57,518 nt of DNA from Candidatus Roizmanbacteria bacterium GW2011_GWC1_37_12 (GTDB taxonomy: Bacteria; Patescibacteriota; Microgenomatia; UBA1406; GWC2-37-13), in NCBI GenBank assembly GCA_000991135.1, contig LBST01000008.1, positions 1-57,518 on the forward strand. Direction: 5' to 3'. Below the pieces are notes generated by a model that worked only from the letters and a program-made list of their open reading frames with translations, did not search any database and had not been told where the DNA came from. The translations under genes were made by a program, and so were the position numbers. Below are positions 1 through 57,518 of this stretch, in pieces (positions within the stretch are counted from its first letter, which is position 1; each line of letters begins with the position of its first letter).

Positions 1-91
1 AGGATACTTTAATCATACTAAAATTATGAAATATTAACTTTGGAGCATTATATCAATTTAAAGTAGTTAATTCAGACCCATTTTTTGAAAC

Positions 92-268
92 TTAAGCCAG
101 TAAGCCCATAGCGACTATATGATTTGTTATTTCTAAGTTGTGATTCATTAGTAATTTTGCTTCATTAATTACAGAAGAAGCTAATGACCCAACGCCTAAA
201 AGAATATTAACAGCCCTTTCAGCTTTAGCCACTCCCGAAGTTTTTTCTAAATTAAGAGGTTCAGACAT
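92..268 (-). CDS. Small hypothetical protein (58 aa)
   Basis: This frame runs from ATG at 268 to TAA at 92. Longer in-frame readings upstream only run through the coding region of the neighbouring gene, so I took the ATG that lies 6 nt after a TATAAT box. The protein is mildly hydrophobic around residues 20-34 (NILLGVGSLASSVI) and at its C-terminus (IVAMGLLA), with no cysteines or recognisable motif. I do not recognise a family. It is downstream of, and on the same strand as, the phosphodiester glycosidase gene, but it has its own promoter. Confidence 0.5.
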   Translation of the reverse strand: MSEPLNLEKTSGVAKAERAVNILLGVGSLASSVINEAKLLMNHNLEITNHIVAMGLLA

Positions 269-274
269 GTTAAT

Positions 275-280
275 ATTATA
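275..280 (-). promoter_or_regulatory. -10 box TATAAT for the 58-aa gene
   Basis: TATAAT on the minus strand ends 6 nt before the ATG at 268. A transcript would start at about the start codon, which implies a leaderless mRNA. The -35 region is weak (TTTGGT at 17-bp spacing). Confidence 0.55.
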
Positions 281-323
281 GCATATTAACAATATAAACC
301 AAATATATTTAGTTATTTTAACG

Positions 324-1466
324 CTATTTTCCAACAAAAAGAAGTGCGTTTGGCAAATTTCTACCGGGTCCGGCTTTGTAGCCGCCTGACCAAAGAGCGG
401 TTGATCCGCCGTCGTCCAGATTAAGGGCATTTTGGATACCAAGCGAATGGATGACATAGGCGGCTTCAGCAACAGTAGCGTTAAAAACCACGCCGATGTA
501 TACAGTAGATCCTGATGTTCCAACAAAACTACGGGAGCCTTTAGAGCCTCGTTTAGGTTCTCCGTCGCCAGTAAAAACAATATTACCGCCGGAAACAAGA
601 AGTGGCTGCATGGCCAGAACTGCGTCAACTCCGGTGTCACGGCCCCATTCAAGCGATTGGCCGACAAAACGGGCAGAATTACCGGAAAAAATCACCGCCG
701 GAACCATGCTGTAAACATTATTGTCTGAATTTATATACTTTTTGTTTTTGTTCATCGCTAAAGTATCATAGGAATTTTTCTTGTCACTGCAGGAAGGGTA
801 GTCGGCCGGGCAGAAATAAGAACCATTGATACCGGCGTAGGCTCCCGAGCGGGATACATAATCACCCAAACTCAAAACGGGACAGTCATTTTTACAGTCC
901 TCATCAGATGCCGTGTCGACGATGACGCGCGTCGAGTTTAAATCAGCCGCAACGATGTAGACTAGAAATTCTCCGAGCTCGTTTTTGACAACTTGACTCG
1001 CAAAGCCAGCTCCCGGTGGAGTATTACTTTCCTTGACATTGACGGGAATCTGGAAAGAAGCGGCTATTTTAGCTTTCTCATCGGCGATGTCTTTATCCAA
1101 AGCCTTGATGGCTGCTTCTGCAGAAGAATAATTCAGTTTGGACAACAGCGTTAAAATATCAGTAAACTGTTCATCAAACTGTTGGGTATTTTTTGAGTGG
1201 TTTTTCAGGTCATGGAGTTTCTCATAGACTTTTACGGCATTGCTATAACCCGACTCGACGTTTTTCACCTGTTTTTGCAGGTCGACGTTTATCTTATATT
1301 CGTCTCTGGATTTTATCTGGTTGAGGTCGGCTTTGACCTTTGTCAGCTGTTTTTGGACGCTGCTTTTGTCAGATTGCAACGATTTAATCGTTGTATAACC
1401 ATAATAACTCGCATAGCCTATAGCCGAAAGAAAAATTAAAGAAACAACGATCAAATTTTTTTTCAT
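324..1466 (-). CDS. Membrane-anchored phosphodiester glycosidase-family protein (NAGPA/DUF2233)
   Basis: The product has 380 residues. Residues 1-23 form a signal anchor (KKNLIVVSLIFLSAIGYASYYGY). Residues 25-135 are charged and helical and look like a coiled coil. The region from about 165 to the end matches the phosphodiester glycosidase fold (PF09992): a GINGSYF motif, a SRSFVG segment and the diagnostic DDGGSTALW near the C-terminus. Family members hydrolyse sugar phosphodiesters, and bacterial members act on exopolysaccharide or cell-wall glycans. An extracytoplasmic location is inferred from the anchor. It lies downstream of the LCAT-type lipase on the same strand and may share surface-envelope work with it. 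A TACAAT box lies 11 nt upstream of the ATG. The substrate is unknown. Confidence 0.85.
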   Translation of the reverse strand: MKKNLIVVSLIFLSAIGYASYYGYTTIKSLQSDKSSVQKQLTKVKADLNQIKSRDEYKINVDLQKQVKNVESGYSNAVKVYEKLHDLKNHSKNTQQFDEQFTDILTLLSKLNYSSAEAAIKALDKDIADEKAKIAASFQIPVNVKESNTPPGAGFASQVVKNELGEFLVYIVAADLNSTRVIVDTASDEDCKNDCPVLSLGDYVSRSGAYAGINGSYFCPADYPSCSDKKNSYDTLAMNKNKKYINSDNNVYSMVPAVIFSGNSARFVGQSLEWGRDTGVDAVLAMQPLLVSGGNIVFTGDGEPKRGSKGSRSFVGTSGSTVYIGVVFNATVAEAAYVIHSLGIQNALNLDDGGSTALWSGGYKAGPGRNLPNALLFVGK

Positions 1467-1495
1467 CTCTTACAAACATTGTAGCAGATCTCAAT

Positions 1496-4090
1496 TTAGA
1501 TTTTTTTCAAAAGATTTTCGATTGATTCAAGATTAATTTCGAAAGAGGAATATTTTTTGCCAGCCAAATACTTTTTGGCAAAAGAAAACTTTTTATTTAT
1601 TAACTCCAAAATTACCGGATCGAATTTTTTTTCTTGATGTTTTTCTAGTTTTTGCAGTACTTTTTGGAAAGACTTTTCGAAACTTTCTAGTTTAGAAGCT
1701 AAGTTTTTAGCCTGTTGTGAAGGCTTTTTTATTATCAATGCATAAATATTCTCAAGTTTTTCTAGAGCAACAAAGTCGTTTTTTTTGACAAAATCTTTAT
1801 CAAGATTAAATAAAATGTATCTGATTATATTATGAGTTTTAGATAAATAAATTTTCTTTACGTTTTCTAAAAGCTTGACTTCGATTTTGTTTTTATTTTT
1901 TTTCAAATAAGAAATTAGCTCGTCTAAGAGTTTTGTCGGATCATCTTGCTCGATAAAAAACTCGGCCGGGTTTTCTTCGTCAAAACTTATTGAATATGAA
2001 TCTGTTTCCGACTCTGGTATTAGTGAACTAATCTCACCGTTAATGGAATTCCAAGAGTCGGTACTTTTGCCAATTTCACCGATTATAACCTCATATTTAC
2101 CTTTTTCTTTTCCTTTCACATTTAATCTATAGTCACCTGTTTGAGCGTTTTCGATATAAATTATCCCATCTTCTTCTTCGTAAGCGTCTCCGTTGAACAT
2201 AACTTCCATTGCTGCCGGAGACTTTATCATAAAAATCAAAGAAGGCGAGATTTGCGTTGCTGATCCTTCGACAATCTGATTGTCTTGAAAATTAATATTT
2301 AATTCAGTCAGGATTTTTTTGATCGCCTCTTTTTTATAAATAATTTCACCATGATCCATATTTAAAATAACCGGCGTATTTAGAGATGCGCTTGAAGACA
2401 AAACTAAATAATCGCCTATTTCGTTGTAAGATGATATTGGTTTTCCATCAGGATAGTTGTCGAGGATGCGGTCCAGTAGCGATCGGTCAGTGATATTATA
2501 TCCTTTTAAGGTTGGTCCTTTTTCGCCAACTATTGCCGTCAAATTGGACCAATTAGATCCATGAGACATATTTAATAAAACCTCGTTTTTGATTTTCATG
2601 TCTTCGATTCTGATCTCGACGCCGTCTCTTTTCAAAAAGTTATAGATCGGAAAGATGTCTTCCAAAATCGGAAATAGACGGTTAATTATTTGTTTATCAG
2701 TTTCTAAGCTATTTCTATTAAGGCCGATAATGGTTTTTACAGCAAGCCAGAGAAAGTCATTAAAGCGGTCAATTTCGCCAGCTTCGACCATCTTGTAAGC
2801 TTGAGTGACGCCTTGGTGAGGAGAACCAGCAGTAATTAGTTTATTTTGATTACCATTTTGGAATTTTTGTAGGTAAATTCTTCCGACCAATCCTCCAAGA
2901 GAATGTCCAATAACTGAAAATTGATTTGCCCTGAGCGAAGGCGAAGGATTACTAGTTAAAAAATTGTTCAAATCATCTGTTATTTCCAAAATCGGTTTTC
3001 TCCAATCATAAGCAAAGATAAAAAAATTTTTATTTTCTTCGTAGCCTAAGTTTTTCAAAGTTTGAATAATTCCTGTGTATTCTTTAACAAAGGGGGACAA
3101 TACCCAATCGCTCTGATTGACAGTTTTGTTATGTAAAATGGCTTCTTTATTCCAAGATGCCATCGCGCCCGGGATAAGAATAATCGGCATAAGGGTCGGC
3201 GTTGGCGTCGGTTGAGCAAGACTCGCGTAATTTAAACTGTTTTTTCCGCTTTGAGCCCTTCCCGTGTAGTAAAGTCCTAGATTATCATCGACGAGTGATG
3301 GAAAAAACATGTGGCTGACATCGTATGAAGACCCTTTTGTTAAAACATATCCTTGATCGTTAAATTGCGAATCACAGTTTAAAGGTAAATTCGTCTTTGC
3401 TGCTTTTATCCCGTTGCTGTCTGAGCGGTGATAAAAAAGAAAAAGGTTTTCATTATCTTTATAGACAAAAGGTCCATCGCCTCCCGGGATGAGATTTCGT
3501 TTATCCGGACATTTTTCCCAGGTTTGCCCGTCGTCGGAATACGCCAGGCGAATTTTAAAACCATCAATTCCCCAAACTCCGTAAAAAAGATAAACGCGGC
3601 TGTCTTGAAGATAGGGAAAACCAGCAAAAAAACCATTTTTTTCAGTTGTATCATTGATATCCGGTTCGAGAACCAAACTTAAATTTGGAGAACAGTTGAA
3701 GCTCGTATCACAGTCAGTGCTGTATATTTTATACAGTCCATTAGTCTCTGTTTTTGTTAAAAAAAGCTTTCCATAACCAGAAATGCTTAATAATCTGGCA
3801 TTGGATATCTCAAATCCAAGATTGAGAATTTCTTTAGTGACTGACCAATTTATACCGTCGCTGGATTCTATCAAGAGCAGGGAATAGTTTTCCTGGGGTC
3901 TTTTAGCGGTTAAAATTCCGGCGTATTGATCGTCTTTTTTGAAGATGTTGGCTTGAAGCATATAAGAATAGTCAAAATCATAGTTTATTGTCAGCGGATT
4001 ATTTTCCGACTTAATAAATTCAAAGGCTTTTACGGGAATAACTAAAAAGAAAAAAATAACTAGAAAAAAAAGTTTTATAAATTTAGCCAT
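1496..4090 (-). CDS. Secreted LCAT-type alpha/beta hydrolase with N-terminal propeller-like domain
   Basis: The product has 864 residues and begins with a signal peptide (IKLFFLVIFFFLVIPVKAFEF). Residues 25-290 contain repeated short blades with SxDGxxW-type motifs (SSDGINWS, SDDGQTWE), like the five-bladed propellers of the glycosidase/sialidase superfamilies. A proline/threonine linker (QPTPTPTLMP) follows. Residues 300-560 form an alpha/beta hydrolase of the lecithin:cholesterol acyltransferase (LCAT/PF02450) type, with IPGAMASW, the nucleophile elbow GHSLGG near residue 397 and TAGSPHQGV. The last 170 residues are lysine-rich helices. Family members are lipases or acyltransferases; the substrate here is unknown. 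It is upstream of the phosphodiester glycosidase gene and divergent from the glycosyltransferase cluster. Confidence 0.82.
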   Translation of the reverse strand: MAKFIKLFFLVIFFFLVIPVKAFEFIKSENNPLTINYDFDYSYMLQANIFKKDDQYAGILTAKRPQENYSLLLIESSDGINWSVTKEILNLGFEISNARLLSISGYGKLFLTKTETNGLYKIYSTDCDTSFNCSPNLSLVLEPDINDTTEKNGFFAGFPYLQDSRVYLFYGVWGIDGFKIRLAYSDDGQTWEKCPDKRNLIPGGDGPFVYKDNENLFLFYHRSDSNGIKAAKTNLPLNCDSQFNDQGYVLTKGSSYDVSHMFFPSLVDDNLGLYYTGRAQSGKNSLNYASLAQPTPTPTLMPIILIPGAMASWNKEAILHNKTVNQSDWVLSPFVKEYTGIIQTLKNLGYEENKNFFIFAYDWRKPILEITDDLNNFLTSNPSPSLRANQFSVIGHSLGGLVGRIYLQKFQNGNQNKLITAGSPHQGVTQAYKMVEAGEIDRFNDFLWLAVKTIIGLNRNSLETDKQIINRLFPILEDIFPIYNFLKRDGVEIRIEDMKIKNEVLLNMSHGSNWSNLTAIVGEKGPTLKGYNITDRSLLDRILDNYPDGKPISSYNEIGDYLVLSSSASLNTPVILNMDHGEIIYKKEAIKKILTELNINFQDNQIVEGSATQISPSLIFMIKSPAAMEVMFNGDAYEEEDGIIYIENAQTGDYRLNVKGKEKGKYEVIIGEIGKSTDSWNSINGEISSLIPESETDSYSISFDEENPAEFFIEQDDPTKLLDELISYLKKNKNKIEVKLLENVKKIYLSKTHNIIRYILFNLDKDFVKKNDFVALEKLENIYALIIKKPSQQAKNLASKLESFEKSFQKVLQKLEKHQEKKFDPVILELINKKFSFAKKYLAGKKYSSFEINLESIENLLKKI

Positions 4091-4238
4091 AAGTCTTTTG
4101 AAAACAATTTAATAATTTAACAATGAAACAATTTTTTTTATTTGTCTATGGACTATACGCTACAAAGCAGGTATTTTAGACTATTAGGACAATATAATTT
4201 TCTCGATATGCCATCTTTTTACAAATATTTAAAGCTGT

Positions 4239-4244
4239 TATAAT
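4239..4244 (+). promoter_or_regulatory. -10 box TATAAT for the polysaccharide cluster
   Basis: TATAAT ends 10 nt before the ATG at 4255, in the divergent intergenic region 4091-4254. A T-rich -35 candidate lies about 16 bp upstream. The expected transcript has at most a few untranslated bases. Confidence 0.6.
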
Positions 4245-4254
4245 ATTAGGCAGC

Positions 4255-5007
4255 ATGAGGCCAAAAATCGCGGTTCTGATAATTACCAAAAATAATCAAG
4301 ATACTATTGGAAAAACCTTAGAATCGGTAAAGGATTTTGACGAAATAGTGGTTGTTGATAGTAAGTCAAAGGATAAAACCTTGGAAAAAAGTCGAAATAA
4401 ATCTAAGATTAAAATTTTTAGAAAAGAATTTAATGATATTGGAAAACAACGTTTATATGGTTTAAAACAAATAAAAGCAGATTGGGTTTTAATTTTAGAT
4501 TCAGATGAAGTAGTATCGAAAGAATTAAAAAAAGAAATTGTTAAATTGCTAAATGGTTATATTGTTAAAGAAAAGGCTTTTGAAATTCCATACCAGAATT
4601 TTTTTCTTGGCAAACCGGTAAATTATGGCGGGGAAAACTACAAGATGGTGAGGTTGTTTAGGAGAGATGCTTTGGAAATCAAGCCGTCAATTGTCCACAA
4701 CAAACTAATTGTTAAGCACGGAAAAGTTGCCAGGTTAAAAGGAAAAATTCTTCACTATTCTTATCGCTCGCTTGGACAGACTTACAAGAAATTTACAGAT
4801 TATGCTTTAAAAATGGCAAAAATTAAGGCTAAAAATGGCGAGAAAAGCTCTTTAAAAAAGATTTTTTTGTATCCTGTCCATATGTTTTGGGCGAGATTTG
4901 TCAAAGACAAAGGCTATAAAGACGGAATGTTTAGAATACCGTTGGATATTGGGTTTGCTTATATGGAATTTTTAACGTATTTTTTACTGATGTTAAAGAC
5001 TCGATAA
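4255..5007 (+). CDS. Glycosyltransferase family 2 (WaaE/KdtX-like)
   Basis: The product has 250 residues and carries the GT2 signature: IAVLIITKNNQDTIGKTLES at the N-terminus, EIVVVDSKSKDKT for nucleotide binding, and WVLILDSDEVV, whose DSDE supplies the DxD-type metal ligands. The C-terminal third resembles the WaaE group (YKKFTDYALKMAK). Such enzymes transfer a sugar from a nucleotide-sugar to a growing glycan at the inner face of the membrane. It is the first gene of a run of five on the plus strand. The gene at 7872 is a paralogue, and aligning the two shows a clean 7-residue insertion in the other copy at the position of KSRNKSK here. Confidence 0.87.
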   Translation: MRPKIAVLIITKNNQDTIGKTLESVKDFDEIVVVDSKSKDKTLEKSRNKSKIKIFRKEFNDIGKQRLYGLKQIKADWVLILDSDEVVSKELKKEIVKLLNGYIVKEKAFEIPYQNFFLGKPVNYGGENYKMVRLFRRDALEIKPSIVHNKLIVKHGKVARLKGKILHYSYRSLGQTYKKFTDYALKMAKIKAKNGEKSSLKKIFLYPVHMFWARFVKDKGYKDGMFRIPLDIGFAYMEFLTYFLLMLKTR

Positions 5008-5028
5008 GTTAATTTTTATTACAGTAAC

Positions 5029-6972
5029 ATGAAAATAGCTTTTATAATCGTTCTTTATAAAACATCAAAATCAGAGGTGGAGAGATTAAAAAAAGAGATT
5101 AAAGAATCAAGAATTAAGAATAAAGAATTATATTTTATTGATAATACTAATAATAATGTGGGTTATGCCGCAGGAGTTAATATCGGAACAAAAAAAGCTA
5201 TTGAAGATGGCTGTGATTTATTTGTTATAGCCAATCCTGATATATCGTTTCGTCAGCCTCGTCACCCTACGGGTGACGAGGCTAAAAGCGAGTTAATAAC
5301 TGATAGCGCAAAGTATTTTGATATCTGGGGTTTTGCGATGAGGCAGGAGGAAAAAATATATTACGGAGGAAAGATAGACAAATGGCGGATGAGCGGCGGT
5401 CTGATAGAAGAAAAACCAAAAAAAAGATTTACTCAAACAGATTTTGTTTCCGGGTCACTAATGTTTATCAAGAAAAAGGTAATAGATAAAATCGGGTTTT
5501 TTGACGAAAGTTATTTTTTATATTATGAAGAGGTCGATTACTGCTATCGAGCCAAAAGCGCTGGATTTAAAGTCGGTATCGACTCATCTATCGTTTACGA
5601 CCATTTTGAAGTTTCAAAAGCCAACCCGTCTAAAAATTATTATCTTTTTAAAAACAGAGTAAAGTTTTTGCTCAAATACGGGAGCCATAAGCAAAAATTC
5701 CGCGAGTTTTTAAGATTACCGAAAACCATTTACGAAGAAATCATCAAGCGGCCGTTTTATCTCAATTTTTTTTCTTTGAATTTATCTTCTCTTATAAACA
5801 AAATACTTCACTTTGGACTATTCTTGATGCTTATAAGGCATTTCAAGCCAGAAAGTTATGCAATCTATACGCTGGCTTGGACGCATATAGGATTGTTTTT
5901 ACCTGTTTTAGATTTTGGAACGACTTCTTATGGCCTGGTTAATCTAACCGACCAAGATGAAAAACAGTCGTCAACTTTGTTTTCCTTCAGAATTGCCTTA
6001 TCTTTTATCACATTCTTTTTGACGATTTCTTTGGCCTTTTTATTTGGTTACCAAAAAGACGTCACTCTGCCTATTATATTGATATCATTTGTCATCTTCG
6101 CCAACGCCTTTTCTGGAACCTTTCTTATCTTTGTTTCAGTCGCCAACAAATCCTATCTGGCCTCGCTGGTTTCAATGATCTTTCAGATCGCTCTTGTCAT
6201 ATCATTAATTAGTGGAGTAATTTTTACAAAAAACCTGATGACAGTTTTTTGGTTGACGTTTATTTTTTACAATATATATTCACTAGTTAACTATGCTTTG
6301 GTTAAAAAAAGTGTAAAAAAAATAAGATTTGTCTTTGATCTTAAATCGTGGATAAAAATTGCCAGCAAATCGATAGTTTTTCTTTTGATTAGTCTACTAG
6401 CTGGAATTTATTCAAAAGTAGATGTATTACTTCTTAATTTTATCAAGGGAAAGTCTGCGGTCGGAATTTATTCTTCGGGATACAGATTTTTGGATGCCTT
6501 AATGTTTATTGTCAGTGCCTATAATGTTTCTTCTATGCCTATTTTCTCCAAACTAGCCAGATCAGGAAAACGAAATCAATTCTTACTTAAAATAAAAAAA
6601 GATTTTCTATTGGTATTAGGGATAGGAGGTTTTATAGCAATTGGCATATTTTTATTTTCCCCTTTACTGTTACCATTATTTCTAAAAGGTGACTATCAAC
6701 TGGCAATTGTACCATTGAGAGTGATAATTTTTTCATTACCTTTAATTCTTCTGACGTCAATTGCCCTGAACGGGCTATATGCTTTAAAGAAGGCTAAATT
6801 TGTTATTTACCTGTTTATTTTTCAATTGGTTTTCAATTTTAGTTTAAATTATTTACTTATTCCAAGATATAGTTATTTTGCCTCGGCCTATGTAAGTTTG
6901 GGGGGGGAAATCTTGAATGTCTTGTTATCATTTGCTATATTAAGGAGGGTTCTTTATGAAAATTTCCGTTGA
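5029..6972 (+). CDS. GT2 glycosyltransferase fused to a Wzx-like polysaccharide flippase
   Basis: The product has 647 residues in two parts. Residues 1-235 are a rhamnosyltransferase-like GT2 domain (VGYAAGVNIGTKKAIEDG, IANPDISF, FVSGSLMFIKK, FFDESYFLYYEEVDYCYRA). From about residue 245 there are roughly 11-12 hydrophobic helices of the MATE/MOP-type polysaccharide flippase family, with charged loops between them. The enzyme would attach a sugar and the membrane part would flip lipid-linked glycan outward. Residues 77-84 (RHPTGDEA) come from an inserted palindrome, and a heptad tract lies at 5105-5132. The 3' end overlaps the next gene by 17 nt. Both halves are normally separate proteins, so the fusion is unusual, though no frame break is seen. 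Confidence 0.85.
   Translation: MKIAFIIVLYKTSKSEVERLKKEIKESRIKNKELYFIDNTNNNVGYAAGVNIGTKKAIEDGCDLFVIANPDISFRQPRHPTGDEAKSELITDSAKYFDIWGFAMRQEEKIYYGGKIDKWRMSGGLIEEKPKKRFTQTDFVSGSLMFIKKKVIDKIGFFDESYFLYYEEVDYCYRAKSAGFKVGIDSSIVYDHFEVSKANPSKNYYLFKNRVKFLLKYGSHKQKFREFLRLPKTIYEEIIKRPFYLNFFSLNLSSLINKILHFGLFLMLIRHFKPESYAIYTLAWTHIGLFLPVLDFGTTSYGLVNLTDQDEKQSSTLFSFRIALSFITFFLTISLAFLFGYQKDVTLPIILISFVIFANAFSGTFLIFVSVANKSYLASLVSMIFQIALVISLISGVIFTKNLMTVFWLTFIFYNIYSLVNYALVKKSVKKIRFVFDLKSWIKIASKSIVFLLISLLAGIYSKVDVLLLNFIKGKSAVGIYSSGYRFLDALMFIVSAYNVSSMPIFSKLARSGKRNQFLLKIKKDFLLVLGIGGFIAIGIFLFSPLLLPLFLKGDYQLAIVPLRVIIFSLPLILLTSIALNGLYALKKAKFVIYLFIFQLVFNFSLNYLLIPRYSYFASAYVSLGGEILNVLLSFAILRRVLYENFR
5105..5132 (+). repeat. 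Four-unit heptanucleotide tract in coding sequence
   Basis: Units aatcaag, aattaag, aataaag and a degenerate aattata follow one another in the GT2 domain and encode IKESRIKNKELY. The length (28 nt) matches the other coding tracts at 7434, 8002, 15407 and 15634. Confidence 0.6.
5255..5283 (+). repeat. In-frame palindrome (13-bp stem, TAC loop)
   Basis: AGCCTCGTCACCC, then TAC, then its exact reverse complement. It is translated as QPRHPTGDEA in the GT2-flippase gene. A near-identical copy lies in topA at 27986. Confidence 0.85.
6942..6949 (+). promoter_or_regulatory. Shine-Dalgarno AAGGAGGG for the GT4 gene
   Basis: This strong ribosome binding site is 6 nt before the ATG at 6956. It lies inside the end of the preceding gene, which supports translation start at the overlap. 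Confidence 0.75.
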
Positions 6973-7867
6973 CGGTGGGGGACTGGGAGCGAAAAAAGGG
7001 GAGAGGTTCGGCAACTATGTTTTTTCTGAAAATCTAATTAAAGCCCTTTGTTTGTACGATAAGAAAAACAAATATTTTTTTTATACTTTTGAGAATTTAA
7101 AACCGCGTTTGGCATGGTTAAAAGGACGAGTCAGCTTGGAAGAGTTTAAAGAAAGAAAAGATATTTTTCTTGCATTAAATCAAGCAATTCCCCTATTTGT
7201 TTCTGGAAAGATCGTCAGTTTCTGTCACGGACTTTCCTATTATTTTTTTCCTCAATATTATTCAAAACAAGACAGATCGCGTTTAAACAAACAATTAAAG
7301 GAGATGATTAAAAGATCAGATTACATAATAGTTTCATCAGAAAGAGTTAAGAAAGAGCTCACTTCGATTAATCGAAGTATTGAGAGAAAAGTTGTGGTTA
7401 TTCCTTTCGGAATTCCGTTTGATATGAAGGAGGAATCAAGAATCGAGAATCAAGAATCAGGAACTGGAAAATATTTTCTCTACGTCGGAATGGATCATCC
7501 AATAAAAAACTTAGAATTCATTAAAAAATTGAGCAAGAACTATAGAGTAAACTTCGTGACGAAAAATATGGAAAGAATAAAGTTAAAACAACTCTATCGT
7601 CAGGCGACTGCTCTTTTAACCGCATCTTACTACGAAAGCTTCAATCTGCCCGTCCTTGAAGCACTGTCGCAAGGATGCCCAGTCATCGGTCTAAGGTCGG
7701 CAATAATTCCAGAACTTCGTCCTTATGTCAATTTGGCCAAAAATAATACAGAGTTTGTTGACTTAATGGAAAGAATTCCGGTAAAACCTAATGTTCAGTC
7801 GATTAAACGATTGAAAACAGAATTTAATTGGGAGAATTATGTTGAAAAATTGGTAGAATTGTACTAA
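6956..7867 (+). CDS. Glycosyltransferase family 4 (GT-B)
   Basis: The product has 303 residues, shorter than most GT4 enzymes (350-400). The N-terminal acceptor half is compact. The C-terminal donor half shows KYFLYVGMDHPIKNLEF and the family signature YESFNLPVLEALSQGCPVI, with the EX7E-type glutamates. It probably transfers a hexose from a nucleotide-sugar to the surface glycan made by this cluster. The start is set by a strong Shine-Dalgarno. A heptad tract at 7434-7461 encodes ESRIENQESG between the two halves, exactly where the interdomain linker is expected. The next gene follows after 4 nt. Confidence 0.85.
   Translation: MKISVDGGGLGAKKGERFGNYVFSENLIKALCLYDKKNKYFFYTFENLKPRLAWLKGRVSLEEFKERKDIFLALNQAIPLFVSGKIVSFCHGLSYYFFPQYYSKQDRSRLNKQLKEMIKRSDYIIVSSERVKKELTSINRSIERKVVVIPFGIPFDMKEESRIENQESGTGKYFLYVGMDHPIKNLEFIKKLSKNYRVNFVTKNMERIKLKQLYRQATALLTASYYESFNLPVLEALSQGCPVIGLRSAIIPELRPYVNLAKNNTEFVDLMERIPVKPNVQSIKRLKTEFNWENYVEKLVELY
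7434..7461 (+). repeat. Four-unit heptanucleotide tract (aatcaag type) in coding sequence
   Basis: aatcaag, aatcgag, aatcaag and aatcagg are in tandem, 28 nt in total, in the interdomain linker of the GT4 gene (ESRIENQESG). Confidence 0.75.
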
Positions 7868-7871
7868 CCAT

Positions 7872-8651
7872 ATGAAGTTATCGGCGGTTGTTTTAATCAG
7901 AAACGAAGAAAAGAATATTGAGAGATGCCTTGAATCGTTAACTTTTTGTAATGAGGTTATTATCGTTGACGATTTCTCGACTGACGGGACTTTAGAGAAA
8001 ATTCGAAATTCGAAATTCGAAATTCGAAATAAATCTAAAATTAAAATTTTTAAAAGGAAACTAAATGGCGATTTTGCCGGACAGAGAAATTTTGGGATGA
8101 GCAAGGCAAGTAACGAGTGGGTATTGTTTGTTGACGCTGATGAAGAAGTTAGTGGAGAATTAAGAAAAGAAATTGTTAAATTGTTAAATGGTCAAATAGT
8201 TAATGAAGTAGGTTTTTATATTAGACGTCTGGATTGGTTCTGGGGTAAAGAATTACGATATGGTGAGCTAAAAAAGGCTAGAGATATAGGTATAATCAGA
8301 ATGGTTAAAAAGAATTCAGGACAATGGTTAGGTAATGTTCATGAGATGTTTTATACAGCAAAAAATATTGAAAGACTAAAAGGATTTCTTAATCATTATC
8401 CGCATCAAACATTAAAAGAATTTATTAATGACATTAATTATTATTCTTCGTTACGAGCAGAGGAACTTTACCGCCAAGGAAAAAAGACAAATGTTCTTGA
8501 AATAATATTCGTCCCTTCTTTAAAGTTCATTTCTAACTATTTGTTAAACCTTGGTTTTCTCGATGGAGTGCCGGGTTTTACCTATTCATTTTTAATGAGC
8601 TTTCATTCATTTTTAGTAAGAGCTAAGTTATGGCAATACTATTTTATTTAA
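7872..8651 (+). CDS. Glycosyltransferase family 2 (WaaE/KdtX-like)
   Basis: The product has 259 residues and is a GT2 enzyme related to the first gene of the cluster. It opens with LSAVVLIRNEEKNIERCLES, followed by EVIIVDDFSTDGT and WVLFVDADEEVS with the DxD-type metal site. The C-terminal part (HYPHQTLKEFINDINYYSSL) is typical of the group. Against the paralogue at 4255, residues around 49-55 (SKFEIRN) are an extra 7 residues encoded by three surplus units of a 7-nt tandem repeat. The 3' end overlaps the polymerase gene by 22 nt. The acceptor sugar is unknown. Confidence 0.87.
   Translation: MKLSAVVLIRNEEKNIERCLESLTFCNEVIIVDDFSTDGTLEKIRNSKFEIRNKSKIKIFKRKLNGDFAGQRNFGMSKASNEWVLFVDADEEVSGELRKEIVKLLNGQIVNEVGFYIRRLDWFWGKELRYGELKKARDIGIIRMVKKNSGQWLGNVHEMFYTAKNIERLKGFLNHYPHQTLKEFINDINYYSSLRAEELYRQGKKTNVLEIIFVPSLKFISNYLLNLGFLDGVPGFTYSFLMSFHSFLVRAKLWQYYFI
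8002..8029 (+). repeat. Four-unit heptanucleotide tract (ttcgaaa) in coding sequence
   Basis: Four perfect ttcgaaa units (28 nt) encode the IRNSKFEIRN segment of the GT2 gene. The paralogue at 4255 has only one unit at the same place, a difference of 21 nt or seven codons. Confidence 0.9.
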
Positions 8652-9718
8652 TTTCGTTTCTTTTTTCCTTAGGCCAATTGGGAAGAATTTCTTTTTTTAA
8701 CCAACAAGTTAATTTTTACCTTTACGAAGTTTTTCTTACCTTTTTTTTCCTAATTTTATTGGCAAAATATCGACTAGAACCAATATATGAAGCCTTAAAA
8801 AAAACAAAATCTGCTTTTCTTTTTTTGACAATTTTATCAATTTCATTATTAATAGGTTTTAATCAGTATTCGTTTTTTGAAAATGCGGTTGGATTACTCT
8901 ATTTGGTAAGGCTACTTTCATATGGGACTTATTGGGTTTATGTGTCTTATATGGTAAAGAAGAAGCCAGATTTCAAGAAAAACCTAAATATCGGGCTTTG
9001 GATTTTTATATCTATGACAACTGTTACTACAATCACTCAATATTTTTTTTACCCAGATTTGAGAAATCAATTTTATCAAGGCTGGGACCCGCACCTATAC
9101 CGGACTTTTGGAGTATTTTTTGATACAACAATAGCTGGGACGATCTTTGCGATGATTTTTGTTTTTAGCAATAATCTTGTCGTTAAAGGTATCTTTTTGA
9201 TATTTTTAGTGTTGAGTTTTTCAAGAAGCGTTTATTTATCCTTAGTAATTGTTTTGTTATATATTTTTTTCAAAAATCGTGATTTCAAGAAACTATTTCT
9301 TTCTTTATTTATTTTGTTATTTATATTATTTATAGCTCCAAAACCGGCAGGTGAAGGTGTTAATTTAAAGCGCACTTTTTCGATAGCCTCGCGTACAGAA
9401 GATTATCGCGAAGGTTTTAATCTTTTTTTAAAAAAACCGATTATCGGTTATGGCTATAATCGTCTTAGATATGTAAGATCGCGGTCGATCTCCCATGCCG
9501 GCGCCTCTTTTAGTTCAAGCTATCTGACGATTTTGGTAAGCTCCGGGATTGCGGGATTAATCGGACTGATTAGTACAATGAGACTCATTTGGATAAGGAA
9601 AAAAAACGCGAGAACGCTACTTTTATTTTTGACGACAGTATCGTTGTTTGACAATGTGTTATTACACCCATTTATTCTTTTTATTTCCGGAGTTTTGCTT
9701 ATTCTTTCTGATAGATGA
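8630..9718 (+). CDS. O-antigen ligase/polymerase-like membrane protein
   Basis: The product has 362 residues and about ten hydrophobic helices spread over the whole length. The central extracytoplasmic stretch around residues 250-290 (RTEDYREGFNLFLKKPIIGYGYNRLRYVRSRSISHAGASFSSSYL) has the shape of the O-antigen polymerase/ligase (Wzy/WaaL, PF04932) active loop, including GYG and the H/S-rich part. It would join glycan units or transfer them to a carrier at the outer face of the membrane. The ATG at 8630 overlaps the end of the previous gene. It is the last gene of the polysaccharide run and converges with the next gene, overlapping it by 20 nt. Confidence 0.8.
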   Translation: MAILFYLISFLFSLGQLGRISFFNQQVNFYLYEVFLTFFFLILLAKYRLEPIYEALKKTKSAFLFLTILSISLLIGFNQYSFFENAVGLLYLVRLLSYGTYWVYVSYMVKKKPDFKKNLNIGLWIFISMTTVTTITQYFFYPDLRNQFYQGWDPHLYRTFGVFFDTTIAGTIFAMIFVFSNNLVVKGIFLIFLVLSFSRSVYLSLVIVLLYIFFKNRDFKKLFLSLFILLFILFIAPKPAGEGVNLKRTFSIASRTEDYREGFNLFLKKPIIGYGYNRLRYVRSRSISHAGASFSSSYLTILVSSGIAGLIGLISTMRLIWIRKKNARTLLLFLTTVSLFDNVLLHPFILFISGVLLILSDR

Positions 9719-10406
9719 CATTCAGATTTTTTGTTTCTATGTTTCCGGCGATATCAGAGGCGACGATTTCAATAAGATTTTCTCCCTCTTTTAATCGTAT
9801 ATTGGTCTGAAAATTGCCTACGGCGTCAACGACGACTGGTAGATCATTGACTCTTATGAAAACTTCTTTATCGGTTAACCCTTTGAGCAGTATTTCAGAT
9901 TGAGATATTGTTTCTTTGTCTTTTGGCTGGGTTATGTCTAGCTTTGGTTTTTCTTCTTTGAACAGAACGGAGTAAGTGTTAGTGGTTTTTTTAGATTTGT
10001 TATCGGAGCTAGATGCTTTTATGTAAACTTTATTGCTGCCTTTTTCTAAATCACCGATTTCCTCGGAAAAATTATCGCTGGATTTTAGATCTATCTCCTT
10101 GACTTTTTCACCGTTTAAGAAAAAGGCCAGTTTTTCGTAGTTGATAACCGATCCGGAGATAATGAATTTGGCGCTGTTTGTAGCGGTTGGGATATTGTCG
10201 ATGATTATCGACCCGTAAATTTCCTCGGTTTTATTTAATGCAGGCGCCGAAGTTTTTGAAAACAGATTGGCGACAAAAATAGAGGTATTTAAAAGCAATT
10301 TAAAACCGATTGTAAAAACCAATAAAAGAGTGACAATCAAGATGATAATAAAAACCGTTATGGTTCTTGTTAATTTATTTTTTTGAAACAGTTCTGATCT
10401 TTTCAT
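9699..10406 (-). CDS. Membrane-anchored protein with Ig-like (glucodextranase B-type) domain
   Basis: The product has 235 residues. Residues 13-43 form one transmembrane helix. The rest is extracytoplasmic and beta-rich. Residues 155-230 (LDITQPKDKETISQSEILLKG ... GENLIEIVASDIAGN) match the bacterial Ig-like/glucodextran_B fold, and residues 65-145 look like a degenerate copy of the same fold. It is probably a structural or adhesive envelope protein; no catalytic residues are seen. The ATG at 10404-10406 is just one base downstream of the tRNA-Thr gene, so tRNA 3'-end processing would leave a nearly leaderless mRNA. Confidence 0.75.
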   Translation of the reverse strand: MKRSELFQKNKLTRTITVFIIILIVTLLLVFTIGFKLLLNTSIFVANLFSKTSAPALNKTEEIYGSIIIDNIPTATNSAKFIISGSVINYEKLAFFLNGEKVKEIDLKSSDNFSEEIGDLEKGSNKVYIKASSSDNKSKKTTNTYSVLFKEEKPKLDITQPKDKETISQSEILLKGLTDKEVFIRVNDLPVVVDAVGNFQTNIRLKEGENLIEIVASDIAGNIETKNLNVIYQKE

Positions 10407-10407
10407 G

Positions 10408-10479
10408 AGCCGATGATCGGACTTGAACCGATAACCTGCTGTTTACGATACAGCTGCTCTGCCATTGAGCTACATCGGC
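10408..10479 (-). tRNA. tRNA-Thr (anticodon CGU)
   Basis: This is a complete cloverleaf: acceptor GCCGATG/CATCGGC, D-stem GCTC/GAGC, anticodon stem GCTGT/ACAGC with loop ATCGTAA, and T-stem ATCGG/CCGAT. CCA is not encoded. Its 5' end directly follows the CCA of tRNA-Gly. Confidence 0.95.
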
Positions 10480-10482
10480 TGG

Positions 10483-10554
10483 AGCGGGCGAAGGGAATTG
10501 AACCCTCTGTCTTCTCCTTGGGAAGGAGACATTTTGCCGGTAAACTACGCCCGC
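10483..10554 (-). tRNA. tRNA-Gly (anticodon CCC)
   Basis: The acceptor is GCGGGCG/CGCCCGC and the anticodon stem TCTCC/GGAGA has loop TTCCCAA. The encoded CCA (10480-10482) abuts the tRNA-Thr gene with no spacer, so the two must be separated by processing. Confidence 0.95.
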
Positions 10555-10658
10555 ATTCTCGGGACAAAACCGACGGTTTTTTCCCGACGATTTTCCCTAA
10601 TTGGATCGCGGCTATTCACTCATAAAGGTACGCCGCGATATTATTTTACTATATTATA

Positions 10659-11252
10659 TTAACGAGGAATGATCAAAATCATGCCGACTTCGATCTGGTC
10701 GGCGTTGAGAAGATTGTTGGCTTGAAGGATTCTTGGCCAAGAATATAGATCTCCGTAGACTTTTTGGGCGATTATAGACAAGGAATCGCCTGGCTGGACG
10801 ATGTACTTGCCTTCTGTATAAGTGACTTGTGATGTCGAAGAAGCGGAAATTTCGCCAACGGTTGGATCTCTACGCTTTACGTCGGGAATAATCAATTTTT
10901 GCCCCACTTCGATGGGTGAGGCAGAATCAAATTTATTGGCGATAGAGATGTCATAAGCGTTAAACCCAGAGCCGTAAAATTTCTCGGCAATGCGCCAAAG
11001 ATCATCGCCTTCGGAGACAACATAGGTCTTTGGGACTGTTGGGGATATTGGAGCGGTTGGCGAAGTTTTTTTAGTAAAGGCTGGCAGTGAGAAAGCCAAG
11101 TCTAAAGAAATATTTTTTAGAAGAAATTTATAAGCTAATGAGGAAAACATCAAGGATACTAGGATTCCAAGAATCAAACTAAAATACTTTTCTTTTATCG
11201 TTAGTAAAAATAGCCGTTGATAGTTTAAAGCCTTGACATATTTTTTCTTCAT
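10659..11252 (-). CDS. Membrane-anchored protein with two LysM domains
   Basis: The product has 197 residues. Residues 25-48 form a transmembrane anchor. A threonine/proline linker follows (KKTSPTAPISPTVPK). Two LysM peptidoglycan-binding domains follow at about 75-125 (YVVSEGDDLWRIAEKFYGS ... GQKLIIPD) and 147-197 (YIVQPGDSLSIIAQKVYGD ... GMILIIPR). It should hold to the cell wall from the membrane; no hydrolase domain is present. TATAAT lies 14 nt upstream of the ATG. The tRNA-Gly/tRNA-Thr pair and the Ig-like gene lie downstream on the same strand. Confidence 0.88.
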   Translation of the reverse strand: MKKKYVKALNYQRLFLLTIKEKYFSLILGILVSLMFSSLAYKFLLKNISLDLAFSLPAFTKKTSPTAPISPTVPKTYVVSEGDDLWRIAEKFYGSGFNAYDISIANKFDSASPIEVGQKLIIPDVKRRDPTVGEISASSTSQVTYTEGKYIVQPGDSLSIIAQKVYGDLYSWPRILQANNLLNADQIEVGMILIIPR

Positions 11253-11298
11253 ATTGTTGTGAGGCTATTATAGTCTACTGCCTATGAAGATGTCAATT

Positions 11299-11538
11299 TT
11301 ATTTTCTTGTTTGCAGTGGATAAAAAGAACAATTATTAATTAATTTACAGCCCTCGTAATAACTTCTTCCTAAAAACTTTTTTTTCAGAAAAGCGATGCA
11401 AATAAATCTTAATCCTCGACTTCTATATAAAATCTCTATTTCATTTGGACAATCAGAAATTCTTTTTTTGGATCCTTGTGTAGACAAAGATAATACCGCT
11501 TTTTCATCGTACGGTGGAATAGTCAATCCATTCGCCAT
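11299..11538 (-). CDS. Small hypothetical protein (79 aa)
   Basis: I start this frame at the ATG at 11538 (MANGLTIPPYDEK). The longer reading would run back into the tRNA-Asp gene on the other strand. An AT-rich -10-like sequence (TATATT/TATTAT) is 9-11 nt upstream, as for other genes here. The protein is basic and has five cysteines, two of them in GCKLINNC, with no recognised domain. It could be a genuine lineage-specific protein or a chance frame. Confidence 0.4.
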   Translation of the reverse strand: MANGLTIPPYDEKAVLSLSTQGSKKRISDCPNEIEILYRSRGLRFICIAFLKKKFLGRSYYEGCKLINNCSFYPLQTRK

Positions 11539-11586
11539 ATATTGTAAATAATATATAAAATTGCTAGAATAGAGTGTAAGAAATAA

Positions 11587-11660
11587 GGAGTCATAGCTCA
11601 ATTGGCTAGAGCACTTCCCTGTCACGGAAGGGGTTGGGGGTTCGAGTCCCCTTGGCTCCG
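11587..11660 (+). tRNA. tRNA-Asp (anticodon GUC)
   Basis: Acceptor GGAGTCA/TGGCTCC, anticodon stem CTTCC/GGAAG with loop CTGTCAC, T-stem GGGGG/CCCCT and discriminator G. CCA is not encoded. A TAGAAT box lies about 15 nt upstream. Confidence 0.95.
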
Positions 11661-11732
11661 CCTTCGTCCGCCGAAGCTTTCAGCGGAGGCGGAATTCGCT
11701 TCGTCGGACTACGGCGGACTGTGTCCGCCGTA
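11661..11732 (+). repeat. GC-rich palindromic repeat cluster after tRNA-Asp
   Basis: Overlapping inverted repeats fill the gap between tRNA-Asp and the HD gene. The clearest is TACGGCGGAC-TGT-GTCCGCCGTA at 11710-11732; another pairs TCCGCC with GGCGGA around 11667-11693. They resemble the CCGAAG-type palindromes at 16877 and 38479. Confidence 0.7.
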
Positions 11733-11734
11733 AA

Positions 11735-12271
11735 TTACCTTCTCATTTTTTGCAGGTCTTTAATGGTTTGTTTGAGAAGAGGCGTTTTAATATGGGCTTC
11801 GGCGCTTTCAAAAAATTCCGATAGGTCTTTACCTTGTTCTTTTTCATATTCATAAGCCTGAATCGTCCTTTCTAAAATATCGATCTCCCAGAAAATAATC
11901 GCTTCCTTGGTTTTCCTTTCTATCATTTCATGAAACAACTTCGCATAGTCTTCTCCGTATCCAAAAAGGATAGTTCTAATCGCTTCTTTTTCAATTTTTT
12001 CCTTTTTTTTCCTTTTCTTAAGATTAACTTTAGCGCCTCTTTGAATAACAATGTCTCCTGTAGATGTTTCTCCTAAATCATGAATGATAGCCATTTTTAT
12101 TAGTTTCTCTTGGTTTACGTCCAAAGATTTTGATAGAGCCATTGCTAAAACAATGACTCTAAAACAATGGTCGGCGACGCTTTCTGGTTCACTAACTTTA
12201 TTCATGAGCCAGCCGGTTCTTTTTAGTCTTTTAGAAAGTCCGATCTGAAAAGCCAGATGCAAGATATTCAT
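11735..12271 (-). CDS. HD-domain hydrolase (YfbR/HDDC2-like 5'-nucleotidase family)
   Basis: The product has 178 residues, usual for the HD_3/HDDC2 group. The metal-binding residues are visible: H in SVADHCFRV near 33, HD in AIIHDLGE near 65-66, and a later D in FWEIDILE. RTGWLMN near the N-terminus and EPESVADHC are typical of YfbR-like 5'-deoxynucleotidases, which dephosphorylate nucleoside monophosphates. The exact substrate is inferred only. A TATAAT box ends 6 nt before the ATG, so the mRNA is probably leaderless. The stop codon sits next to a palindrome at 11710-11732. Confidence 0.85.
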   Translation of the reverse strand: MNILHLAFQIGLSKRLKRTGWLMNKVSEPESVADHCFRVIVLAMALSKSLDVNQEKLIKMAIIHDLGETSTGDIVIQRGAKVNLKKRKKKEKIEKEAIRTILFGYGEDYAKLFHEMIERKTKEAIIFWEIDILERTIQAYEYEKEQGKDLSEFFESAEAHIKTPLLKQTIKDLQKMRR

Positions 12272-12277
12272 AAAGGC

Positions 12278-12283
12278 ATTATA
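12278..12283 (-). promoter_or_regulatory. -10 box TATAAT for the HD hydrolase gene
   Basis: TATAAT on the minus strand, 6 nt before the ATG at 12271. Confidence 0.6.
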
Positions 12284-12407
12284 TCATTTCTTACGTCTCT
12301 TTGTAGTGGATGGTACCCGCGCTCTTACCTCGCCGAAGCCTTTAATTTGTAAATAAATGTTGAATTAATATTTTAGAATTTATTTGGACTGTAATAAAGC
12401 AGTAAAT

Positions 12408-12436
12408 TTGACTTTTGTATTTTAATATGTTACTAT
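12408..12436 (+). promoter_or_regulatory. Sigma-70-type promoter for the 96-aa gene
   Basis: TTGACT at 12408-12413, a 17-bp spacer and TACTAT at 12431-12436. The ATG at 12444 is only 7 nt further on, so transcription should start at or next to the start codon. Confidence 0.75.
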
Positions 12437-12443
12437 CATAAAT

Positions 12444-12734
12444 ATGGATGAGGTTCAATATTACGCTTTATTGAAGCATGGAGGTCTAAATTTAAGTTGT
12501 ATTAAATGTCGGGCCGTTGCACTAATACCAGCCGGAAAATTTGAAGTTAAGAAAATGCTAAACGTAGAAAGAGAACATATGAAAAATACTAACCATCCTC
12601 TTTCAGCTCTTGTACCTAGACGAGACAATTTTATGGCAGAAATCCCGGACTCCTATTCTGATCTTGGTGACATATTGAAGTCTTACGATCTTGTTTCAGA
12701 AGCAGAGTTTAGAAAAGGACCAAGCCGTAAATAA
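12444..12734 (+). CDS. Hypothetical protein (96 aa) with a CxxC pair
   Basis: It begins MDEVQYYALLKHGGLNL and contains a single CIKC pair near residue 19, then REHMKNTNHP, which could complete a metal site. I do not recognise the family. A good promoter lies directly upstream, and the frame fills its intergenic space, which supports a real gene. It converges with the methyltransferase gene at 12773. Confidence 0.6.
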   Translation: MDEVQYYALLKHGGLNLSCIKCRAVALIPAGKFEVKKMLNVEREHMKNTNHPLSALVPRRDNFMAEIPDSYSDLGDILKSYDLVSEAEFRKGPSRK

Positions 12735-12772
12735 AAACTTCATTACTTTTAAAACTCTTTTGGTTATTTATA

Positions 12773-13381
12773 TCAGATTCTTTCAAAGACATAGACGATG
12801 TCCTGCCAGTCTTCGTAAATTTTTTTTGGCTTTTTAAAATGATGTTTGGTCATAAAACGAAAAAGTTTTCCTTGGTTATAGCGATTGAGATAATAGCCGT
12901 CTTTATGGAATTTGACCTTGTCACCGAGAAAAAAAGAGGGCTTGATAAACATTGACAAAATTAAATACTTTTTTGTCACTCTTGCTAGTTCTGTCAGAAT
13001 TTTTACGTAGGATTGATGATGCTCGATAACGTCTTTGGTTAAAACAATGTTGAAATAACTATTTTTAAAGTTTAACCTTGCAAGGTCAAAGGAGAAAAAT
13101 TTTGCTTTGGAATTGGCTTTTAAATTTTTCCTGGCAAGTTTTATCGCTTTACTATTGCTGTCTATTCCAAAATACTCGCCCTGATAGCCTTTATTATAGA
13201 GCCTGAAGGCTTCAACGCCAGTGTTGCATCCGGCATCAAGAAGCAGGGACTGTTTATTAGTATTTTTAACAATAAATTTTTCAAAAGCTTCTCTGGTATT
13301 CTTTTGGTCAATCTGATCAAAGTCATGGACAGTCGTTGGTCCGACTATTTCTTTTATTCTCTGCCAATAAGTCTTATTCAT
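12773..13381 (-). CDS. Class I SAM-dependent methyltransferase
   Basis: The product has 202 residues. Motif I is LLLDAGCNTGVEAFRLY (residues about 47-63), motif II has the acidic FGIDSNSKAI, and later strands include KFFSFDLARLNF and FNIVLTKDVIEHH. This is the Methyltransf_11/25 type of Rossmann methyltransferase. The N-terminal helix region (YWQRIKEIVGPTTVHDFDQ) and the HHQSYVKIL segment give no clear substrate, so no specific function is claimed. It is divergent from lemA with only 37 nt between starts. Confidence 0.83.
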   Translation of the reverse strand: MNKTYWQRIKEIVGPTTVHDFDQIDQKNTREAFEKFIVKNTNKQSLLLDAGCNTGVEAFRLYNKGYQGEYFGIDSNSKAIKLARKNLKANSKAKFFSFDLARLNFKNSYFNIVLTKDVIEHHQSYVKILTELARVTKKYLILSMFIKPSFFLGDKVKFHKDGYYLNRYNQGKLFRFMTKHHFKKPKKIYEDWQDIVYVFERI

Positions 13382-13418
13382 AATGTATACTATTTATATT
13401 AACAGTTTATAAATAATT

Positions 13419-13961
13419 ATGATTGCATCGATTGGAATACTGGCGGTATTGGTTCTTTACATTGTGGCCCAATATAACGGCTTTGTTGTTCTAAAAACAA
13501 GAATTCAAGAAGCTTTGTCCGGAATTGATGTTCAGCTGAAAAGGCGTGCTGATTTGATTCCGAATCTCGTCGAAACTGTTAAAGGTTATGCAAAGCACGA
13601 GAAAACAGTCTTTACCGAGGTGACCAAGGCGAGGTCTGCTTTGATGAAAGCAGGAAGTCTTGAGGAAAAAGCTAAGGCCAATGACATGTTGACGGGAGCT
13701 TTAAAGTCACTTTTTGCCGTTGCCGAGGCCTACCCGCAGCTTCAAGCCAGCGAAAATTTTAAGGATTTGCAAAGGCAGCTAGAAGATACAGAAGACAAAG
13801 TGGCTTATTCGAGGCAGTTTTACAACGCCAATGTCCTTGATTTCAACGCGAAAGTCCAGATGTTTCCTTCCAATATGATTGCTAATATATTTGGATTTAG
13901 GGCGTTTGAATTTTTTGCGGCAACTGAAGAGGAGAGGAAGAAAGTAAACATAAATTTCTAA
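13419..13961 (+). CDS. lemA: LemA family protein
   Basis: The product has 180 residues, the normal size. Residues 1-20 are a membrane anchor, followed by the LemA hallmark [27 protein letters not shown] and the helical [41 protein letters not shown] region, ending with [14 protein letters not shown]. LemA proteins are membrane-anchored helical bundles of unknown biochemical role that are usually paired with a membrane protease. That pairing is present here: htpX follows after 109 nt on the same strand. A TATAAA box lies 5 nt before the ATG. Confidence 0.95.
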
Positions 13962-14060
13962 TTTCTAATTGATCTAATTAACCTAATCAAGCCTCAAGTT
14001 CCATTTCCCAAATTGGTTATTGGTTATTATTTAGGTTAATTAGAAATTAGGTGAATTAGA
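13957..14060 (+). repeat. AT-rich imperfect inverted repeat between lemA and htpX
   Basis: The left arm (ctaatttctaatt ... aacctaat) is complementary to the right arm (aggttaattagaaattag, 14033-14050) except for a 9-nt extra piece on the left. It can form a long hairpin in the lemA-htpX transcript. Confidence 0.7.
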
Positions 14061-14070
14061 ATAATTTTAC

Positions 14071-14961
14071 ATGACGCCTTACTCTCAAATTACTCAAAAT
14101 AAAACTAAAACTTTTTTGATAATGATGACTTTTATAGTTTTGTTTAGCGGGTTTTTTTACTTCGTAGGTAAATATTTTGATTCGCCAGGAGCATACCTTG
14201 TCTTAGGATTGATTATTTCTTCTTTTTCAAGCCTGGGCAGTTATTTTTATTCTGATAAAATTGTCCTTTTTACATCTGGTGCAAAGCCTGCGAGCAAAAA
14301 AGATTTTTTTGACTTTTATACCACAACGGAAAATTTGGCTCTAGCGGCAGGGCTGCCGATGCCGCGCCTCTACGTCATAGACGATCCTTCTCCCAATGCT
14401 TTTGCTACCGGCCGTGACCCCAAACACGCAGTCGTCTGCGCAACAACCGGTCTTTTAAAAAGATTGGATAGATCAGATATCGAAGGAGTAATCTCTCACG
14501 AACTTTCTCACGTCAAGAATTTCGACATTTTAGTCTCATCAATCGTCGCAGTCTTAGTCGGGACTCTGGCAATTATTTCTGATTGGTTGATGAGGAGCTT
14601 ATGGTGGGGTCGATCTCGGGATGATGACAACAGAAATAAAAGCCCGATATTTGCTCTTTTGTTTGTTGCCGCTTTAATAATTACGCCGATAATTGCAACA
14701 TTAATTCAACTTGCCATATCAAGGCGACGTGAATTTCTTGCTGACGCATCAGGAGTGTTGATTACCAGAAATCCAGAAGGCCTGGCCTCTGCGCTTGAGA
14801 AGATAGCGACTTTTCCACCACTTAGAAACGCTTCTCCGTCAACTGCCCATCTATTTATCGCCAATCCTTTTAAGAAAAAGAGTCAAACTTCATGGTTATT
14901 AAACCTTTTTTCCACCCATCCTCCTGTTGAAGAGAGAATTAGAATTTTAAGAAGTATGTGA
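14071..14961 (+). CDS. htpX: Membrane zinc metalloprotease HtpX (M48 family)
   Basis: The product has 296 residues. Two transmembrane helices lie near residues 11-35 and 38-60, and two more after the active site. The zinc motif HELSH is at about residue 144 and the third ligand glutamate is in RRREFLADASGV. The C-terminal AHLFIANPF and STHPPVEERIRILR motifs are typical. HtpX degrades misfolded membrane proteins from the cytoplasmic face. The pairing with lemA is common in bacteria. The next gene starts two bases after the stop. Confidence 0.95.
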   Translation: MTPYSQITQNKTKTFLIMMTFIVLFSGFFYFVGKYFDSPGAYLVLGLIISSFSSLGSYFYSDKIVLFTSGAKPASKKDFFDFYTTTENLALAAGLPMPRLYVIDDPSPNAFATGRDPKHAVVCATTGLLKRLDRSDIEGVISHELSHVKNFDILVSSIVAVLVGTLAIISDWLMRSLWWGRSRDDDNRNKSPIFALLFVAALIITPIIATLIQLAISRRREFLADASGVLITRNPEGLASALEKIATFPPLRNASPSTAHLFIANPFKKKSQTSWLLNLFSTHPPVEERIRILRSM

Positions 14962-14963
14962 TT

Positions 14964-17660
14964 ATGTGTGGAATAGCTGGTTTTTACGGTTTTCGTGACG
15001 ACAAATTAATTAAAAACATTTCTAAACAGCTGTCTCATCGAGGTCCTGACGGTGAAGGATTTTTTTTTGACAAAGACACGACTCTACTTAATAGAAGACT
15101 GGCGATTATAGATTTGAAAAGCGGCGGTCAGCCGATTTATAACGAAGATGAGACTGTTGTCGTGGTTTATAACGGAGAAATTTATAACTATCAAGAATTA
15201 AGAAGAAAACTCGAGAAATTTAACCATAAATTTAAAACAAAGTCCGACACAGAAGTAATTGTGCACGGATACGAACAGTGGCAAGAAAAATGTTTTGATA
15301 GGTTAAACGGAATGTTTGCAATTGCTCTTTATGATAAAAAAAAGAAAAAACTTTTATTAGTAAGAGACCATTTCGGAATAAAGCCATTGTATTATTCTAT
15401 TGCCAAATCCGAAATCCGAAATCCGAAATCCGAAACAAATTCTAAATCAGAAATTTCAAATACCAAATTGATTTTTTCATCGGAAATAAAACCAATTTTT
15501 TACAGCGGTTTAGTCAAAAAGCAGCCAAACGATCGAATAATTTATCGCTATTTGAAATATCGTATCCACGACGATGGTAAAGAAACTTTTTTTAAAGATA
15601 TTTATCGCTTGTTACCTGGAGAACTACTTGAAATTCGAAATTCGAAATTCGAAATTCGAAAATACACTTCTCTAAAAGAAGAATTAATTAGTCTCAGTCG
15701 TCATTCTGGGGAGGAGACGAAGTCGACGACTCCAGAATCTGGACAACGATTCTGGACAAGCCAGAATGACGTTAGCCAATTTAAAAAAAAATTAGTTGAA
15801 GCAATTAAGTATCGATTGATTAGCAATGTTCCTGTAGGTACTTGTTTATCAGGAGGATTAGATTCCTCAACAGTTGTTTCAATCGTCAACAAACTGTTGA
15901 AAGAAAATGCCAAAGAAGCCAAATCGATCGGAAATACCCAAAAAACGTTTTCGGCTGTTTTTCCAGGCGGATCAAACGATGAGGAAAAATATATAGATTT
16001 ACTTGTTAAAGAGTTAACGAGTTTACGAGTTAACGTGTTTAAAGTCAAGCCAAATTCAAAAGAGTTCTTTAAAGAAATCCAAGATTTTGTCAGAACCCAA
16101 GAAGAGCCGACAATCTCGACAGGCCCCTATGCCCAATATAAAGTGATGGAAAAAGCCGAGGGTAAAGTCAAGGTGCTTCTCGATGGACAAGGAGCTGATG
16201 AAATGATGGCGGGATATCTTCCTTATTATTTTGTCTATCTTAGACAACTTTATAAGAACAAAAATTATTTATTGTTCATTGAAGAATTAACGAATTCTTT
16301 AGACGTTGTCGTTAAATATTTTTTAGAAAAACTCAAAAAAACGACTAATGCTGTTAATTTATTGAATAAAGAATTTGCTGATAAATACAAAGAAGAAACT
16401 TTTTTTGTAGAAAATAATAATCTAAAAAAAAGATTGATAGAAGATATTTTTTCAAATAGTTTGCAATCGCTTCTTCGTTATGAAGACAAAAACGCGATGA
16501 GATTTTCGATCGAAGGCAGAGTACCTTTCCTCGATTTTAATCTAATGAAATATTTGTTTGCTTTGCCTGACGAAACAATAATAAAAAACGGCTGGAATAA
16601 GTATATCTTACGCGAAGCAACTAAAGATTTATTACCTAAAGAAATCAATTTAAGAAGAAATAAAATCGGCTTTACAACACCAGAATATCAATGGTTTATG
16701 GAAAAAAGAAAAGAAATATTTGAGATTTTTTTGTCAAAGAGTTTTAGCGAAAGAAAATATTTTAATAGAAAAGAGACATTGAATTCTTTTCAGAAATTCG
16801 TCGACGGGGAAACAAACGATACAATGGTTTTTTGGAGGTTGATTAATGTCGAATTATGGTTGAGGGAATTCTTTGATCCTCCTTCGCATAAAGCTTCGGA
16901 GGACAATGTGAAAAAAATTATAGAATCAAAAATTAAAATTAAAGGAAAAATTTACATAAGGCATTTAATAAAAACAAATCCTTTCAAAAAAGGAGATGAC
17001 TATATTTCTAAAATTGGGAATTACGTTAAAGGTGTCCTGGAACAAATCAATGCCCGTTGGTTTATTGTTATTTCGGAAAAGATAATAGCTATATCGCAGG
17101 GGAGAAGTTATTTTATTTGGGATATTCGTCCCGGGAGATGGGCAAAATTTCTTTATCCTCACGTCAAAAAAACTCCTTATGGCATCGGACTGGGAAGTCC
17201 TTGGACGATGGAGTTGGCAATAAAAGAAGTTGGGGTAGCAAGAATTTTGGCAGCGACATTAATCTCTGTTTTGACAAAACCATTAGGAATTCAAGGAATG
17301 TTTTATCGAATCGCTGGGGAAACAGTCCGATCTATAGACGGCCCGACAGAATACTCGCTATATCCCTCGAATGTTTCTGCTAAGTTAGGACCAAGGAAGC
17401 CTCATGAAGTTGTAAAAAATATTCATGAGGCTTTAATTTCTAATTTCGAATTTCTAACTTCTAAACAATCTTCAAATTTCAAACAACAAAGTTCCAATTT
17501 CTTAGGTGTTGTGCTAATAGATGCTAACGACATCGGACGTAATGTTTTAGGTAATTCTACTGGCTTATCAAACAAGTTAATAGAGGAGATCATGAATGAT
17601 AACCCAATGGGCCAGAGCAATGAACAAACACCGATTACTATTGTTATAATGAAATCATGA
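14964..17660 (+). CDS. asnB: Asparagine synthase (glutamine-hydrolysing) fused to an F420-0:glutamate ligase-like domain
   Basis: The product has 898 residues. I start at the ATG at 14964, not the GTG at 14958, because the glutaminase nucleophile Cys must follow the first Met (MCGIAGF). Residues 1-220 are the class II glutaminase (SHRGPDGEG, VVYNGEIYNY). Residues 260-630 are the AsnB synthetase with the ATP motif GTCLSGGLDSST, GQGADEMMAGY and EGRVPFLD. Asparagine synthases are normally about 600-640 residues. Here about 250 more follow, resembling the CofE/F420-0 gamma-glutamyl ligase domain (FIVISEKIIAISQGR, IDGPTEYSLYPSNVSAKLG, GVVLIDANDIGRNVLGNSTG). Four repeat elements interrupt the gene, one at the domain junction. 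Overlap with dnaE is 4 nt. Confidence 0.88.
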   Translation: MCGIAGFYGFRDDKLIKNISKQLSHRGPDGEGFFFDKDTTLLNRRLAIIDLKSGGQPIYNEDETVVVVYNGEIYNYQELRRKLEKFNHKFKTKSDTEVIVHGYEQWQEKCFDRLNGMFAIALYDKKKKKLLLVRDHFGIKPLYYSIAKSEIRNPKSETNSKSEISNTKLIFSSEIKPIFYSGLVKKQPNDRIIYRYLKYRIHDDGKETFFKDIYRLLPGELLEIRNSKFEIRKYTSLKEELISLSRHSGEETKSTTPESGQRFWTSQNDVSQFKKKLVEAIKYRLISNVPVGTCLSGGLDSSTVVSIVNKLLKENAKEAKSIGNTQKTFSAVFPGGSNDEEKYIDLLVKELTSLRVNVFKVKPNSKEFFKEIQDFVRTQEEPTISTGPYAQYKVMEKAEGKVKVLLDGQGADEMMAGYLPYYFVYLRQLYKNKNYLLFIEELTNSLDVVVKYFLEKLKKTTNAVNLLNKEFADKYKEETFFVENNNLKKRLIEDIFSNSLQSLLRYEDKNAMRFSIEGRVPFLDFNLMKYLFALPDETIIKNGWNKYILREATKDLLPKEINLRRNKIGFTTPEYQWFMEKRKEIFEIFLSKSFSERKYFNRKETLNSFQKFVDGETNDTMVFWRLINVELWLREFFDPPSHKASEDNVKKIIESKIKIKGKIYIRHLIKTNPFKKGDDYISKIGNYVKGVLEQINARWFIVISEKIIAISQGRSYFIWDIRPGRWAKFLYPHVKKTPYGIGLGSPWTMELAIKEVGVARILAATLISVLTKPLGIQGMFYRIAGETVRSIDGPTEYSLYPSNVSAKLGPRKPHEVVKNIHEALISNFEFLTSKQSSNFKQQSSNFLGVVLIDANDIGRNVLGNSTGLSNKLIEEIMNDNPMGQSNEQTPITIVIMKS
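15407..15434 (+). repeat. Four-unit heptanucleotide tract (atccgaa) inside asnB
   Basis: Four perfect atccgaa units (28 nt) encode SEIRNPKSE in a loop of the glutaminase domain. Confidence 0.9.
15634..15661 (+). repeat. Four-unit heptanucleotide tract (ttcgaaa) inside asnB
   Basis: Four perfect ttcgaaa units (28 nt), identical in sequence to the tract at 8002, encode IRNSKFEIRK at the end of the glutaminase domain. Confidence 0.9.
15699..15771 (+). repeat. Composite palindromic element inside asnB
   Basis: CGTCATTCTGG at 15699-15709 is inverted exactly at 15761-15771. The interior carries further pairs (AGTCGACGACT, CCAGAATCTGG). It is translated in frame as about 24 residues between the two AsnB domains. 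The ends resemble the GTCATTCCC-type repeats at 32708 and 40485. Confidence 0.8.
16877..16903 (+). repeat. Palindromic element at the AsnB / ligase-like domain junction
   Basis: TCCTCC-TTCGCATAAAGCTTC-GGAGGA is translated as DPPSHKASEDN at residues 638-647, exactly where the synthetase ends and the extra domain begins. Confidence 0.8.
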
Positions 17661-20600
17661 GTTTTGTCCATCTCCATTTACATAGCGGTTATTCTTTACT
17701 CGACGGAATGTGCCGGATAGACGATGTCATTGAAAAAGCTAAAGCCAATAATATGCCAGCGGTTGCTGTCACTGATCATGGAGCTTTATACGGGGCTTTT
17801 AAATTTTACATAAAAGCCAAGGAAGCTGGCATAAAACCGATAGTTGGCGTTGAGGCCTACAAAGCAAGAAAATCGAGATTCGACAAACAAACAGGCGTTG
17901 ATCGCGACCAGTATCACCTGACGCTGCTTTGCAAAAACTTCCAAGGGTATAAAAATTTAATCAAAATAGTCACCGCCGCTCACCTCGAGGGTTTTTATTA
18001 CAAACCGAGAATCGATTTTGAACTTTTGGAAAAGTACCATGACGGTTTGATTGTTTTGTCAGGATGCCTCAACGGTGAAATATCTTCGCTCATTCGTGAA
18101 CAGCAGTTTGCGGGTGCAGAACGTGTCTTAGACAGGTATTTGAAAATTTTCAAAGATGATTTTTATTTAGAGATCCAAAGACATCCAAAATCGCCAGATC
18201 TCGATAAGGTTAACAGCGAGTTAATTAAACTCTCAAGAAAATTTGCCGTACCGATTGTTGCTACCTGCGACGTCCATTATCTTGATGAGGAAGACGCTTA
18301 CGCTCAAGAAGTCCTTCTTTGCATCCAGACTCAAAGGACCATCCTAGAAAAAAATCGGCCGATGTCAATGTTGGACATACCGGATTATTACTTTAAATCA
18401 ACGGCTGAGATGAAAGGCTTATTTATCGACCTTCCCGAGGCAGTTGAAAATACAGTTAAGATCGCTGACAAATGTAATCTGGAAATTCCTTTGGGAAAGT
18501 GGATTTTGCCGGAGTTCAAAACTCCTAAAAACGAGACGGTTGACATTTACCTTAGAAAGCTCGTCGATGAGAGAAAAAATAGAGTCTCTTCGTATGATCA
18601 AAAAATTGTCAATGCTAGAGTTGACTATGAACTTAAAATTATCATAAGCAAGGGTTATGCAACTTATTTTTTAATCGTTGCCGATTTTGTCAACTGGGCA
18701 AAACAACAAGGCATTGCCGTCGGCCCCGGTCGAGGATCGGTCGCCGGCAGTTTAGTCGCCTATATTTTGGGGATTACTGACATCAATCCTATCGATTATA
18801 ATCTTCCATTTGAAAGATTTTTAAATCCAGAAAGGCCGACGCCTCCTGATATCGATATCGACTTTGCCGATACCCGAAGAGAAGAAGTTTTGAACTACGT
18901 TTCCAAAAAATACGGCGAGGACAAAGTCGCCCAGATCATTACTTTTGGAAGAATGGAGGCAAGATCGGCCGCACGTGACGTCTCCCGTGCTTTGGGTTTG
19001 TCTTATAGCCAAGGAGATCGAATTGCCAAAATGATTCCCTTTGGAAAACAAGGCTTTGCGATGACGATTGCGGCGGCGATCGAGGAGTCGGCGCCGCTTA
19101 AATTTGCTTACCAGACCGAGCCGGAGACTAAAAAGGTCTTGGATATCGCGCGACGGCTTGAAGGACTGCCCCGCCATGCGTCAGTGCACGCTGCCGGCGT
19201 GGTAATTTCCGATCTGCCGATGACCGAGTATGTGCCTTTACAAAGAGATACTAAAGAGGGAAAAATAATCACCCAGTATGATATGTACTGTCTAGATCTC
19301 AATGCCGTTTCAAACCAAAAAGCTGTCGGTCTCCTTAAAGTGGATTTTCTAGGATTGCGCAATCTGACTATCATCGAAGAAGCCCTGCAATACGTTAAAA
19401 AAATTACTGGTAAAAAAATTGACATTCACCAAGTTCCTTTGAACGATCAAAAAGCCTACCAGTTGATGTCGGCGGGCAATACTGTCGGTGTGTTTCAGCT
19501 TGAATCCGGCGGAATGAAACATCTGGCCAAGGACCTGAAGCCAACAAAAATATCTGACATTTCGGCTATGGTGGCCCTATATCGGCCAGGTCCGATGGAT
19601 CTGATTCCTTTGTTTTTGGAAGGAAAGGCCAATTTAAAAAAAGTCAAATATCTTCACCCCGATCTAAAACCAATTTTGGAGGAAACGTATGGCGTCTTAG
19701 TTTATCAGGAGCAGGTGATGGAAATCGCCCATACTTTGGCAGGCTATAAGATGTCAGAGGCAGATAATTTACGCATGGCGATGGGGAAAAAGAAAAAAGA
19801 ATTGATGAAAAAAGAAAAGGAAAAATTTCTCAAAGGTTGTCTCAATAAGGGATACAAAAAAACAGTCGTCGAATCTTTGTGGAACTTCATGGAAAAATTT
19901 GCCGCTTACGGGTTTAATAAACCGCACTCGGCCTCTTATGCTCTTATCGCTTATTGGACTGCCTATATAAAGGCAAACTACCCGGTGGAGTTTATGACGG
20001 CTTTGCTTTCGGCAGAGCTTCAAGGCGTGGCCGGCCCGATGAGAGAGATTAAAATGTCACAGGCAATTGAAGAGTGCCGGAGAATGAAAATAGAAGTTCT
20101 CCCTCCAGATATTAATAAGTCGGAATATAATTTTTCGATTGAGGGTGGGTCTATCCGTTTTGGTCTGTCAGCTATTAAAAACGTCGGCTCGGCCGCGATC
20201 GATTCGATAATTGAATCGAGAAAAAGCGGTAGATACATCAGTTTTAACGATTTTTTAAGCAAAATTGATCTTCGACGCGTCAATAAAAAAACGGTTGAGA
20301 GTTTAATTAAAGCTGGAGCATTTTCTCACTTTGGTAACAAAGCAACTCTATTGACCCACTATCCGACTCTCGTTGCCGAAATTCAGGCATCAAAGGCAAA
20401 AATTGAAAAAGGCCAATTTGACTTGTTTGAAGATCGCAATTTACCCAAAGAAAAGTTGGATAGCTTCAAAACTATTCCAGAGTTTAGCGAAGAAGAATTA
20501 TTTTCTATGGAGAGAGATGTGATTGGTTTTTTGATCGGGAAAAACCCCTTGGCCAAATTCAAATCAATAATTGAAAAAAAAACGACTAAAAAAATTGGTG

Positions 20601-20884
20601 ATATCGCTAGTTTAGACGTCGATAAACCGGTGATCATCGCCGGAATCATAAGTGGCAAGAAATCTTTAAAAACCAGAAAAGACAATCACGAGATGGCTGT
20701 CATTCAAGTATTTGACGAAACAGGAAACATCGAAGTCGTAGTTTTCCCCAAGATTTTCAGCAAACTAAAACAATTCTTAATGATTAACAGAATTGTCATG
20801 TTAAAGGGAAAAGTCAATGATCGCGAAGGAAGGCTAGGAATAATCATGGAAAACGCAGTTGATCTGGAAAGTATAAAGTTATGA
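17657..20884 (+). CDS. dnaE: DNA polymerase III alpha subunit
   Basis: The product has 1075 residues, slightly shorter than the usual 1150. The PHP domain is at 1-200 (FVHLHLHSGYSLLDG, TDHGALYG, CDVHYLDEEDA). The C-family polymerase core follows, with GPGRGSVAGSLVAY and the catalytic aspartates in PDIDIDFAD near residue 397-405. Fingers and beta-binding regions follow (YQEQVMEIA, FNKPHSASYALIAY), then helix-hairpin-helix and an OB fold at about 985-1075 (PVIIAGIISGKK). It is the replicative polymerase. The ATG overlaps the asnB stop (ATGA), and its own stop overlaps the next start, so it is translationally coupled on both sides. Confidence 0.97.
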   Translation: MSFVHLHLHSGYSLLDGMCRIDDVIEKAKANNMPAVAVTDHGALYGAFKFYIKAKEAGIKPIVGVEAYKARKSRFDKQTGVDRDQYHLTLLCKNFQGYKNLIKIVTAAHLEGFYYKPRIDFELLEKYHDGLIVLSGCLNGEISSLIREQQFAGAERVLDRYLKIFKDDFYLEIQRHPKSPDLDKVNSELIKLSRKFAVPIVATCDVHYLDEEDAYAQEVLLCIQTQRTILEKNRPMSMLDIPDYYFKSTAEMKGLFIDLPEAVENTVKIADKCNLEIPLGKWILPEFKTPKNETVDIYLRKLVDERKNRVSSYDQKIVNARVDYELKIIISKGYATYFLIVADFVNWAKQQGIAVGPGRGSVAGSLVAYILGITDINPIDYNLPFERFLNPERPTPPDIDIDFADTRREEVLNYVSKKYGEDKVAQIITFGRMEARSAARDVSRALGLSYSQGDRIAKMIPFGKQGFAMTIAAAIEESAPLKFAYQTEPETKKVLDIARRLEGLPRHASVHAAGVVISDLPMTEYVPLQRDTKEGKIITQYDMYCLDLNAVSNQKAVGLLKVDFLGLRNLTIIEEALQYVKKITGKKIDIHQVPLNDQKAYQLMSAGNTVGVFQLESGGMKHLAKDLKPTKISDISAMVALYRPGPMDLIPLFLEGKANLKKVKYLHPDLKPILEETYGVLVYQEQVMEIAHTLAGYKMSEADNLRMAMGKKKKELMKKEKEKFLKGCLNKGYKKTVVESLWNFMEKFAAYGFNKPHSASYALIAYWTAYIKANYPVEFMTALLSAELQGVAGPMREIKMSQAIEECRRMKIEVLPPDINKSEYNFSIEGGSIRFGLSAIKNVGSAAIDSIIESRKSGRYISFNDFLSKIDLRRVNKKTVESLIKAGAFSHFGNKATLLTHYPTLVAEIQASKAKIEKGQFDLFEDRNLPKEKLDSFKTIPEFSEEELFSMERDVIGFLIGKNPLAKFKSIIEKKTTKKIGDIASLDVDKPVIIAGIISGKKSLKTRKDNHEMAVIQVFDETGNIEVVVFPKIFSKLKQFLMINRIVMLKGKVNDREGRLGIIMENAVDLESIKL

Positions 20885-21153
20885 AAAAGTATTATTCTTT
20901 TGACAAAAATTTAAATCTTAAACATGATAGGGAACAAAAATTTTTGTTCCCTACAAATAAATTAAAAAAAAACAATCTTCTCCTTGCAAACTATGCCAAT
21001 ATTGGTTATTATTTAGTAACTCCAATACTTTTCGGAGTTTTTTTAGGTTTGTATTTAAAAAAAGCGACTGGGAATGAAATTTTTATTATAATCGGGATAG
21101 TGATCGGAGGAATAAGCACATTTTATAATTTGATTAGAATGTTAAAACAATAA
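20881..21153 (+). CDS. AtpI/AtpZ-like F0F1 ATPase accessory protein
   Basis: The product has 90 residues with two transmembrane helices (about 37-58 and 66-84: YYLVTPILFGVFLGLYL and IFIIIGIVIGGISTFYNLI), as in the ATPase_gene1/AtpI-AtpZ family (PF09527) that precedes F0F1 operons. These proteins are thought to help c-ring assembly or ion handling. It sits immediately before atpB and overlaps dnaE by 4 nt. The cytoplasmic N-terminus is interrupted by a 26-bp perfect palindrome, translated as DREQKFLFPT. Confidence 0.85.
   Translation: MKKYYSFDKNLNLKHDREQKFLFPTNKLKKNNLLLANYANIGYYLVTPILFGVFLGLYLKKATGNEIFIIIGIVIGGISTFYNLIRMLKQ
20928..20953 (+). repeat. 26-bp perfect palindrome in coding sequence
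   Basis: TAGGGAACAAAAA is followed directly by its exact reverse complement, inside the N-terminal part of the AtpI/Z-like gene. Confidence 0.9.
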
Positions 21154-21891
21154 ATGCCTGCCATAAGCATCAAACCAGAAATAGTCTTCCACATTCTTGA
21201 CTTTCCCGTCACTAACTCGCTCCTGCTTTCTACAATCGTGGTATTTGTTTTTTTCCTGATCGCTTTGAAATACAAGAGAGAATCTTTTAATGTCAGAAAA
21301 TCGTCGTTTTACTATTTTTTCCAGTTTATTCTCAAATCAATATATTCGCTATTTGAATCGGTGTTAGGAGAAAAAACCAAATATTTTTTCCCGCTTTTGT
21401 TTTCTTTTTTTATGTTTATTATCCTGCAAAACTGGTTCGGACTTTTGCCCGGCATCGGCAGCATACTTGTAAAAGTACAGGAGCACGGTGAAGAGATATT
21501 TATACCTCTTTTCCGCGGCGGAAATGCCGATCTGAATACCACTTTTGTCCTCGCGCTTACTTCAGTTATCATGATCCAGGTATTTGGAATAAAATTTTTA
21601 GGCTTCAAAGACTATCTCAAAAAGTTTGTCAATTTGACCAACCCGCTAAATTTCTTTTTGGGATTTCTTGAAATCATATCGGAGTTTTCAAAAGTTCTTT
21701 CTTTTTCTTTCCGACTTTTTGGCAATATTTTTGCAGGAGAAGTTCTATTGACTATCGTCGCTTTTTTGGTGCCAATATTGGCCTCTTTTCCGTTTATAAT
21801 ATTAGAAGTGTTTGTCGGTTTTATCCAAGCGCTGGTTTTTAGTATGTTAACCGCAGTATTTATAAGCGGAGCCATCGCAACACATCATTAA
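21154..21891 (+). CDS. atpB: ATP synthase F0 subunit a
   Basis: The product has 245 residues with five to six membrane helices. The key helix carries the conserved arginine in FSKVLSFSFRLFGNIFAGEVLL (R at about 187). The family C-terminal helix is present (LEVFVGFIQALVFSMLTAVFI, with the conserved Q). This subunit forms the proton half-channels against the c-ring. It starts directly after the stop of the AtpI/Z-like gene. The 3' flank holds a 130-bp AT-rich palindrome before atpE. Confidence 0.96.
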   Translation: MPAISIKPEIVFHILDFPVTNSLLLSTIVVFVFFLIALKYKRESFNVRKSSFYYFFQFILKSIYSLFESVLGEKTKYFFPLLFSFFMFIILQNWFGLLPGIGSILVKVQEHGEEIFIPLFRGGNADLNTTFVLALTSVIMIQVFGIKFLGFKDYLKKFVNLTNPLNFFLGFLEIISEFSKVLSFSFRLFGNIFAGEVLLTIVAFLVPILASFPFIILEVFVGFIQALVFSMLTAVFISGAIATHH

Positions 21892-21892
21892 A

Positions 21893-22272
<380 letters not shown>

Positions 22273-22273
22273 T

Positions 22274-22759
22274 ATGGAAAATTTAGGAATTGATATAAAA
22301 ATCATGGTTGCCCAGGCAATTAACTTCTTGCTTTTCTTTTTTATCGTCAAGAAGTTTATTGCCAAACCTTTTAGTTCTTTTTTAGAGGAAGAACATAATA
22401 AAGAAAAAGAAAAACAGAGACTGTTGGAAAGCGCTAAAAAAATCGAAGAAGATCTAAAAGTAAAAAAAGAGAGTATGAAAAAAGAAGTTCAAAAAGAAAC
22501 CAAAATGATAATGGAAGAAACGAAAAAGAACGCTCTAGAACTAAAAGAATCACTTCTTGAGGAGGCAAAAAGAGAAGCAGAAGAAGTCAAGGAAAAAATG
22601 AGGAATCAAGTAGAGGAAGAAAAGCAGGCGCTTTATAAAGAAGTCAAAAACAAAGCCGCCGAGTTGAGTTTTGAAATCGTAACCCGCGGACTAAAAGATT
22701 CTTTGGACGAGGAAACCCAAAAAAGGATTACGCAGAAGATACTTAAGAATTTAAATTAA
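22274..22759 (+). CDS. atpF: ATP synthase F0 subunit b
   Basis: The product has 161 residues: one N-terminal membrane helix (AQAINFLLFFFIVKKFI), followed by a long, highly charged coiled coil from about residue 40 to 140, with the C-terminal FEIVTRGLKDSLDEETQKRI that contacts delta. It forms the peripheral stalk. The size and position between atpE and atpH are standard. Confidence 0.95.
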   Translation: MENLGIDIKIMVAQAINFLLFFFIVKKFIAKPFSSFLEEEHNKEKEKQRLLESAKKIEEDLKVKKESMKKEVQKETKMIMEETKKNALELKESLLEEAKREAEEVKEKMRNQVEEEKQALYKEVKNKAAELSFEIVTRGLKDSLDEETQKRITQKILKNLN

Positions 22760-22764
22760 AAATC

Positions 22765-23049
22765 GTGAAAATAAAACCACACCTAAAAGAGGAGCTGAAA
22801 AAATACCTTATCGAAAAAGTAAGGAAAGAAGAACAAAAGATCAAAGTCTTCAGCGCCGGTAAACTGGATGACGAAGACAAAATTTTAATTAAAAGAAAAC
22901 TCAAATCTTTTGACTTCAAAGATGTAGATTATTTTATTGACCCATCCATCATGGCTGGAGTCATTGTAAAAAAAGGGTCGAAGATGATCGACCTGTCACT
23001 GAAAGGAACATTATCAAATTTAAAAAAAATCGTCTATGAAAGTGATTGA
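22765..23049 (+). CDS. atpH: ATP synthase F1 delta subunit, short form
   Basis: The product has 94 residues against the usual 175-185. It uses a GTG start; an in-frame TAA at 22744-22746 prevents a longer N-terminus. What remains is the C-terminal part of delta/OSCP ([51 protein letters not shown]). The N-terminal helical bundle that normally grips the alpha subunit is missing. The gene overlaps atpA by 14 nt. This seems to be a natural short form, since the operon around it is intact. Confidence 0.87.
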
Positions 23050-24529
23050 CGAATACATAAAAACAATCGAAAAAGAGTTGACCAGATCTCAAACGAAGAT
23101 AAAAACAGAAGAGCAGGGAGTCGTGAGTGAAGTAAAAGACGGAGTCGTCATCTTGCAGGGACTCGATAATGTCTCCTACGGAGAGCTGATAGAATTCAAA
23201 AACGGAGTCGTTGGCTACGTTGTCGATCTGACCGAGGATGAAGTGGGAGCAATCGTCCTTGGCGACTATCTTGGTATTAAAGCCGGAGACCAAGCTAGAG
23301 CTCTTTCAATCACTTTGTCTGTTCCCGTGTCAGAATCGATTTTGGGACGAGTCGTTGACTCTTTGGGTAATCCGATAGACGGAGGAGGAAAAATAAAATC
23401 TGACAAACGATATCCAATCGAAAAAATCGCTCCGGGTGTTGTGAAAAGACAACCAGTCAACCAACCAGTCCAAACAGGGATTAAGTCGATTGACGCACTT
23501 ATTCCCATTGGCCGCGGCCAGCGAGAGTTGATAATCGGAGATAGAGGTACAGGAAAAACTACTTTGGCAGTCGATACGATCTTAAATCAAAAAAACGAAA
23601 ACATGATCTGTATTTACTGCGCTATCGGTCAAAAAACGTCAAAAATCGCCTCACTTGTCCATCTTCTCAAAACCCGCGGAGCCATGGATTACACAGTCGT
23701 TGTTGCCGCTTTTGCCTCTGACCCGGCCTCGATGCAGTATCTGGCGCCTTATTCAGCGACTGCCATTGCCGAGTATTTTATGGACAGAGGACGCGACGTT
23801 TTGGTCATTTATGACGATTTGACAAAACACGCTTGGGCCTATCGCCAGATATCTTTAATTTTGCGTCGTCCGGCCGGCCGCGAAGCCTACCCTGGTGATG
23901 TTTTTTACCTTCACTCGAGGCTATTGGAGCGCGCCTGCCGCTTAAATGAAAAAAATGGAGGCGGTTCGATTACCGCTTTACCTATTATAGAAACTTTAGA
24001 AGGAGATCTTTCGACTTATATTCCGACCAACGTCATTTCTATTACAGACGGCCAGATTTTTTTGGAAACGGATTTGTTTAATGCCGGAATCAGGCCGGCT
24101 ATAAACGTCGGTCTGTCAGTCTCCCGCGTCGGAGGCCACGCCCAAACCAAAGCGATGAAAAAGATTGCCGGAAGGTTAAAGCTAGACTTAGCCCAGTACA
24201 ATGCTTTGGCGGCTTTTTCACAGTTTGAAGGAGAGTTAGATGAAGAAACCAAAAAGCTACTCAACCGAGGCGCCAAAGTCACCCAGGTTTTAAAACAAAA
24301 GAAAGGACAGCCCCTCTCGCTTTCCCAGCAAATCGCCATAATTTGGACAGCAACTAATGGATATCTAGATTTAATCGATAACGAAAAAATCTCTGAATTT
24401 GAAGAAAAACTTCTGGAGATAATTAAAATTAAGGGAAAGAAATGGTCAACACGAATTGAAAAAACAAAACTTTTAGAGCAAGAAGACGAAAAAGAATTGA
24501 AAAAATTTATCGAATCGGTAAACCTATGA
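23036..24529 (+). CDS. atpA: ATP synthase F1 subunit alpha
   Basis: The product has 497 residues, near the usual 500. The P-loop GDRGTGKT is at about residue 170, the arginine finger region is in [15 protein letters not shown], and [11 protein letters not shown] and [13 protein letters not shown] are typical. The extreme N-terminus ([19 protein letters not shown]) differs from the usual delta-binding helix, which may relate to the short delta subunit. The start overlaps atpH, and the 3' end overlaps atpG by 4 nt. Confidence 0.97.
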
Positions 24530-25386
24530 ATTTGAGGCAAACGAGAAAAAAAATTAAATCAGTAGGAAACGTCAAAAAGATTACCAAAGCGATGCAGATG
24601 ATCGCCGCAATAAAGATGAAAAAGTCGCAAACGGCAGCCATAGAAGGTAGACCATACGATGAAGAACTAAAAAAAATAATTTCTCGGGTTATCCCCATGG
24701 TAAATGAAAAATATTCACCGCTTTTGGTAAAACAAGAAGAAGCTGAAAACAAGAAAAAATTAGCAATTGTCATCGCCTCCAATAAAGGTCTTTGCGGCGG
24801 ATTTAATATCAATCTTTTTCGGTTTGTCTCCAAAAATGTTGATTTTAAGCAAACAGATCTCGTAATAATCGGAAAAAAAGCGACTTTTTTGAGCCGCCTT
24901 GGAGCCAATATCTCTGCGGATTTCAGCTCACCCAACAATCTTAACAATATTTCCGCAGTTTTTAACTTTGCCTCGGAAAAGTTTCTCAAAGGTGACTATC
25001 AAGAAATTATTTTATTTTTTAATAAATTTATCTCGGTCTTGCGGGTTGAACCTGTAAAAGTTCTTATTTTACCTGTTAAGCTTGATTTAACCAAAGAAGA
25101 ACCGTTGATAAAAACAAGGGCATCTGACTATTTGATCGAACCAACACCTGAAACTATCATCGATCCGCTACTAAAAAGCTATGTCCAGGAACTCATCAAA
25201 AACGCCATCATTGAATCTGAAGCAAGTGAACATTCGTCTCGAATGATTGCGATGAAAAACGCGACAGACAATGCCAGCGACGTTATCTATAATTTAACAA
25301 TGTTGAGAAATAAAATCAGGCAGGAAAATATAACAAATGAACTGTTGGATATGGTCAGCGCCAAAGCATCGGTCGAAGGAAATTGA
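24526..25386 (+). CDS. atpG: ATP synthase F1 subunit gamma
   Basis: The product has 286 residues. The N-terminal helix has the family pattern ([30 protein letters not shown]), the central part has [14 protein letters not shown], and the C-terminal helix ends [23 protein letters not shown]. It is the rotating shaft in F1. The start overlaps atpA by 4 nt, implying coupled translation. Confidence 0.96.
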
Positions 25387-25391
25387 ATTAA

Positions 25392-26776
<1,385 letters not shown>

Positions 26777-26777
<1 letters not shown>

Positions 26778-26906
26778 ACAGTTAAATCTTAAACTGTTAA
26801 ACCTTAAAAAAACTTTTTAAACATTAAACTACTAAACATAAGAAGTTTAATCTTTAACTGTTTAATAGTTTTTTTAACTGTTTAAGTTTTAACCGTTTAA
26901 CTGTTT
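26777..26906 (+). repeat. AT-rich imperfect palindrome, copy B (atpD-atpC gap)
   Basis: About 130 bp fill the atpD-atpC gap. AAACAGTTAAA-type units on the left mirror TTTAACTGTTTAA units on the right. It is in inverted orientation relative to copy A. Confidence 0.8.
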
Positions 26907-27326
26907 ATGAATACCTTTTTACATCTTAAGATTATAACTCCTCGTAAAGTAGTAATCGACGAGAAGATCAATTCTGTATCCATCCCTTCATCAGAGGGCG
27001 AAATAACAATCCTTCCTCGCCACGAAAATCTCTTCGTCCTTTTGATAGAGGGAATTATAAAAATTAAAAAAGGCGATGACGAAAACTATCTTTCAATCGG
27101 AGGAGGGTATGCGGAAACTGATGGAGAATCCGTCACAATTCTTGTCTCGAAAGCTTATGGCCAGGACGAAATTGACAAAAATTTGACCGAAAAAGCTCTC
27201 GAGCAAGCAAAAAAAATTCTCTCCGAATCAAAAGACGAGAAACAAAGGAGTGAAGCTCTCTCGATGATGCGGAGAGCCATCGTCGATTCCAAACTTCTTA
27301 AAAAACGTAGAAAAACTACTTTATGA
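26907..27326 (+). CDS. atpC: ATP synthase F1 subunit epsilon
   Basis: The product has 139 residues: an N-terminal beta-sandwich (LKIITPRKVVIDEKINSVSIPSSEGEITILPRHENL, IGGGYAETDGESVTILV), then two C-terminal helices (EIDKNLTEKALEQAKKIL, KQRSEALSMMRRAIVDSKLLKK). It couples gamma to the c-ring and can inhibit hydrolysis. Being separated from atpD by a long palindrome could alter its expression relative to the upstream genes. Confidence 0.94.
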   Translation: MNTFLHLKIITPRKVVIDEKINSVSIPSSEGEITILPRHENLFVLLIEGIIKIKKGDDENYLSIGGGYAETDGESVTILVSKAYGQDEIDKNLTEKALEQAKKILSESKDEKQRSEALSMMRRAIVDSKLLKKRRKTTL

Positions 27327-27363
27327 ACTTTAAAAACTTTATAAACTTGATAAACTTATCTCT

Positions 27364-29391
27364 ATGGCTTTAATAATAGTTGAGTCTCCGACCAAAGCAA
27401 GGACATTTAACCGAATATTGGATCCAAAACAATACTTTGTTTTTGCTACAATGGGCCATATCCGTGACCTTCCAGGAAATAAAATCGCCATCAACTACGA
27501 AAAACAGTTTAAACCAGACTATGCGATCATAAAAAACAAAGCAAAAATCGTAGAAAAACTAAAAAAGCTCGCTACTGAAAACAACGAAATAATTTTGGCA
27601 ACAGACCCCGACCGGGAAGGCGAATCAATTTCCTACCACGCTGCTTATCTTTTGGGTAAAGTCAACGAGGCTTGGCCGGAAATAGAGCTAAAAGATAAAA
27701 ACTTAAAAAGAATCGTCTTTCATGAAATTACACCGGGAGCTTTGAAAGAAGCCTTAGCTAATCCTTCAACTTTAAGAATCAGTTTAGTCAAAGCTCAACA
27801 GGCAAGAAGGATACTCGATAGAATCGTCGGCTATGAGCTATCTCCTTTACTTTGGAAAAAAACAGGCAAAAACTGGCTGTCTGCCGGTAGAGTCCAAACT
27901 GTAGCTTTGCGCTTGATCGTTGAGAGAGAAAAAGAAATAAAAAACTTCAGGATTGAGGATTATTGTCAAATTTACGGAGTCTTTCAGCCTCGTCACCCTA
28001 CGGGTGACGAAGGACTAAAAGCCAAACTAATTTCAAAAGAAAATATTCTTTATGAGGAAAAAACCACTTTCAAGCTTTTCAGCGGAGATTATACTTATTC
28101 GAAAACTTCGATTAATCAAAGTAATGTCGAGGAAATAAAAAAAGATTTAAATAATGACGATTATAAAGTAACAAATATTGAAGAGAATATAATAAAGAAA
28201 TATCCTCCGCCTCCTTTTACAACGTCTTTACTTCAGCAAGATGCTTTTTATAAATTTGGATTTTCCTCGAAGATGACGATGAATTTGGCTCAAGGGCTTT
28301 ACGAGCGAGGATTGATTACTTATCATAGGACTGACTCTTTTAACCTTTCAACCGGTTTTGTTTTCAAAGCCAAAGACTATATCACGGCGACGTTCGGTGA
28401 AAAATATGCTTTGGAAAAACCGCGAGGCTTTAAAACAAAGTCAAAATTGGCCCAAGAGGCCCACGAAGCCATCAGGCCTACGAGGCTTAATCCCGATCTT
28501 AAAACCACAGAAAAACTGACGATCAACCATAAAAAACTCTATTCCTTGATTTTCAATAGAGCTGTTTCCTGCCAGATGAAGGAAGCGGAAATAAAGATTA
28601 TAAAAATTAATATTGAGGGTGAAAAAAAATATCTTTTTGAAAGCGTTGTCGAACAGGTGCTTTTTGATGGTTTTTTTAGACTTCTCAATCCAAAATTTGC
28701 CGAATCAAAAAAATTGAAACCAGAGATAGGGCAAAATCAGCAACTAACTTTAAGAGAAATCGTAGAGGAGTCTCTTCAGACCAAGCCACCGCCAAGATTC
28801 AACGAAGCTTCTCTTATCAGAATTTTGGAGGAAAAAGGCATTGGCAGGCCTTCAACCTATGCTCCGATCATTACTTTGATACAAGTAAAAAACTATATCG
28901 AAAAAGAAAACCGATACTTTATTCCTACACCTTTGGGGACAAGTATTTGCGATTACCTGTCAGTTTCTTTTCCCAGACTTTTTGACCTTGATTTTACCGC
29001 CGGGATGGAGGATGATCTTGATAAAATTGCCAATGATGAAAAAAATTTCGTTAGCGTTCTCACCGATTTTTTTCAACCTTTTAAAAATACTCTCGAACAA
29101 AGAAAAAAAGACGTTAGTTTAATTAAAATTGAAGACAAGATCGAAGGAATTTGTCCCCAAGATGGCGGTAATTTAATCACCAGGTTTTCAAGATTTGGCA
29201 AGTTTATCGCATGCTCAAACTATCCAAAGTGCAAATATACTAAATCTATCCTGAAAACCGTTAAAAACAAAAAATGCCCCAAAGACGGTGGCGATGTTGT
29301 GGTAAGATATACCAAGACTAAGAAAAGATTTTATGGGTGTAGTAACTATCCTAAATGTGATTTTTCAGCTTGGAGGTTTAAAGACTTATGA
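27364..29391 (+). CDS. topA: DNA topoisomerase I
   Basis: The product has 675 residues. The Toprim domain is at 1-115 (ALIIVESPTKARTFNRIL, TDPDREGESI). The catalytic tyrosine is in GLITYHRTDSFNL near residue 320. AQEAHEAIRPT and GIGRPSTYAPII are conserved. Two C-terminal zinc ribbons follow (CPQDGG ... CSNYPKC and CPKDGG ... CSNYPKC). It relaxes negative supercoils. A 27-nt palindrome insertion adds QPRHPTGDE at residues 208-216, in a surface stretch after the EDYCQIYGVF strand. The stop overlaps the pyrG start (ATGA). Confidence 0.97.
   Translation: MALIIVESPTKARTFNRILDPKQYFVFATMGHIRDLPGNKIAINYEKQFKPDYAIIKNKAKIVEKLKKLATENNEIILATDPDREGESISYHAAYLLGKVNEAWPEIELKDKNLKRIVFHEITPGALKEALANPSTLRISLVKAQQARRILDRIVGYELSPLLWKKTGKNWLSAGRVQTVALRLIVEREKEIKNFRIEDYCQIYGVFQPRHPTGDEGLKAKLISKENILYEEKTTFKLFSGDYTYSKTSINQSNVEEIKKDLNNDDYKVTNIEENIIKKYPPPPFTTSLLQQDAFYKFGFSSKMTMNLAQGLYERGLITYHRTDSFNLSTGFVFKAKDYITATFGEKYALEKPRGFKTKSKLAQEAHEAIRPTRLNPDLKTTEKLTINHKKLYSLIFNRAVSCQMKEAEIKIIKINIEGEKKYLFESVVEQVLFDGFFRLLNPKFAESKKLKPEIGQNQQLTLREIVEESLQTKPPPRFNEASLIRILEEKGIGRPSTYAPIITLIQVKNYIEKENRYFIPTPLGTSICDYLSVSFPRLFDLDFTAGMEDDLDKIANDEKNFVSVLTDFFQPFKNTLEQRKKDVSLIKIEDKIEGICPQDGGNLITRFSRFGKFIACSNYPKCKYTKSILKTVKNKKCPKDGGDVVVRYTKTKKRFYGCSNYPKCDFSAWRFKDL
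27986..28016 (+). repeat. In-frame palindrome in topA, second copy of the element at 5255
   Basis: It shares 27 identical bases with 5254-5280 and differs only at the 3' edge, where one A breaks the last stem pairs. Both copies are read in the same frame to give QPRHPTGDE. Confidence 0.88.
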
Positions 29392-31031
29392 AATATATTT
29401 TCATTTCCGGTGGCGTGATTTCAGGAATTGGTAAGGGGATTACGGCCGCATCAATCTCTCTGCTCCTTAAACAATCCGGCTACAGAGTTGCGCCCTTAAA
29501 ATTTGAAAACTATCTCAATCTTGATGCCGGAACCATTAATCCAATAGAGCACGGTGACCCTTTTTTATGTGAGGATGGAGCGGAGACAGACATGGACATT
29601 GGTACTTATGAAAAATTTTTGGATGAAGACATGGGTAAAGATAATTTTGTGACGATTGGAGAAATTTATAAAACGGTAATTGATAGGGAAAGAAGATTTG
29701 AATATAAAGGAGAAGATGTTGAAGCAATTCCTCATATTACCAACGAAATTATCGAAAGGATTAATTTATTGGGAAGAAAGAAAAAAGCAGACATAGTTAT
29801 TATCGAACTTGGAGGTACAGCCGGTGAATATCAAAATATTTTTTATTATGAAGCTTCGAGAATTTTAACTTTGAAGAATCCGGAAGACGTTATTCATATT
29901 CATGTTTCCTTTGTACCAACTCCATCCCATCTGGGTGAACCGAAAACAAAACCAACTCAATTATCAGTCCGAACATTAAACTCGATGGGTATTCAGCCTG
30001 ATTTTATTGTGGCCAGGTCGGAAAAATTGCTAGACAAAAGACGGATAGAGCGATTTGCTTTGTTTTGCAATGTCCAGCCGGAAAATATTATATCAAACCC
30101 TGATGTGCCTCATCCATATGAAGTACCGATAATTTTAGAAAATCAACAAATTGCTGAAAAAATTCTAACGAAATTTAATCTTAAAGTAATTAAGCCAAAC
30201 TTATCTGCTTGGGAAAAATTACTGAAAAAAATTTATTTTAAAAAAGAAAAGGATGTTAGCATTGCTATTGTTGGAAAATACTTTGGCACTGGTGATTATC
30301 AGCTTAGAGATTCATATGCGGCTTTATTTGACGCCTTGGATCATGCTTCTTGGAAAGCAGGGGTTAATCTAAAAATCCATTGGGTTAATGCCGAAAAGGT
30401 CGAATCCGCCTTCGCCAAGGAAATAATTGGTAATGTTGACGGTTTAATTGTTCCGATTGGATGGGGAGAAAGAGGGGTTGAAGGAATGATTACGGCTGCC
30501 GGTTTTGCCCGTAAGGAAAAAATTCCTTATCTGGGACTGTGTTATGGAATGCAGCTTGGATCAATTGAATTTGCCCGCAACGTTGTTGGACTTAAAGACG
30601 CTAATAGCACTGAAGCCAATCCAAAAACAAAAAATCCTATAATTCACAATATTCCTTTTGACCCAAAATATCAAAGAATAAAGGGAGATGGCACGAGCAT
30701 GAGATTAGGAACTTATGATTGCATAATTAAACCAGAGACTTTGGTCGATGAAATATATACGAAGTACGACGCTTTTAAAAATAAAGAAAAACGTTTAATT
30801 TCGGAAAGACACCGCCATCGGTTTGAGTTCAACAATGACTACCGAAAACAACTTGAGTCAAAAGGTTTAGTCGTTTCCGGATATAGTCCAGATAATTTTT
30901 TTGTTGAAATGGTAGAACTTCCAAAATCTGTTCATCCTTTTTACATAGGTACTCAAGGTCATCCTGAATATAAAAGCCGGCCGATGAGACCACATCCGAT
31001 ATTTGTTGCTTTTTTGAAGTACTGCTTGTAA
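29388..31031 (+). CDS. pyrG: CTP synthase
   Basis: The product has 547 residues. The synthetase domain is at 1-265 (FISGGVISGIGKGITAASI, ETDMDIGTYE, HVSFVPTPSHLGEPKTKPTQ). The class I glutaminase is C-terminal, with the nucleophile in LGLCYGMQLGSIEFARN and the His/Glu pair near the end (GHPEYKSRP). It makes CTP from UTP using glutamine. The start overlaps the topA stop, and rplS follows after 11 nt. Confidence 0.97.
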   Translation: MKYIFISGGVISGIGKGITAASISLLLKQSGYRVAPLKFENYLNLDAGTINPIEHGDPFLCEDGAETDMDIGTYEKFLDEDMGKDNFVTIGEIYKTVIDRERRFEYKGEDVEAIPHITNEIIERINLLGRKKKADIVIIELGGTAGEYQNIFYYEASRILTLKNPEDVIHIHVSFVPTPSHLGEPKTKPTQLSVRTLNSMGIQPDFIVARSEKLLDKRRIERFALFCNVQPENIISNPDVPHPYEVPIILENQQIAEKILTKFNLKVIKPNLSAWEKLLKKIYFKKEKDVSIAIVGKYFGTGDYQLRDSYAALFDALDHASWKAGVNLKIHWVNAEKVESAFAKEIIGNVDGLIVPIGWGERGVEGMITAAGFARKEKIPYLGLCYGMQLGSIEFARNVVGLKDANSTEANPKTKNPIIHNIPFDPKYQRIKGDGTSMRLGTYDCIIKPETLVDEIYTKYDAFKNKEKRLISERHRHRFEFNNDYRKQLESKGLVVSGYSPDNFFVEMVELPKSVHPFYIGTQGHPEYKSRPMRPHPIFVAFLKYCL

Positions 31032-31042
31032 AATAATAGACT

Positions 31043-31384
31043 ATGGCAAATTTATTAAGCTATAAAGACAAACAATTCAAAGTTGGAGACACTCTTTCAA
31101 TTCATTACAAAATCAAAGAAGGGGACAAGGAAAGAATCCAGATTTTTAAAGGAATTTTACTCAAAATTAAAGGCGATACTCCCGAGACGCGGATGTTCAC
31201 AGTCAGGAAAATCACCAAATCAGGAGACGGTGTCGAAAGGATTATCGCTTTATCTTCTCCTTATATACAAGATATTGTTTCTTTGAAAAAGACTTCTTAT
31301 AAAAGATCTAAAGCATATTTTATCCGAGGTCTGACAGAACAAGAGATCAGAACCAAGCTTTATCACACGAAAAAAACTAAATGA
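31043..31384 (+). CDS. rplS: 50S ribosomal protein L19
   Basis: The product has 113 residues, the normal size. FKVGDTLSIHYKIKEGDKERIQIFKGILL and TFTVRKIT-like MFTVRKITKSGDGVERIIALSSPYI match L19, which lies at the subunit interface. The stop overlaps the next gene by 4 nt. Confidence 0.95.
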   Translation: MANLLSYKDKQFKVGDTLSIHYKIKEGDKERIQIFKGILLKIKGDTPETRMFTVRKITKSGDGVERIIALSSPYIQDIVSLKKTSYKRSKAYFIRGLTEQEIRTKLYHTKKTK

Positions 31385-31740
31385 CCTTATACCTAAAAAA
31401 TTTAGGTAAAATCGGCGAACAAAAGGCAGTGAACTACTTAAAAAAGGGAGGCTTCTCAATTTTAAAAAGAAATTTCCGTTCTTATGGTGGTGAAATCGAC
31501 ATTATAGCTAAAAAAGACAATTCAATCTATTTTATCGAAGTTAAAACAAGATCAAATTTGGATCATGGTGCTCCTTACGAAGCCGTCAACAAAAGAAAAA
31601 TTTATCATATAAAAAAAGCTGCCCAATATTATTTGTTGAAAAATAGCTATCCAGACTATAGACTGAAGATAGGAGTCTTTTCAATATTGATCAATGACAA
31701 AAAAACAGATATTAAATTTTGGGATGATATTGAGAGTTAA
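31381..31740 (+). CDS. YraN family (UPF0102) endonuclease-like protein
   Basis: The product has 119 residues. It has the restriction-endonuclease-like core of the YraN family: GEQKAVNYLKKGGFSILKRNFRSYGGEIDIIAKKDNSIYFIEVKTRS, with the acidic/lysine pattern GEIDII and EVKTR, then AVNKRKIYHIKKAAQYYL. Its biological role is not established; members often sit near rplS, as here. It ends the long plus-strand operon, after which a repeat-rich gap begins. Confidence 0.93.
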   Translation: MTLYLKNLGKIGEQKAVNYLKKGGFSILKRNFRSYGGEIDIIAKKDNSIYFIEVKTRSNLDHGAPYEAVNKRKIYHIKKAAQYYLLKNSYPDYRLKIGVFSILINDKKTDIKFWDDIES

Positions 31741-31860
31741 CAGTTGATCCTCCTACGCTCAGGTTCGCCTCGAGGCTTGCAGCCACGCAGTCGAAACTTC
31801 GCTTCGGAGGACATAAGAAACTGTAGAACTCGCTATTGCTCGTTAACAGTTTCTAATGAA
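31741..31860 (+). repeat. Repeat-rich gap with nested inverted repeats
   Basis: CCTCC near 31748 and GGAGG near 31806 bound an inner GC-rich part. AGAAACTGT at 31816-31824 is inverted exactly at 31846-31854. The type resembles the CCTCCTTCG-type repeats at 16877 and 38479. Confidence 0.6.
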
Positions 31861-31868
31861 AGGGGTGA
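31861..31868 (+). promoter_or_regulatory. Shine-Dalgarno AGGGGTGA
   Basis: It lies 9 nt before the ATG at 31878 and just after the hairpin ending at 31854. Confidence 0.6.
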
Positions 31869-31877
31869 TAATAATAA

Positions 31878-32531
31878 ATGATTGATTTAATAAACGTGAT
31901 CTTGTTTAATTTTTTCAAAAATCTAGGTGGTTTTATGCCAAATTTGTTTGGAGGACTATTAATCCTCATCGTCGGTTTGCTCATTGGAGGAATTGTCAAG
32001 CATTTGATCGTGACAGTAGTGACTTTTTCCAAAATTGACCTTTTGTTTCACAAAACAAAATTGATTAAAAAAGAAGAAGTGAATATTTGGACAGAAGTAC
32101 TGTCCGAGATACTAAAATGGATGTTGATTATCGTTTTCTTGGTCCCGGCACTCGAAGTGTGGGGCTTGTCAAGAGCGACGACCGTTGTTAACGAAATTCT
32201 TTTCTATCTGCCAAATGTGGTCGTTGCCGTAGTCATCGCGTTTGTGGGTATTTTAGCGTCTAATTTGACAGCCGATCTAGTTCGTCACAGTGTTAAAACG
32301 ATGGGATCGACAGCCAGTAATAGTTTGGCCGTTTTTACTCGGGGTACAATCGTGTTTTTTACGGTTTTGGTCGTACTTAACCAGCTTGGAGTCGCACAAG
32401 ATTTGGTGAGAATCCTTTTTACCGGAATCGTTGTTATGTTAGCGCTGGCCGGAGGGTTAGCCTTTGGCCTCGGAGGAAAAGACGTAGCGAGGGAATTACT
32501 TGAAGAATTAAAAAGAAAGTTGGAAGGGTAA
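31878..32531 (+). CDS. Small mechanosensitive-channel-like membrane protein
   Basis: The product has 217 residues. Four hydrophobic segments appear (about 18-45, 72-90, 105-130 and 155-195). The repeated pattern of glycine-rich helix, short link and polar part, and the end GLAFGLGGKDVARELLEELKRK, match the conserved-TM-helix/MscS-related family (PF05552). The soluble C-terminal beta domain of full MscS channels is absent. It could relieve osmotic stress, but that role is inferred. Confidence 0.75.
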   Translation: MIDLINVILFNFFKNLGGFMPNLFGGLLILIVGLLIGGIVKHLIVTVVTFSKIDLLFHKTKLIKKEEVNIWTEVLSEILKWMLIIVFLVPALEVWGLSRATTVVNEILFYLPNVVVAVVIAFVGILASNLTADLVRHSVKTMGSTASNSLAVFTRGTIVFFTVLVVLNQLGVAQDLVRILFTGIVVMLALAGGLAFGLGGKDVARELLEELKRKLEG

Positions 32532-32655
32532 TAAAATTTTTTTTAATGAAAACCTAAATTAAGAAGCTTTAGTGCGTTAGCTATAGCTGAATTATGTTGG
32601 GGGTTAGTTGGATGGTAATCTTTTATTAATACTAGATCCGTCACAGGTTCTATTC

Positions 32656-32864
32656 TCCTGAGTTTCCCATTTAGTGCGGTTTGGCAAAAAATTTGTACTT
32701 GGTTTGTGTCATTCCCGCGCAGGCGGGAATCCAGACTATCATGGATCCCCTCCTACGAGGGGATGACAATACATCGTAGTGCGGTTTGAAACTACTTTTT
32801 TACAACAAAAAGCTTGTTAAATCAATCTATTAATTTTTAAGTCTTAAAAGTGGGAAACTCAGGA
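32656..32864. mobile_element. 209-bp non-coding element bounded by 14-bp inverted repeats
   Basis: TCCTGAGTTTCCCA at 32656-32669 is exactly inverted at 32851-32864. Inside, TAGTGCGGTTTG occurs twice as a direct repeat (32672-32683 and 32777-32788), flanking a 60-bp hairpin element (32708-32767). No frame is coded. The architecture resembles a small non-autonomous (MITE-like) element with a second element nested in it. The rest of the gap 32532-32906 shows nothing else except a -10 box. Confidence 0.55.
32708..32767. repeat. Nested palindromic element with GTCATTCCC/GGGGATGAC ends
   Basis: GTCATTCCCGCG...CGGGAATCC forms one hairpin and GGATCCCCTCC...GAGGGGATGAC a second. The two ends are inverted relatives of each other. 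Similar pieces occur at 40485 and, within coding sequence, at 15699. Confidence 0.75.
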
Positions 32865-32890
32865 TAACTATACAAGACCCTTGTTTGTTA

Positions 32891-32896
32891 TATAAT
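32891..32896 (+). promoter_or_regulatory. -10 box TATAAT for the kinase-like gene
   Basis: It ends 10 nt before the ATG at 32907. No convincing -35 hexamer is present. Confidence 0.55.
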
Positions 32897-32906
32897 TCAA
32901 TTAGTT

Positions 32907-34049
32907 ATGCACATAGAACAAATCCCACTACCACCTATTAGTCCTAACCTACCGCCTGCAACTCAAAAATTAAGACAAATAGTTAGAGATCATTACTTAG
33001 ATCCTACTATCAAGTATTTACATAAAATTAATGTTTTAAAAAACGTTAGAAGCATCGCTGATATTTCGACGACTGAAATAGTAGCTTTAGGAGGGGGATA
33101 CATGGGGGCAAGCTGGTGGCTTGATGTTCCGGGTGAGGAGATAGTTTTAAAATTTCAAAGAAGAGGCTGTGATGAAGAAGCAGAATGGTTAAGAGTATAT
33201 AGAGAGCACGGCGTTAACGTACCAGAAGTTAAAGCTGTTGGAGAAGCTCCAGCTCAATTCTTCCTAGGAAAACCAAAAAATAAAATTAAATTTTTAGCAA
33301 TGGAAGCAGTTAAGGGGCCGAATAATAAGAGAGCGATGACTGCTCGAGAAATAGATGCAAGCTTAATTCCTTCTAAGAAAATTTCAGAAAATATGGGTTC
33401 GCAGTTAGCAAAAATTTTGAAATGTACCAGTAAAAAAAAATTCGGAAACTATAACAATACTGGCGAAGAAGATCATGTATTTTCCACGTGGAGCGAATAT
33501 TTGAAAACCTATTTGATTCCCCCTCATACGAAACCTTTTGCTGTGTCTGATGCTAAATGGATAAAAGTAATAAGAAAATTAGATATGATTAATTTTCCGG
33601 ACGAAGGCGTTTATGGACACGGTGATTTTTCCTTTCATAACGTTCTTGTTAGAACATTGGACCCCTTGAATATTGTGATTATTGATCCAAGTTTGGTTAT
33701 TGAAGATCCGTATTTTGATCTATCAAAACAATTTAGCTTTGACAAGCTAAGACAAGCTAAAAGAGCTGCTTTCTCAGAAGGGGGAAATTATATTGCTGAG
33801 TGGTGGGAGCAATCTCCAATCGATATTCCAAGCTTACTCGACGCCTATTTTAAGGCCGTAGGATCAACAGAGATAGACTTGACTCGATTACAGGCTAATC
33901 AGCTTATATATGAGATTCAGGCTTACAACGGAAGAATGGAATTTTTAAAAGGACCTCGTGCTCCTGGTCACGAGAAAAGTATTGAATCAGATTTAAAAGT
34001 AAGAAGAGATTCTATCAAAAATATAGTACAACAACTAACAGATACTTAA
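32907..34049 (+). CDS. Aminoglycoside/choline phosphotransferase-like kinase
   Basis: The product has 380 residues. The protein-kinase-like APH fold is seen in the ATP lysine (EEIVLKFQRRG), the catalytic loop HGDFSFHNVLV near residue 239 and the metal motif VIIDPSLVIEDPYFDLS. Family members phosphorylate small molecules (aminoglycosides, choline, homoserine, sugars). There is no sign of which applies here, and resistance should not be assumed. It stands alone, with its own -10 box and accessory neighbours. Confidence 0.75.
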   Translation: MHIEQIPLPPISPNLPPATQKLRQIVRDHYLDPTIKYLHKINVLKNVRSIADISTTEIVALGGGYMGASWWLDVPGEEIVLKFQRRGCDEEAEWLRVYREHGVNVPEVKAVGEAPAQFFLGKPKNKIKFLAMEAVKGPNNKRAMTAREIDASLIPSKKISENMGSQLAKILKCTSKKKFGNYNNTGEEDHVFSTWSEYLKTYLIPPHTKPFAVSDAKWIKVIRKLDMINFPDEGVYGHGDFSFHNVLVRTLDPLNIVIIDPSLVIEDPYFDLSKQFSFDKLRQAKRAAFSEGGNYIAEWWEQSPIDIPSLLDAYFKAVGSTEIDLTRLQANQLIYEIQAYNGRMEFLKGPRAPGHEKSIESDLKVRRDSIKNIVQQLTDT

Positions 34050-34143
34050 TTTTGTGTGACCCCACGGTTTCAGAATTAAAACAAAATCGGTGACTACTTA
34101 TATCTGATTAGAATATTCTGCTATAATAATAAAGATCCGTTCC

Positions 34144-34217
34144 GGTCCCGTCGTCTAGCGGCCTAGGACATCTGGTTTTCAGCCAGAGAATCAGGGGTTC
34201 GAATCCCCTCGGGATCA
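34144..34217 (+). tRNA. tRNA-Glu (anticodon UUC)
   Basis: Acceptor GGTCCCG/CGGGATC, anticodon stem TCTGG/CCAGA with loop TTTTCAG, T-stem GGGG/CCCC and discriminator A. CCA is not encoded. Its last two bases are already part of the following palindrome. Confidence 0.96.
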
Positions 34218-34253
34218 CCCCGCTCAGCGGGGTGTCAGGACGCTCAGCGTCCT
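34216..34253 (+). repeat. Mini-palindrome pair at the tRNA-Glu 3' end
   Basis: CACCCCGC-TCA-GCGGGGTG (34216-34234) and AGGACGC-TCA-GCGTCCT (34237-34253). The 48-bp block 34215-34262 is repeated with one mismatch after tRNA-Arg at 38807-38854. A T-rich run follows, so the second hairpin may also end tRNA transcription. Confidence 0.9.
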
Positions 34254-34366
34254 CACCTCGTTTTTGTTTTTTTACTATTTTTAGTGTGGAGATAAATCTG
34301 CTAAACTAATCGCATAATTTATATTACTAGCTAACTCTGAAACAATTTTTTGTAGGTTATAGTCCG

Positions 34367-34394
34367 TTGACAAGAATATTAATTTATTGATAAT
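34367..34394 (+). promoter_or_regulatory. Promoter of the GIY-YIG gene
   Basis: TTGACA at 34367-34372, a 16-bp spacer and GATAAT at 34389-34394, 6 nt before the ATG. The decayed copy at 38928 keeps TTGACA at the same 34-nt distance from its ATG. Confidence 0.7.
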
Positions 34395-34400
34395 AGAATA

Positions 34401-34673
34401 ATGTTTTATGTTTATATATTGTTTTCAGAAAAAGATAGACTTCTTTATACAGGCTATACCGATGATCTAAAATCTCGTTACAAAATGCATATGAATGGAT
34501 TTGTTAAGTCGACAAAATATCGAAGACCATTAAAGCTTATTTATTATGAAAGTTATATTAATGAATTAGATGCAAGACGTAGAGAGTTGTTTCTCAAAGG
34601 AGGAAATGGAAAAATATTCCTTAAAGAACAGTTAAAGGTAACATATAAAAGTATTAGATATAAATATTTATAG
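34401..34673 (+). CDS. GIY-YIG nuclease superfamily protein (YhbQ/UPF0213-like)
   Basis: The product has 90 residues and is a single GIY-YIG domain: YVYILFSEKDRLLYTGYTDDLKSRYKMHMNG carries the Y..Y and TGYT core and the conserved arginine, and ELDARRRELFLKGGNGK holds the helix with the catalytic glutamate. Single-domain members resemble the cut module of homing endonucleases and UvrC; their cellular role is usually unknown. It follows tRNA-Glu and two mini-palindromes, with its own promoter. A truncated copy with the same upstream layout follows tRNA-Arg, suggesting that the gene and its flanks move together. Confidence 0.85.
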   Translation: MFYVYILFSEKDRLLYTGYTDDLKSRYKMHMNGFVKSTKYRRPLKLIYYESYINELDARRRELFLKGGNGKIFLKEQLKVTYKSIRYKYL

Positions 34674-34743
34674 ATTTGGTTCCAATTCCGTATCCCTTGG
34701 GTTACATTTAGATTTTTCTAACAATAAGAACTCTACTTAATGA

Positions 34744-34749
34744 TATAAT
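34744..34749 (+). promoter_or_regulatory. -10 box TATAAT for the interrupted gene
   Basis: It ends 6 nt before the GTG at 34756, the spacing used by many intact genes in this window. Confidence 0.45.
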
Positions 34750-34755
34750 AAAAAA

Positions 34756-35076
34756 GTGATTGAAAGATTTGCAGGTATTCATAAACACGAATCAGGAGGA
34801 GAATATGGAGTATATGGTTTGGCTACTCGAGTTAATGAAAAAGATTTGATAGGAAAAAGAGTTTTGAGAATAGGTACTCTCCTCTATCAGTTGCTGGATA
34901 TTAAGAGTCACCAACGCATGAAATAAGCGGTAAACCAAGTAGTTTATGAGCAGCTATATCAAGGAGGTAGATATCCAAATGGTCAATTTTGGTGGAAGCC
35001 GGTAAAAAATTTTAAAGAACTTTTACTCACTCAAATGCCGCAGCCGTTAGAACCAGTTCAGATTGCTCCTCACTGA
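34756..35076 (+). pseudogene. Small gene interrupted by one in-frame TAA
   Basis: From GTG 34756 the frame reads MIERFAGIHKHESGGEYGVY and onward to a TAA at 34924-34926. The same frame then continues without any shift (AVNQVVYEQLYQGGRYPNGQ ...) to TGA at 35074. The two parts look like one protein of about 105 residues, with a single nonsense change near SHQRMK. The family is not recognised. The promoter spacing is still intact. The C-terminal codons (LEPVQIAPH) lie in one arm of an inverted repeat. Confidence 0.5.
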
Positions 35077-35120
35077 CGAGTGCGCCATTAAAAAAGCAAT
35101 CTGTCAAAAACTGGTTCTAA
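35047..35120. repeat. Inverted repeat after the interrupted gene
   Basis: TTAGAACCAGTT at 35047-35058 pairs with AACTGGTTCTAA at 35109-35120, and CAGATTGCT at 35059-35067 pairs with AGCAATCTG at 35095-35103. It may act as a terminator-like hairpin, although no long T-run follows. Confidence 0.75.
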
Positions 35121-35165
35121 AATAACTATAACAAATTGGGCTCAGTAAAAACAAGTCAAAATATG

Positions 35166-35171
35166 TATAAT
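35166..35171 (+). promoter_or_regulatory. -10 box TATAAT upstream of the permease fragment
   Basis: It ends 10 nt before the ATG at 35182. Confidence 0.45.
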
Positions 35172-35181
35172 AGTCTTGATT

Positions 35182-35664
35182 ATGAAAAAAGTAGGATGGC
35201 AGTCAATTTCTCCTATATTTGCAGATGTAATGATTTCTCCTTGGAATTTGTTGGTTGGCGGATTATTAATCAAATTTTTACCAACAACACAAGCTTTTTT
35301 ATCAGTAATAATCGGTTATACAATTTTAAGTATTTTGTTTGTTTTCTACGGCGGATTAGGTTTTAAAGAAAAGAAACAATCTGCTGAAATAATCAATGAA
35401 ATCTTTGGCTCGAAAATAACAAAATACTTAGTACCTGCAATTTTAGCAATTGGTCAAATAGGTTGGGCTAGCATAAACATTGAACTTGGCGGTAAATCGT
35501 TAGACTACATTTTTTCATCACCGCTATTGATTGGTATAGCTATCTACGCTTTATTTCTTATGGTAATGGGCATATTAGACCTTTATAAAATGGGCATCGT
35601 TAAACTGCTAATAACGATTTCTTCTGTTACACTATTCGGTTACCCCAGACCTGTTTCAGATTGA
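35182..35664 (+). pseudogene. N-terminal fragment of an NCS1-type (cytosine/HMP-like) permease
   Basis: I start at the ATG at 35182 (MKKVGWQSISPIFADVMISPWNL) rather than the TTG two codons upstream. About 150 residues with four to five membrane helices match the start of purine/cytosine-type permeases, which normally have 12 helices and over 400 residues. The frame ends at 35664, a few codons after it meets unrelated sequence (GYPRPVSD). The following frame codes for the end of a different protein, so a deletion seems to have joined two gene remnants. Confidence 0.6.
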
Positions 35665-36091
35665 CGGTAATAAAAATTCTGCAACAGTTTTTTTTACTCC
35701 ACTTTTAGAAACAAATATCTATTACATCTCTTACTCAACCAAGCCAAACGCTGAAGATCATGGTGCGTCTCTTACGCTCTCAAGTGACGGTGTACAAAGT
35801 TATACGATCGATTATCTAAAACCAAATGAAATCTACTATGTCAAAGTTAGGGGACAAAAAGGTTGTGCCACCGGAGATTGGAGCAATATATTAGAATTTT
35901 CAACTAATAATCGTAAATACTACGAGTATGGTCAATCACAAAACGATATTATAAACTCTAATTCATCCTCTCTTAGTTCTACGCCGACTATTACTACGAT
36001 ACCAAAAGTCTCTAAAGCTATAAAAAAACCTGTCAAAACCCCCGCTCCCAGTATGAGCCCGAAGCGTTGTTTTCTTTGGATTTGTTTTTAA
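35645..36091 (+). pseudogene. C-terminal fragment of a fibronectin-III-type surface protein
   Basis: In the frame +1 to the permease fragment, about 148 codons read PDLFQIDGNKNSATVFFTPL, then ETNIYYISYSTKPNAEDHG, a typical FN3-like sheet pattern ending KPNEIYYVKVRGQKG, then a Ser/Thr/Pro-rich stalk (SSSLSSTPTITTIPK ... KTPAPS) and a hydrophobic tail RCFLWICF before TAA at 36089. No start codon with a binding site is present. This is the tail of a larger secreted protein whose front part is missing. Confidence 0.55.
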
Positions 36092-36151
36092 CTAGTAAAT
36101 AAATTAAGTCTTCTAGTGATATAATAATATGTGTTTTGCGGAGTTTGATTT

Positions 36152-36724
36152 TCACCCTGTCGTCATATAATTGAAGACTTCTTGTTGAAGTTCAAGATTA
36201 ATTTGAGCATCTTTAATAGAGTCCAGTACTTCTTCTAAAAAATCAATATTATATTTTTCAGGAGTTTCTGGGTCATTTTTTAGGCAAAATTTGCCTTCAA
36301 AATCACTTAACCTTTCATCAGATAGATCTGTATTTTTTTCAAAATCATTAGTGACTCTTCCTTGTTGCCCGAAAGTATATCTTACCTTGGTAACTTCTCT
36401 TTTTTTTCTATATAATAGCCTTATAGTCAGGCTAAATGGCGGTTTATCTAATTTTGCATCTGATTTTCCATCAACTACAATTACAATTTGTGTTTGTTTC
36501 TCTTTATTATCAAGAATAGCAAATTTAAGAAAGGGATTGTTTTCATCGGCTGTTTGTAAGGTAGATCTATTATCGAGCACTTCTAATATTTTTTGCGTCA
36601 ACGGCTTAACTATTGTTAAGTAATCAGGAGATCTTCTAAGTCCGAGATCTTCTTTGTATTGTAATAGCTTTAATACACTTCTAGCATTTGTATCAAATTT
36701 TCTTGGTAAAGTACTTTCATTCAT
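36152..36724 (-). CDS. Hypothetical protein (190 aa)
   Basis: This soluble, charged protein (MNESTLPRKFDTNARSVLKL ...) has a central beta-rich stretch (QTQIVIVVDGKSDAKLDKPPF, SLTIRLLYRKKREVTKVRY) and a helical C-terminus. I recognise no family or catalytic motif. A TACAAT box ends 10 nt before the ATG. Codon use and base composition look like the neighbours. It lies between the pseudogene region and the dehydrogenase gene. Confidence 0.65.
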   Translation of the reverse strand: MNESTLPRKFDTNARSVLKLLQYKEDLGLRRSPDYLTIVKPLTQKILEVLDNRSTLQTADENNPFLKFAILDNKEKQTQIVIVVDGKSDAKLDKPPFSLTIRLLYRKKREVTKVRYTFGQQGRVTNDFEKNTDLSDERLSDFEGKFCLKNDPETPEKYNIDFLEEVLDSIKDAQINLELQQEVFNYMTTG

Positions 36725-36734
36725 TTTAATTTAT

Positions 36735-36740
36735 ATTGTA
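36735..36740 (-). promoter_or_regulatory. -10 box TACAAT for the 190-aa gene
   Basis: On the minus strand, 10 nt before the ATG at 36724. Confidence 0.5.
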
Positions 36741-36860
36741 ACAAGAAAGCTCGGGTTTTGGGAATATTGAGACTAATATTCTTTCTGCTAAATTACAAAA
36801 CTTGACATTAATATATTAGAAGAGTACAATGGCCTCAATTGTAAAATTCTATTTTAATGT

Positions 36861-38318
36861 ATGCCAAAAGACGGCCCACTTAAAATAATTCACAGTCACG
36901 AATCTTTTGCTGATTTTGCTTCGTTTATAAATAGTCAACCAAAACCTACAGAATGGTCTTTAACCTCTTTATTTAAAGAAACACCTCTTGAACTTCCTAA
37001 GCTTTTAAAAAACATAAAGGGCCTACGTTTATTAGAGGTACCTGTTACTCCTGAAGAACTAAAATTAACGACTAAAAGAATGGAAGCTCCGGCAAAACCA
37101 TATACATCTATTGTAGGAGTACCCGAAAACAAGACGCATAAACCTTTTCACGTAATGATTACCAGCGCTATTCATAATGGCGACGCCGGAGTTCAAAACC
37201 CAACTGGTGAAAATGGAGAAGTTCGGGCAATTGCCTTAGGAGGCATAAGAATTACTGGAAGAGAAAATCCAGTCGAGGAAGCTCTAGGGCTTTCTATGGC
37301 AATGACTTACAAGTGGGATGCATTGATGGCTTTTTTAGAATTTATGAGAAATAAAAGTATAGCAACACAAGAACAAGTAGATGCAGCCCGCATGGGAGGA
37401 ATGAAAACAGTTATTAAAGCCAGCGATCAAGAGGCATTTGATGCGATGACAGATGAGGAAAAAGCCTATTTTTGGTCAGAAGTCGTTGCTACCCATTTCA
37501 ATTTGCTAGATGGAAGAGGCACAGCTGCTCCGGATATGGGAACCAGTTCAGAAATTATGGATAAGATAGCAAAAAATACAAATTGGGTCGCTTGTACAAC
37601 AGAAACAACCGGTAATCCCTCGCCGGTCACTGCGGCTGGAGTTTGGGATACTACAAAAAAAATGATAACTGCTTTAGAAAAAGATCAAATTTTAGAGAAG
37701 GAAGTTTCGTTTGCAATTCAAGGCATAGGTCACGTGGGTCAACCTTTATTAGAAAATATACTTATTGATAATCCTAAAGCTACAATATACGTAACTGATA
37801 AACCAGAAGAAAGGGCGAGAGTTGAGTTACTTATTAAGCAATTAAATCAAAACGAAAAATTTCCCGAAGCAAGAATTATTTTTGTGGAAACTAATGATAT
37901 ATTTTCCGTTCCCGCTCAAGTGTTTATTCCTTGTGCAGGGCCACAGGTACTTAATGAAGAAAATTTAGAAAAGTTAGCAAGAACAAATACAGTTAGGCTG
38001 TTAGTTTCAGCTGCTAACGACCCTTATCCATTAGACGAAGCTGGACGACCAAAGACCGATTACATTGATAGATTATATAATATTGGAATAGTAGCTCCAG
38101 CTGCCTGGACAGACAATATGGGCGGTATAGCAAGTATAGCTTTAGGATTAGAAGCAATGAATTTTATGAAGGGATTGGGCGATTGGATTGTAGAAATTTA
38201 TAAAAGAGCTAAAATAGAAAAAAGGTCAATGGAATATGTTTCTATAGATATAATTCATGAATATCATGCTGCCTTATGTAAAAAATTGGGTTTACTAGAC
38301 AAACCTCTTATTCAATAG
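36861..38318 (+). CDS. Glu/Leu/Phe/Val dehydrogenase family protein
   Basis: The product has 485 residues. The catalytic elements of amino-acid dehydrogenases are present: ALGGIRI, MTYKWDA (substrate lysine), GGMKTVI (catalytic lysine) and APDMGTSSEIM (aspartate), then the NAD-binding Rossmann motif AIQGIGHVGQPLLENI with YVTDKPEERA. The pattern is closer to leucine/valine dehydrogenases than to glutamate dehydrogenase. About 25 extra residues separate MTYK from GGMK, and the N-terminus is extended. It would interconvert a branched amino acid and its 2-oxo acid with NAD; the substrate is unproven. It precedes the tRNA cluster on the same strand. Confidence 0.85.
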   Translation: MPKDGPLKIIHSHESFADFASFINSQPKPTEWSLTSLFKETPLELPKLLKNIKGLRLLEVPVTPEELKLTTKRMEAPAKPYTSIVGVPENKTHKPFHVMITSAIHNGDAGVQNPTGENGEVRAIALGGIRITGRENPVEEALGLSMAMTYKWDALMAFLEFMRNKSIATQEQVDAARMGGMKTVIKASDQEAFDAMTDEEKAYFWSEVVATHFNLLDGRGTAAPDMGTSSEIMDKIAKNTNWVACTTETTGNPSPVTAAGVWDTTKKMITALEKDQILEKEVSFAIQGIGHVGQPLLENILIDNPKATIYVTDKPEERARVELLIKQLNQNEKFPEARIIFVETNDIFSVPAQVFIPCAGPQVLNEENLEKLARTNTVRLLVSAANDPYPLDEAGRPKTDYIDRLYNIGIVAPAAWTDNMGGIASIALGLEAMNFMKGLGDWIVEIYKRAKIEKRSMEYVSIDIIHEYHAALCKKLGLLDKPLIQ

Positions 38319-38372
38319 GTCTAAAATTCGTTCTTCATATTGATATAATATTAATTGTATAAAAATATATAA

Positions 38373-38456
38373 GCCGCGGTGGTGGAATGGTATACACGCA
38401 GGACTTAAAATCCTGTGATCGAATAGATCGTGAGCGTTCGAGTCGCTCCCGCGGCA
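38373..38456 (+). tRNA. tRNA-Leu (anticodon UAA)
   Basis: Class II tRNA with acceptor GCCGCGG/CCGCGGC, anticodon stem CAGGA/TCCTG with loop CTTAAAA, a long variable arm (TGATCGAATAGATCG) and T-stem GAGCG/CGCTC. CCA is encoded at 38457-38459. A TATAAT box lies about 25 nt upstream. Confidence 0.96.
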
Positions 38457-38459
38457 CCA

Positions 38460-38565
38460 TAATGCCTGCTTAACTCAGCGGTATCCGCCTTCGCTGAAGC
38501 TACGGCAGGACAAGGAAGTAGCTGTTTTGCTTGTCCTCCGAAGTCTTAACGAAGGAGGATAAACA
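38460..38565 (+). other. Possible tRNA remnant split by an inverted pair of palindromic elements
   Basis: GCCTGCTTAACTCAGCGGTA resembles the first 20 bases of a tRNA but no matching 3' half follows. Instead there is a CCGCCTTCG...CGGCAGGACAAG element (38485-38516) and, after 15 bases, the same element type inverted (CTTGTCCTCCG...CGAAGGAGGAT, 38530-38560). The tRNA interpretation is weak; the inverted element pair is clear. Confidence 0.35.
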
Positions 38566-38637
38566 GCCGACCTAGCTCAATGGTAGAGCACCTGTTTTGT
38601 AAACAGGTGGTTATCGGTTCGAGCCCGATGGTCGGCT
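38566..38637 (+). tRNA. tRNA-Thr (anticodon UGU)
   Basis: Acceptor GCCGACC/GGTCGGC, anticodon stem CCTGT/ACAGG with loop TTTGTAA and T-stem ATCGG/CCGAT. CCA is encoded at 38638-38640. Confidence 0.96.
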
Positions 38638-38640
38638 CCA

Positions 38641-38737
38641 AGAGCCCATAGTTCAACCCAAAGTACACTTACTTGCTCGCGAGGTTTACATCCTCGCCTC
38701 GCAAGAGCGCGACTTCGGGGCAGGCGAATAGAATAAT
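38641..38737 (+). other. Intergenic piece with tRNA-like start and hairpin
   Basis: GAGCCCATAGTTCAA looks like a tRNA 5' part. A hairpin GCGAGG-TTTACAT-CCTCGC follows, whose loop looks like a Val (UAC) anticodon loop, but no complete cloverleaf can be folded. It may be a decayed tRNA-Val or chance similarity. Confidence 0.25.
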
Positions 38738-38809
38738 GAGTCTGTAGTTCAATGGACAGAATAAATCCCTTCTAAGGATTAGATGGCAGTTCGATTCTGC
38801 CCAGACTCA
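38738..38809 (+). tRNA. tRNA-Arg (anticodon UCU)
   Basis: Acceptor GAGTCTG/CAGACTC, anticodon stem AATCC/GGATT with loop CTTCTAA, T-stem GGCAG/CTGCC and discriminator A. CCA is not encoded. The last two bases overlap the mini-palindrome, exactly as in tRNA-Glu. Confidence 0.96.
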
Positions 38810-38845
38810 CCCCGCTCAGCGGGGTGTTAGGACGCTCAGCGTCCT
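38808..38845 (+). repeat. Mini-palindrome pair at the tRNA-Arg 3' end
   Basis: CACCCCGC-TCA-GCGGGGTG (38808-38826) and AGGACGC-TCA-GCGTCCT (38829-38845), the same pair in the same order and position as after tRNA-Glu. Confidence 0.9.
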
Positions 38846-38911
38846 CACCTCGTTGTGTTAATATATATATCGAAATAATTAGACCGCTATTTAGCTACAA
38901 TGTATAAGTTA

Positions 38912-39040
38912 TGTAGGTTATAAGCGATTGACAAAATTTCTATTTTAATAATAATAGAGTAATGTTTTATGTTTACATATTATTTTCAATTAATGTATAA
39001 TTTAATTTTCCAATTTCGTATCCGATGGGTCACAATTAAT
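38912..39040 (+). pseudogene. Decayed copy of the GIY-YIG gene
   Basis: The upstream block (TGTAGGTTATA ... TTGACA at 38928 ... ATG at 38962) aligns with 34351-34403 with unchanged spacing. The frame starts MFYVYILFS like the intact gene but then reads INV and stops at 38998. The downstream flank (TTCCAATTTCGTATCC near 39007) matches the flank of the intact gene (near 34680). About 240 bp, covering nearly the whole coding region, have been lost by an internal deletion. Confidence 0.8.
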
Positions 39041-39404
39041 ACGAATTTTTTGAGATTTTTCTTCTATAAAAGTGGACTTCCAAGAGATGTGTCAAACCAA
39101 AAGTAAATAAACCTATAGCTAGTTCCGGATTTTGTTGGATAAATTCAATAGCTGAAGCACCTAAAGACAGTATACCTAAAACGTTTGGAATAATTCTTTT
39201 TAAATTTCTAAATTCTTTTACTGATTTTTCTACATCCACCGTTTTAGTTTGACCTTTTATTATTGGTGCGTGTTGAACAATATTTATAAAAACATCAGTT
39301 AAAGCTCTGATATTTGGCGATTTTTTTATTCGATTCTCCCTTATAAACTTACTAGTAGCCCATCCACCAAAACCGATTAAACCATATAAAATTTCCGTAG
39401 CCAT
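39036..39404 (-). CDS. Hypothetical membrane protein (122 aa)
   Basis: Hydrophobic stretches at about residues 3-18 (EILYGLIGFGGWATSKF) and 74-107 (IPNVLGILSLGASAIEFI, LAIGLFTFGLTHLL) flank a basic loop (NRIKKSPNIRALTD, IIKGQTKTVDVEKS). No family is recognised. The TATAAT box is only 5 nt before the ATG. Its 3' end just touches the decayed GIY-YIG copy on the other strand. Confidence 0.6.
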   Translation of the reverse strand: MATEILYGLIGFGGWATSKFIRENRIKKSPNIRALTDVFINIVQHAPIIKGQTKTVDVEKSVKEFRNLKRIIPNVLGILSLGASAIEFIQQNPELAIGLFTFGLTHLLEVHFYRRKISKNSY

Positions 39405-39409
39405 AGATA

Positions 39410-39415
39410 ATTATA
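39410..39415 (-). promoter_or_regulatory. -10 box TATAAT for the 122-aa gene
   Basis: It lies 5 nt before the ATG at 39404, the tightest spacing in the window. Confidence 0.55.
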
Positions 39416-39499
39416 CCAAATCCTATAGTATTTTATAAACTGATTTTTTTTATTCAATAGAGGAAAATATCACTATCAAGAAGTATTAAAGCTCAAATA

Positions 39500-40468
39500 T
39501 TAAATATCAAGGACCGTTAATTTTAGATGTTTTAAAGCTTTAAAAGTCAGTTGTCTTCCTCTTGAGGTTTTTTTGAGGAATCCTATTTGTAGCAAATAAG
39601 GCTCTATGAATTCTTCGACAGTGCGAACGTCCTCTGATAGAGCTGAAGCAATCGTCTCGACGCCAATTGGTTGGTTATTGAATTTTTCCGCCAAAGTTTT
39701 CAAATACTCTTTATCCAGATCTATTAGGCCGATCTCGTCGATCTCAAGCAGGGTAAACAATTTTCCTAAAAGTTTCTCGTCGATCTCAATGTGCTTATCA
39801 ACCTCGAGAATATCACGTGCTCGTTTTAAGATCCTGTTAGCCAACCTTGGGGTTTTACGGGCTCTTAGGGCAATTTGCGAGGCAGCTTCACTGGTAATAG
39901 GAATTCCTAGTATTTTTGCCGACCTTTTGATAATTCTTTCAATTTCCGGAATCGTGTAGTAGTCGATCCGAAGTAGAAGGCCAAAGCGGTCCCGAAGAGG
40001 CGCTGAAAGTAAGGCTAATTTAGTTGTTGCGCCGATAATTGTGATTCGCGGTACTGGCAAACGAACAGTTCTTGCCGACGGCCCTTTACCAATGATAATA
40101 TCCAAAGAGTACTCTTCCATGACCGGATAGAGCATCTCTTCAACTGGTTTAGGCAGCCTATGGATTTCGTCGATGAACAGGACATCGTTATCTTTCAGAT
40201 TGGTTAAAATCGCCGCCAGATCACCGGTTTTTGTGATCGTAGCGCCTGAAGTGACCTTAATCTCGCCTTTTAGTTCATTTGCGACGATATAAGCTAGAGT
40301 AGTCTTTCCTATCCCAGGCGGTCCATAAAAAAGAATGTGCTCCGAAGGTTTACCTCTTTTGATAACGGCGTCGATAAATAATTTTAGGGTTTTAACGATA
40401 TTTTCCTGGCCAATGTAATCCTTCAATAATTTAGGTCTCAAGTTTTCTTCGTTTTTATTAACACTCAT
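39500..40468 (-). CDS. ruvB: Holliday junction branch migration ATPase RuvB
   Basis: The product has 322 residues. Walker A is GPPGIGKTTLAY and Walker B is VLFIDEIHRLP, followed by GATTKLALLSAPLRDRFG and the C-terminal winged helix (RTVEEFIEPYLLQIGFL, TSRGRQLTFKAL). I start at MSVNKNEEN (40468); a longer reading would translate a repeat (SFPRRRESS) upstream. TATAAT ends 7 nt before this ATG. RuvB drives branch migration with RuvA. ruvA is upstream on the same strand with 67 nt between. Confidence 0.97.
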   Translation of the reverse strand: MSVNKNEENLRPKLLKDYIGQENIVKTLKLFIDAVIKRGKPSEHILFYGPPGIGKTTLAYIVANELKGEIKVTSGATITKTGDLAAILTNLKDNDVLFIDEIHRLPKPVEEMLYPVMEEYSLDIIIGKGPSARTVRLPVPRITIIGATTKLALLSAPLRDRFGLLLRIDYYTIPEIERIIKRSAKILGIPITSEAASQIALRARKTPRLANRILKRARDILEVDKHIEIDEKLLGKLFTLLEIDEIGLIDLDKEYLKTLAEKFNNQPIGVETIASALSEDVRTVEEFIEPYLLQIGFLKKTSRGRQLTFKALKHLKLTVLDI

Positions 40469-40475
40469 GCAAGTT

Positions 40476-40481
40476 ATTATA
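40476..40481 (-). promoter_or_regulatory. -10 box TATAAT for ruvB
   Basis: It lies 7 nt before the chosen ATG and directly next to a GTCATTCCC-type repeat that occupies the -35 position. Confidence 0.6.
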
Positions 40482-40484
40482 CTT

Positions 40485-40508
40485 GATTCCCTCCTCCGCG
40501 GGAATGAC
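40485..40508 (-). repeat. GTCATTCCC-type palindromic repeat upstream of ruvB
   Basis: GTCATTCCCGCG ... GAGGGAATC on the minus strand. It is related to the element at 32708. Translating it gives the artefactual SFPRRRESS. Confidence 0.75.
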
Positions 40509-40535
40509 ATACAAAAGTAAAATGTAAGCAAATAA

Positions 40536-41105
40536 TTATTTCGTTTTTTTTAATGATTCTTTGATTTTCTCTTCTATAGAAAGATTTTTAGGCAGTTTAC
40601 TAAGTAGTTTTTTAGCCTCGTGGGATTTATAGCCTAAAGACACTAAAGCATCAATAACGGTCTTGTCTTCTTCACTCATTACCATATTCTTAATGTCAAA
40701 CTCGCTCTTTAGTTTAGTAGACAATTCCAAAATTATCTTCATAGCAGTTTTTCGACCAAGTCCCGGCACCCGCGTGAGGACGTCAACGTCATTATTCTTC
40801 ACGCATGAGACTAATGAGTCTAATGAGACAAATGAAATGACGGAAAAAGCTGTCTTCGGTCCGACGCCGGAGACACTTAAAAGCAATTTAAAAAAATCGT
40901 GTTGTTGTTTGGTCTCAAAACCGAAGAGAACCAGGGCATCGTCGCGGACTTGGAGATAAGTATAGAGCTCAATAGGTGATAGATGCTCGATCTTAGATAA
41001 TAGAGATGGGGGAAGATAGACCTGGTAAAAGACACCGCCGGATGTTTCGATTAATCCGACGTTGCCATCAACTTCGACAAGCTTGCCTTTGAGTTTACCT
41101 ATCAT
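40536..41105 (-). CDS. ruvA: Holliday junction DNA helicase RuvA
   Basis: The product has 189 residues. The OB fold (MIGKLKGKLVEVDGNVGLIETSGGVFYQVYLP), tandem helix-hairpin-helix motifs (LLSVSGVGPKTAFSVIS, LTRVPGLGRKTAMKIILEL) and the small C-terminal RuvB-binding domain (DKTVIDALVSLGYKSHEAKKLL) are all present. RuvA tetramers hold the junction for RuvB. The upstream region is the third AT-rich palindrome. Confidence 0.96.
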   Translation of the reverse strand: MIGKLKGKLVEVDGNVGLIETSGGVFYQVYLPPSLLSKIEHLSPIELYTYLQVRDDALVLFGFETKQQHDFFKLLLSVSGVGPKTAFSVISFVSLDSLVSCVKNNDVDVLTRVPGLGRKTAMKIILELSTKLKSEFDIKNMVMSEEDKTVIDALVSLGYKSHEAKKLLSKLPKNLSIEEKIKESLKKTK

Positions 41106-41218
41106 AAATTAAACAGTCAAACTGTTAAACGGTTAAAACCTAAAAAAACTATTAAACGAGTTTAAACGTTTTAAATGTTTAAAAGTTTTTTTAACTGTTT
41201 AAGTTTTAAGGTTTAATG
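41106..41218. repeat. AT-rich imperfect palindrome, copy C (ruvA-enolase gap)
   Basis: The same TTAAACGGTTAAAA / CTGTTTAAGTTTTAA pattern as the copies in the atp operon. Its right arm overlaps the last codons of the enolase-like gene (the NIKP end). Confidence 0.75.
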
Positions 41219-42438
41219 TTTATCTCTCGTTCTATCTCCAGCAATCTATTATACTTCGCCACATTCTCTCCGTGGACAGGTGGGCCAAAGTTGACAAAAT
41301 CTGCGCCGGCGCCGACGCTGAAATCTGCAATAAAGCTATCGTCGGTCTCGGCAAAATCAGAACCAATAAGGCAACTCAATTGATTTTTTTTAGCGATATT
41401 GATGAGGCCCAGGGTTTCGGTAATCGTACCGACTTGACTCGGACGGATGGTGACGGCGGAACAGTTCTTTTCGCCGATCACCTTTTCCAATCTTTCTTTA
41501 TTAGAACCGATCAATAAATCGCCGACTAAATAAATCTCTTTGGAAATAAGGCTATTCAGCTTTTTCCATCCGTGCCAATCATCGTGGCCTAGGGGGTCAC
41601 TTATAATTAAGGGAGAATATTTCTTTATCAAAGACTGATCAAGAAAATTAAGGTATTCGTCAACTGGCACAGATTGCTGCTTGTCTTTTATAAAATATCG
41701 ATTGTTTGTCAGGTAAGACGAGGCTCCAAAATCAACTCCCAAAAAAATATCCCGTCCATAGACCAACCCTTTCTTAGTGACAGTTTCTTTTATGGCTTCA
41801 ACTACGTCAAGGTTAAAGTTGAAATTAAATTTATATAGTTCCCTGATCAAATGATAAAGGTCTACGCCGACTTGATATGATCGCGAGTAGCTAAAAGACG
41901 AAGAAGGAAGAATCTGAAATTCTTTAAAATCCAAATCCACCTGGCCGTGTTTTCCGCCCATGAGCAAAGTAAAGATCGGAGAGGGCAGCTTGTCTAAACT
42001 AGAACCTGTTGGAAAAAGCTTTTCAAATAGAGAGTTGATATATTTAAATAATGGCAGTTTTAGCTCGTATGACGCAGCTTTGGCAATCAGATAAGATATT
42101 GCCAAAAGAGTATTGAGTCCCAATTTACTCTTGTTTTTTGTGCCATCAGCGGTAATCAGCCAATTATCAATCTCTATCTGTTTGGTCGGGGAGACTCCCT
42201 GAAGTTTTGGACCCAATAGATCGTTAATATAAGATACAGCTTTTAAAACGCCTCTACCATTATATCGACTCTCATCCTGATCCCTTAACTCGATGACGAG
42301 ATCATTTTCTGTACCTTCAAGCGAAGGGACGCTGACGTTTATTTCGTGATCATCACTCAAGATTAATCTTGCGAAGATCGTCGGATAACCTCTGGAATTG
42401 ATGATTTCCGAGGCAGTAATTTTCTTAATATTCGCCAT
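41206..42438 (-). CDS. eno: Enolase-family protein lacking the canonical catalytic residues
   Basis: The product has 410 residues and aligns with enolase end to end (ITASEIINSRGYPTIFARL, NKSKLGLNTLLAISYLIAKA, GVDFGASSY, VAKYNRLLEIE). However, residues that define enolase chemistry are changed. The active-site loop SGAST is replaced by SLEGTEND. The GDEGGFAP segment is absent. The metal motif IED is ISD, and GDD is GDL. The catalytic lysine in LLIKxNQIG is arginine (VTIRPSQVG). SHRSGETED is GSDFAETDD, and the last active-site lysine is asparagine (VNFGPP). It probably cannot convert 2-phosphoglycerate to PEP. It follows ppsA after 41 nt but has its own TATAAT box. Confidence 0.8.
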   Translation of the reverse strand: MANIKKITASEIINSRGYPTIFARLILSDDHEINVSVPSLEGTENDLVIELRDQDESRYNGRGVLKAVSYINDLLGPKLQGVSPTKQIEIDNWLITADGTKNKSKLGLNTLLAISYLIAKAASYELKLPLFKYINSLFEKLFPTGSSLDKLPSPIFTLLMGGKHGQVDLDFKEFQILPSSSFSYSRSYQVGVDLYHLIRELYKFNFNFNLDVVEAIKETVTKKGLVYGRDIFLGVDFGASSYLTNNRYFIKDKQQSVPVDEYLNFLDQSLIKKYSPLIISDPLGHDDWHGWKKLNSLISKEIYLVGDLLIGSNKERLEKVIGEKNCSAVTIRPSQVGTITETLGLINIAKKNQLSCLIGSDFAETDDSFIADFSVGAGADFVNFGPPVHGENVAKYNRLLEIEREINIKP

Positions 42439-42448
42439 ATATAATTAG

Positions 42449-42454
42449 ATTATA
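42449..42454 (-). promoter_or_regulatory. -10 box TATAAT for the enolase-like gene
   Basis: On the minus strand, 10 nt before the ATG at 42438. Confidence 0.55.
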
Positions 42455-42479
42455 GATGATAGATTTTAGATATTAGAAG

Positions 42480-44813
42480 TCATTTTTTCTTAGATGAGAA
42501 TAGTTTTCTCTCTACATCAAATACTATCTGTCTTGTCCTATCGATGACGTCAGGAGTGACGGAGAGACTGGTAATTCCTGCTTTAACTAATTTTTCTACA
42601 ATTTCCGGATAGTCTGAAGGCGCTTGACCACAGATTGAAGATGTAATGCCGTGTTTTTGGCAGGTTTTAACAATATATTCTAAGACTGAAAGGATAACAG
42701 GAGTTCTTTCATCATACAAAGCTGCCACTTCTTCATTGTCCCGATCGATTCCTAATAACATCATTGTTAAATCATTAGTACCTATTGAAACACCATCTAT
42801 TCCAATTTTAATAAATTCTTCTAAGCCTAATGCAGCAGCAGGTACTTCCACCATTATCCATAACTTAAAATCTGGGTAAGAAAAAAGTCCAGATTCTTCG
42901 ACAAGCTTTTTTATTTTAATTAACTCCCAGGAAGTTCTTATAAAAGGAATCATTAAGTGGAGATTCCGATATCCTTTTTGCCAGATCTTGAGAATAGACA
43001 TCAATTCTAGTTTGAAAACGTCTGGATTAGATATATATCTAAAAGCACCTCTAAAACCTAGCATGGGATTTTCCTCATGCGGTTCAAATTCTTTACCACC
43101 AACCAAATTTCTAAATTCATTAGTTCTAAAATCTGTAGCTCTATAGATTACAGGTCTAGGAGAAAAAGGAGCGGAAAATTTCAAAAGATTACTTGAAAGA
43201 CTTTTAATAAATAATTGCTGTTTTTTTTCTTTAATAAACTGTTTCGGGTGAATTCCTATTTGAGCAAATATAAATTCTGCTCGAAGGAGACCGATGCCGT
43301 CCACATGCATCTTCGATACCTTTAAAGCATTTTCTGGCTCGGCTAAATTGACATAAACTTTTGTAGCTGTTTGAAGTTTTTTTATGGCAGTCGAACTTTT
43401 GGAAGTAGTTGCAGTAAAAGCTTTTCCTCTGAATATTTCACCGGTTGCACCGTTGACGGTAATCACTTCGCCTTCCTTGACGATCTTGGTCACCCTTTCA
43501 GCTCCGACGACCGCTGGAATTCCCAACTCTCGAGAAACAATAGCTGCATGAGATGTCCGACCGCCTTTTTCAGTGACGATGGCAACCGCCCTTTTCATCG
43601 CCGGTACATAGTCCGGGTTAGTCTGTGTTGCCACAAGAACATCACCAGCCTTGACTTTGTCAATTTCAGATGGCGAAAAAATTATTTTAACCGGCCCAAC
43701 TGCGATACCTGGGGACGCGGGAGCACCTGTGAGAATAGGCGCTTGCGATTTATTAATCAAATTGGAATCATTAGATTTATTTACCTTGTTGGTAGTAGTC
43801 ACCGGTCTTGACTGGGTGATATAGACTTTTCCTTTTTCAATTGCCCACTCAATATCTTGGGGAAAATAATAATGTTTTTCAATATCTGATACTAATAAAG
43901 CAATTTTAATTACTTCTTCGTCAGAAATTTTTTGATTAGTTCCTTCTTTACCCAAACGCACTTCTTTATTGAAAGTATTGGATTTGACCATTTTGACTTG
44001 CTGTTTTTTTATTTCCTTTTTTGTAATAAGGAACGAGTTCTTGCTCACCTCAAAATGATCAGGAGTAACCTTTCCCTGAACTATATATTCACCTAAACCT
44101 AAAATAGCTTCAATGACGATTTTATTTTTGTCATTGGTCACCGGATCTATAGAAAAAGCCACGCCTGATTTATCCGACTGAACCATCCTTTGCACTACCG
44201 CTGCCAAGCCGATTTTTTCGTTGTCAAATTTTTGCTCGTGACGATAGTAAATGGCTCTCTCTGTAAAAAGCGAAGCAAAACATTCTTTAATTTTTTTCAA
44301 AAGATGAGCTTCACCTCGCACATTTAAAAATGTTTCTTGCTGGCCGGCAAAAGACGCTCCGGGCAAATCTTCGGCCGTCGCCGAGGAGCGCACAGCAACA
44401 AGGGGAGGAGTATATAAATTCTTGATTTTGACGAAGCTTTTTTTTAACAAGTTATTTTGACGATTATAAAAATGGTTTTCTTTTATCGAAAGATCGTCAT
44501 AATATTTAATAATTTCTTTAACCAAATCGTTGGGAAGATGTGAATTATTAATCAACTCCTTAATTTGAATCGAGGCTTGTCTTAATTCATCAGGATTATT
44601 GTAGTTCAGAGTAGAAAGTATCGAGGAAATTTTTCCTTCCAAATTTGCCGATTTTATGAAATTAAAGTAGGCGGCGGAAGTAACTATAAACCCATAAGGA
44701 ATTGGTAGGCGAGCATTGGTCATTTCCCCTAAATTTGCTCCTTTTCCTCCGACCAGACCACCTTCATCTTTTCCGACTTCTTCAAACCAGACGATGGTTT
44801 TTTTGTTGGCCAT
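42480..44813 (-). CDS. ppsA: Phosphoenolpyruvate synthase (pyruvate, water dikinase)
   Basis: The product has 777 residues. The N-terminal ATP-grasp domain (GGKGANLGEMTNARLPIPYGF, VAVRSSATAEDLPGASFAGQQETFL) is followed by the phosphohistidine domain GGRTSHAAIVSRELGIPAVVG with the swivelling histidine near 415, and the PEP-binding barrel (GIGLLRAEF, MLGFRGAFRY, TSSICGQAPSDYP). It makes PEP from pyruvate with ATP and feeds gluconeogenesis or reverse flux. It carries one of the best promoters in the window (TTGACA-17-TACTCT). The enolase-like gene lies downstream. Confidence 0.96.
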   Translation of the reverse strand: MANKKTIVWFEEVGKDEGGLVGGKGANLGEMTNARLPIPYGFIVTSAAYFNFIKSANLEGKISSILSTLNYNNPDELRQASIQIKELINNSHLPNDLVKEIIKYYDDLSIKENHFYNRQNNLLKKSFVKIKNLYTPPLVAVRSSATAEDLPGASFAGQQETFLNVRGEAHLLKKIKECFASLFTERAIYYRHEQKFDNEKIGLAAVVQRMVQSDKSGVAFSIDPVTNDKNKIVIEAILGLGEYIVQGKVTPDHFEVSKNSFLITKKEIKKQQVKMVKSNTFNKEVRLGKEGTNQKISDEEVIKIALLVSDIEKHYYFPQDIEWAIEKGKVYITQSRPVTTTNKVNKSNDSNLINKSQAPILTGAPASPGIAVGPVKIIFSPSEIDKVKAGDVLVATQTNPDYVPAMKRAVAIVTEKGGRTSHAAIVSRELGIPAVVGAERVTKIVKEGEVITVNGATGEIFRGKAFTATTSKSSTAIKKLQTATKVYVNLAEPENALKVSKMHVDGIGLLRAEFIFAQIGIHPKQFIKEKKQQLFIKSLSSNLLKFSAPFSPRPVIYRATDFRTNEFRNLVGGKEFEPHEENPMLGFRGAFRYISNPDVFKLELMSILKIWQKGYRNLHLMIPFIRTSWELIKIKKLVEESGLFSYPDFKLWIMVEVPAAALGLEEFIKIGIDGVSIGTNDLTMMLLGIDRDNEEVAALYDERTPVILSVLEYIVKTCQKHGITSSICGQAPSDYPEIVEKLVKAGITSLSVTPDVIDRTRQIVFDVERKLFSSKKK

Positions 44814-44822
44814 TTATCACTA

Positions 44823-44851
44823 AGAGTAGAAAAAATTAATAACCATGTCAA
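44823..44851 (-). promoter_or_regulatory. Sigma-70-type promoter for ppsA
   Basis: TTGACA (44846-44851), a 17-bp spacer and TACTCT (44823-44828) on the minus strand, 9 nt before the ATG at 44813. Confidence 0.75.
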
Positions 44852-44886
44852 GCGAATTAGTTTTTATGAGGTAATTATTTTTATCA

Positions 44887-44915
44887 TTGACAAGATAAAA
44901 ATCTTCTGCTATTAT
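44887..44915 (+). promoter_or_regulatory. Sigma-70-type promoter for tRNA-Ala / 23S rRNA
   Basis: TTGACA (44887-44892), a 17-bp spacer and TATTAT (44910-44915). It is 127 nt upstream of tRNA-Ala and divergent from the ppsA promoter. Confidence 0.7.
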
Positions 44916-45042
44916 TTGGGTTACCAATGAAAATTTCGCTATCCTAAAGGCACCATTGGATGCACAACTTGCACTCCGAACAGCCTCACATAATTAATTT
45001 TTAATTTGAAATTTTTAATTTTTAAATTGTGTTTGGGGTTGA

Positions 45043-45116
45043 GGGCTCGTAGTTCAGCTGGCTAGAACATCGCATTTGCAATGCGAAGGTCACCGGTTCA
45101 AGTCCGGTCGAGTCCA
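45043..45116 (+). tRNA. tRNA-Ala (anticodon UGC)
   Basis: Acceptor GGGCTCG/CGAGTCC, anticodon stem TCGCA/TGCGA with loop TTTGCAA and T-stem ACCGG/CCGGT. CCA is not encoded. It is placed like the tRNA-Ala of a 16S-23S spacer, but no 16S gene precedes it. Confidence 0.96.
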
Positions 45117-45344
45117 CGAGCACTTTAACAATCCGGTTGTTGAAATTTTTAAAGTAGGTTAAGCAATTTTTTATTGTTAACAAGAGTGATGGGAGAAATT
45201 AAAGCTAATGGCGAATGCCTTGGCAGTTTAAGCCGAAGAAGGACGGGTGCTAACGCCCGAAAACAACGATGAGCCCGTATGTAGGCGCTACAAATCGTTG
45301 GTTTCCGAATGGGGCAACCCCATCTTGCGTAAGCAAGGTGATCA

Positions 45345-45360
45345 GGTACCGCATGGTACC
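45345..45360 (+). repeat. GGTACC-GCAT-GGTACC hairpin in 23S
   Basis: Two GGTACC hexamers around a 4-base loop. The reverse complement of this hairpin occurs in holA at 50782-50797. Related GGTACC-GTCT-GGTACY hairpins are at 46634-46649 and 46979-46994. Confidence 0.85.
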
Positions 45361-45490
45361 CGAGGGTAAGCTGGAGAACTGAAACATCTCAGTATCCAGA
45401 GGAAAAGAAAACAACCAGCCTCGCTTAGACGCAAGTCTAGGCGGGCAGTGATTGCGCAAGTAGCGGCGAGCGAAAACGCAATAGTCTAAA

Positions 45491-45505
45491 CCCCGCTCTG
45501 CGGGG
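45491..45505 (+). repeat. CGC-TYW-GCG mini-palindromes in 23S (first of six)
   Basis: CCCCGC-TCT-GCGGGG here. The others are at 45791-45805 (TCCCGC-TTA-GCGGGA), 46374-46390 (TCCCCGC-TCT-GCGGGGA), 46445-46461 (GTCCCGC-TCT-GCGGGAC), 47382-47396 (CCACGC-TTA-GCGTGG) and 47435-47449 (GCCCGC-TTA-GCGGGC). The pattern is the same as in the tRNA-flanking pairs at 34216 and 38808. Confidence 0.8.
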
Positions 45506-45691
45506 GGTTGTGGGGCAAATAATGTGGAATCTCATCTTGGGTAAAAAAACGTTCTGGAAAGGACGGCCATAGAAAGTGATAGCCTTGTATTTTAAACCTA
45601 AGATAGTCCTATTTTGTTCCCAAGTACCACGAGGCACGGCAAACCTTGTGGGAAGCAGGGTCGGTCACGACCCAAGACTAAATACTTAAAC

Positions 45692-45732
<41 letters not shown>

Positions 45733-47651
45733 CACCCCGTCAAGGGGAGTGAAATAGATACTGAAACCATTAGCTAACAAACAGACAGAGTCCCGCTTAG
45801 CGGGATGATGTCGTGCCTATTGAAGAATGAGTCAGCGAGTATACGTTTTAGTGTTTTTTGTTTAAACCCGTTTAAATCGGGAGTAGGCAAAGCGAAAGCG
45901 AGTCCTAATAGGGCGAATTTACACTTAACGTATGACCCGAAACTGGGTGAGCTAACCATGGGCAGGATGAACCTCGATGAAAATCGGGGGGAGGTCCGAA
46001 CCCGTTGTCGGTGAAATGACATGGGAAGACTTGTGGTTAGGGGTAATATGCCTATCGAACCCAGAGATAGCTGGTTCTCCTCGAGATATATTTAGGTATA
46101 GCCTCGTTATTAATTTTTCGCGGGGTAGAGCGACTAGATGGTTTTGAAAGCGTAAGCGATCAAGACCAACTAAACTCCAAATACGCGAAAAAACTATTCG
46201 AGAGTCAGTCGAGTCCGGATAAGCGGATTTCGGCGAGAGGGAAACATCCCAGACTCTCATCTAAGGTTCCTAAATGACTTTTAAGTGAAAAGGTCGTTGC
46301 GTTTCCAATACAGCTGGTAGGTTGGCTCAGAAGCAGCCATCCTTTAAAGAGTGCGTAACAGCTCACCATAATATCCCCGCTCTGCGGGGAGGAAGCTCGG
46401 CGCCAAAAATGATCGGAACTAAAAAGTCTACCGAAGATGGAGATGTCCCGCTCTGCGGGACGTGGTAGAGGAGCTTTCCAAAAGCAGCGAAGTATTACCG
46501 TAAGGTAAGATGGAGTTTTTGGAAGTGAGAATGCTGACATAAGTAGTGAATCTCCCGATAAAAACTCGGGATGCCGAAAGTCTGAGGTTTCCCCGGCAAT
46601 GTCAATCATCCGGGGGTCAGTCGAATCTAAGGGGGTACCGTCTGGTACTTCCGATGTACAAATCGTTAATATTCGATTACTTATTTTTTGGCGTTATTAC
46701 TTGATTTATGACGAAGTTTGATATTCCTGCCCTTCTATATGAGGGGTTAAGTAGTGAGTTAACTCGCAAGAGTTAACAAACTACGAATACAATTCTGTCG
46801 CAAGACGGGAGAGTGGGATGACTTAAGCTTCCGGGAAAAATAGATCAAGGAGTTAAAAAATAATTCGTACCGCAAACCGACACAGGTAGACTGGTAGAGT
46901 ATACCAAGGCAGACGGGTAATGGTTGTTCAAGGAATTCGGCAAAAAAACTGAGCGTAAGTTATACAAGATGCTCTGGAGGTACCGTCTGGTACCCCCTTC
47001 AACAAAAGTTTGTCAACCGACTGTTTAGCAAAAACACAGGTTCCTGCAAACCCCAATAGGGGATATATAGGAGCTGAGACCTGTCCAGTACTGGTAAGTC
47101 AACCGCTTTGGGTGATCTAATTTATTTAGTTAGCCCGAGGTGTAAGCTCCAGTGAACGACAGCTCTAACCCTGAGAGTTCTAAGGTAGCGTAGCCCCTTG
47201 CCGGGTAAGTTCCGGCCCGCATGAAAGGTTTAACGAGTTGACAACTGTCTTGAACTGCCGCCCGACGAAATTGAAATGGCTGTGAAGATGCGGCCTACTT
47301 GCACATGGACAAAAAGACCCCGGGAGCTTTACTGAAGCTAGGTATTGATGGAGTGAAATTAACTGTTGAGCGTAGGAGGGACCACGCTTAGCGTGGGACA
47401 ATGAAACACCTCTCTTTGATTTTTCTTTATCTGAGCCCGCTTAGCGGGCAACAGTGCTTGGCGGTCAGTTTAACTGGGGCGGTTTCCTCCAAAAAGGTAA
47501 CGGAGGAGCACAAAGGTCAGCTTGGTCCGGATGGAAATCGGACTGTACGTGCATACGCATAAGCTGGCTTAACTGCGAGAGTGACCACTCGAGCAGATGC
47601 GAAAGCAGGTGTTAGTGATCCCCTGAATCGCAGTGATTGCGGTCAGGGCTT

Positions 47652-47688
<37 letters not shown>

Positions 47689-47794
47689 GTTTCCGAGAGT
47701 TCATATCGACGAAACGGTTCGGCACCTCGATGTCGGCTCACCGTATCCTAGGGCTGAAGTCGGTCCTAAGGGTTGGACTGTTCGTCCATTAAAA

Positions 47795-47835
<41 letters not shown>

Positions 47836-48020
47836 ACTCTATCCTGTGCAAGCGCTTGAACTTTTGACACTGAATGCATCTCAAGTGTGAAGCAGACTCC
47901 AAGATTAGAAGTTCTTATTAGCTTTCCAGAAGAATACTGGACATATAGGCCTTAGGTGTAAGCCCTGTAAAGGGTTCAGCCGAGAGGTACTAAGTAGCAA
48001 TCTCCCATCGCTTTTGTTAA

Positions 48021-48026
48021 TATAAT
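48021..48026 (+). promoter_or_regulatory. -10 box TATAAT for ruvC
   Basis: It ends 6 nt before the ATG at 48033 and directly follows the 23S 3' end. The -35 position would fall inside the rRNA gene and is not consensus. Confidence 0.5.
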
Positions 48027-48032
48027 TCCTAC

Positions 48033-48488
48033 ATGATTATTCTTGCCATTGATTCCGGAATCGAAAAAACCGGATACGCAATATTTAAGAATAAGAAGTA
48101 CGTCACTTCCGCGCTTATTAAGACAAAAAAAAGTTTAACCACGGAAAAGAGATTGATGGAGATTTATTTTAGATTAAAAGAGATTATTAAAAAACATCAA
48201 CCGGATAAAATTATTTTAGAAAGACTCTTCTTTTTTAAAAATCAGAAAACTGCTATTTTAGTTAGTCAAGCACAAGGAGTTTGTCTTTTACTAGCTGCAC
48301 AAAACAAAATCTCCGTCGGTTTCCTAACACCGCTTCAGATTAAGCAAGCAATCACCGGCTACGGCCAGGCAGACAAGAAATCCGTTCAGAAAATGATTAG
48401 ATTAGAAATGGGAATTGATATCACGCAGGACGATGAGGCCGACGCCGTCGCCTGTGGACTTGCTTATATACTCATCGGGAAGGTGTAA
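48033..48488 (+). CDS. ruvC: Holliday junction resolvase RuvC
   Basis: The product has 151 residues. The catalytic acidic residues are visible: D in IILAIDSGIEKTGYAIF, E in ILERLFFFKN and the DDEADAVACGLAY pair at the C-terminus. RuvC cuts Holliday junctions as a dimer with RuvAB. It is far from ruvA and ruvB (about 7 kb) and immediately follows the 23S gene. Its 3' end overlaps the convergent protease gene by 17 nt. Confidence 0.95.
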   Translation: MIILAIDSGIEKTGYAIFKNKKYVTSALIKTKKSLTTEKRLMEIYFRLKEIIKKHQPDKIILERLFFFKNQKTAILVSQAQGVCLLLAAQNKISVGFLTPLQIKQAITGYGQADKKSVQKMIRLEMGIDITQDDEADAVACGLAYILIGKV

Positions 48489-49413
48489 TGCCACTGATGT
48501 CTTTTATCCACTTTAAATATTTAGTTACATCAGTAAATTGAATTCCGCTCGAATCAATTCCAACAAGATAAGACTTCCTGAGCAAATAATCATTAATAAT
48601 CAGAGGACTCCCTGAATCTCCAGGTTGGATTCTATAACCATCATTCACATAGGCTGCAATAACTTTATCAGAAAAAGTTGTTCCTAAAAACGTGTTAAAA
48701 GCTAAAGTTATTATTTGCGGCTTTTGAATAGTCAAAGATATTTCTTTAATAGTATCTGAAAAAATAAGATTTCCTTTATTATCAATTCCTATCGCGCCCC
48801 AACCTATCGCTGAGGCCGGTTTTGAAAAGTCAATTTTTTGTGCAAGAACAATTGGGTAATAGGGTAAATCGGATACTCTTATAAGAGCCAAGTCATTAAT
48901 AGACATTATTCCCTTATCTAAGATAGTATTTATTTTAAATCCATGATTAGGATACAAATCATAAACCGTCGGAAATCTAACTTTTGAATAGTCAAATCTC
49001 TGCTTCTTTAAATCATAATAACCAATTAACACGGCTATATTTTGATCTTTAATAATATTACCTTTACTGTCAACATTGGCGACACAATGTGCTGCCGTAA
49101 TAATCCAATTCTTATCAATAATCGCGCCTGTGCATTTACGGGAAGAACTAAGTTTTGTTTGATCAATAAAACCATATTCGTCCACGGCTTTATTTCGATT
49201 AAATAGCATAACAACATAACTTACGGCATTTTTATCCAGAGGTTCAAAAGACTTTGATTGATCAAATAAGATAATATCCGACAAAGATGGTTGGACAGAA
49301 TTGGCCTTAGTCCTGAGGAAAAATTTGTTGTTTAAAACTAAAGCTAATACAAAGATAAGCACAAGTAAAATTATAAGAGTAAGTACGTTATTATGTTTTT
49401 TAGTTTTTTTCAT
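48472..49413 (-). CDS. Membrane-anchored trypsin-like serine protease (S1 family)
   Basis: The product has 313 residues. Residues 10-31 are a signal anchor. The catalytic triad is complete: His in WIITAAHCVAN (about 108), Asp in NDLALIRVSD (about 177) and Ser in QPGDSGSPLI (about 269). A cysteine pair (KCTGAII and AHC) may form the usual histidine-loop disulfide. It is predicted to act outside the membrane; the substrates are unknown. It follows the PfkB kinase gene after 2 nt on the same strand. Confidence 0.9.
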   Translation of the reverse strand: MKKTKKHNNVLTLIILLVLIFVLALVLNNKFFLRTKANSVQPSLSDIILFDQSKSFEPLDKNAVSYVVMLFNRNKAVDEYGFIDQTKLSSSRKCTGAIIDKNWIITAAHCVANVDSKGNIIKDQNIAVLIGYYDLKKQRFDYSKVRFPTVYDLYPNHGFKINTILDKGIMSINDLALIRVSDLPYYPIVLAQKIDFSKPASAIGWGAIGIDNKGNLIFSDTIKEISLTIQKPQIITLAFNTFLGTTFSDKVIAAYVNDGYRIQPGDSGSPLIINDYLLRKSYLVGIDSSGIQFTDVTKYLKWIKDISGITPSR

Positions 49414-49415
49414 TT

Positions 49416-50318
49416 TTAATTAGCCCCAATTCGTCCTAATTTTTTCGCTGCATATTCAGCTGCCTTTTGCATTGCGGGTATTACGCTTTTTGTTTTTATG
49501 TATTGAGTAATGAAACCAGCGGTATAAGCATCTCCGCAACCGGTCGTGTCGACTATTTTTTTTGGCCTGACTGCCTCTTGAAAATAAATTTTTCCTTGAG
49601 AATAACCAAAACTTCCTTTTTCCGCATCGGTAACTATCAAAATTCTGTCTTTCAAATAAGGCAGTCTTATTTCCAACTTCCTAAAGTCAATCTTTTCATA
49701 AGGCCTTTTGACGAGTTCGGAATATTCGTGAGCATTGATTATTAACACATCTAAGGCGTCAAAAAAATCCGTCAAATCTTTTATCGGTCTTCTACAGTCA
49801 AGGGCTGAAAGATTAACAAAAGTCAGTGTTTGCTCGCCTTTTAAATAAGTAATCATTTTTTTCTTTTCCTTCAAATCTAAATTCTCTAATGGTGAAAAAT
49901 AAATATGTTTCGCCTTTTTCAAATCTTTATGAAGAAAAAATTCTTTTAATAAATGACTCGAAGTCTCATAATGAATAATTGTTCTTTCTCCTTTATCCGT
50001 AAGAATTATTGAAGAAATTTTATAATAATCTTTCTCTATTTGACAAAATTCTGTTGAAACATTTTTGTCCGTCAGTTTTTTGAAGATAACATCAAGATAG
50101 GGATTATCACCAACTTTACCAAATACAGCACTCCGAAGACCCAATTTAGCTACTCCAACAGCAACATTGACTCCACCGCCGCCGATGTCTTCATGGAAAA
50201 AGTCAGAATAGTACTTGCCCCCGATTGCGAGATGAAAACGATCTTTATCTTTTGTAAAAGTAGATCCTTTAAAATACAAATCAATGCTGATATTTCCAAC
50301 GGAGATAAGATCGTACAT
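49416..50318 (-). CDS. PfkB family carbohydrate/nucleoside kinase
   Basis: The product has 300 residues. It has the ribokinase/PfkB layout: ISVGNISIDLYFKG at the N-terminus, HEDIGGGGVNVAVGVAKLG for substrate binding, and the signature VDTTGCGDAYTAGFI with the catalytic aspartate. It phosphorylates a sugar or nucleoside using ATP; the substrate cannot be told from the sequence. A TATTCT box is 6 nt before the ATG. The protease gene follows, so the two may be co-transcribed. Confidence 0.9.
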   Translation of the reverse strand: MYDLISVGNISIDLYFKGSTFTKDKDRFHLAIGGKYYSDFFHEDIGGGGVNVAVGVAKLGLRSAVFGKVGDNPYLDVIFKKLTDKNVSTEFCQIEKDYYKISSIILTDKGERTIIHYETSSHLLKEFFLHKDLKKAKHIYFSPLENLDLKEKKKMITYLKGEQTLTFVNLSALDCRRPIKDLTDFFDALDVLIINAHEYSELVKRPYEKIDFRKLEIRLPYLKDRILIVTDAEKGSFGYSQGKIYFQEAVRPKKIVDTTGCGDAYTAGFITQYIKTKSVIPAMQKAAEYAAKKLGRIGAN

Positions 50319-50334
50319 AAATTAAGAATAACAC

Positions 50335-50440
50335 AATTTTCAGTTTTCAATTTACATTGAATTTTCAATGACTCAATTTTCAAACTTTAATAATTAAAAC
50401 ATGGTAAATTTATTGAAAATTGTAAATTGTTAATTGAAAA
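50335..50440. repeat. AT-rich inverted repeat between the PfkB gene and holA
   Basis: Units of CAATTTTCA and TTGAAAATTG on the left are mirrored by TTGAAAATTG and AATTGAAAA on the right. It lies between divergent genes and just upstream of the holA -10 box. Confidence 0.55.
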
Positions 50441-50442
50441 TT

Positions 50443-50448
50443 TATAAT
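50443..50448 (+). promoter_or_regulatory. -10 box TATAAT for holA
   Basis: It ends 6 nt before the ATG at 50455 and supports that start over a TTG at 50434. Confidence 0.6.
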
Positions 50449-50454
50449 ATTAAT

Positions 50455-51159
50455 ATGCTTACGATAATTTGCGGTGAGGATTCTGTCTCCTCATATAACT
50501 ATTACTCTTCACTGAAAAAAAACTACAAAGATAAGGATTTTCAAGTAATAGAAATTCCTTCTTCAGAACTGGAAAACATCCCTTCGTGGATGGGGGAGTC
50601 CCAATCTTTATTTAAGCAAAATAAAGTTTTTTTTACTCAAAATGTCAATAAGAAACTATCGAGAAAATTAAATTTAAAAATCAATCGAGTCATAGAAAAA
50701 TTAATCAAAGATAAAACTATCCAAGTCGTTACATGGGAAGAGGAAATATCTTCGCGGTTTCTGAAGTTTCCTAAAGGTTCAGGTACCATGCGGTACCTGA
50801 TTAAAGAATTCAAACCGTCACAGAATATTTTTAAGCTCCAGGACGCGATTTATCCCGGGAACTTAAAAAACTTTATCACTACCCTAAATCAATTAACCGA
50901 GTCTGTTGATGAGAATTTTGTGTTCATTATGATAATGCGCCATATAAAAAATCTCTTGCTTGTAAAATCCGGAGACGGTTCATCCAAGCTTCAATCCTGG
51001 CAAATTGCTAAACTTAAAGGACAAGCTTCAAAGTGGCAGCTCGATAAACTAATTAATTTTTATGACGCCTTTCACAAGATCGACGTCTCCCAAAAAACCT
51101 CCAGCAACCCCTATTCAATAAAGAAATCCCTTGACATTCTAGCTTGTTATTATTTATGA
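50455..51159 (+). CDS. holA: DNA polymerase III delta subunit-like protein
   Basis: The product has 234 residues, short for HolA (about 340). I start at MLTIICGED, next to the -10 box. The N-terminal part (ICGEDSVSSYNYYSSLKKN, NKVFFTQNV) resembles the degenerate AAA domain. The C-terminal collar region is clearer: FVFIMIMRHIKNLLLVKSG, KGQASKWQLDKLINFYDAFHKIDVSQK, SLDILACYYL. Delta opens the sliding clamp in the clamp loader. A GGTACC hairpin inserts SGTMRYL near residue 110, and the usual central domain seems reduced. Confidence 0.75.
   Translation: MLTIICGEDSVSSYNYYSSLKKNYKDKDFQVIEIPSSELENIPSWMGESQSLFKQNKVFFTQNVNKKLSRKLNLKINRVIEKLIKDKTIQVVTWEEEISSRFLKFPKGSGTMRYLIKEFKPSQNIFKLQDAIYPGNLKNFITTLNQLTESVDENFVFIMIMRHIKNLLLVKSGDGSSKLQSWQIAKLKGQASKWQLDKLINFYDAFHKIDVSQKTSSNPYSIKKSLDILACYYL
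50780..50799 (+). repeat. GGTACC hairpin inside holA
   Basis: CAGGTACC-ATGC-GGTACCTG, translated in frame as SGTMRYL. Its core is the reverse complement of the 23S hairpin at 45345. Confidence 0.85.
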
Positions 51160-51168
51160 TTTTATTCT

Positions 51169-52584
51169 ATGGCACAAATTCCCGATCATGTTTTTCGCGG
51201 TTATGACCTAAGAGGAGTCGTCGGAACAGAATTAGACGAAGAAAGAGTCGAACTCTTGGGAAAAGCATACGCTACTTGGCTTCTTGAAAGAAGAATCTAT
51301 GACTGCGTCATCGGTTACGACTCAAGAGAATCAAGTCCAAAATTTTGCGAAGTGATGGTCAAAGCACTAACCGAATCAGGAATAACAGTCTATAACATTG
51401 GAATTACGCTGTCTCAGATCGCCTATTTTGCACAATACTATTTCCGAACTAGAGGGATGGTGATGATTACCGCGTCACACAACCCAAAAGAATACAATGG
51501 TTTTAAATTTGCTACTGGTTTCTCGGCAACCATGGAAACAGATGAAGTAATTGCTTTTCGTGAATTGGTTAGATCGGGAAAGTTTATAAAGTTAGACAAA
51601 AAAGGGTCTCATATAAAGAAAGATATTTTCCAGATTTATAAAGAAGATTTGTTAAAAAAAATTGGAGCTATAAAAAAATTCAAAGTCGTTGTTGATTCGT
51701 GCGCTGCAACTACGGGTTTATTTTTACCGGAAATTTTAAGAGCAGTGGGATGTGAGGTCATCGAACAAAATACTAAACCAGACCCGTCATTTCCAGTTGG
51801 GGTCGCGGATCCGACCGAAAAAGAAGTCCAAGAAAGACTCGCTAAGAGAGTGGTTTCAGAAAAAGCCGATCTAGGATTTTCTTACGATACTGATGGTGAC
51901 AGAATAGGGATAGTTGATAATGAAGGAAGCCTCATCTGGAACGACGTTCTTGTTTCTATATTTTCAAAAGATATCTTAGATTTTCTTCCCGGAGCGAAGA
52001 TTATTTATAATGCTCTTTGCTCAAAACAAGTTACAGAAGTCATTGATCAGGCAGGTGGAAAGGGAATTTTGTGGAAAGTAGGACATTCTTTTATTAAAGC
52101 CAAAGCTCGTGAAGAAGGAGCTGCATTTGGAGGAGAATTGAGTGGTCATTTCTTTTTCCTTGATAATTTTTACGGCCACGACGATGGCGCAATTGCTTCT
52201 CTTCGATTATTAGCATATCTTACAAGAGTTAATAAATCTTTAAAGCAAGTTATTTCCGACCTTCCGCATTATTTCTCCAGCCCCGAAATAAAAGTCGGAT
52301 GCGCTGATGCTATCAAATTTCAATTTGTTTCCGACAAAATTGGTGACGAGTTGAAAAAACTCTATCCTCAGGCAAAATTTAATACTATCGATGGTGTTCG
52401 AGCCGACACAGAAAACGAAATGATTATTTTTAGAGCTTCACAAAACGGTCCTTATTTAACCGTGAAGTTTGAAGCAAAAACTCAGGAGAAATATGATTTT
52501 CTGAAAAAAAAGATAGCGGAAATTTTACACAAATTTTCAGAAGTAGATTTCAAATCAGGAGTCAATGTTGATTCATTGAAGTAA
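51169..52584 (+). CDS. Phosphomannomutase/phosphoglucomutase
   Basis: The product has 471 residues. The phosphoserine loop TASHNPKEYNGFK (near residue 103), the metal loop DTDGDRIGI (near 245), the sugar-binding GGELSGHFFF (near 325) and the C-terminal phosphate-binding GVRADTENEMIIFRASQNGP are in order, as in AlgC/ManB-type enzymes. It interconverts hexose 1- and 6-phosphates and so supplies nucleotide-sugar precursors, probably for the polysaccharide cluster. It sits 9 nt after holA, and the next gene follows after 2 nt. Confidence 0.94.
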   Translation: MAQIPDHVFRGYDLRGVVGTELDEERVELLGKAYATWLLERRIYDCVIGYDSRESSPKFCEVMVKALTESGITVYNIGITLSQIAYFAQYYFRTRGMVMITASHNPKEYNGFKFATGFSATMETDEVIAFRELVRSGKFIKLDKKGSHIKKDIFQIYKEDLLKKIGAIKKFKVVVDSCAATTGLFLPEILRAVGCEVIEQNTKPDPSFPVGVADPTEKEVQERLAKRVVSEKADLGFSYDTDGDRIGIVDNEGSLIWNDVLVSIFSKDILDFLPGAKIIYNALCSKQVTEVIDQAGGKGILWKVGHSFIKAKAREEGAAFGGELSGHFFFLDNFYGHDDGAIASLRLLAYLTRVNKSLKQVISDLPHYFSSPEIKVGCADAIKFQFVSDKIGDELKKLYPQAKFNTIDGVRADTENEMIIFRASQNGPYLTVKFEAKTQEKYDFLKKKIAEILHKFSEVDFKSGVNVDSLK

Positions 52585-52586
52585 AC

Positions 52587-53390
52587 ATGGTTTTAACTAA
52601 AAAAGATCTGAAGTTTTTAGAAGACAAGTCTTTTGAACTAATCAAGAAAGCTGATCGAATGATACTTGAAGGTTTTCAAAAAGATAAAACAATAAAAAAT
52701 AAAGATATCAGAGACATCTCTACAAATATCGACGTTTCAGTTGAAGAATTCTTAAAAGATAAACTCAAAGAGTTACTTCCTGAAGCGGGCTTTATAATCG
52801 AGGAAGGAAAATCTACTCCTAGCAACGAGTACAACTGGGTAATAGACCCTATCGACGGAACAAAATACTATAGCGGAAAAGTCCCTATGGTCATAACGCA
52901 AATTGGACTACTTTATAAAAATAAATCTATCTTGGGTCTATGTAGTAATCCATTTACCGGCGATATATTTTCAGCCTCTCTTGGTAATAATACAAAAATA
53001 AACAAAAAGATAGTTAAGTTGGATATGAAGAAAACTCCGAATGAATCAATTGTCGACTGTGATTTTGGGGGTCTTGACCAGAATATCGACTCAAAGATTG
53101 AACTATTCAGATACCTCGTTAATAATTTTTATCGAGTCAGAATAACAGCCGGTTTCCTGCACCCTTATCTTATAACCGGCGCTATAGATGTTATTGTAAC
53201 CTATCTTAAAGACCGAACCCAAAAAAAAGAAAAATTCACAATTGATTATTCACCAAGATTTATTCTTTATGAAGAACTTGGTTTTGTCAAAAAAGACTTT
53301 ATATTCAAGAACTTACCAATCATGGTTATATCTTCTAAAGATTTAATGAATTCTTTTGTAAAAAATTACGAACAGTTTAAACCTATATGA
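52587..53390 (+). CDS. Inositol monophosphatase-family phosphatase
   Basis: The product has 267 residues. The metal motif WVIDPIDGTKYYSG (near residue 88) and the upstream glutamate in FIIEEGKST are the IMPase signature. The third motif, normally WDxAAG, appears only as ITAGFLHPYLITGAID, so the C-terminal site is divergent. Members dephosphorylate inositol phosphate, fructose bisphosphate, PAP or similar; the substrate is unknown. It overlaps the next gene by 4 nt. Confidence 0.85.
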   Translation: MVLTKKDLKFLEDKSFELIKKADRMILEGFQKDKTIKNKDIRDISTNIDVSVEEFLKDKLKELLPEAGFIIEEGKSTPSNEYNWVIDPIDGTKYYSGKVPMVITQIGLLYKNKSILGLCSNPFTGDIFSASLGNNTKINKKIVKLDMKKTPNESIVDCDFGGLDQNIDSKIELFRYLVNNFYRVRITAGFLHPYLITGAIDVIVTYLKDRTQKKEKFTIDYSPRFILYEELGFVKKDFIFKNLPIMVISSKDLMNSFVKNYEQFKPI

Positions 53391-54088
53391 ATACAAATCA
53401 ATGGGATAAATATGCCAAAATCTTTGATCAAGGAATAGGTGACGGAAAAGAAAAACTTCACAGCCAATATATTGATCCTCTAATTTTTAAATATCTCGGC
53501 AAAAAACATTATGGTCATATTGCAGATTTAGGCTGCGGAAATGGTTATCTTTTAAATCGCCTAGATAAATATTCTGAAAAAATTTCTGGCTTAGACTACT
53601 CTAAAAATCTCTTAAAAATCGCTAAAAATAGAATTAAAAATAAGACAAAAATTTCTCTAATACAGTGTGACTTAGAAAAGGAAATTTTGTTAACTAATGA
53701 ATCTTGTAATGTTTTAATCGCAAATATGTTATTACAGTATTTACCGACTCTAGAAGCATTTTCAAAAGAATCAGCGCGAGTGCTAAAAAAAGATGGAATT
53801 CTAATAGTTATTGTTGATCATCCTGGGCACGCATTGTTTTCAAGAGCGCAGGAGCTTGCAGGAAAGAAAGATCCGCATTTTATAACTACAGGATGTTATT
53901 TCAAAAAAGAAAAAAGGCTAAAAAAATCTCTATGGGGTAAGGCTGTTCTTGAATACTATCATCGGCCGATTTCATCTTATATAAGTTCCTTTCTTTCTTA
54001 TTTTAAGCTTGAGCTTATTGACGAAAATACTCAAGACGGAGAAATGCCAAGGATCTTAGGCTTAAAGTTTATTAAGGACAGTTCCTAA
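53387..54088 (+). CDS. Class I SAM-dependent methyltransferase
   Basis: The product has 233 residues. Motif I is HIADLGCGNGYLLNRL (near residue 44), followed by ISGLDYSKNLLKIAKNR, SLIQCDLEKEI and NVLIANMLLQYL, a UbiE/Methyltransf_11-type fold. The substrate is not evident. It ends an apparent four-gene run with holA, the phosphomutase and the IMPase. The last codons and the stop are inside a 12-bp terminator-like hairpin. Confidence 0.87.
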   Translation: MNTNQWDKYAKIFDQGIGDGKEKLHSQYIDPLIFKYLGKKHYGHIADLGCGNGYLLNRLDKYSEKISGLDYSKNLLKIAKNRIKNKTKISLIQCDLEKEILLTNESCNVLIANMLLQYLPTLEAFSKESARVLKKDGILIVIVDHPGHALFSRAQELAGKKDPHFITTGCYFKKEKRLKKSLWGKAVLEYYHRPISSYISSFLSYFKLELIDENTQDGEMPRILGLKFIKDSS

Positions 54089-54103
54089 AGGAACTGTCCT
54101 TTT
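54074..54103 (+). terminator. Terminator-like hairpin containing the stop codon
   Basis: AAGGACAGTTCC, loop TAAA, GGAACTGTCCTT and then TT. The 12-bp stem is perfect and the methyltransferase stop codon TAA is in the loop. The T-run is short (four). Confidence 0.6.
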
Positions 54104-54136
54104 AAAGACCGTCCCAGAAAAAAACCTAATTTCTGC

Positions 54137-54142
54137 TATAAT
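54137..54142 (+). promoter_or_regulatory. -10 box TATAAT for the 535-aa membrane protein
   Basis: It ends 9 nt before the ATG at 54152. Confidence 0.55.
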
Positions 54143-54151
54143 ATAGGCTGT

Positions 54152-55759
54152 ATGGCGGAAGATAATAAAATCGCTCTTTCAGAGTATACACAGGCTCTTT
54201 TAAGCGCACTAAACAGCATCAAATCAAAAACCAGACCAGATGATGTTTCTGCTCTCTCTGTTTCTCAAACAGTCTCATTTTTTGCTCTTGTATATGAAAA
54301 AGTTAGAAACGCTGTAGAATTTCGCGAAGACCATCTTATCTTACGGGCTGCGATTGAGCGGATTTTAAGACGGCGTTTCTCTTTAAATCCAGACGGACGG
54401 GGAGAGGCGGAAAATCTCCTCCGCGAACTTCTTTGGGCCAGGTACTTTGATAATGCCACGCTCGGCGGAGAAGACGTTATCAAAAGCCAAGAGCTAATCG
54501 ACAAATATACAATCCTTAAAAAACAGTTAGTCAGCGGTCGAGATTCGGAAATGCAGATCTATCTAAACCAATTTTTAATCGACCTTTTGACATGCGAGAT
54601 CGAAGAGAATTTAAAGCCTGAATCGGCCCAAACTCATGCAAATTTCACTTTCTATATCTACCAGGTTTTGAGGAAAAAAATCAAAATTGAAGGCTTAAAA
54701 GAAGACCAAAAGGATGCTTATTTTTTAGTAGCCGTCGAGAAAATTTATGGAAAAAGCGACCGCTCCTACTTACGCTATCACCTATTTATTACTTTTTATA
54801 AAACCTTGGCCAATTACTCAACTGATGAAATTAAAAAACTTTCGACTTCGCTTCCGTCGATCTTCAAAAAGATTGACGACATGATCGCCAATCCATACGT
54901 AGACAACCTGACAAAATTTACTCGAAAACAGCTGCCGCCTTTTCTCGTTCTTTTTGAACTTTTTAAAAATAAACTTCAAGATATCGCTGGCATTTTGACT
55001 GACAAAGAAAAACTTTGGAGCGAAGTCGATCAAACTTGCCGAGACAAATACCAGCAGCTCGGGGTCAGAATCAGAAATCTGGCGATAAGAAGTTTTATAT
55101 ATATACTCTTGACCAAGATGCTCTTTGCCTTGATTCTCGAATTTCCCTTATCTCTCTATATATATGGCGATGTTAACAGTACTTCTATTATCATCAATAG
55201 CATTTTTCCGGCGATTTTAATGGCGGTTATTTTGGCATTTTTTCGAGTCCCAGGCGAAGAAAATACGAAAAAAATCTATCAGAGAATGGTCGAGATTATC
55301 GACGAGGATAAAAGCTTTGAAACCCAGGTAGCCTTTATGCCGAAAAAACCTCGTTACAGACGACCTCTTCTGATATTTGGCTTTACGATTTTTTACTCAC
55401 TGACTTTTTTCGTCACTTTATCACTAATCTATGAAGCGCTGCTTTATCTCAACTTCAATCTTGTCAGTCAAATTATTTTTATTTTCTTTGTCAGTGTCGT
55501 TACTTTCTTCTCTTATCGGATCAGGCAAGTGACAAAGGAATTGAGACTCGAGGATAAACAAGGAGTTCTTACTCCGATTGTCGATTTTTTCTTCATGCCG
55601 ATTTTATCATTGGGAAAATTTTTCTCTCAAGAAATAGCAAAATTGAATTTCTTTATTTTTATCTTCGACTTCATCATCGAAGCCCCATTTAAACTACTTT
55701 TTGAGGTGGTTGAAGAATGGATTTCTTTTGTACGCAAACGCAAGGAAGAAATTATCTAA
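54152..55759 (+). CDS. Conserved hypothetical membrane protein (535 aa)
   Basis: Residues 1-300 are soluble and mostly helical (SQTVSFFALVYEKVRNAVEFREDHLILRAAIERILRRRFSL, GGEDVIKSQELIDKYTILKK). Membrane helices follow at about 310-332, 345-365, 412-436 and 443-463, with amphipathic helices near the end (KFFSQEIAKLNFFIFIFDFIIEAPFKLLFEVVEEW). It seems to be a large cytoplasmic domain tethered by four helices. I do not recognise a named family and claim no function. It has its own -10 box. Confidence 0.7.
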   Translation: MAEDNKIALSEYTQALLSALNSIKSKTRPDDVSALSVSQTVSFFALVYEKVRNAVEFREDHLILRAAIERILRRRFSLNPDGRGEAENLLRELLWARYFDNATLGGEDVIKSQELIDKYTILKKQLVSGRDSEMQIYLNQFLIDLLTCEIEENLKPESAQTHANFTFYIYQVLRKKIKIEGLKEDQKDAYFLVAVEKIYGKSDRSYLRYHLFITFYKTLANYSTDEIKKLSTSLPSIFKKIDDMIANPYVDNLTKFTRKQLPPFLVLFELFKNKLQDIAGILTDKEKLWSEVDQTCRDKYQQLGVRIRNLAIRSFIYILLTKMLFALILEFPLSLYIYGDVNSTSIIINSIFPAILMAVILAFFRVPGEENTKKIYQRMVEIIDEDKSFETQVAFMPKKPRYRRPLLIFGFTIFYSLTFFVTLSLIYEALLYLNFNLVSQIIFIFFVSVVTFFSYRIRQVTKELRLEDKQGVLTPIVDFFFMPILSLGKFFSQEIAKLNFFIFIFDFIIEAPFKLLFEVVEEWISFVRKRKEEII

Positions 55760-55780
55760 TTAAATAATTACAGATTGCTG

Positions 55781-55800
55781 ATTACAAATTAATTTGTAAT
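55781..55800. repeat. 20-bp perfect palindrome between convergent genes
   Basis: ATTACAAATT followed by AATTTGTAAT, in the 66-nt gap between the 535-aa gene and the methyltransferase gene on the other strand. AATCCGAAA-type heptad remnants follow. Confidence 0.8.
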
Positions 55801-55825
55801 TTGAAATCCGAAATTAAATAATCAA

Positions 55826-56365
55826 TTAATTAATTCTATAGTAATACGTCGAAAACGGCAATTTTTCTAATTTCTTGAATAATCTTTTCTCCCAACCTTT
55901 TACTGGAAAACCGTGAGAAATAACAACTGTTCTTTTTTTTAATTCTTTGTTCATCTTTAATGCCAGTTTTTCAATGAGCTTTGGCATCAAAAATAAATAA
56001 ACATAGTCGGCTTGTTTTAAATCACTGTCAAAAATATTTTCTGTTTTAAATTTAATGTTATTTGCGCCTAAGATTTTAGCCCAGAAAATCAATAAGGGGT
56101 TAATGTCTACTCCCACCCCCTTCACTCCATATTTTCTCACCGCGGTTCTTACTATCCTTCCGTCCCCACTTCCCAATTCTATAAATAATTTTCCTTTCTT
56201 AAGCTCGACTTCCTTCAATATCTCTTCGATTCTTTTTTTCCTGGTCGCAACATAAGGCGAACCCATGATCGAAGAGTAAATAAGGGAAAGGGTATAGATT
56301 GACATTAACATTAAAAATAAAAGTAGCGATAAAATCAAAATTAAATAAAGAATTAAGTAGAGCAT
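55826..56365 (-). CDS. Membrane-anchored SAM methyltransferase (FAM173-like)
   Basis: The product has 179 residues. Residues 2-32 are a membrane helix. GSPYVATRKKRIEEILKEVELKKG leads into motif I FIELGSGDGRIVRTAVRKYG, then VGVDINPLLIFWAKI and DYVYLFLMPKLIEKL. The layout matches the FAM173/ATPSCKMT type of small membrane-linked methyltransferases, some of which methylate lysines of membrane proteins. The substrate here is unknown. TATACT lies 6 nt before the ATG. Confidence 0.8.
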   Translation of the reverse strand: MLYLILYLILILSLLLFLMLMSIYTLSLIYSSIMGSPYVATRKKRIEEILKEVELKKGKLFIELGSGDGRIVRTAVRKYGVKGVGVDINPLLIFWAKILGANNIKFKTENIFDSDLKQADYVYLFLMPKLIEKLALKMNKELKKRTVVISHGFPVKGWEKRLFKKLEKLPFSTYYYRIN

Positions 56366-56371
56366 CTTTTT

Positions 56372-56377
56372 AGTATA
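56372..56377 (-). promoter_or_regulatory. Divergent -10 boxes (methyltransferase and tRNA-Arg)
   Basis: TATACT on the minus strand, 6 nt before the ATG at 56365. It overlaps TATAAT on the plus strand at 56374-56379, which would serve tRNA-Arg. Confidence 0.5.
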
Positions 56378-56396
56378 ATATATTTAGATTTTTTAA

Positions 56397-56468
56397 GCGC
56401 CCTTAGCTTAACGGATAAAGTATCTGTCTTCGGAACAGATGATGGGGGTTCAATTCCTCCAGGGCGCA
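56397..56468 (+). tRNA. tRNA-Arg (anticodon UCG)
   Basis: Acceptor GCGCCCT/AGGGCGC, anticodon stem TCTGT/ACAGA with loop CTTCGGA and T-stem GGGGG/CCTCC. CCA is encoded at 56469-56471. Confidence 0.95.
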
Positions 56469-56477
56469 CCAAAACCA

Positions 56478-56550
56478 GGGTCCGTAGCTCAACTGGTAGA
56501 GCAGTGCCCTCTTAAGGCATTGGTTGAGAGTTCGAGTCTCTCCGGACTCA
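56478..56550 (+). tRNA. tRNA-Lys (anticodon CUU)
   Basis: Acceptor GGGTCCG/CGGACTC, anticodon stem GTGCC/GGCAT with loop CTCTTAA and T-stem GAGAG/CTCTC. CCA is not encoded. A T5 run follows directly and may end transcription. Confidence 0.95.
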
Positions 56551-56624
56551 CTTTTTGTTGTTAAAATAAGCTAAATAATTTCAATCCTCATGGAGTTGAA
56601 TGAGAGGATGATTTTGAGGTTATA

Positions 56625-57188
56625 TTATTTTATAAATAATATTTTTTTATTACTTAACAAATGAGTTGAGTTTGGTTTTAAATCCTTTAGTGATCCTATA
56701 GGTTTTTTTTCTAATCTACCTTCTCTCATTAACCTTTTTTTAAAACCTACAGCTTGATTCTCAGGCATATTCCTAAAAATATTATTGCCTAGAAGCCCTG
56801 TTAAAGCTTCATCTCCAATTGCGAAATGATGTGCTAGTATTTTCCATGCCAACTCATTATAACTAGGGTGTCCGTATTTTAATGTAAGCTCTAATCTTCC
56901 ACTATGAATTCCTCTATCTTCGCTTACCGACTCAATAAATTTTTCTAATTCTATTTGAGATATTTGAGCTAACTTTGATTCTAAAGTCTTAATTGTTTGA
57001 GGTATGCAAACTCTACCTAATTCGCCCTCCGATCTCATAAGAATATCATCAATATAGCATGCATAAGTCATTCCGTTAGTTCCCTTAACATACGCAAAAC
57101 CCTCATCTATATTTACATCAGTCGCTCGCTCATCATCTGATATTATGGAACGAACACCTCCATAACGAGTTTCGATTCGGTAAGACAT
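56625..57188 (-). CDS. Hypothetical protein (187 aa)
   Basis: This soluble protein (MSYRIETRYGGVRSIISDDERATDVN) has a beta-rich start and a helical remainder (TIKTLESKLAQISQIELEKFIESV, YNELAWKILAHHFAIGDEAL). No domain is recognised. A TATAAT box is 6 nt before the ATG. It ends close to the tRNA-Lys gene on the opposite strand. Confidence 0.6.
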   Translation of the reverse strand: MSYRIETRYGGVRSIISDDERATDVNIDEGFAYVKGTNGMTYACYIDDILMRSEGELGRVCIPQTIKTLESKLAQISQIELEKFIESVSEDRGIHSGRLELTLKYGHPSYNELAWKILAHHFAIGDEALTGLLGNNIFRNMPENQAVGFKKRLMREGRLEKKPIGSLKDLKPNSTHLLSNKKILFIK

Positions 57189-57194
57189 AAGTAT

Positions 57195-57200
57195 ATTATA
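57195..57200 (-). promoter_or_regulatory. -10 box TATAAT for the 187-aa gene
   Basis: It lies 6 nt before the ATG at 57188. Confidence 0.6.
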
Positions 57201-57316
57201 GGATATTTATATAGAAAATAATACTTAAACAGTGTCAATGCGCAGGGATATGGATTATCATCGTATCTTTATTTATAGTTGTCTAAATGTTTGATAAACC
57301 TTATGCATATATATTT

Positions 57317-57427
57317 CCAAAGAGTTCCATTCTGGGAACTCTTGGCTCACAAATTATTAAGAAGCGTAACAAAAAACGGTTGTTTTCAGTTAGAAACAGA
57401 GCGGTAGAGTAACCCGCTCTTTTTTTG
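57317..57427 (+). ncRNA. Candidate structured RNA ending in a rho-independent terminator
   Basis: The last 330 nt of the window contain no convincing gene. AAGAGTTCC and GGAACTCTT form a 9-bp hairpin (57320-57343), and 55 nt later a classical terminator follows. With no coding frame ahead of the terminator on the plus strand, a small RNA is possible. Promoter evidence is weak (TTGTCT about 40 nt upstream with a poor -10). Confidence 0.25.
57398..57427 (+). terminator. Rho-independent terminator
   Basis: AGAGCGG, a 9-base loop and CCGCTCT, followed by a run of seven T. It reads on the plus strand. Confidence 0.8.
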
Positions 57428-57518
57428 TCATCTGTACCCCTATCAATAATGTAATAATGACATAAATATATCTATTCATATACCCCATCTATACCTAATT
57501 TCATACTATTATTACGAG

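Follow-up and report, generated by a model that had tools for sequence, protein, structure and literature searches.

Heptanucleotide arrays of about four units lie within genes of a Roizmanbacteria genome and its relatives

Heptamer arrays in the window

The window, a 57,518-nt stretch of contig LBST01000008.1 from Candidatus Roizmanbacteria bacterium GW2011_GWC1_37_12, carries the following genes and arrays, the imperfect arrays being delimited with TRF:

4255-5007, + strand: GT2 paralogue without an array; single unit-like stretch AAAGTCGAAAT near 4390
5029-6972: gene with a C-terminal Pfam match to Polysacc_synt (polysaccharide flippase)
5096-5128, + strand: imperfect heptamer array, 4.7 copies, in gene 5029-6972
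6956-7867: glycosyltransferase gene (Pfam Glycos_transf_1)
7433-7463, + strand: imperfect GAATCAA array, 4.4 copies, in glycosyltransferase gene 6956-7867
7872-8651, + strand: GT2 gene with a perfect array (Pfam Glycos_transf_2)
7999-8030, + strand: perfect AAATTCG array, 32 nt, 4.57 copies, in GT2 gene 7872-8651; peptide KIRNSKFEIRN
14958-17660, + strand: asparagine-synthase-like gene (Pfam Asn_synthase and GATase) with three arrays and one palindrome
15405-15435, + strand: perfect AAATCCG array, 31 nt, 4.43 copies, in gene 14958-17660
15630-15661, + strand: perfect GAAATTC array, 32 nt, 4.57 copies, in a second loop of gene 14958-17660
17434-17464, + strand: imperfect TAATTTC array, 4.4 copies, in a third loop of gene 14958-17660

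The C-terminal part of the asparagine-synthase-like gene is F420-ligase-like, below the Pfam cut-off, and AAATNNN heptamers continue downstream of its first array to about position 15467. An earlier note on this DNA had described five tracts of four 7-nt units each; this is exact for three of them, those at 5105 and 7434 being imperfect (TRF matches of 84% for 5096-5128 and 87% for 7433-7463). Since five exact period-7 runs of at least 18 nt occur in the window against 0.05 expected under an order-4 Markov model, they are not a product of chance; exact runs of that length number one at period 8 and none at the remaining periods within 2-15.

The array at 17434-17464 had gone unlisted in the earlier note, as had further period-7 tracts detected by TRF at 13953-13970, 42445-42477, 44994-45025 and 50412-50442. 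TRF also reports period-8 and period-9 tracts at 4535, 8170, 16005 and 27318; exact tracts of these periods are too few for analysis.

Preference for period 7 and identity of the host genes

Among exact tandem runs with a self-match M of at least 17 nt, those in 457,518 b of this genome comprise 13 of period 7, with zero for the other periods of 4-13 and for 15; relatives (606,961 b) have nine at period 7 and one each at periods 6 and 8, and the wider phylum (356,812 b) has four at period 7 and none at other periods. Runs of period 7 with M of at least 12 number 27, against 0.4 expected under the null. Period 7 is preferred to all other unit lengths of 4-15, bar its own multiple 14, and this excess of 7-nt units over both chance and other unit lengths is the hallmark of heptanucleotide simple sequence repeats. 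The period counts, like the copy-class and ORF-versus-outside counts below, include three ascertained sequences: the window, which is the finding itself, and two sequences from contigs chosen by unit match (L229 and L230).

In the phylum set, 20 of the 23 array-bearing ORFs contain Pfam domains, and the genes so identified include YchF, peptidyl-tRNA hydrolase, UppS (twice), TsaD, two aminoacyl-tRNA synthetases and Lgt. In this phylum the long arrays occupy genuine and often essential genes, in flexible loops whose length depends on the relative considered. All 25 of 25 long arrays fall within ORFs, a figure near that expected by chance at a coding density of 89.5%, with coding status defined by ORFs of at least 100 aa, which stop-free arrays may themselves falsely extend.

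Copy number and its limit

The preference for four units claimed in the earlier note holds up in a wider listing of 7-nt repeats with their copy numbers: the 32 in-ORF arrays of at least three units in the phylum sample comprise 14 of three units, 18 of four and none higher. Four units is likewise the commonest size among arrays lying outside ORFs in other phyla, with 12 of the 27 that have at least three units, so frame constraint is rejected as the sole cause of the peak. Arrays exceeding four units account for 16 of 117 in ORFs (101:16) and 15 of 44 outside them (29:15; Fisher p=0.006, a value that overstates independence, as 15 of the 119 named loci come from one Acidobacteria assembly and the named loci were found via AAATYCG); this shortage of longer arrays in ORFs supports what a frame filter predicts. 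Perfect arrays attain four to five units and seldom more, with a ceiling near 31-34 nt.

A sub-peak at 4.4-4.9 copies was considered as a sign of microhomology priming and dropped: it is strong only in loci found by a 28-nt pattern, because the fixed rotation of that pattern favours those values. In sets assembled without the pattern, 33 of 48 four-unit arrays have 4.4-4.9 copies (ORF edges included), a weak departure from an even spread.

Paralogues and orthologues of array-bearing loops

The 21-nt in-frame difference that the earlier note described between the GT2 genes at 4255 and 7872 is present, as EKSRNKSKIKIF versus EKIRNSKFEIRNKSKIKIF, and the frame is kept; the whole loops, of 19 and 27 aa, are 24 nt apart, and this is not a comparison of alleles, since the identity between the genes is only 34%. 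The growth by three units that had been read from this pair is only partly borne out: two orthologue sets do differ by exactly 21 nt, namely UppS of G002, G007 and G008 versus array-free G014, and TsaD of G014 versus G010, but elsewhere loops are of equal length or differ by other amounts. For TsaD of G014, the differences from two further array-free relatives are 18 and 12 nt; the loop at 15405 exceeds its counterpart in L027 by 51 nt, which is not a multiple of 7; and array-free UppS loops (L273, L285, L287 and L289) match those of array-bearing relatives in length. The observed differences between orthologues are 0, 12, 18, 21 and 51 nt.

Orthologous loops hold other heptamers, palindromes or equal-length non-repeat sequence. 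The site at 15630-15661 has the same length in four relatives (L027, L029, L030 and L032), in three of which (L027, L030 and L032) it is non-repeat. The G007 orthologue of the tract in gene 7872 is of equal length and carries another heptamer, TTCAAAG, in the same register (a comparison made without L259, owing to a motif mismatch). Finally, the UppS arrays of G002/G007 and G008 align without gaps and differ by the identical T/C change in all four copies.

Origin of the arrays

The account that we favour, at a probability of roughly 0.6, is that the tracts are AT-rich heptanucleotide simple sequence repeats of mutational origin, tolerated in hydrophilic loops as long as the frame is kept. New arrays would arise during replication, through expansion that keeps a 7-nt register. 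Because 7 mod 3 is 1, an array traverses three frames, and its survival in a gene would require a unit free of stop codons in all three, a hydrophilic peptide (NSKFEIR, NPKSEIR, SQKSKVK) and a net length change divisible by 3 (0 or 21 nt). Substitutions would then erode older arrays into the heptamer-phased debris that is observed around them. Consistent with this account, the same loops are struck again by other units or palindromes in relatives, and arrays of more than four units are scarcer in ORFs than outside. Against it stand the sharing of units among loci beyond what local precursors predict, the equal-length, whole-unit differences between UppS orthologues, which simple growth would not produce, and the closeness of the in-ORF fraction of long arrays to chance.

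A narrower alternative, which we consider possible though distinctly less probable, is pure local slipped-strand mispairing, whereby each array starts from a short direct repeat that happens to be spaced by 7 nt, because slippage of the replicative polymerase is easiest at that distance, and the local sequence alone sets the unit. According to PMC4679880 and PMC4692102, slippage by 7 nt was hypothesized by Mrazek and co-workers. Both the strong preference for period 7 and the statement in PMC4679880 that, among long repeats, heptanucleotides are the most frequent class in most bacterial genomes speak for it. Recurrence of units argues against it: after removal of the window, L229 and L230, same-unit pairs across loci number nine against 1.5 expected from local precursors (p=0.0068) and AAATTCG makes up 4 of 22 arrays but 0.19% of 22,249 precursors; the same heptamer also reappears in distant phyla of widely different base composition. 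Among 192 genomes, AAATTCG repeats occur in nine, AAATCCG repeats in 12 and repeats of a composition-matched, stop-free anagram in one; the anagram was added as a control because tandem CTTAAAG, the reversed pattern, contains a stop codon and is confounded.

The same recurrence favours the rather unlikely scenario in which ready-made arrays of ~32 nt, derived from a donor array, a template or a hypothetical enzyme, are inserted into or overwrite tolerant loops and carry their unit along. Loops of essential proteins would then be rewritten repeatedly with stop-free sequence encoding hydrophilic peptide, by AAATTCG and AAATCCG in many phyla and by AAATTGC in one genome, where its arrays occupy three places and are found in none of the 191 others. 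Also in keeping with it are the gapless UppS alignment with its fourfold T/C change, the equal-length replacement at 15630-15661, the same-register replacement of whole units in UppS and GT2, and the similar size of arrays across phyla. However, inspection by eye reveals no common flanks around AAATTCG arrays, we know of no enzyme that writes in such arrays, and sharing of units within genomes is not significantly above sharing between them (p=0.13), so that within-genome unit families are at most suggestive. A telomerase-like addition of repeats templated by a reverse transcriptase is rejected, RVT_1 having no match in this genome (G000, 94% complete) or in 19 genomes of the same genus (G001-G019); four of 37 genomes have a match.

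An assembly origin of the length ceiling, with short-read contigs breaking at longer arrays, is unlikely. Two contigs do start with a long array, a 12-unit one in G030:C3 (L200:1-84) and a 92-nt one in PAIY01000132.1, but other phyla have arrays of 35-63 nt assembled within contigs, and of two records titled complete genome, one (CP011210.1) contains a 31-nt array and the other (CP087563.1) a 56-nt array. Phase variation, in which a gene would be toggled by the frameshift that follows when one 7-nt unit is gained or lost, has in its favour a unit length not divisible by 3 and the presence of glycosyltransferases among the array-bearing genes; we reject it as very improbable, since single-copy essential genes (UppS, TsaD, peptidyl-tRNA hydrolase and tRNA synthetases), in which an off state would be lethal, carry arrays too, all array-bearing ORFs examined are open, and four units are short for a contingency locus. 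Retention of four units as four tracts of an expression-regulating G-quadruplex, as proposed in PMC4692102 for Xanthomonas GGGAATC, shares with the present arrays the four-unit preference and inverted pairs, but is refuted by the units themselves, as AAATTCG, AAATCCG, AAAAGTC and ATCAAAG lack runs of even two G on either strand (bar CC/GG in one), let alone a run of at least three G per unit, and sit in ORFs of housekeeping enzymes.

Implications and comparison with known repeats

On the simplest view, the arrays would be by-products of mutation that the cell tolerates and that lengthen loops and add to their variability. The preference for four units in AT-rich heptamers means that G-quadruplexes are no longer its general cause and points to a shared limit near 31-34 nt. 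Arrays of 7 nt in single-copy essential genes of Patescibacteria represent one route of protein-loop change, and the loci offer many marked sites for dating when repeats arise, are replaced and decay. Should units indeed spread between loci, bacteria would possess a mechanism that copies very short repeats, of which we found no description in the literature searched.

By description, the arrays resemble the heptanucleotide repeats of cyanobacteria, which occur as STRR and in the P6b stem of the Nostoc tRNA-Leu intron, in that heptamers stand in tandem and also as paired stem arms; those repeats are mostly non-coding. Three Calothrix heptanucleotides are mentioned in the part of PMC4692102 concerned. 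As reported in PMC4679880 and PMC4692102, the long simple sequence repeats with heptanucleotide units that Mrazek, Guo and Shah (2007) described in bacteria likewise have a length of 7 far above others, diverse units and many unrelated host lineages, but lie mainly where frame is irrelevant, with multiples of three favoured in coding sequence, whereas long perfect 7-nt arrays are here found within genes. The GGGAATC and GGGGA(C/T)T repeats of Xanthomonas and Nostoc, in the sections of Rehm et al. 2015 (PMC4692102) that describe them, share a clear four-unit preference and close inverted pairs with the present arrays, but are G-rich, over-represented in non-coding DNA and ascribed to G-quadruplexes, whereas the present arrays are AT-rich, in genes and incapable of forming a quadruplex. 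The TAACTGA direct repeats of Beggiatoaceae, as outlined in MacGregor 2015 (PMC4679880), likewise form heptamer arrays, there with two to six copies, and have a scattered distribution across unrelated bacteria; they have one unit and lie mostly just upstream of start codons, unlike the arrays listed here, from which TAACTGA, and with it any placement of that unit upstream of start codons, is absent. Borg tandem repeats, in the account given in the relevant portion of PMC9879509, are similarly perfect, A-enriched, present in and between ORFs and flanked by partial repeats, but inside ORFs every Borg unit has a length divisible by three, and nearly every unit is peculiar to its locus, whereas the units here are 7 nt long, hence not divisible by three, and recur. 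In summary, the kind of repeat is already known; what departs from standard accounts, and is left unexplained by them, is its placement in essential genes, its limit of ~31-34 nt and the recurrence of its units AAATTCG and AAATCCG.

Heptanucleotide arrays in the window and its genome

The window is one entire contig (C8) of a genome of 994,505 b in 18 contigs, 94% complete. All five heptamer tracts listed in the earlier note are present in it, but only three of the five are perfect four-unit repeats. Exact matching finds five runs of 18 nt or longer at period 7 in the window, where 0.05 would be expected, and a single run, of period 8, at all other periods from 2 to 15. The features considered are:

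7999-8030, perfect AAATTCG array, GT2 gene 7872-8651
15405-15435, perfect AAATCCG array, asparagine-synthase-like gene 14958-17660
15630-15661, perfect GAAATTC array, same gene
15699-15771, in-frame REP-like palindromic insert, CGTCATTCTGG ... CCAGAATGACG, same gene
5256-5282, palindrome GCCTCGTCACCCTACGGGTGACGAGGC within gene 5029-6972
13953-14061, intergenic hairpin with arms AATTTCTAATTTCTAATT and AATTAGAAATTAG
4103-4134, 4535-4569, 8170-8203, 16005-16039 and 27318-27357, imperfect period-8 (AAATTGTT, GTTAACGA) and period-9 (ACTTTATAA) tracts, also of about four copies (TRF)

Counting exact runs that reach 2.4 copies and 17 nt, the window plus 20 further stretches of its genome (457,518 b) contain 39 at period 7, three at period 6 and four at period 8, with none at periods 4, 5 or 9-30. 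Scored by M, the length of self-match after a shift by one unit, the same sample holds 13 runs with M≥17 at period 7, four at period 14 (a harmonic) and none at the remaining periods from 4 to 13 or at 15; for M≥12 at period 7, 27 are observed where an order-5 Markov null expects 0.4. Runs with M≥17 in genus-to-order relatives (606,961 b) number nine at period 7, one each at 6 and 8, and three at 14, and stretches from the wider phylum (356,812 b) yield four at period 7 and zero at other periods. In other phyla, the surroundings of arrays found with the search pattern AAATYCG (AAATTCG or AAATCCG), those arrays removed, contain 62 runs with M≥17 at period 7 and 15 at period 8.

Copy number and gene context

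TRF reports 64 period-7 rows in the own-genome sample, with rounded copy numbers of three (3 rows), four (30), five (22) and at least six (9). Exact arrays were classed as three units (M 14-20), four to just under five copies (M 21-27) or more, and AAATYCG x4 loci at contig ends were kept apart.

Exact arrays by position relative to ORFs (≥100 aa): three units / four / more
Phylum set, inside: 14 / 18 / 0
Phylum set, outside: 3 / 0 / 0
Other phyla, not from search pattern, inside: 20 / 15 / 3
Other phyla, not from search pattern, outside: 9 / 12 / 6
Other phyla, not from search pattern, edge: 3 / 3 / 2
Pattern-found (M≥21 only, hence no three-unit class), four / more: inside 68 / 13; outside 17 / 9; edge 13 / 4

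Together with the pooled ratio of four to more than four units, 101:16 inside ORFs and 29:15 outside (Fisher p=0.006, which overstates independence because 15 of 119 pattern-found stretches come from one Acidobacteria assembly), these counts bear out the proposed four-unit preference both inside and outside ORFs, and arrays longer than four units are rarer within them. All 25 phylum-set arrays with M≥17 away from contig ends lie inside ORFs; given a coding fraction of 0.895, this alone is only suggestive of placement beyond coding density. Pfam domains occur in 20 of 23 array-bearing ORFs, mostly housekeeping or envelope genes. Intergenic positions are frequent among the shorter arrays (M 10-16), of which 29 of 81 fall outside ORFs and seven at edges; many of the intergenic ones are members of one hairpin family.

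Within 250 nt, 20 of 107 arrays have a same-unit partner in inverted orientation, compared with 4 of 107 random places; for direct partners the counts are 26 and 12. A single AATTAG hairpin family accounts for several of the inverted pairs. Acidobacteria and Bacteroidetes supply further pairs made of separate units, AGTGGAG with ACTCTCC for example. The hairpin at 13953-14061 belongs to a family with about 25 motif matches in the own genome and relatives (loci L006, L012, L013, L017, L020, L024, L193, L214, L215, L385 and L388), in each of which long, AT-rich arms flank a CCAATTGG-like centre; it resembles MITE or REP elements.

Recurrence of units

Among 22 arrays with M≥17, ascertained loci removed, nine pairs share a unit, where drawing units from the stop-free precursors present locally would give 1.5 (p=0.0068). 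Four of the 22 have AAATTCG, a unit that makes up 0.19% of precursors. Sharing was not significantly higher within than between genomes (p=0.13). Threefold repeats of AAATTCG and AAATCCG occur in nine and 12 of 192 phylum genomes, and those of the composition-matched stop-free anagram AAATTGC in one, at three places. AAATYCG x4 matches at least 119 stretches across database genome contigs, those listed including Acidobacteria, Verrucomicrobia, Planctomycetes, Bacteroidetes, Chloroflexi, Deltaproteobacteria, Patescibacteria and others.

Comparison of orthologues

Across 18 orthologues and two window genes, the loop of GT2 gene 7872 ranges from 18 to 30 aa. Relative G007 equals the window gene in length and has TTCAAAG where the window has TTCGAAA, in the same register; the place is taken by GTCAAAA in G014 and by palindromes in six other orthologues. 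UppS (26 loci), YchF, peptidyl-tRNA hydrolase and TsaD (30 each) were aligned likewise. The UppS loop bears AAATTCG in G002 and G007, AAATCCG in G008 and ATCAAAG in G016; G002 and G008 align without gaps, with an identical T/C difference in all four copies. Array-free UppS of G014 is 21 nt shorter than that of G002, G007 and G008, yet four other array-free loci (L273, L285, L287, L289) equal the array-bearing ones in length. TsaD of G014 exceeds three array-free relatives by 21, 18 and 12 nt.

The asparagine-synthase-like gene was compared with seven homologues. Four equal it in length at 15630-15661, one (L029) with a degenerate heptamer in register and three (L027, L030, L032) with none; L028 is 39 nt longer there, with AAATCC-type heptamers, and the 15405 loop exceeds that of L027 by 51 nt. 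The 21-nt differences that growth by three units, proposed earlier from the GT2 paralogues, would give thus exist (UppS, TsaD) but are not the rule, differences of 0, 12, 18, 39 and 51 nt occurring as well.

Several palindromic families (GTAGGGAACAAAAATTTTTGTTCCCTAC, TCCGCCAGCTGGCGGA, CCTGCCTGCCGGCAGGCA) stand in frame in the same protein loops as heptamer arrays (GT2, TsaD, UppS and YchF; L248, L249, L252-L254, L277, L291, L352-L354). The peptide of the 15699-15771 insert has related matches at G000:C17:2803-2904, in the own genome, and in G009:C94, and the own-genome TsaD gene (L374) bears a similar insert. Gene 14958-17660 itself joins an asparagine synthase to a C-terminal region similar to F420-0:gamma-glutamyl ligase (24.6 bits, slightly below the Pfam cut-off of 25), and in some relatives the match is confined to that region.

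Relation to known repeats

The arrays are heptanucleotide repeats, a known class; new here is that they are AT-rich, of about four units, within essential genes and with recurring units. No description of such arrays came up in literature searches for Patescibacteria or Candidate Phyla Radiation tandem repeats. The arrays probably arose by expansion in a 7-nt register. In most bacterial genomes, according to two papers (PMC4679880, PMC4692102), heptanucleotides outnumber every other class of long repeat, and these papers report that polymerase slippage by seven had been proposed. The GGGAATC repeats of Xanthomonas treated there share with the present arrays a four-unit preference and inverted pairs; that preference is tied to G-quadruplexes, a cause ruled out here, as the AT-rich units cannot form them. 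Borg repeats in ORFs, according to PMC9879509, always have units divisible by three, almost all unique, and the repeats described here differ on both counts.

Follow-up and report, generated by a model that had tools for sequence, protein, structure and literature searches.

What kind of DNA is it that follows a tRNA gene so closely as to begin on its last bases, and that recurs, in reduced form, behind a second tRNA gene a few kilobases away? The DNA analysed here (the window) is a stretch of 57,518 nucleotides, contig C8 of a Patescibacteria host genome (G000) of 994,505 bp in 18 contigs, with Ca. Roizmanbacteria as relatives. In it, tRNA-Glu is followed by two hairpins, a promoter and a gene for a GIY-YIG protein, an arrangement that a first-pass annotation had taken for a small mobile or homing cassette aimed at tRNA 3' ends. 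The reading that we prefer, with a probability of roughly three in four, is that of a selfish mini-element, composed of two hairpins and a minimal GIY-YIG nuclease, that inserts at the ends of tRNA genes. All features described below are on the forward (+) strand unless otherwise indicated.

The host gene of the intact element, tRNA-Glu(ttc) (34144..34219), is complete according to both ARAGORN and Rfam and is the single copy in the genome. The left end of the element is a 48-bp block (CACCCCGCTCAGCGGGGTGTCAGGACGCTCAGCGTCCTCACCTCGTT; 34216..34263) that begins on the last bases of the tRNA and comprises two perfect stem-loops (34216-34234 and 34237-34253; z of approximately -5.4 when folded against shuffled sequence). 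An intrinsic terminator scan gave no prediction at this block. The motif CGCTCAGCG occurs four times in the window (0.22 expected), each time inside this block or its second copy. Downstream is the 22-bp box TGTAGGTTATAGTCCGTTGACA (34351..34372), which ends in the -35 hexamer TTGACA (34367-34372); with the -10 hexamer GATAAT (34389-34394), this gives a TTGACA-16-GATAAT promoter scored at 11/12 in a promoter scan. The intact 90-aa gene (34401..34673) is followed by a right-end flank (TTCCAATTCCGTATCC plus TGGGTYACA; 34680..34704) that is common to both copies. Every part of the layout reported in the first-pass annotation, from the tRNA through the two-palindrome block and promoter to the GIY-YIG gene, is present where it had been placed.

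The second copy follows tRNA-Arg(tct) (38737..38812; ARAGORN), which is complete. It consists of a hairpin block with one internal mismatch (38808..38854), a 22-bp box with TTGACA (38912..38933), a truncated GIY-YIG gene encoding MFYVYILFSINV before a stop codon (38962..39000) and the right-end flank (39008..39032). As had been claimed, the two copies agree in the block, in the start of the protein, in the distance from TTGACA to ATG (34 nt in both: 34367/34401 and 38928/38962) and in the right end, where both are closed by CCAATTYCGTATCC (34682 and 39010); the deletion within the gene, first given as about 240 bp, amounts to approximately 233 bp. The block occurs only twice genome-wide, once with the gene and once with its remnant, which is not the outcome that would have counted against the proposal, namely a block found everywhere without the gene.

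The product of the intact gene matches PF01541 with 48.4 bits (E 1.2e-12; curated cut-off 22.6), confirming its identification as a GIY-YIG protein. It is a single GIY-YIG domain (AF2 pLDDT 96.5) without a separate DNA-binding domain, and its closest solved relatives are UPF0213 proteins (BH0048, 1zg2) and Slx1, with I-TevI more distant. Residues Y5, Y16, G18, R26, H30, E62 and K66 are invariant among 35 sequences, and the residues expected to form the active site are among these. Comparison of the G000 gene with that of its relative G007 yields a dN/dS of approximately 0.19 (0.154/0.79; NG86 only). Judged by these substitution estimates, the protein is maintained under purifying selection and is no relic.

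The association with tRNA genes extends well beyond the window. The host genome contains 45 tRNA genes and seven stand-alone GIY-YIG genes, as well as a long ORF with one GIY-YIG domain. Of the stand-alone genes, four have a same-strand tRNA gene (Tyr, Ala(ggc), Gly(gcc) and Glu) 64-207 bp upstream, and the chance of four in seven falling within 250 bp of a tRNA gene is approximately 3.5e-8. The further copies at tRNA genes that the first-pass annotation had suggested searching for were found in part: three more GIY-YIG genes follow tRNAs, but the hairpin block does not recur with them. In 57 related genomes searched with PF01541, the flanks of 101 GIY-YIG genes were examined, and 50 of these genes adjoin a tRNA or tmRNA gene, invariably on the same strand. 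Two arrangements are seen. In the 5' type, a complete tRNA begins where the GIY-YIG gene ends, or overlaps its last few bases; the 3' type, represented by the window element, has a complete tRNA first, next the hairpins and last the GIY-YIG gene. When the GIY-YIG genes without a neighbouring tRNA were checked with Rfam for RNA genes of other kinds, a single 23S rRNA and a single tmRNA were all that was added.

In a tree of these genes, which rests on few columns and has many unresolved forks, the window gene falls within a 40-gene clade located almost entirely at structured-RNA genes (one member, in L099, is downstream of tmRNA). Homologues mostly away from tRNA genes would have refuted the original proposal; this does not hold for the window gene's own clade, but it does describe two further clades of 19 genes each, which are mostly not at RNA genes. 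The occurrence of these related clades in the same genomes, away from tRNAs, and the lack of a biochemical test are points against the selfish-element reading, as are the absence of a separate DNA-binding domain, the restriction to a single pair of empty and occupied sites with near-identical flanks, the want of a clear target duplication in the 3' type and the metagenomic nature of the assemblies (see below).

A wider, protein-only search of GTDB contigs and IMG/VR yielded 81 loci, all but a few of which belong to named groups of Patescibacteria. This survey represents the clade of L066, a locus considered below, and leaves out the window gene's own sub-clade. A tRNA gene is directly downstream on the same strand in 65 of the 81 loci (tmRNA in one), and no locus has one on the other strand within that range. 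The isotypes include Asp, Val, Lys, Phe, Thr, Asn, Ile, Gln, Met, Glu, His, Leu and Gly. At L019, L059, L063, L073, L089 and L297, the GIY-YIG stop codon is within the tRNA, so that the C-terminus of the protein is translated tRNA 5' sequence.

Occupancy of orthologous tRNA genes varies within the genus. At tRNA-Glu, there is a 3'-type element in G000 and G007 (L115; protein 78% identical, hairpin block identical), a 5'-type element in G019, G015 and also G040, a genome of the same order, and no element in G004, G010, G011, G013, G018, G001 and others, several of which show the same upstream gene; one relative thus carries the window element at this tRNA-Glu, and at least six lack it. At tRNA-Tyr, a 3'-type element is found in G000, a truncated gene in G013, and nothing in G007 or G018. 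At tRNA-Asn, G010 has a 3'-type element, G004, G019 and probably G011 have gene-less 5'-type remnants, and G000, G001 and G014 are empty. Given this patchy occupancy of tRNA-Glu, tRNA-Tyr and tRNA-Asn, we conclude that the element comes and goes, and that it shares targets with introns. Decayed copies are found at 38808-39032 in the window, L193 and L173. That a small mobile cassette is associated with tRNA genes, as proposed, is supported by the many isotypes, the use of one strand only, the presence and absence within the genus, the decayed copies and the one pair of empty and occupied sites with a target duplication (discussed below). Relatives with empty tRNA sites, which the annotation had named as support, were found for tRNA-Glu, tRNA-Asn and tRNA-Tyr; at tRNA-Asp, it is the window that is empty and a relative that is occupied.

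The introns in question belong to group I and interrupt the anticodon loop of tRNA-Asn (L180 in G003, L181 in G016, L182 in G012 and L183 in G013). They are approximately 190-225 bp in length, lack an ORF and match RF00028 with up to 102 bits. RF00028 matches were obtained solely in these four loci, none of which has a GIY-YIG gene there; the scan found no group I intron at the GIY-YIG loci of the host genome, nor at L066, L073, L096 or L107.

Two gene-less stretches lie upstream of the decayed window copy. The first is a 5'-type remnant before tRNA-Thr(tgt) (38464..38565): it is the 5' half of an older tRNA-Thr(tgt), interrupted by two hairpin-forming inserts, and matches the intact tRNA-Thr of G011 (L111) and G001 (L117). 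In this region (window 38464-38640), the present tRNA-Thr(tgt) is unlike the older gene upstream of it, and it looks from the sequence as if an essential tRNA gene has been replaced here. The second stretch, before tRNA-Arg(tct) (38641..38736), contains GAGCCCATAGTTCAA and hairpins; it is a probable 5'-type remnant, on the basis of resemblance only.

One insertion can be compared directly with its empty site. In the window, tRNA-Asp(gtc) (11587-11662; site 11585..11662) is unoccupied and the sequence AAGGAGTCATAGCTC (11585-11599) is present once. At the orthologous tRNA-Asp locus of G010, a member of the same genus (L066), the same neighbouring gene is followed by a 307-bp insert and then by a complete tRNA. 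The left flanks are identical at 56 of 58 positions (2 mismatches in 58 bp), and AAGGAGTCATAGCTC flanks the insert to the left and to the right, as a target duplication of 15 bp. The sole ORF of the insert is the GIY-YIG gene, with no known transposase and no tyrosine or serine integrase. This is the only pair of empty and occupied sites with near-identical flanks. A second empty site in the window comprises tRNA-Arg(tcg) and tRNA-Lys(ctt), with 6 bp between them (56397..56551); L019, L028 and L029 have the same neighbouring gene and a GIY-YIG gene between the two tRNAs.

Repeats resembling the tRNA-Asp duplication are common in the 5' type. In relatives, the DNA before the gene often copies the first 10-24 bases of the following tRNA, and in 42 of the 65 survey loci the gene is preceded by a repeat of 10-27 nt that is identical to the start of the tRNA (shuffling, p<=0.01), mostly beginning at tRNA position -5 to +1 and ending at 9 to 21. 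In related elements at Val (L096) and Lys (L065), the duplication matches the respective target tRNA, which disfavours a tRNA piece carried over with the element. The assemblies are metagenomic and repeats are prone to misassembly, yet dozens of independent assemblies show this pattern.

For the 3' type, that of the window, no clear target duplication was found. A displaced 3' tRNA fragment behind the gene is clear only at L057 and suggestive at L039; the other significant 3'-fragment matches at 3'-type loci are the following tRNA itself. The right flank of the window element resembles the tRNA 3' end only weakly (p 0.12, best local match), and a 3' target duplication is therefore not claimed. 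The tRNA 3' end, originally proposed as the target, is one of two positions, and the 5' end is the better documented of these.

The duplications also bear on the alternative that survives best, free-standing homing of the SegB type. Here, a tRNA allele lacking the element would be cut and the gene copied into it by allelic recombination, with moves between different tRNAs being rare and accidental. Phage SegB, too, has a GIY-YIG domain, is found near tRNA genes of many isotypes and cuts tRNA genes (PMC13096335). Such homing would also be in keeping with the occupation of the Arg(tcg)-Lys(ctt) pair by one clade across several genera, and with the window tRNA-Thr, which differs from the older tRNA-Thr represented by the 5' half upstream, as would be expected had the downstream part been exchanged. 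The gene has the trait of a stand-alone enzyme: it is not surrounded by an intron or intein and is outside the complete tRNA. Allelic homing does not, however, predict a duplication matching each new tRNA (Asp, Val, Lys) and is at odds with closely related elements at different isotypes (L066, L096); SegB is also larger. Allelic conversion without duplication is contradicted for the 5' type by the 15 bp at tRNA-Asp and the repeats at 42 of 65 loci, and remains undecided for the 3' type. We regard this alternative as unlikely, if still in contention. As to the cassette being a "homing" one, mobility is supported, but homing in the strict sense has not been shown.

The TTGACA of the window element closes a 22-bp box (TGTAGNNTATANNCNNNNGACA) that has approximately 24 sites in this genome and is found in 19 of 20 genomes of the genus (0 sites in a reversed control). 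A third window site is on the reverse (-) strand (4143-4164), and L209-L238 are the genus-wide loci. Genes downstream of the box in the genus encode RecA, RadC, ComM-like proteins and SLBB-HHH proteins resembling ComEA, as well as Trp-repressor-like proteins, IS200-like transposases and 23S-rRNA-intervening-sequence proteins. By inference, these genes may constitute a regulon for DNA uptake or recombination in the genus. The box precedes the GIY-YIG genes at tRNA-Glu (G000, G007), tRNA-Arg and tRNA-Ala (G000) and tRNA-Tyr (G013), and not every 3'-type gene has it.

Hairpins at the left end are a recurring part of the layout. The stretch from duplication to gene (5' type) or from tRNA to gene (3' type) was folded against shuffled sequence, giving a median z of -2.6 for the 5' type and -4.7 for the 3' type, compared with approximately -0.2 for control flanks. 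The sequences of the hairpins vary between loci and their paired arrangement recurs: what is conserved of the hairpin block is its layout and not its sequence, except between G000 and G007. As to terminal inverted repeats, hairpins are found at the left end only, and no matching right end was noticed, although no systematic search was made. The 48-bp block was considered as a general signature and dropped, since it has only two copies in the genome and other loci have different hairpins in a similar layout. Hairpin-only inserts are also found at the 5' end of tRNA-Lys, between the GIY-YIG gene and the tRNA (L271, L274, L295, L306, L319 and similar loci).

If the hairpin were itself the mobile unit, moved in trans by an IS200-like (Y1/RAYT) transposase, the GIY-YIG gene would be a mere passenger. 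The hairpins do resemble REP-like palindromes, they occur without the gene at tRNA 5' ends (L172, L271, L274), and IS200-like transposase genes also have the 22-bp box. IS200/IS605-type transposition is, however, known to yield no target duplication, and duplications are observed; the hairpin sequences are unlike one another between loci, and the nuclease active site is under purifying selection. We consider this account improbable. Least tenable is the view that the gene is immobile and serves the host in maturing or regulating tRNAs, next to which it would be retained so as to be co-transcribed: the strict co-orientation, the purifying selection and a number of stop codons that fall on the tRNA 5' end or within it would suit this view, but the patchy distribution within the genus, isotypes that vary by genome and truncated copies in G000 and G013 do not, and the empty and occupied sites with their target duplication contradict it.

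The selfish mini-element that we prefer would be approximately 300-500 bp in length, with two tandem hairpins at the left and then one minimal GIY-YIG nuclease gene. It would enter tRNA genes of nearly every isotype at their ends, and always in the orientation in which they are transcribed. An insertion at the 5' end would duplicate approximately 10-27 bp (tRNA positions of about -5/+1 to 9-21), so that a complete tRNA comes to lie behind the element and a useless 5' piece in front of it; with an insertion at the 3' end, the case of the window, the complete tRNA would remain upstream of the hairpins and gene. The position, the orientation and, for the 5' type, the duplication are observed, and cutting, copying and trimming are inferred. 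The nuclease is inferred, with no biochemical test, to cut or nick tRNA genes, perhaps via folded or branched DNA; repair or recombination may then copy the element into the break, with fill-in giving rise to the duplication. That targets are recognized by structure is a guess based on their mix and on the likeness to Slx1. The host would survive because one complete tRNA remains and the tRNA processing of the cell trims the ends; normal 5' and 3' processing may thereby release the tRNA at low cost, much as splicing hides introns. In part of the 3' type, expression may be coupled to the putative DNA-uptake or recombination regulon.

A further-reaching form of this reading is put forward tentatively, without our being persuaded of it. 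It envisages a new class of transposable element in which the sole protein, a minimal GIY-YIG nuclease, would recognize the fold of tRNA, tmRNA or rRNA genes as DNA and make two offset nicks, the hairpin-headed unit being copied with a target duplication and, in some lineages, co-expressed with the DNA-uptake machinery. One trait of transposable elements, occupied and empty sites with a target duplication, is met for the 5' type only. Such a class is possible and unproven.

On the selfish-element reading, indispensable tRNA genes of reduced genomes have been invaded repeatedly without loss. If true, this would be a clear example of a selfish element made harmless by the processing of tRNA ends instead of by splicing. 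It would help to account for the many small GIY-YIG genes in Patescibacteria and would extend the phage SegB-tRNA link to bacterial chromosomes. The nuclease is very small (78-90 aa), and its preference for structured-RNA genes is testable. For annotation, it is relevant that tRNA genes here are partly duplicated and sometimes replaced.

No description of GIY-YIG elements at tRNA ends, or of their hairpins and duplications, was found in the literature searched, from which subscription journals were mostly absent. The closest solved structures by both sequence and fold, the UPF0213 protein BH0048 (1zg2) and Slx1, share the minimal GIY-YIG domain. Slx1 acts with Slx4 on branched DNA, and we know of neither Slx1 nor the UPF0213 family as a mobile element. 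The group I introns of tRNA-Asn (G003, G012, G013 and G016) are another kind of selfish DNA that this genus carries in its tRNA genes; they interrupt the tRNA and splice out, whereas the GIY-YIG elements leave a complete tRNA alongside.

Inserts with a GIY-YIG ORF have been described in CPR rRNA genes; they are neither group I nor group II introns and were judged to be outside the context of homing (PMC11270868). CPR genome papers also mention homing endonucleases or protein genes between the genes of rRNA operons (PMC8172020, PMC7143001). These inserts are similar to the present elements in bacterial group, GIY-YIG ORF and use of structured-RNA genes, but lie inside rRNA, whereas the elements described here are at tRNA ends, are frequent and have target duplications. 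L085 (G027:C248) carries a GIY-YIG gene of the window clade within a 23S rRNA gene and in the same orientation; it may be an insert of the published rRNA type (PMC11270868).

SegB and the other free-standing GIY-YIG enzymes of T-even phages share with the window family a nuclease gene, free of introns, beside tRNAs of many isotypes. SegB drives tandem amplification of a tRNA-segB unit (PMC13096335), which is comparable to an array in L067 (1-6000; G023:C2) of 13 perfect copies of a 357-bp unit, made up of a tRNA-Ser-like 5' half and a GIY-YIG gene; this array may be a true amplification or an assembly artefact. The phage proteins are only weakly related in sequence to the window family, for which cutting is inferred and not shown, and they belong to phage genomes, whereas the present elements are found in bacterial chromosomes and have a minimal 78-100-aa domain, a left hairpin pair and, at 5' ends, a target duplication. 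Phage SegB is the nearest functional parallel.
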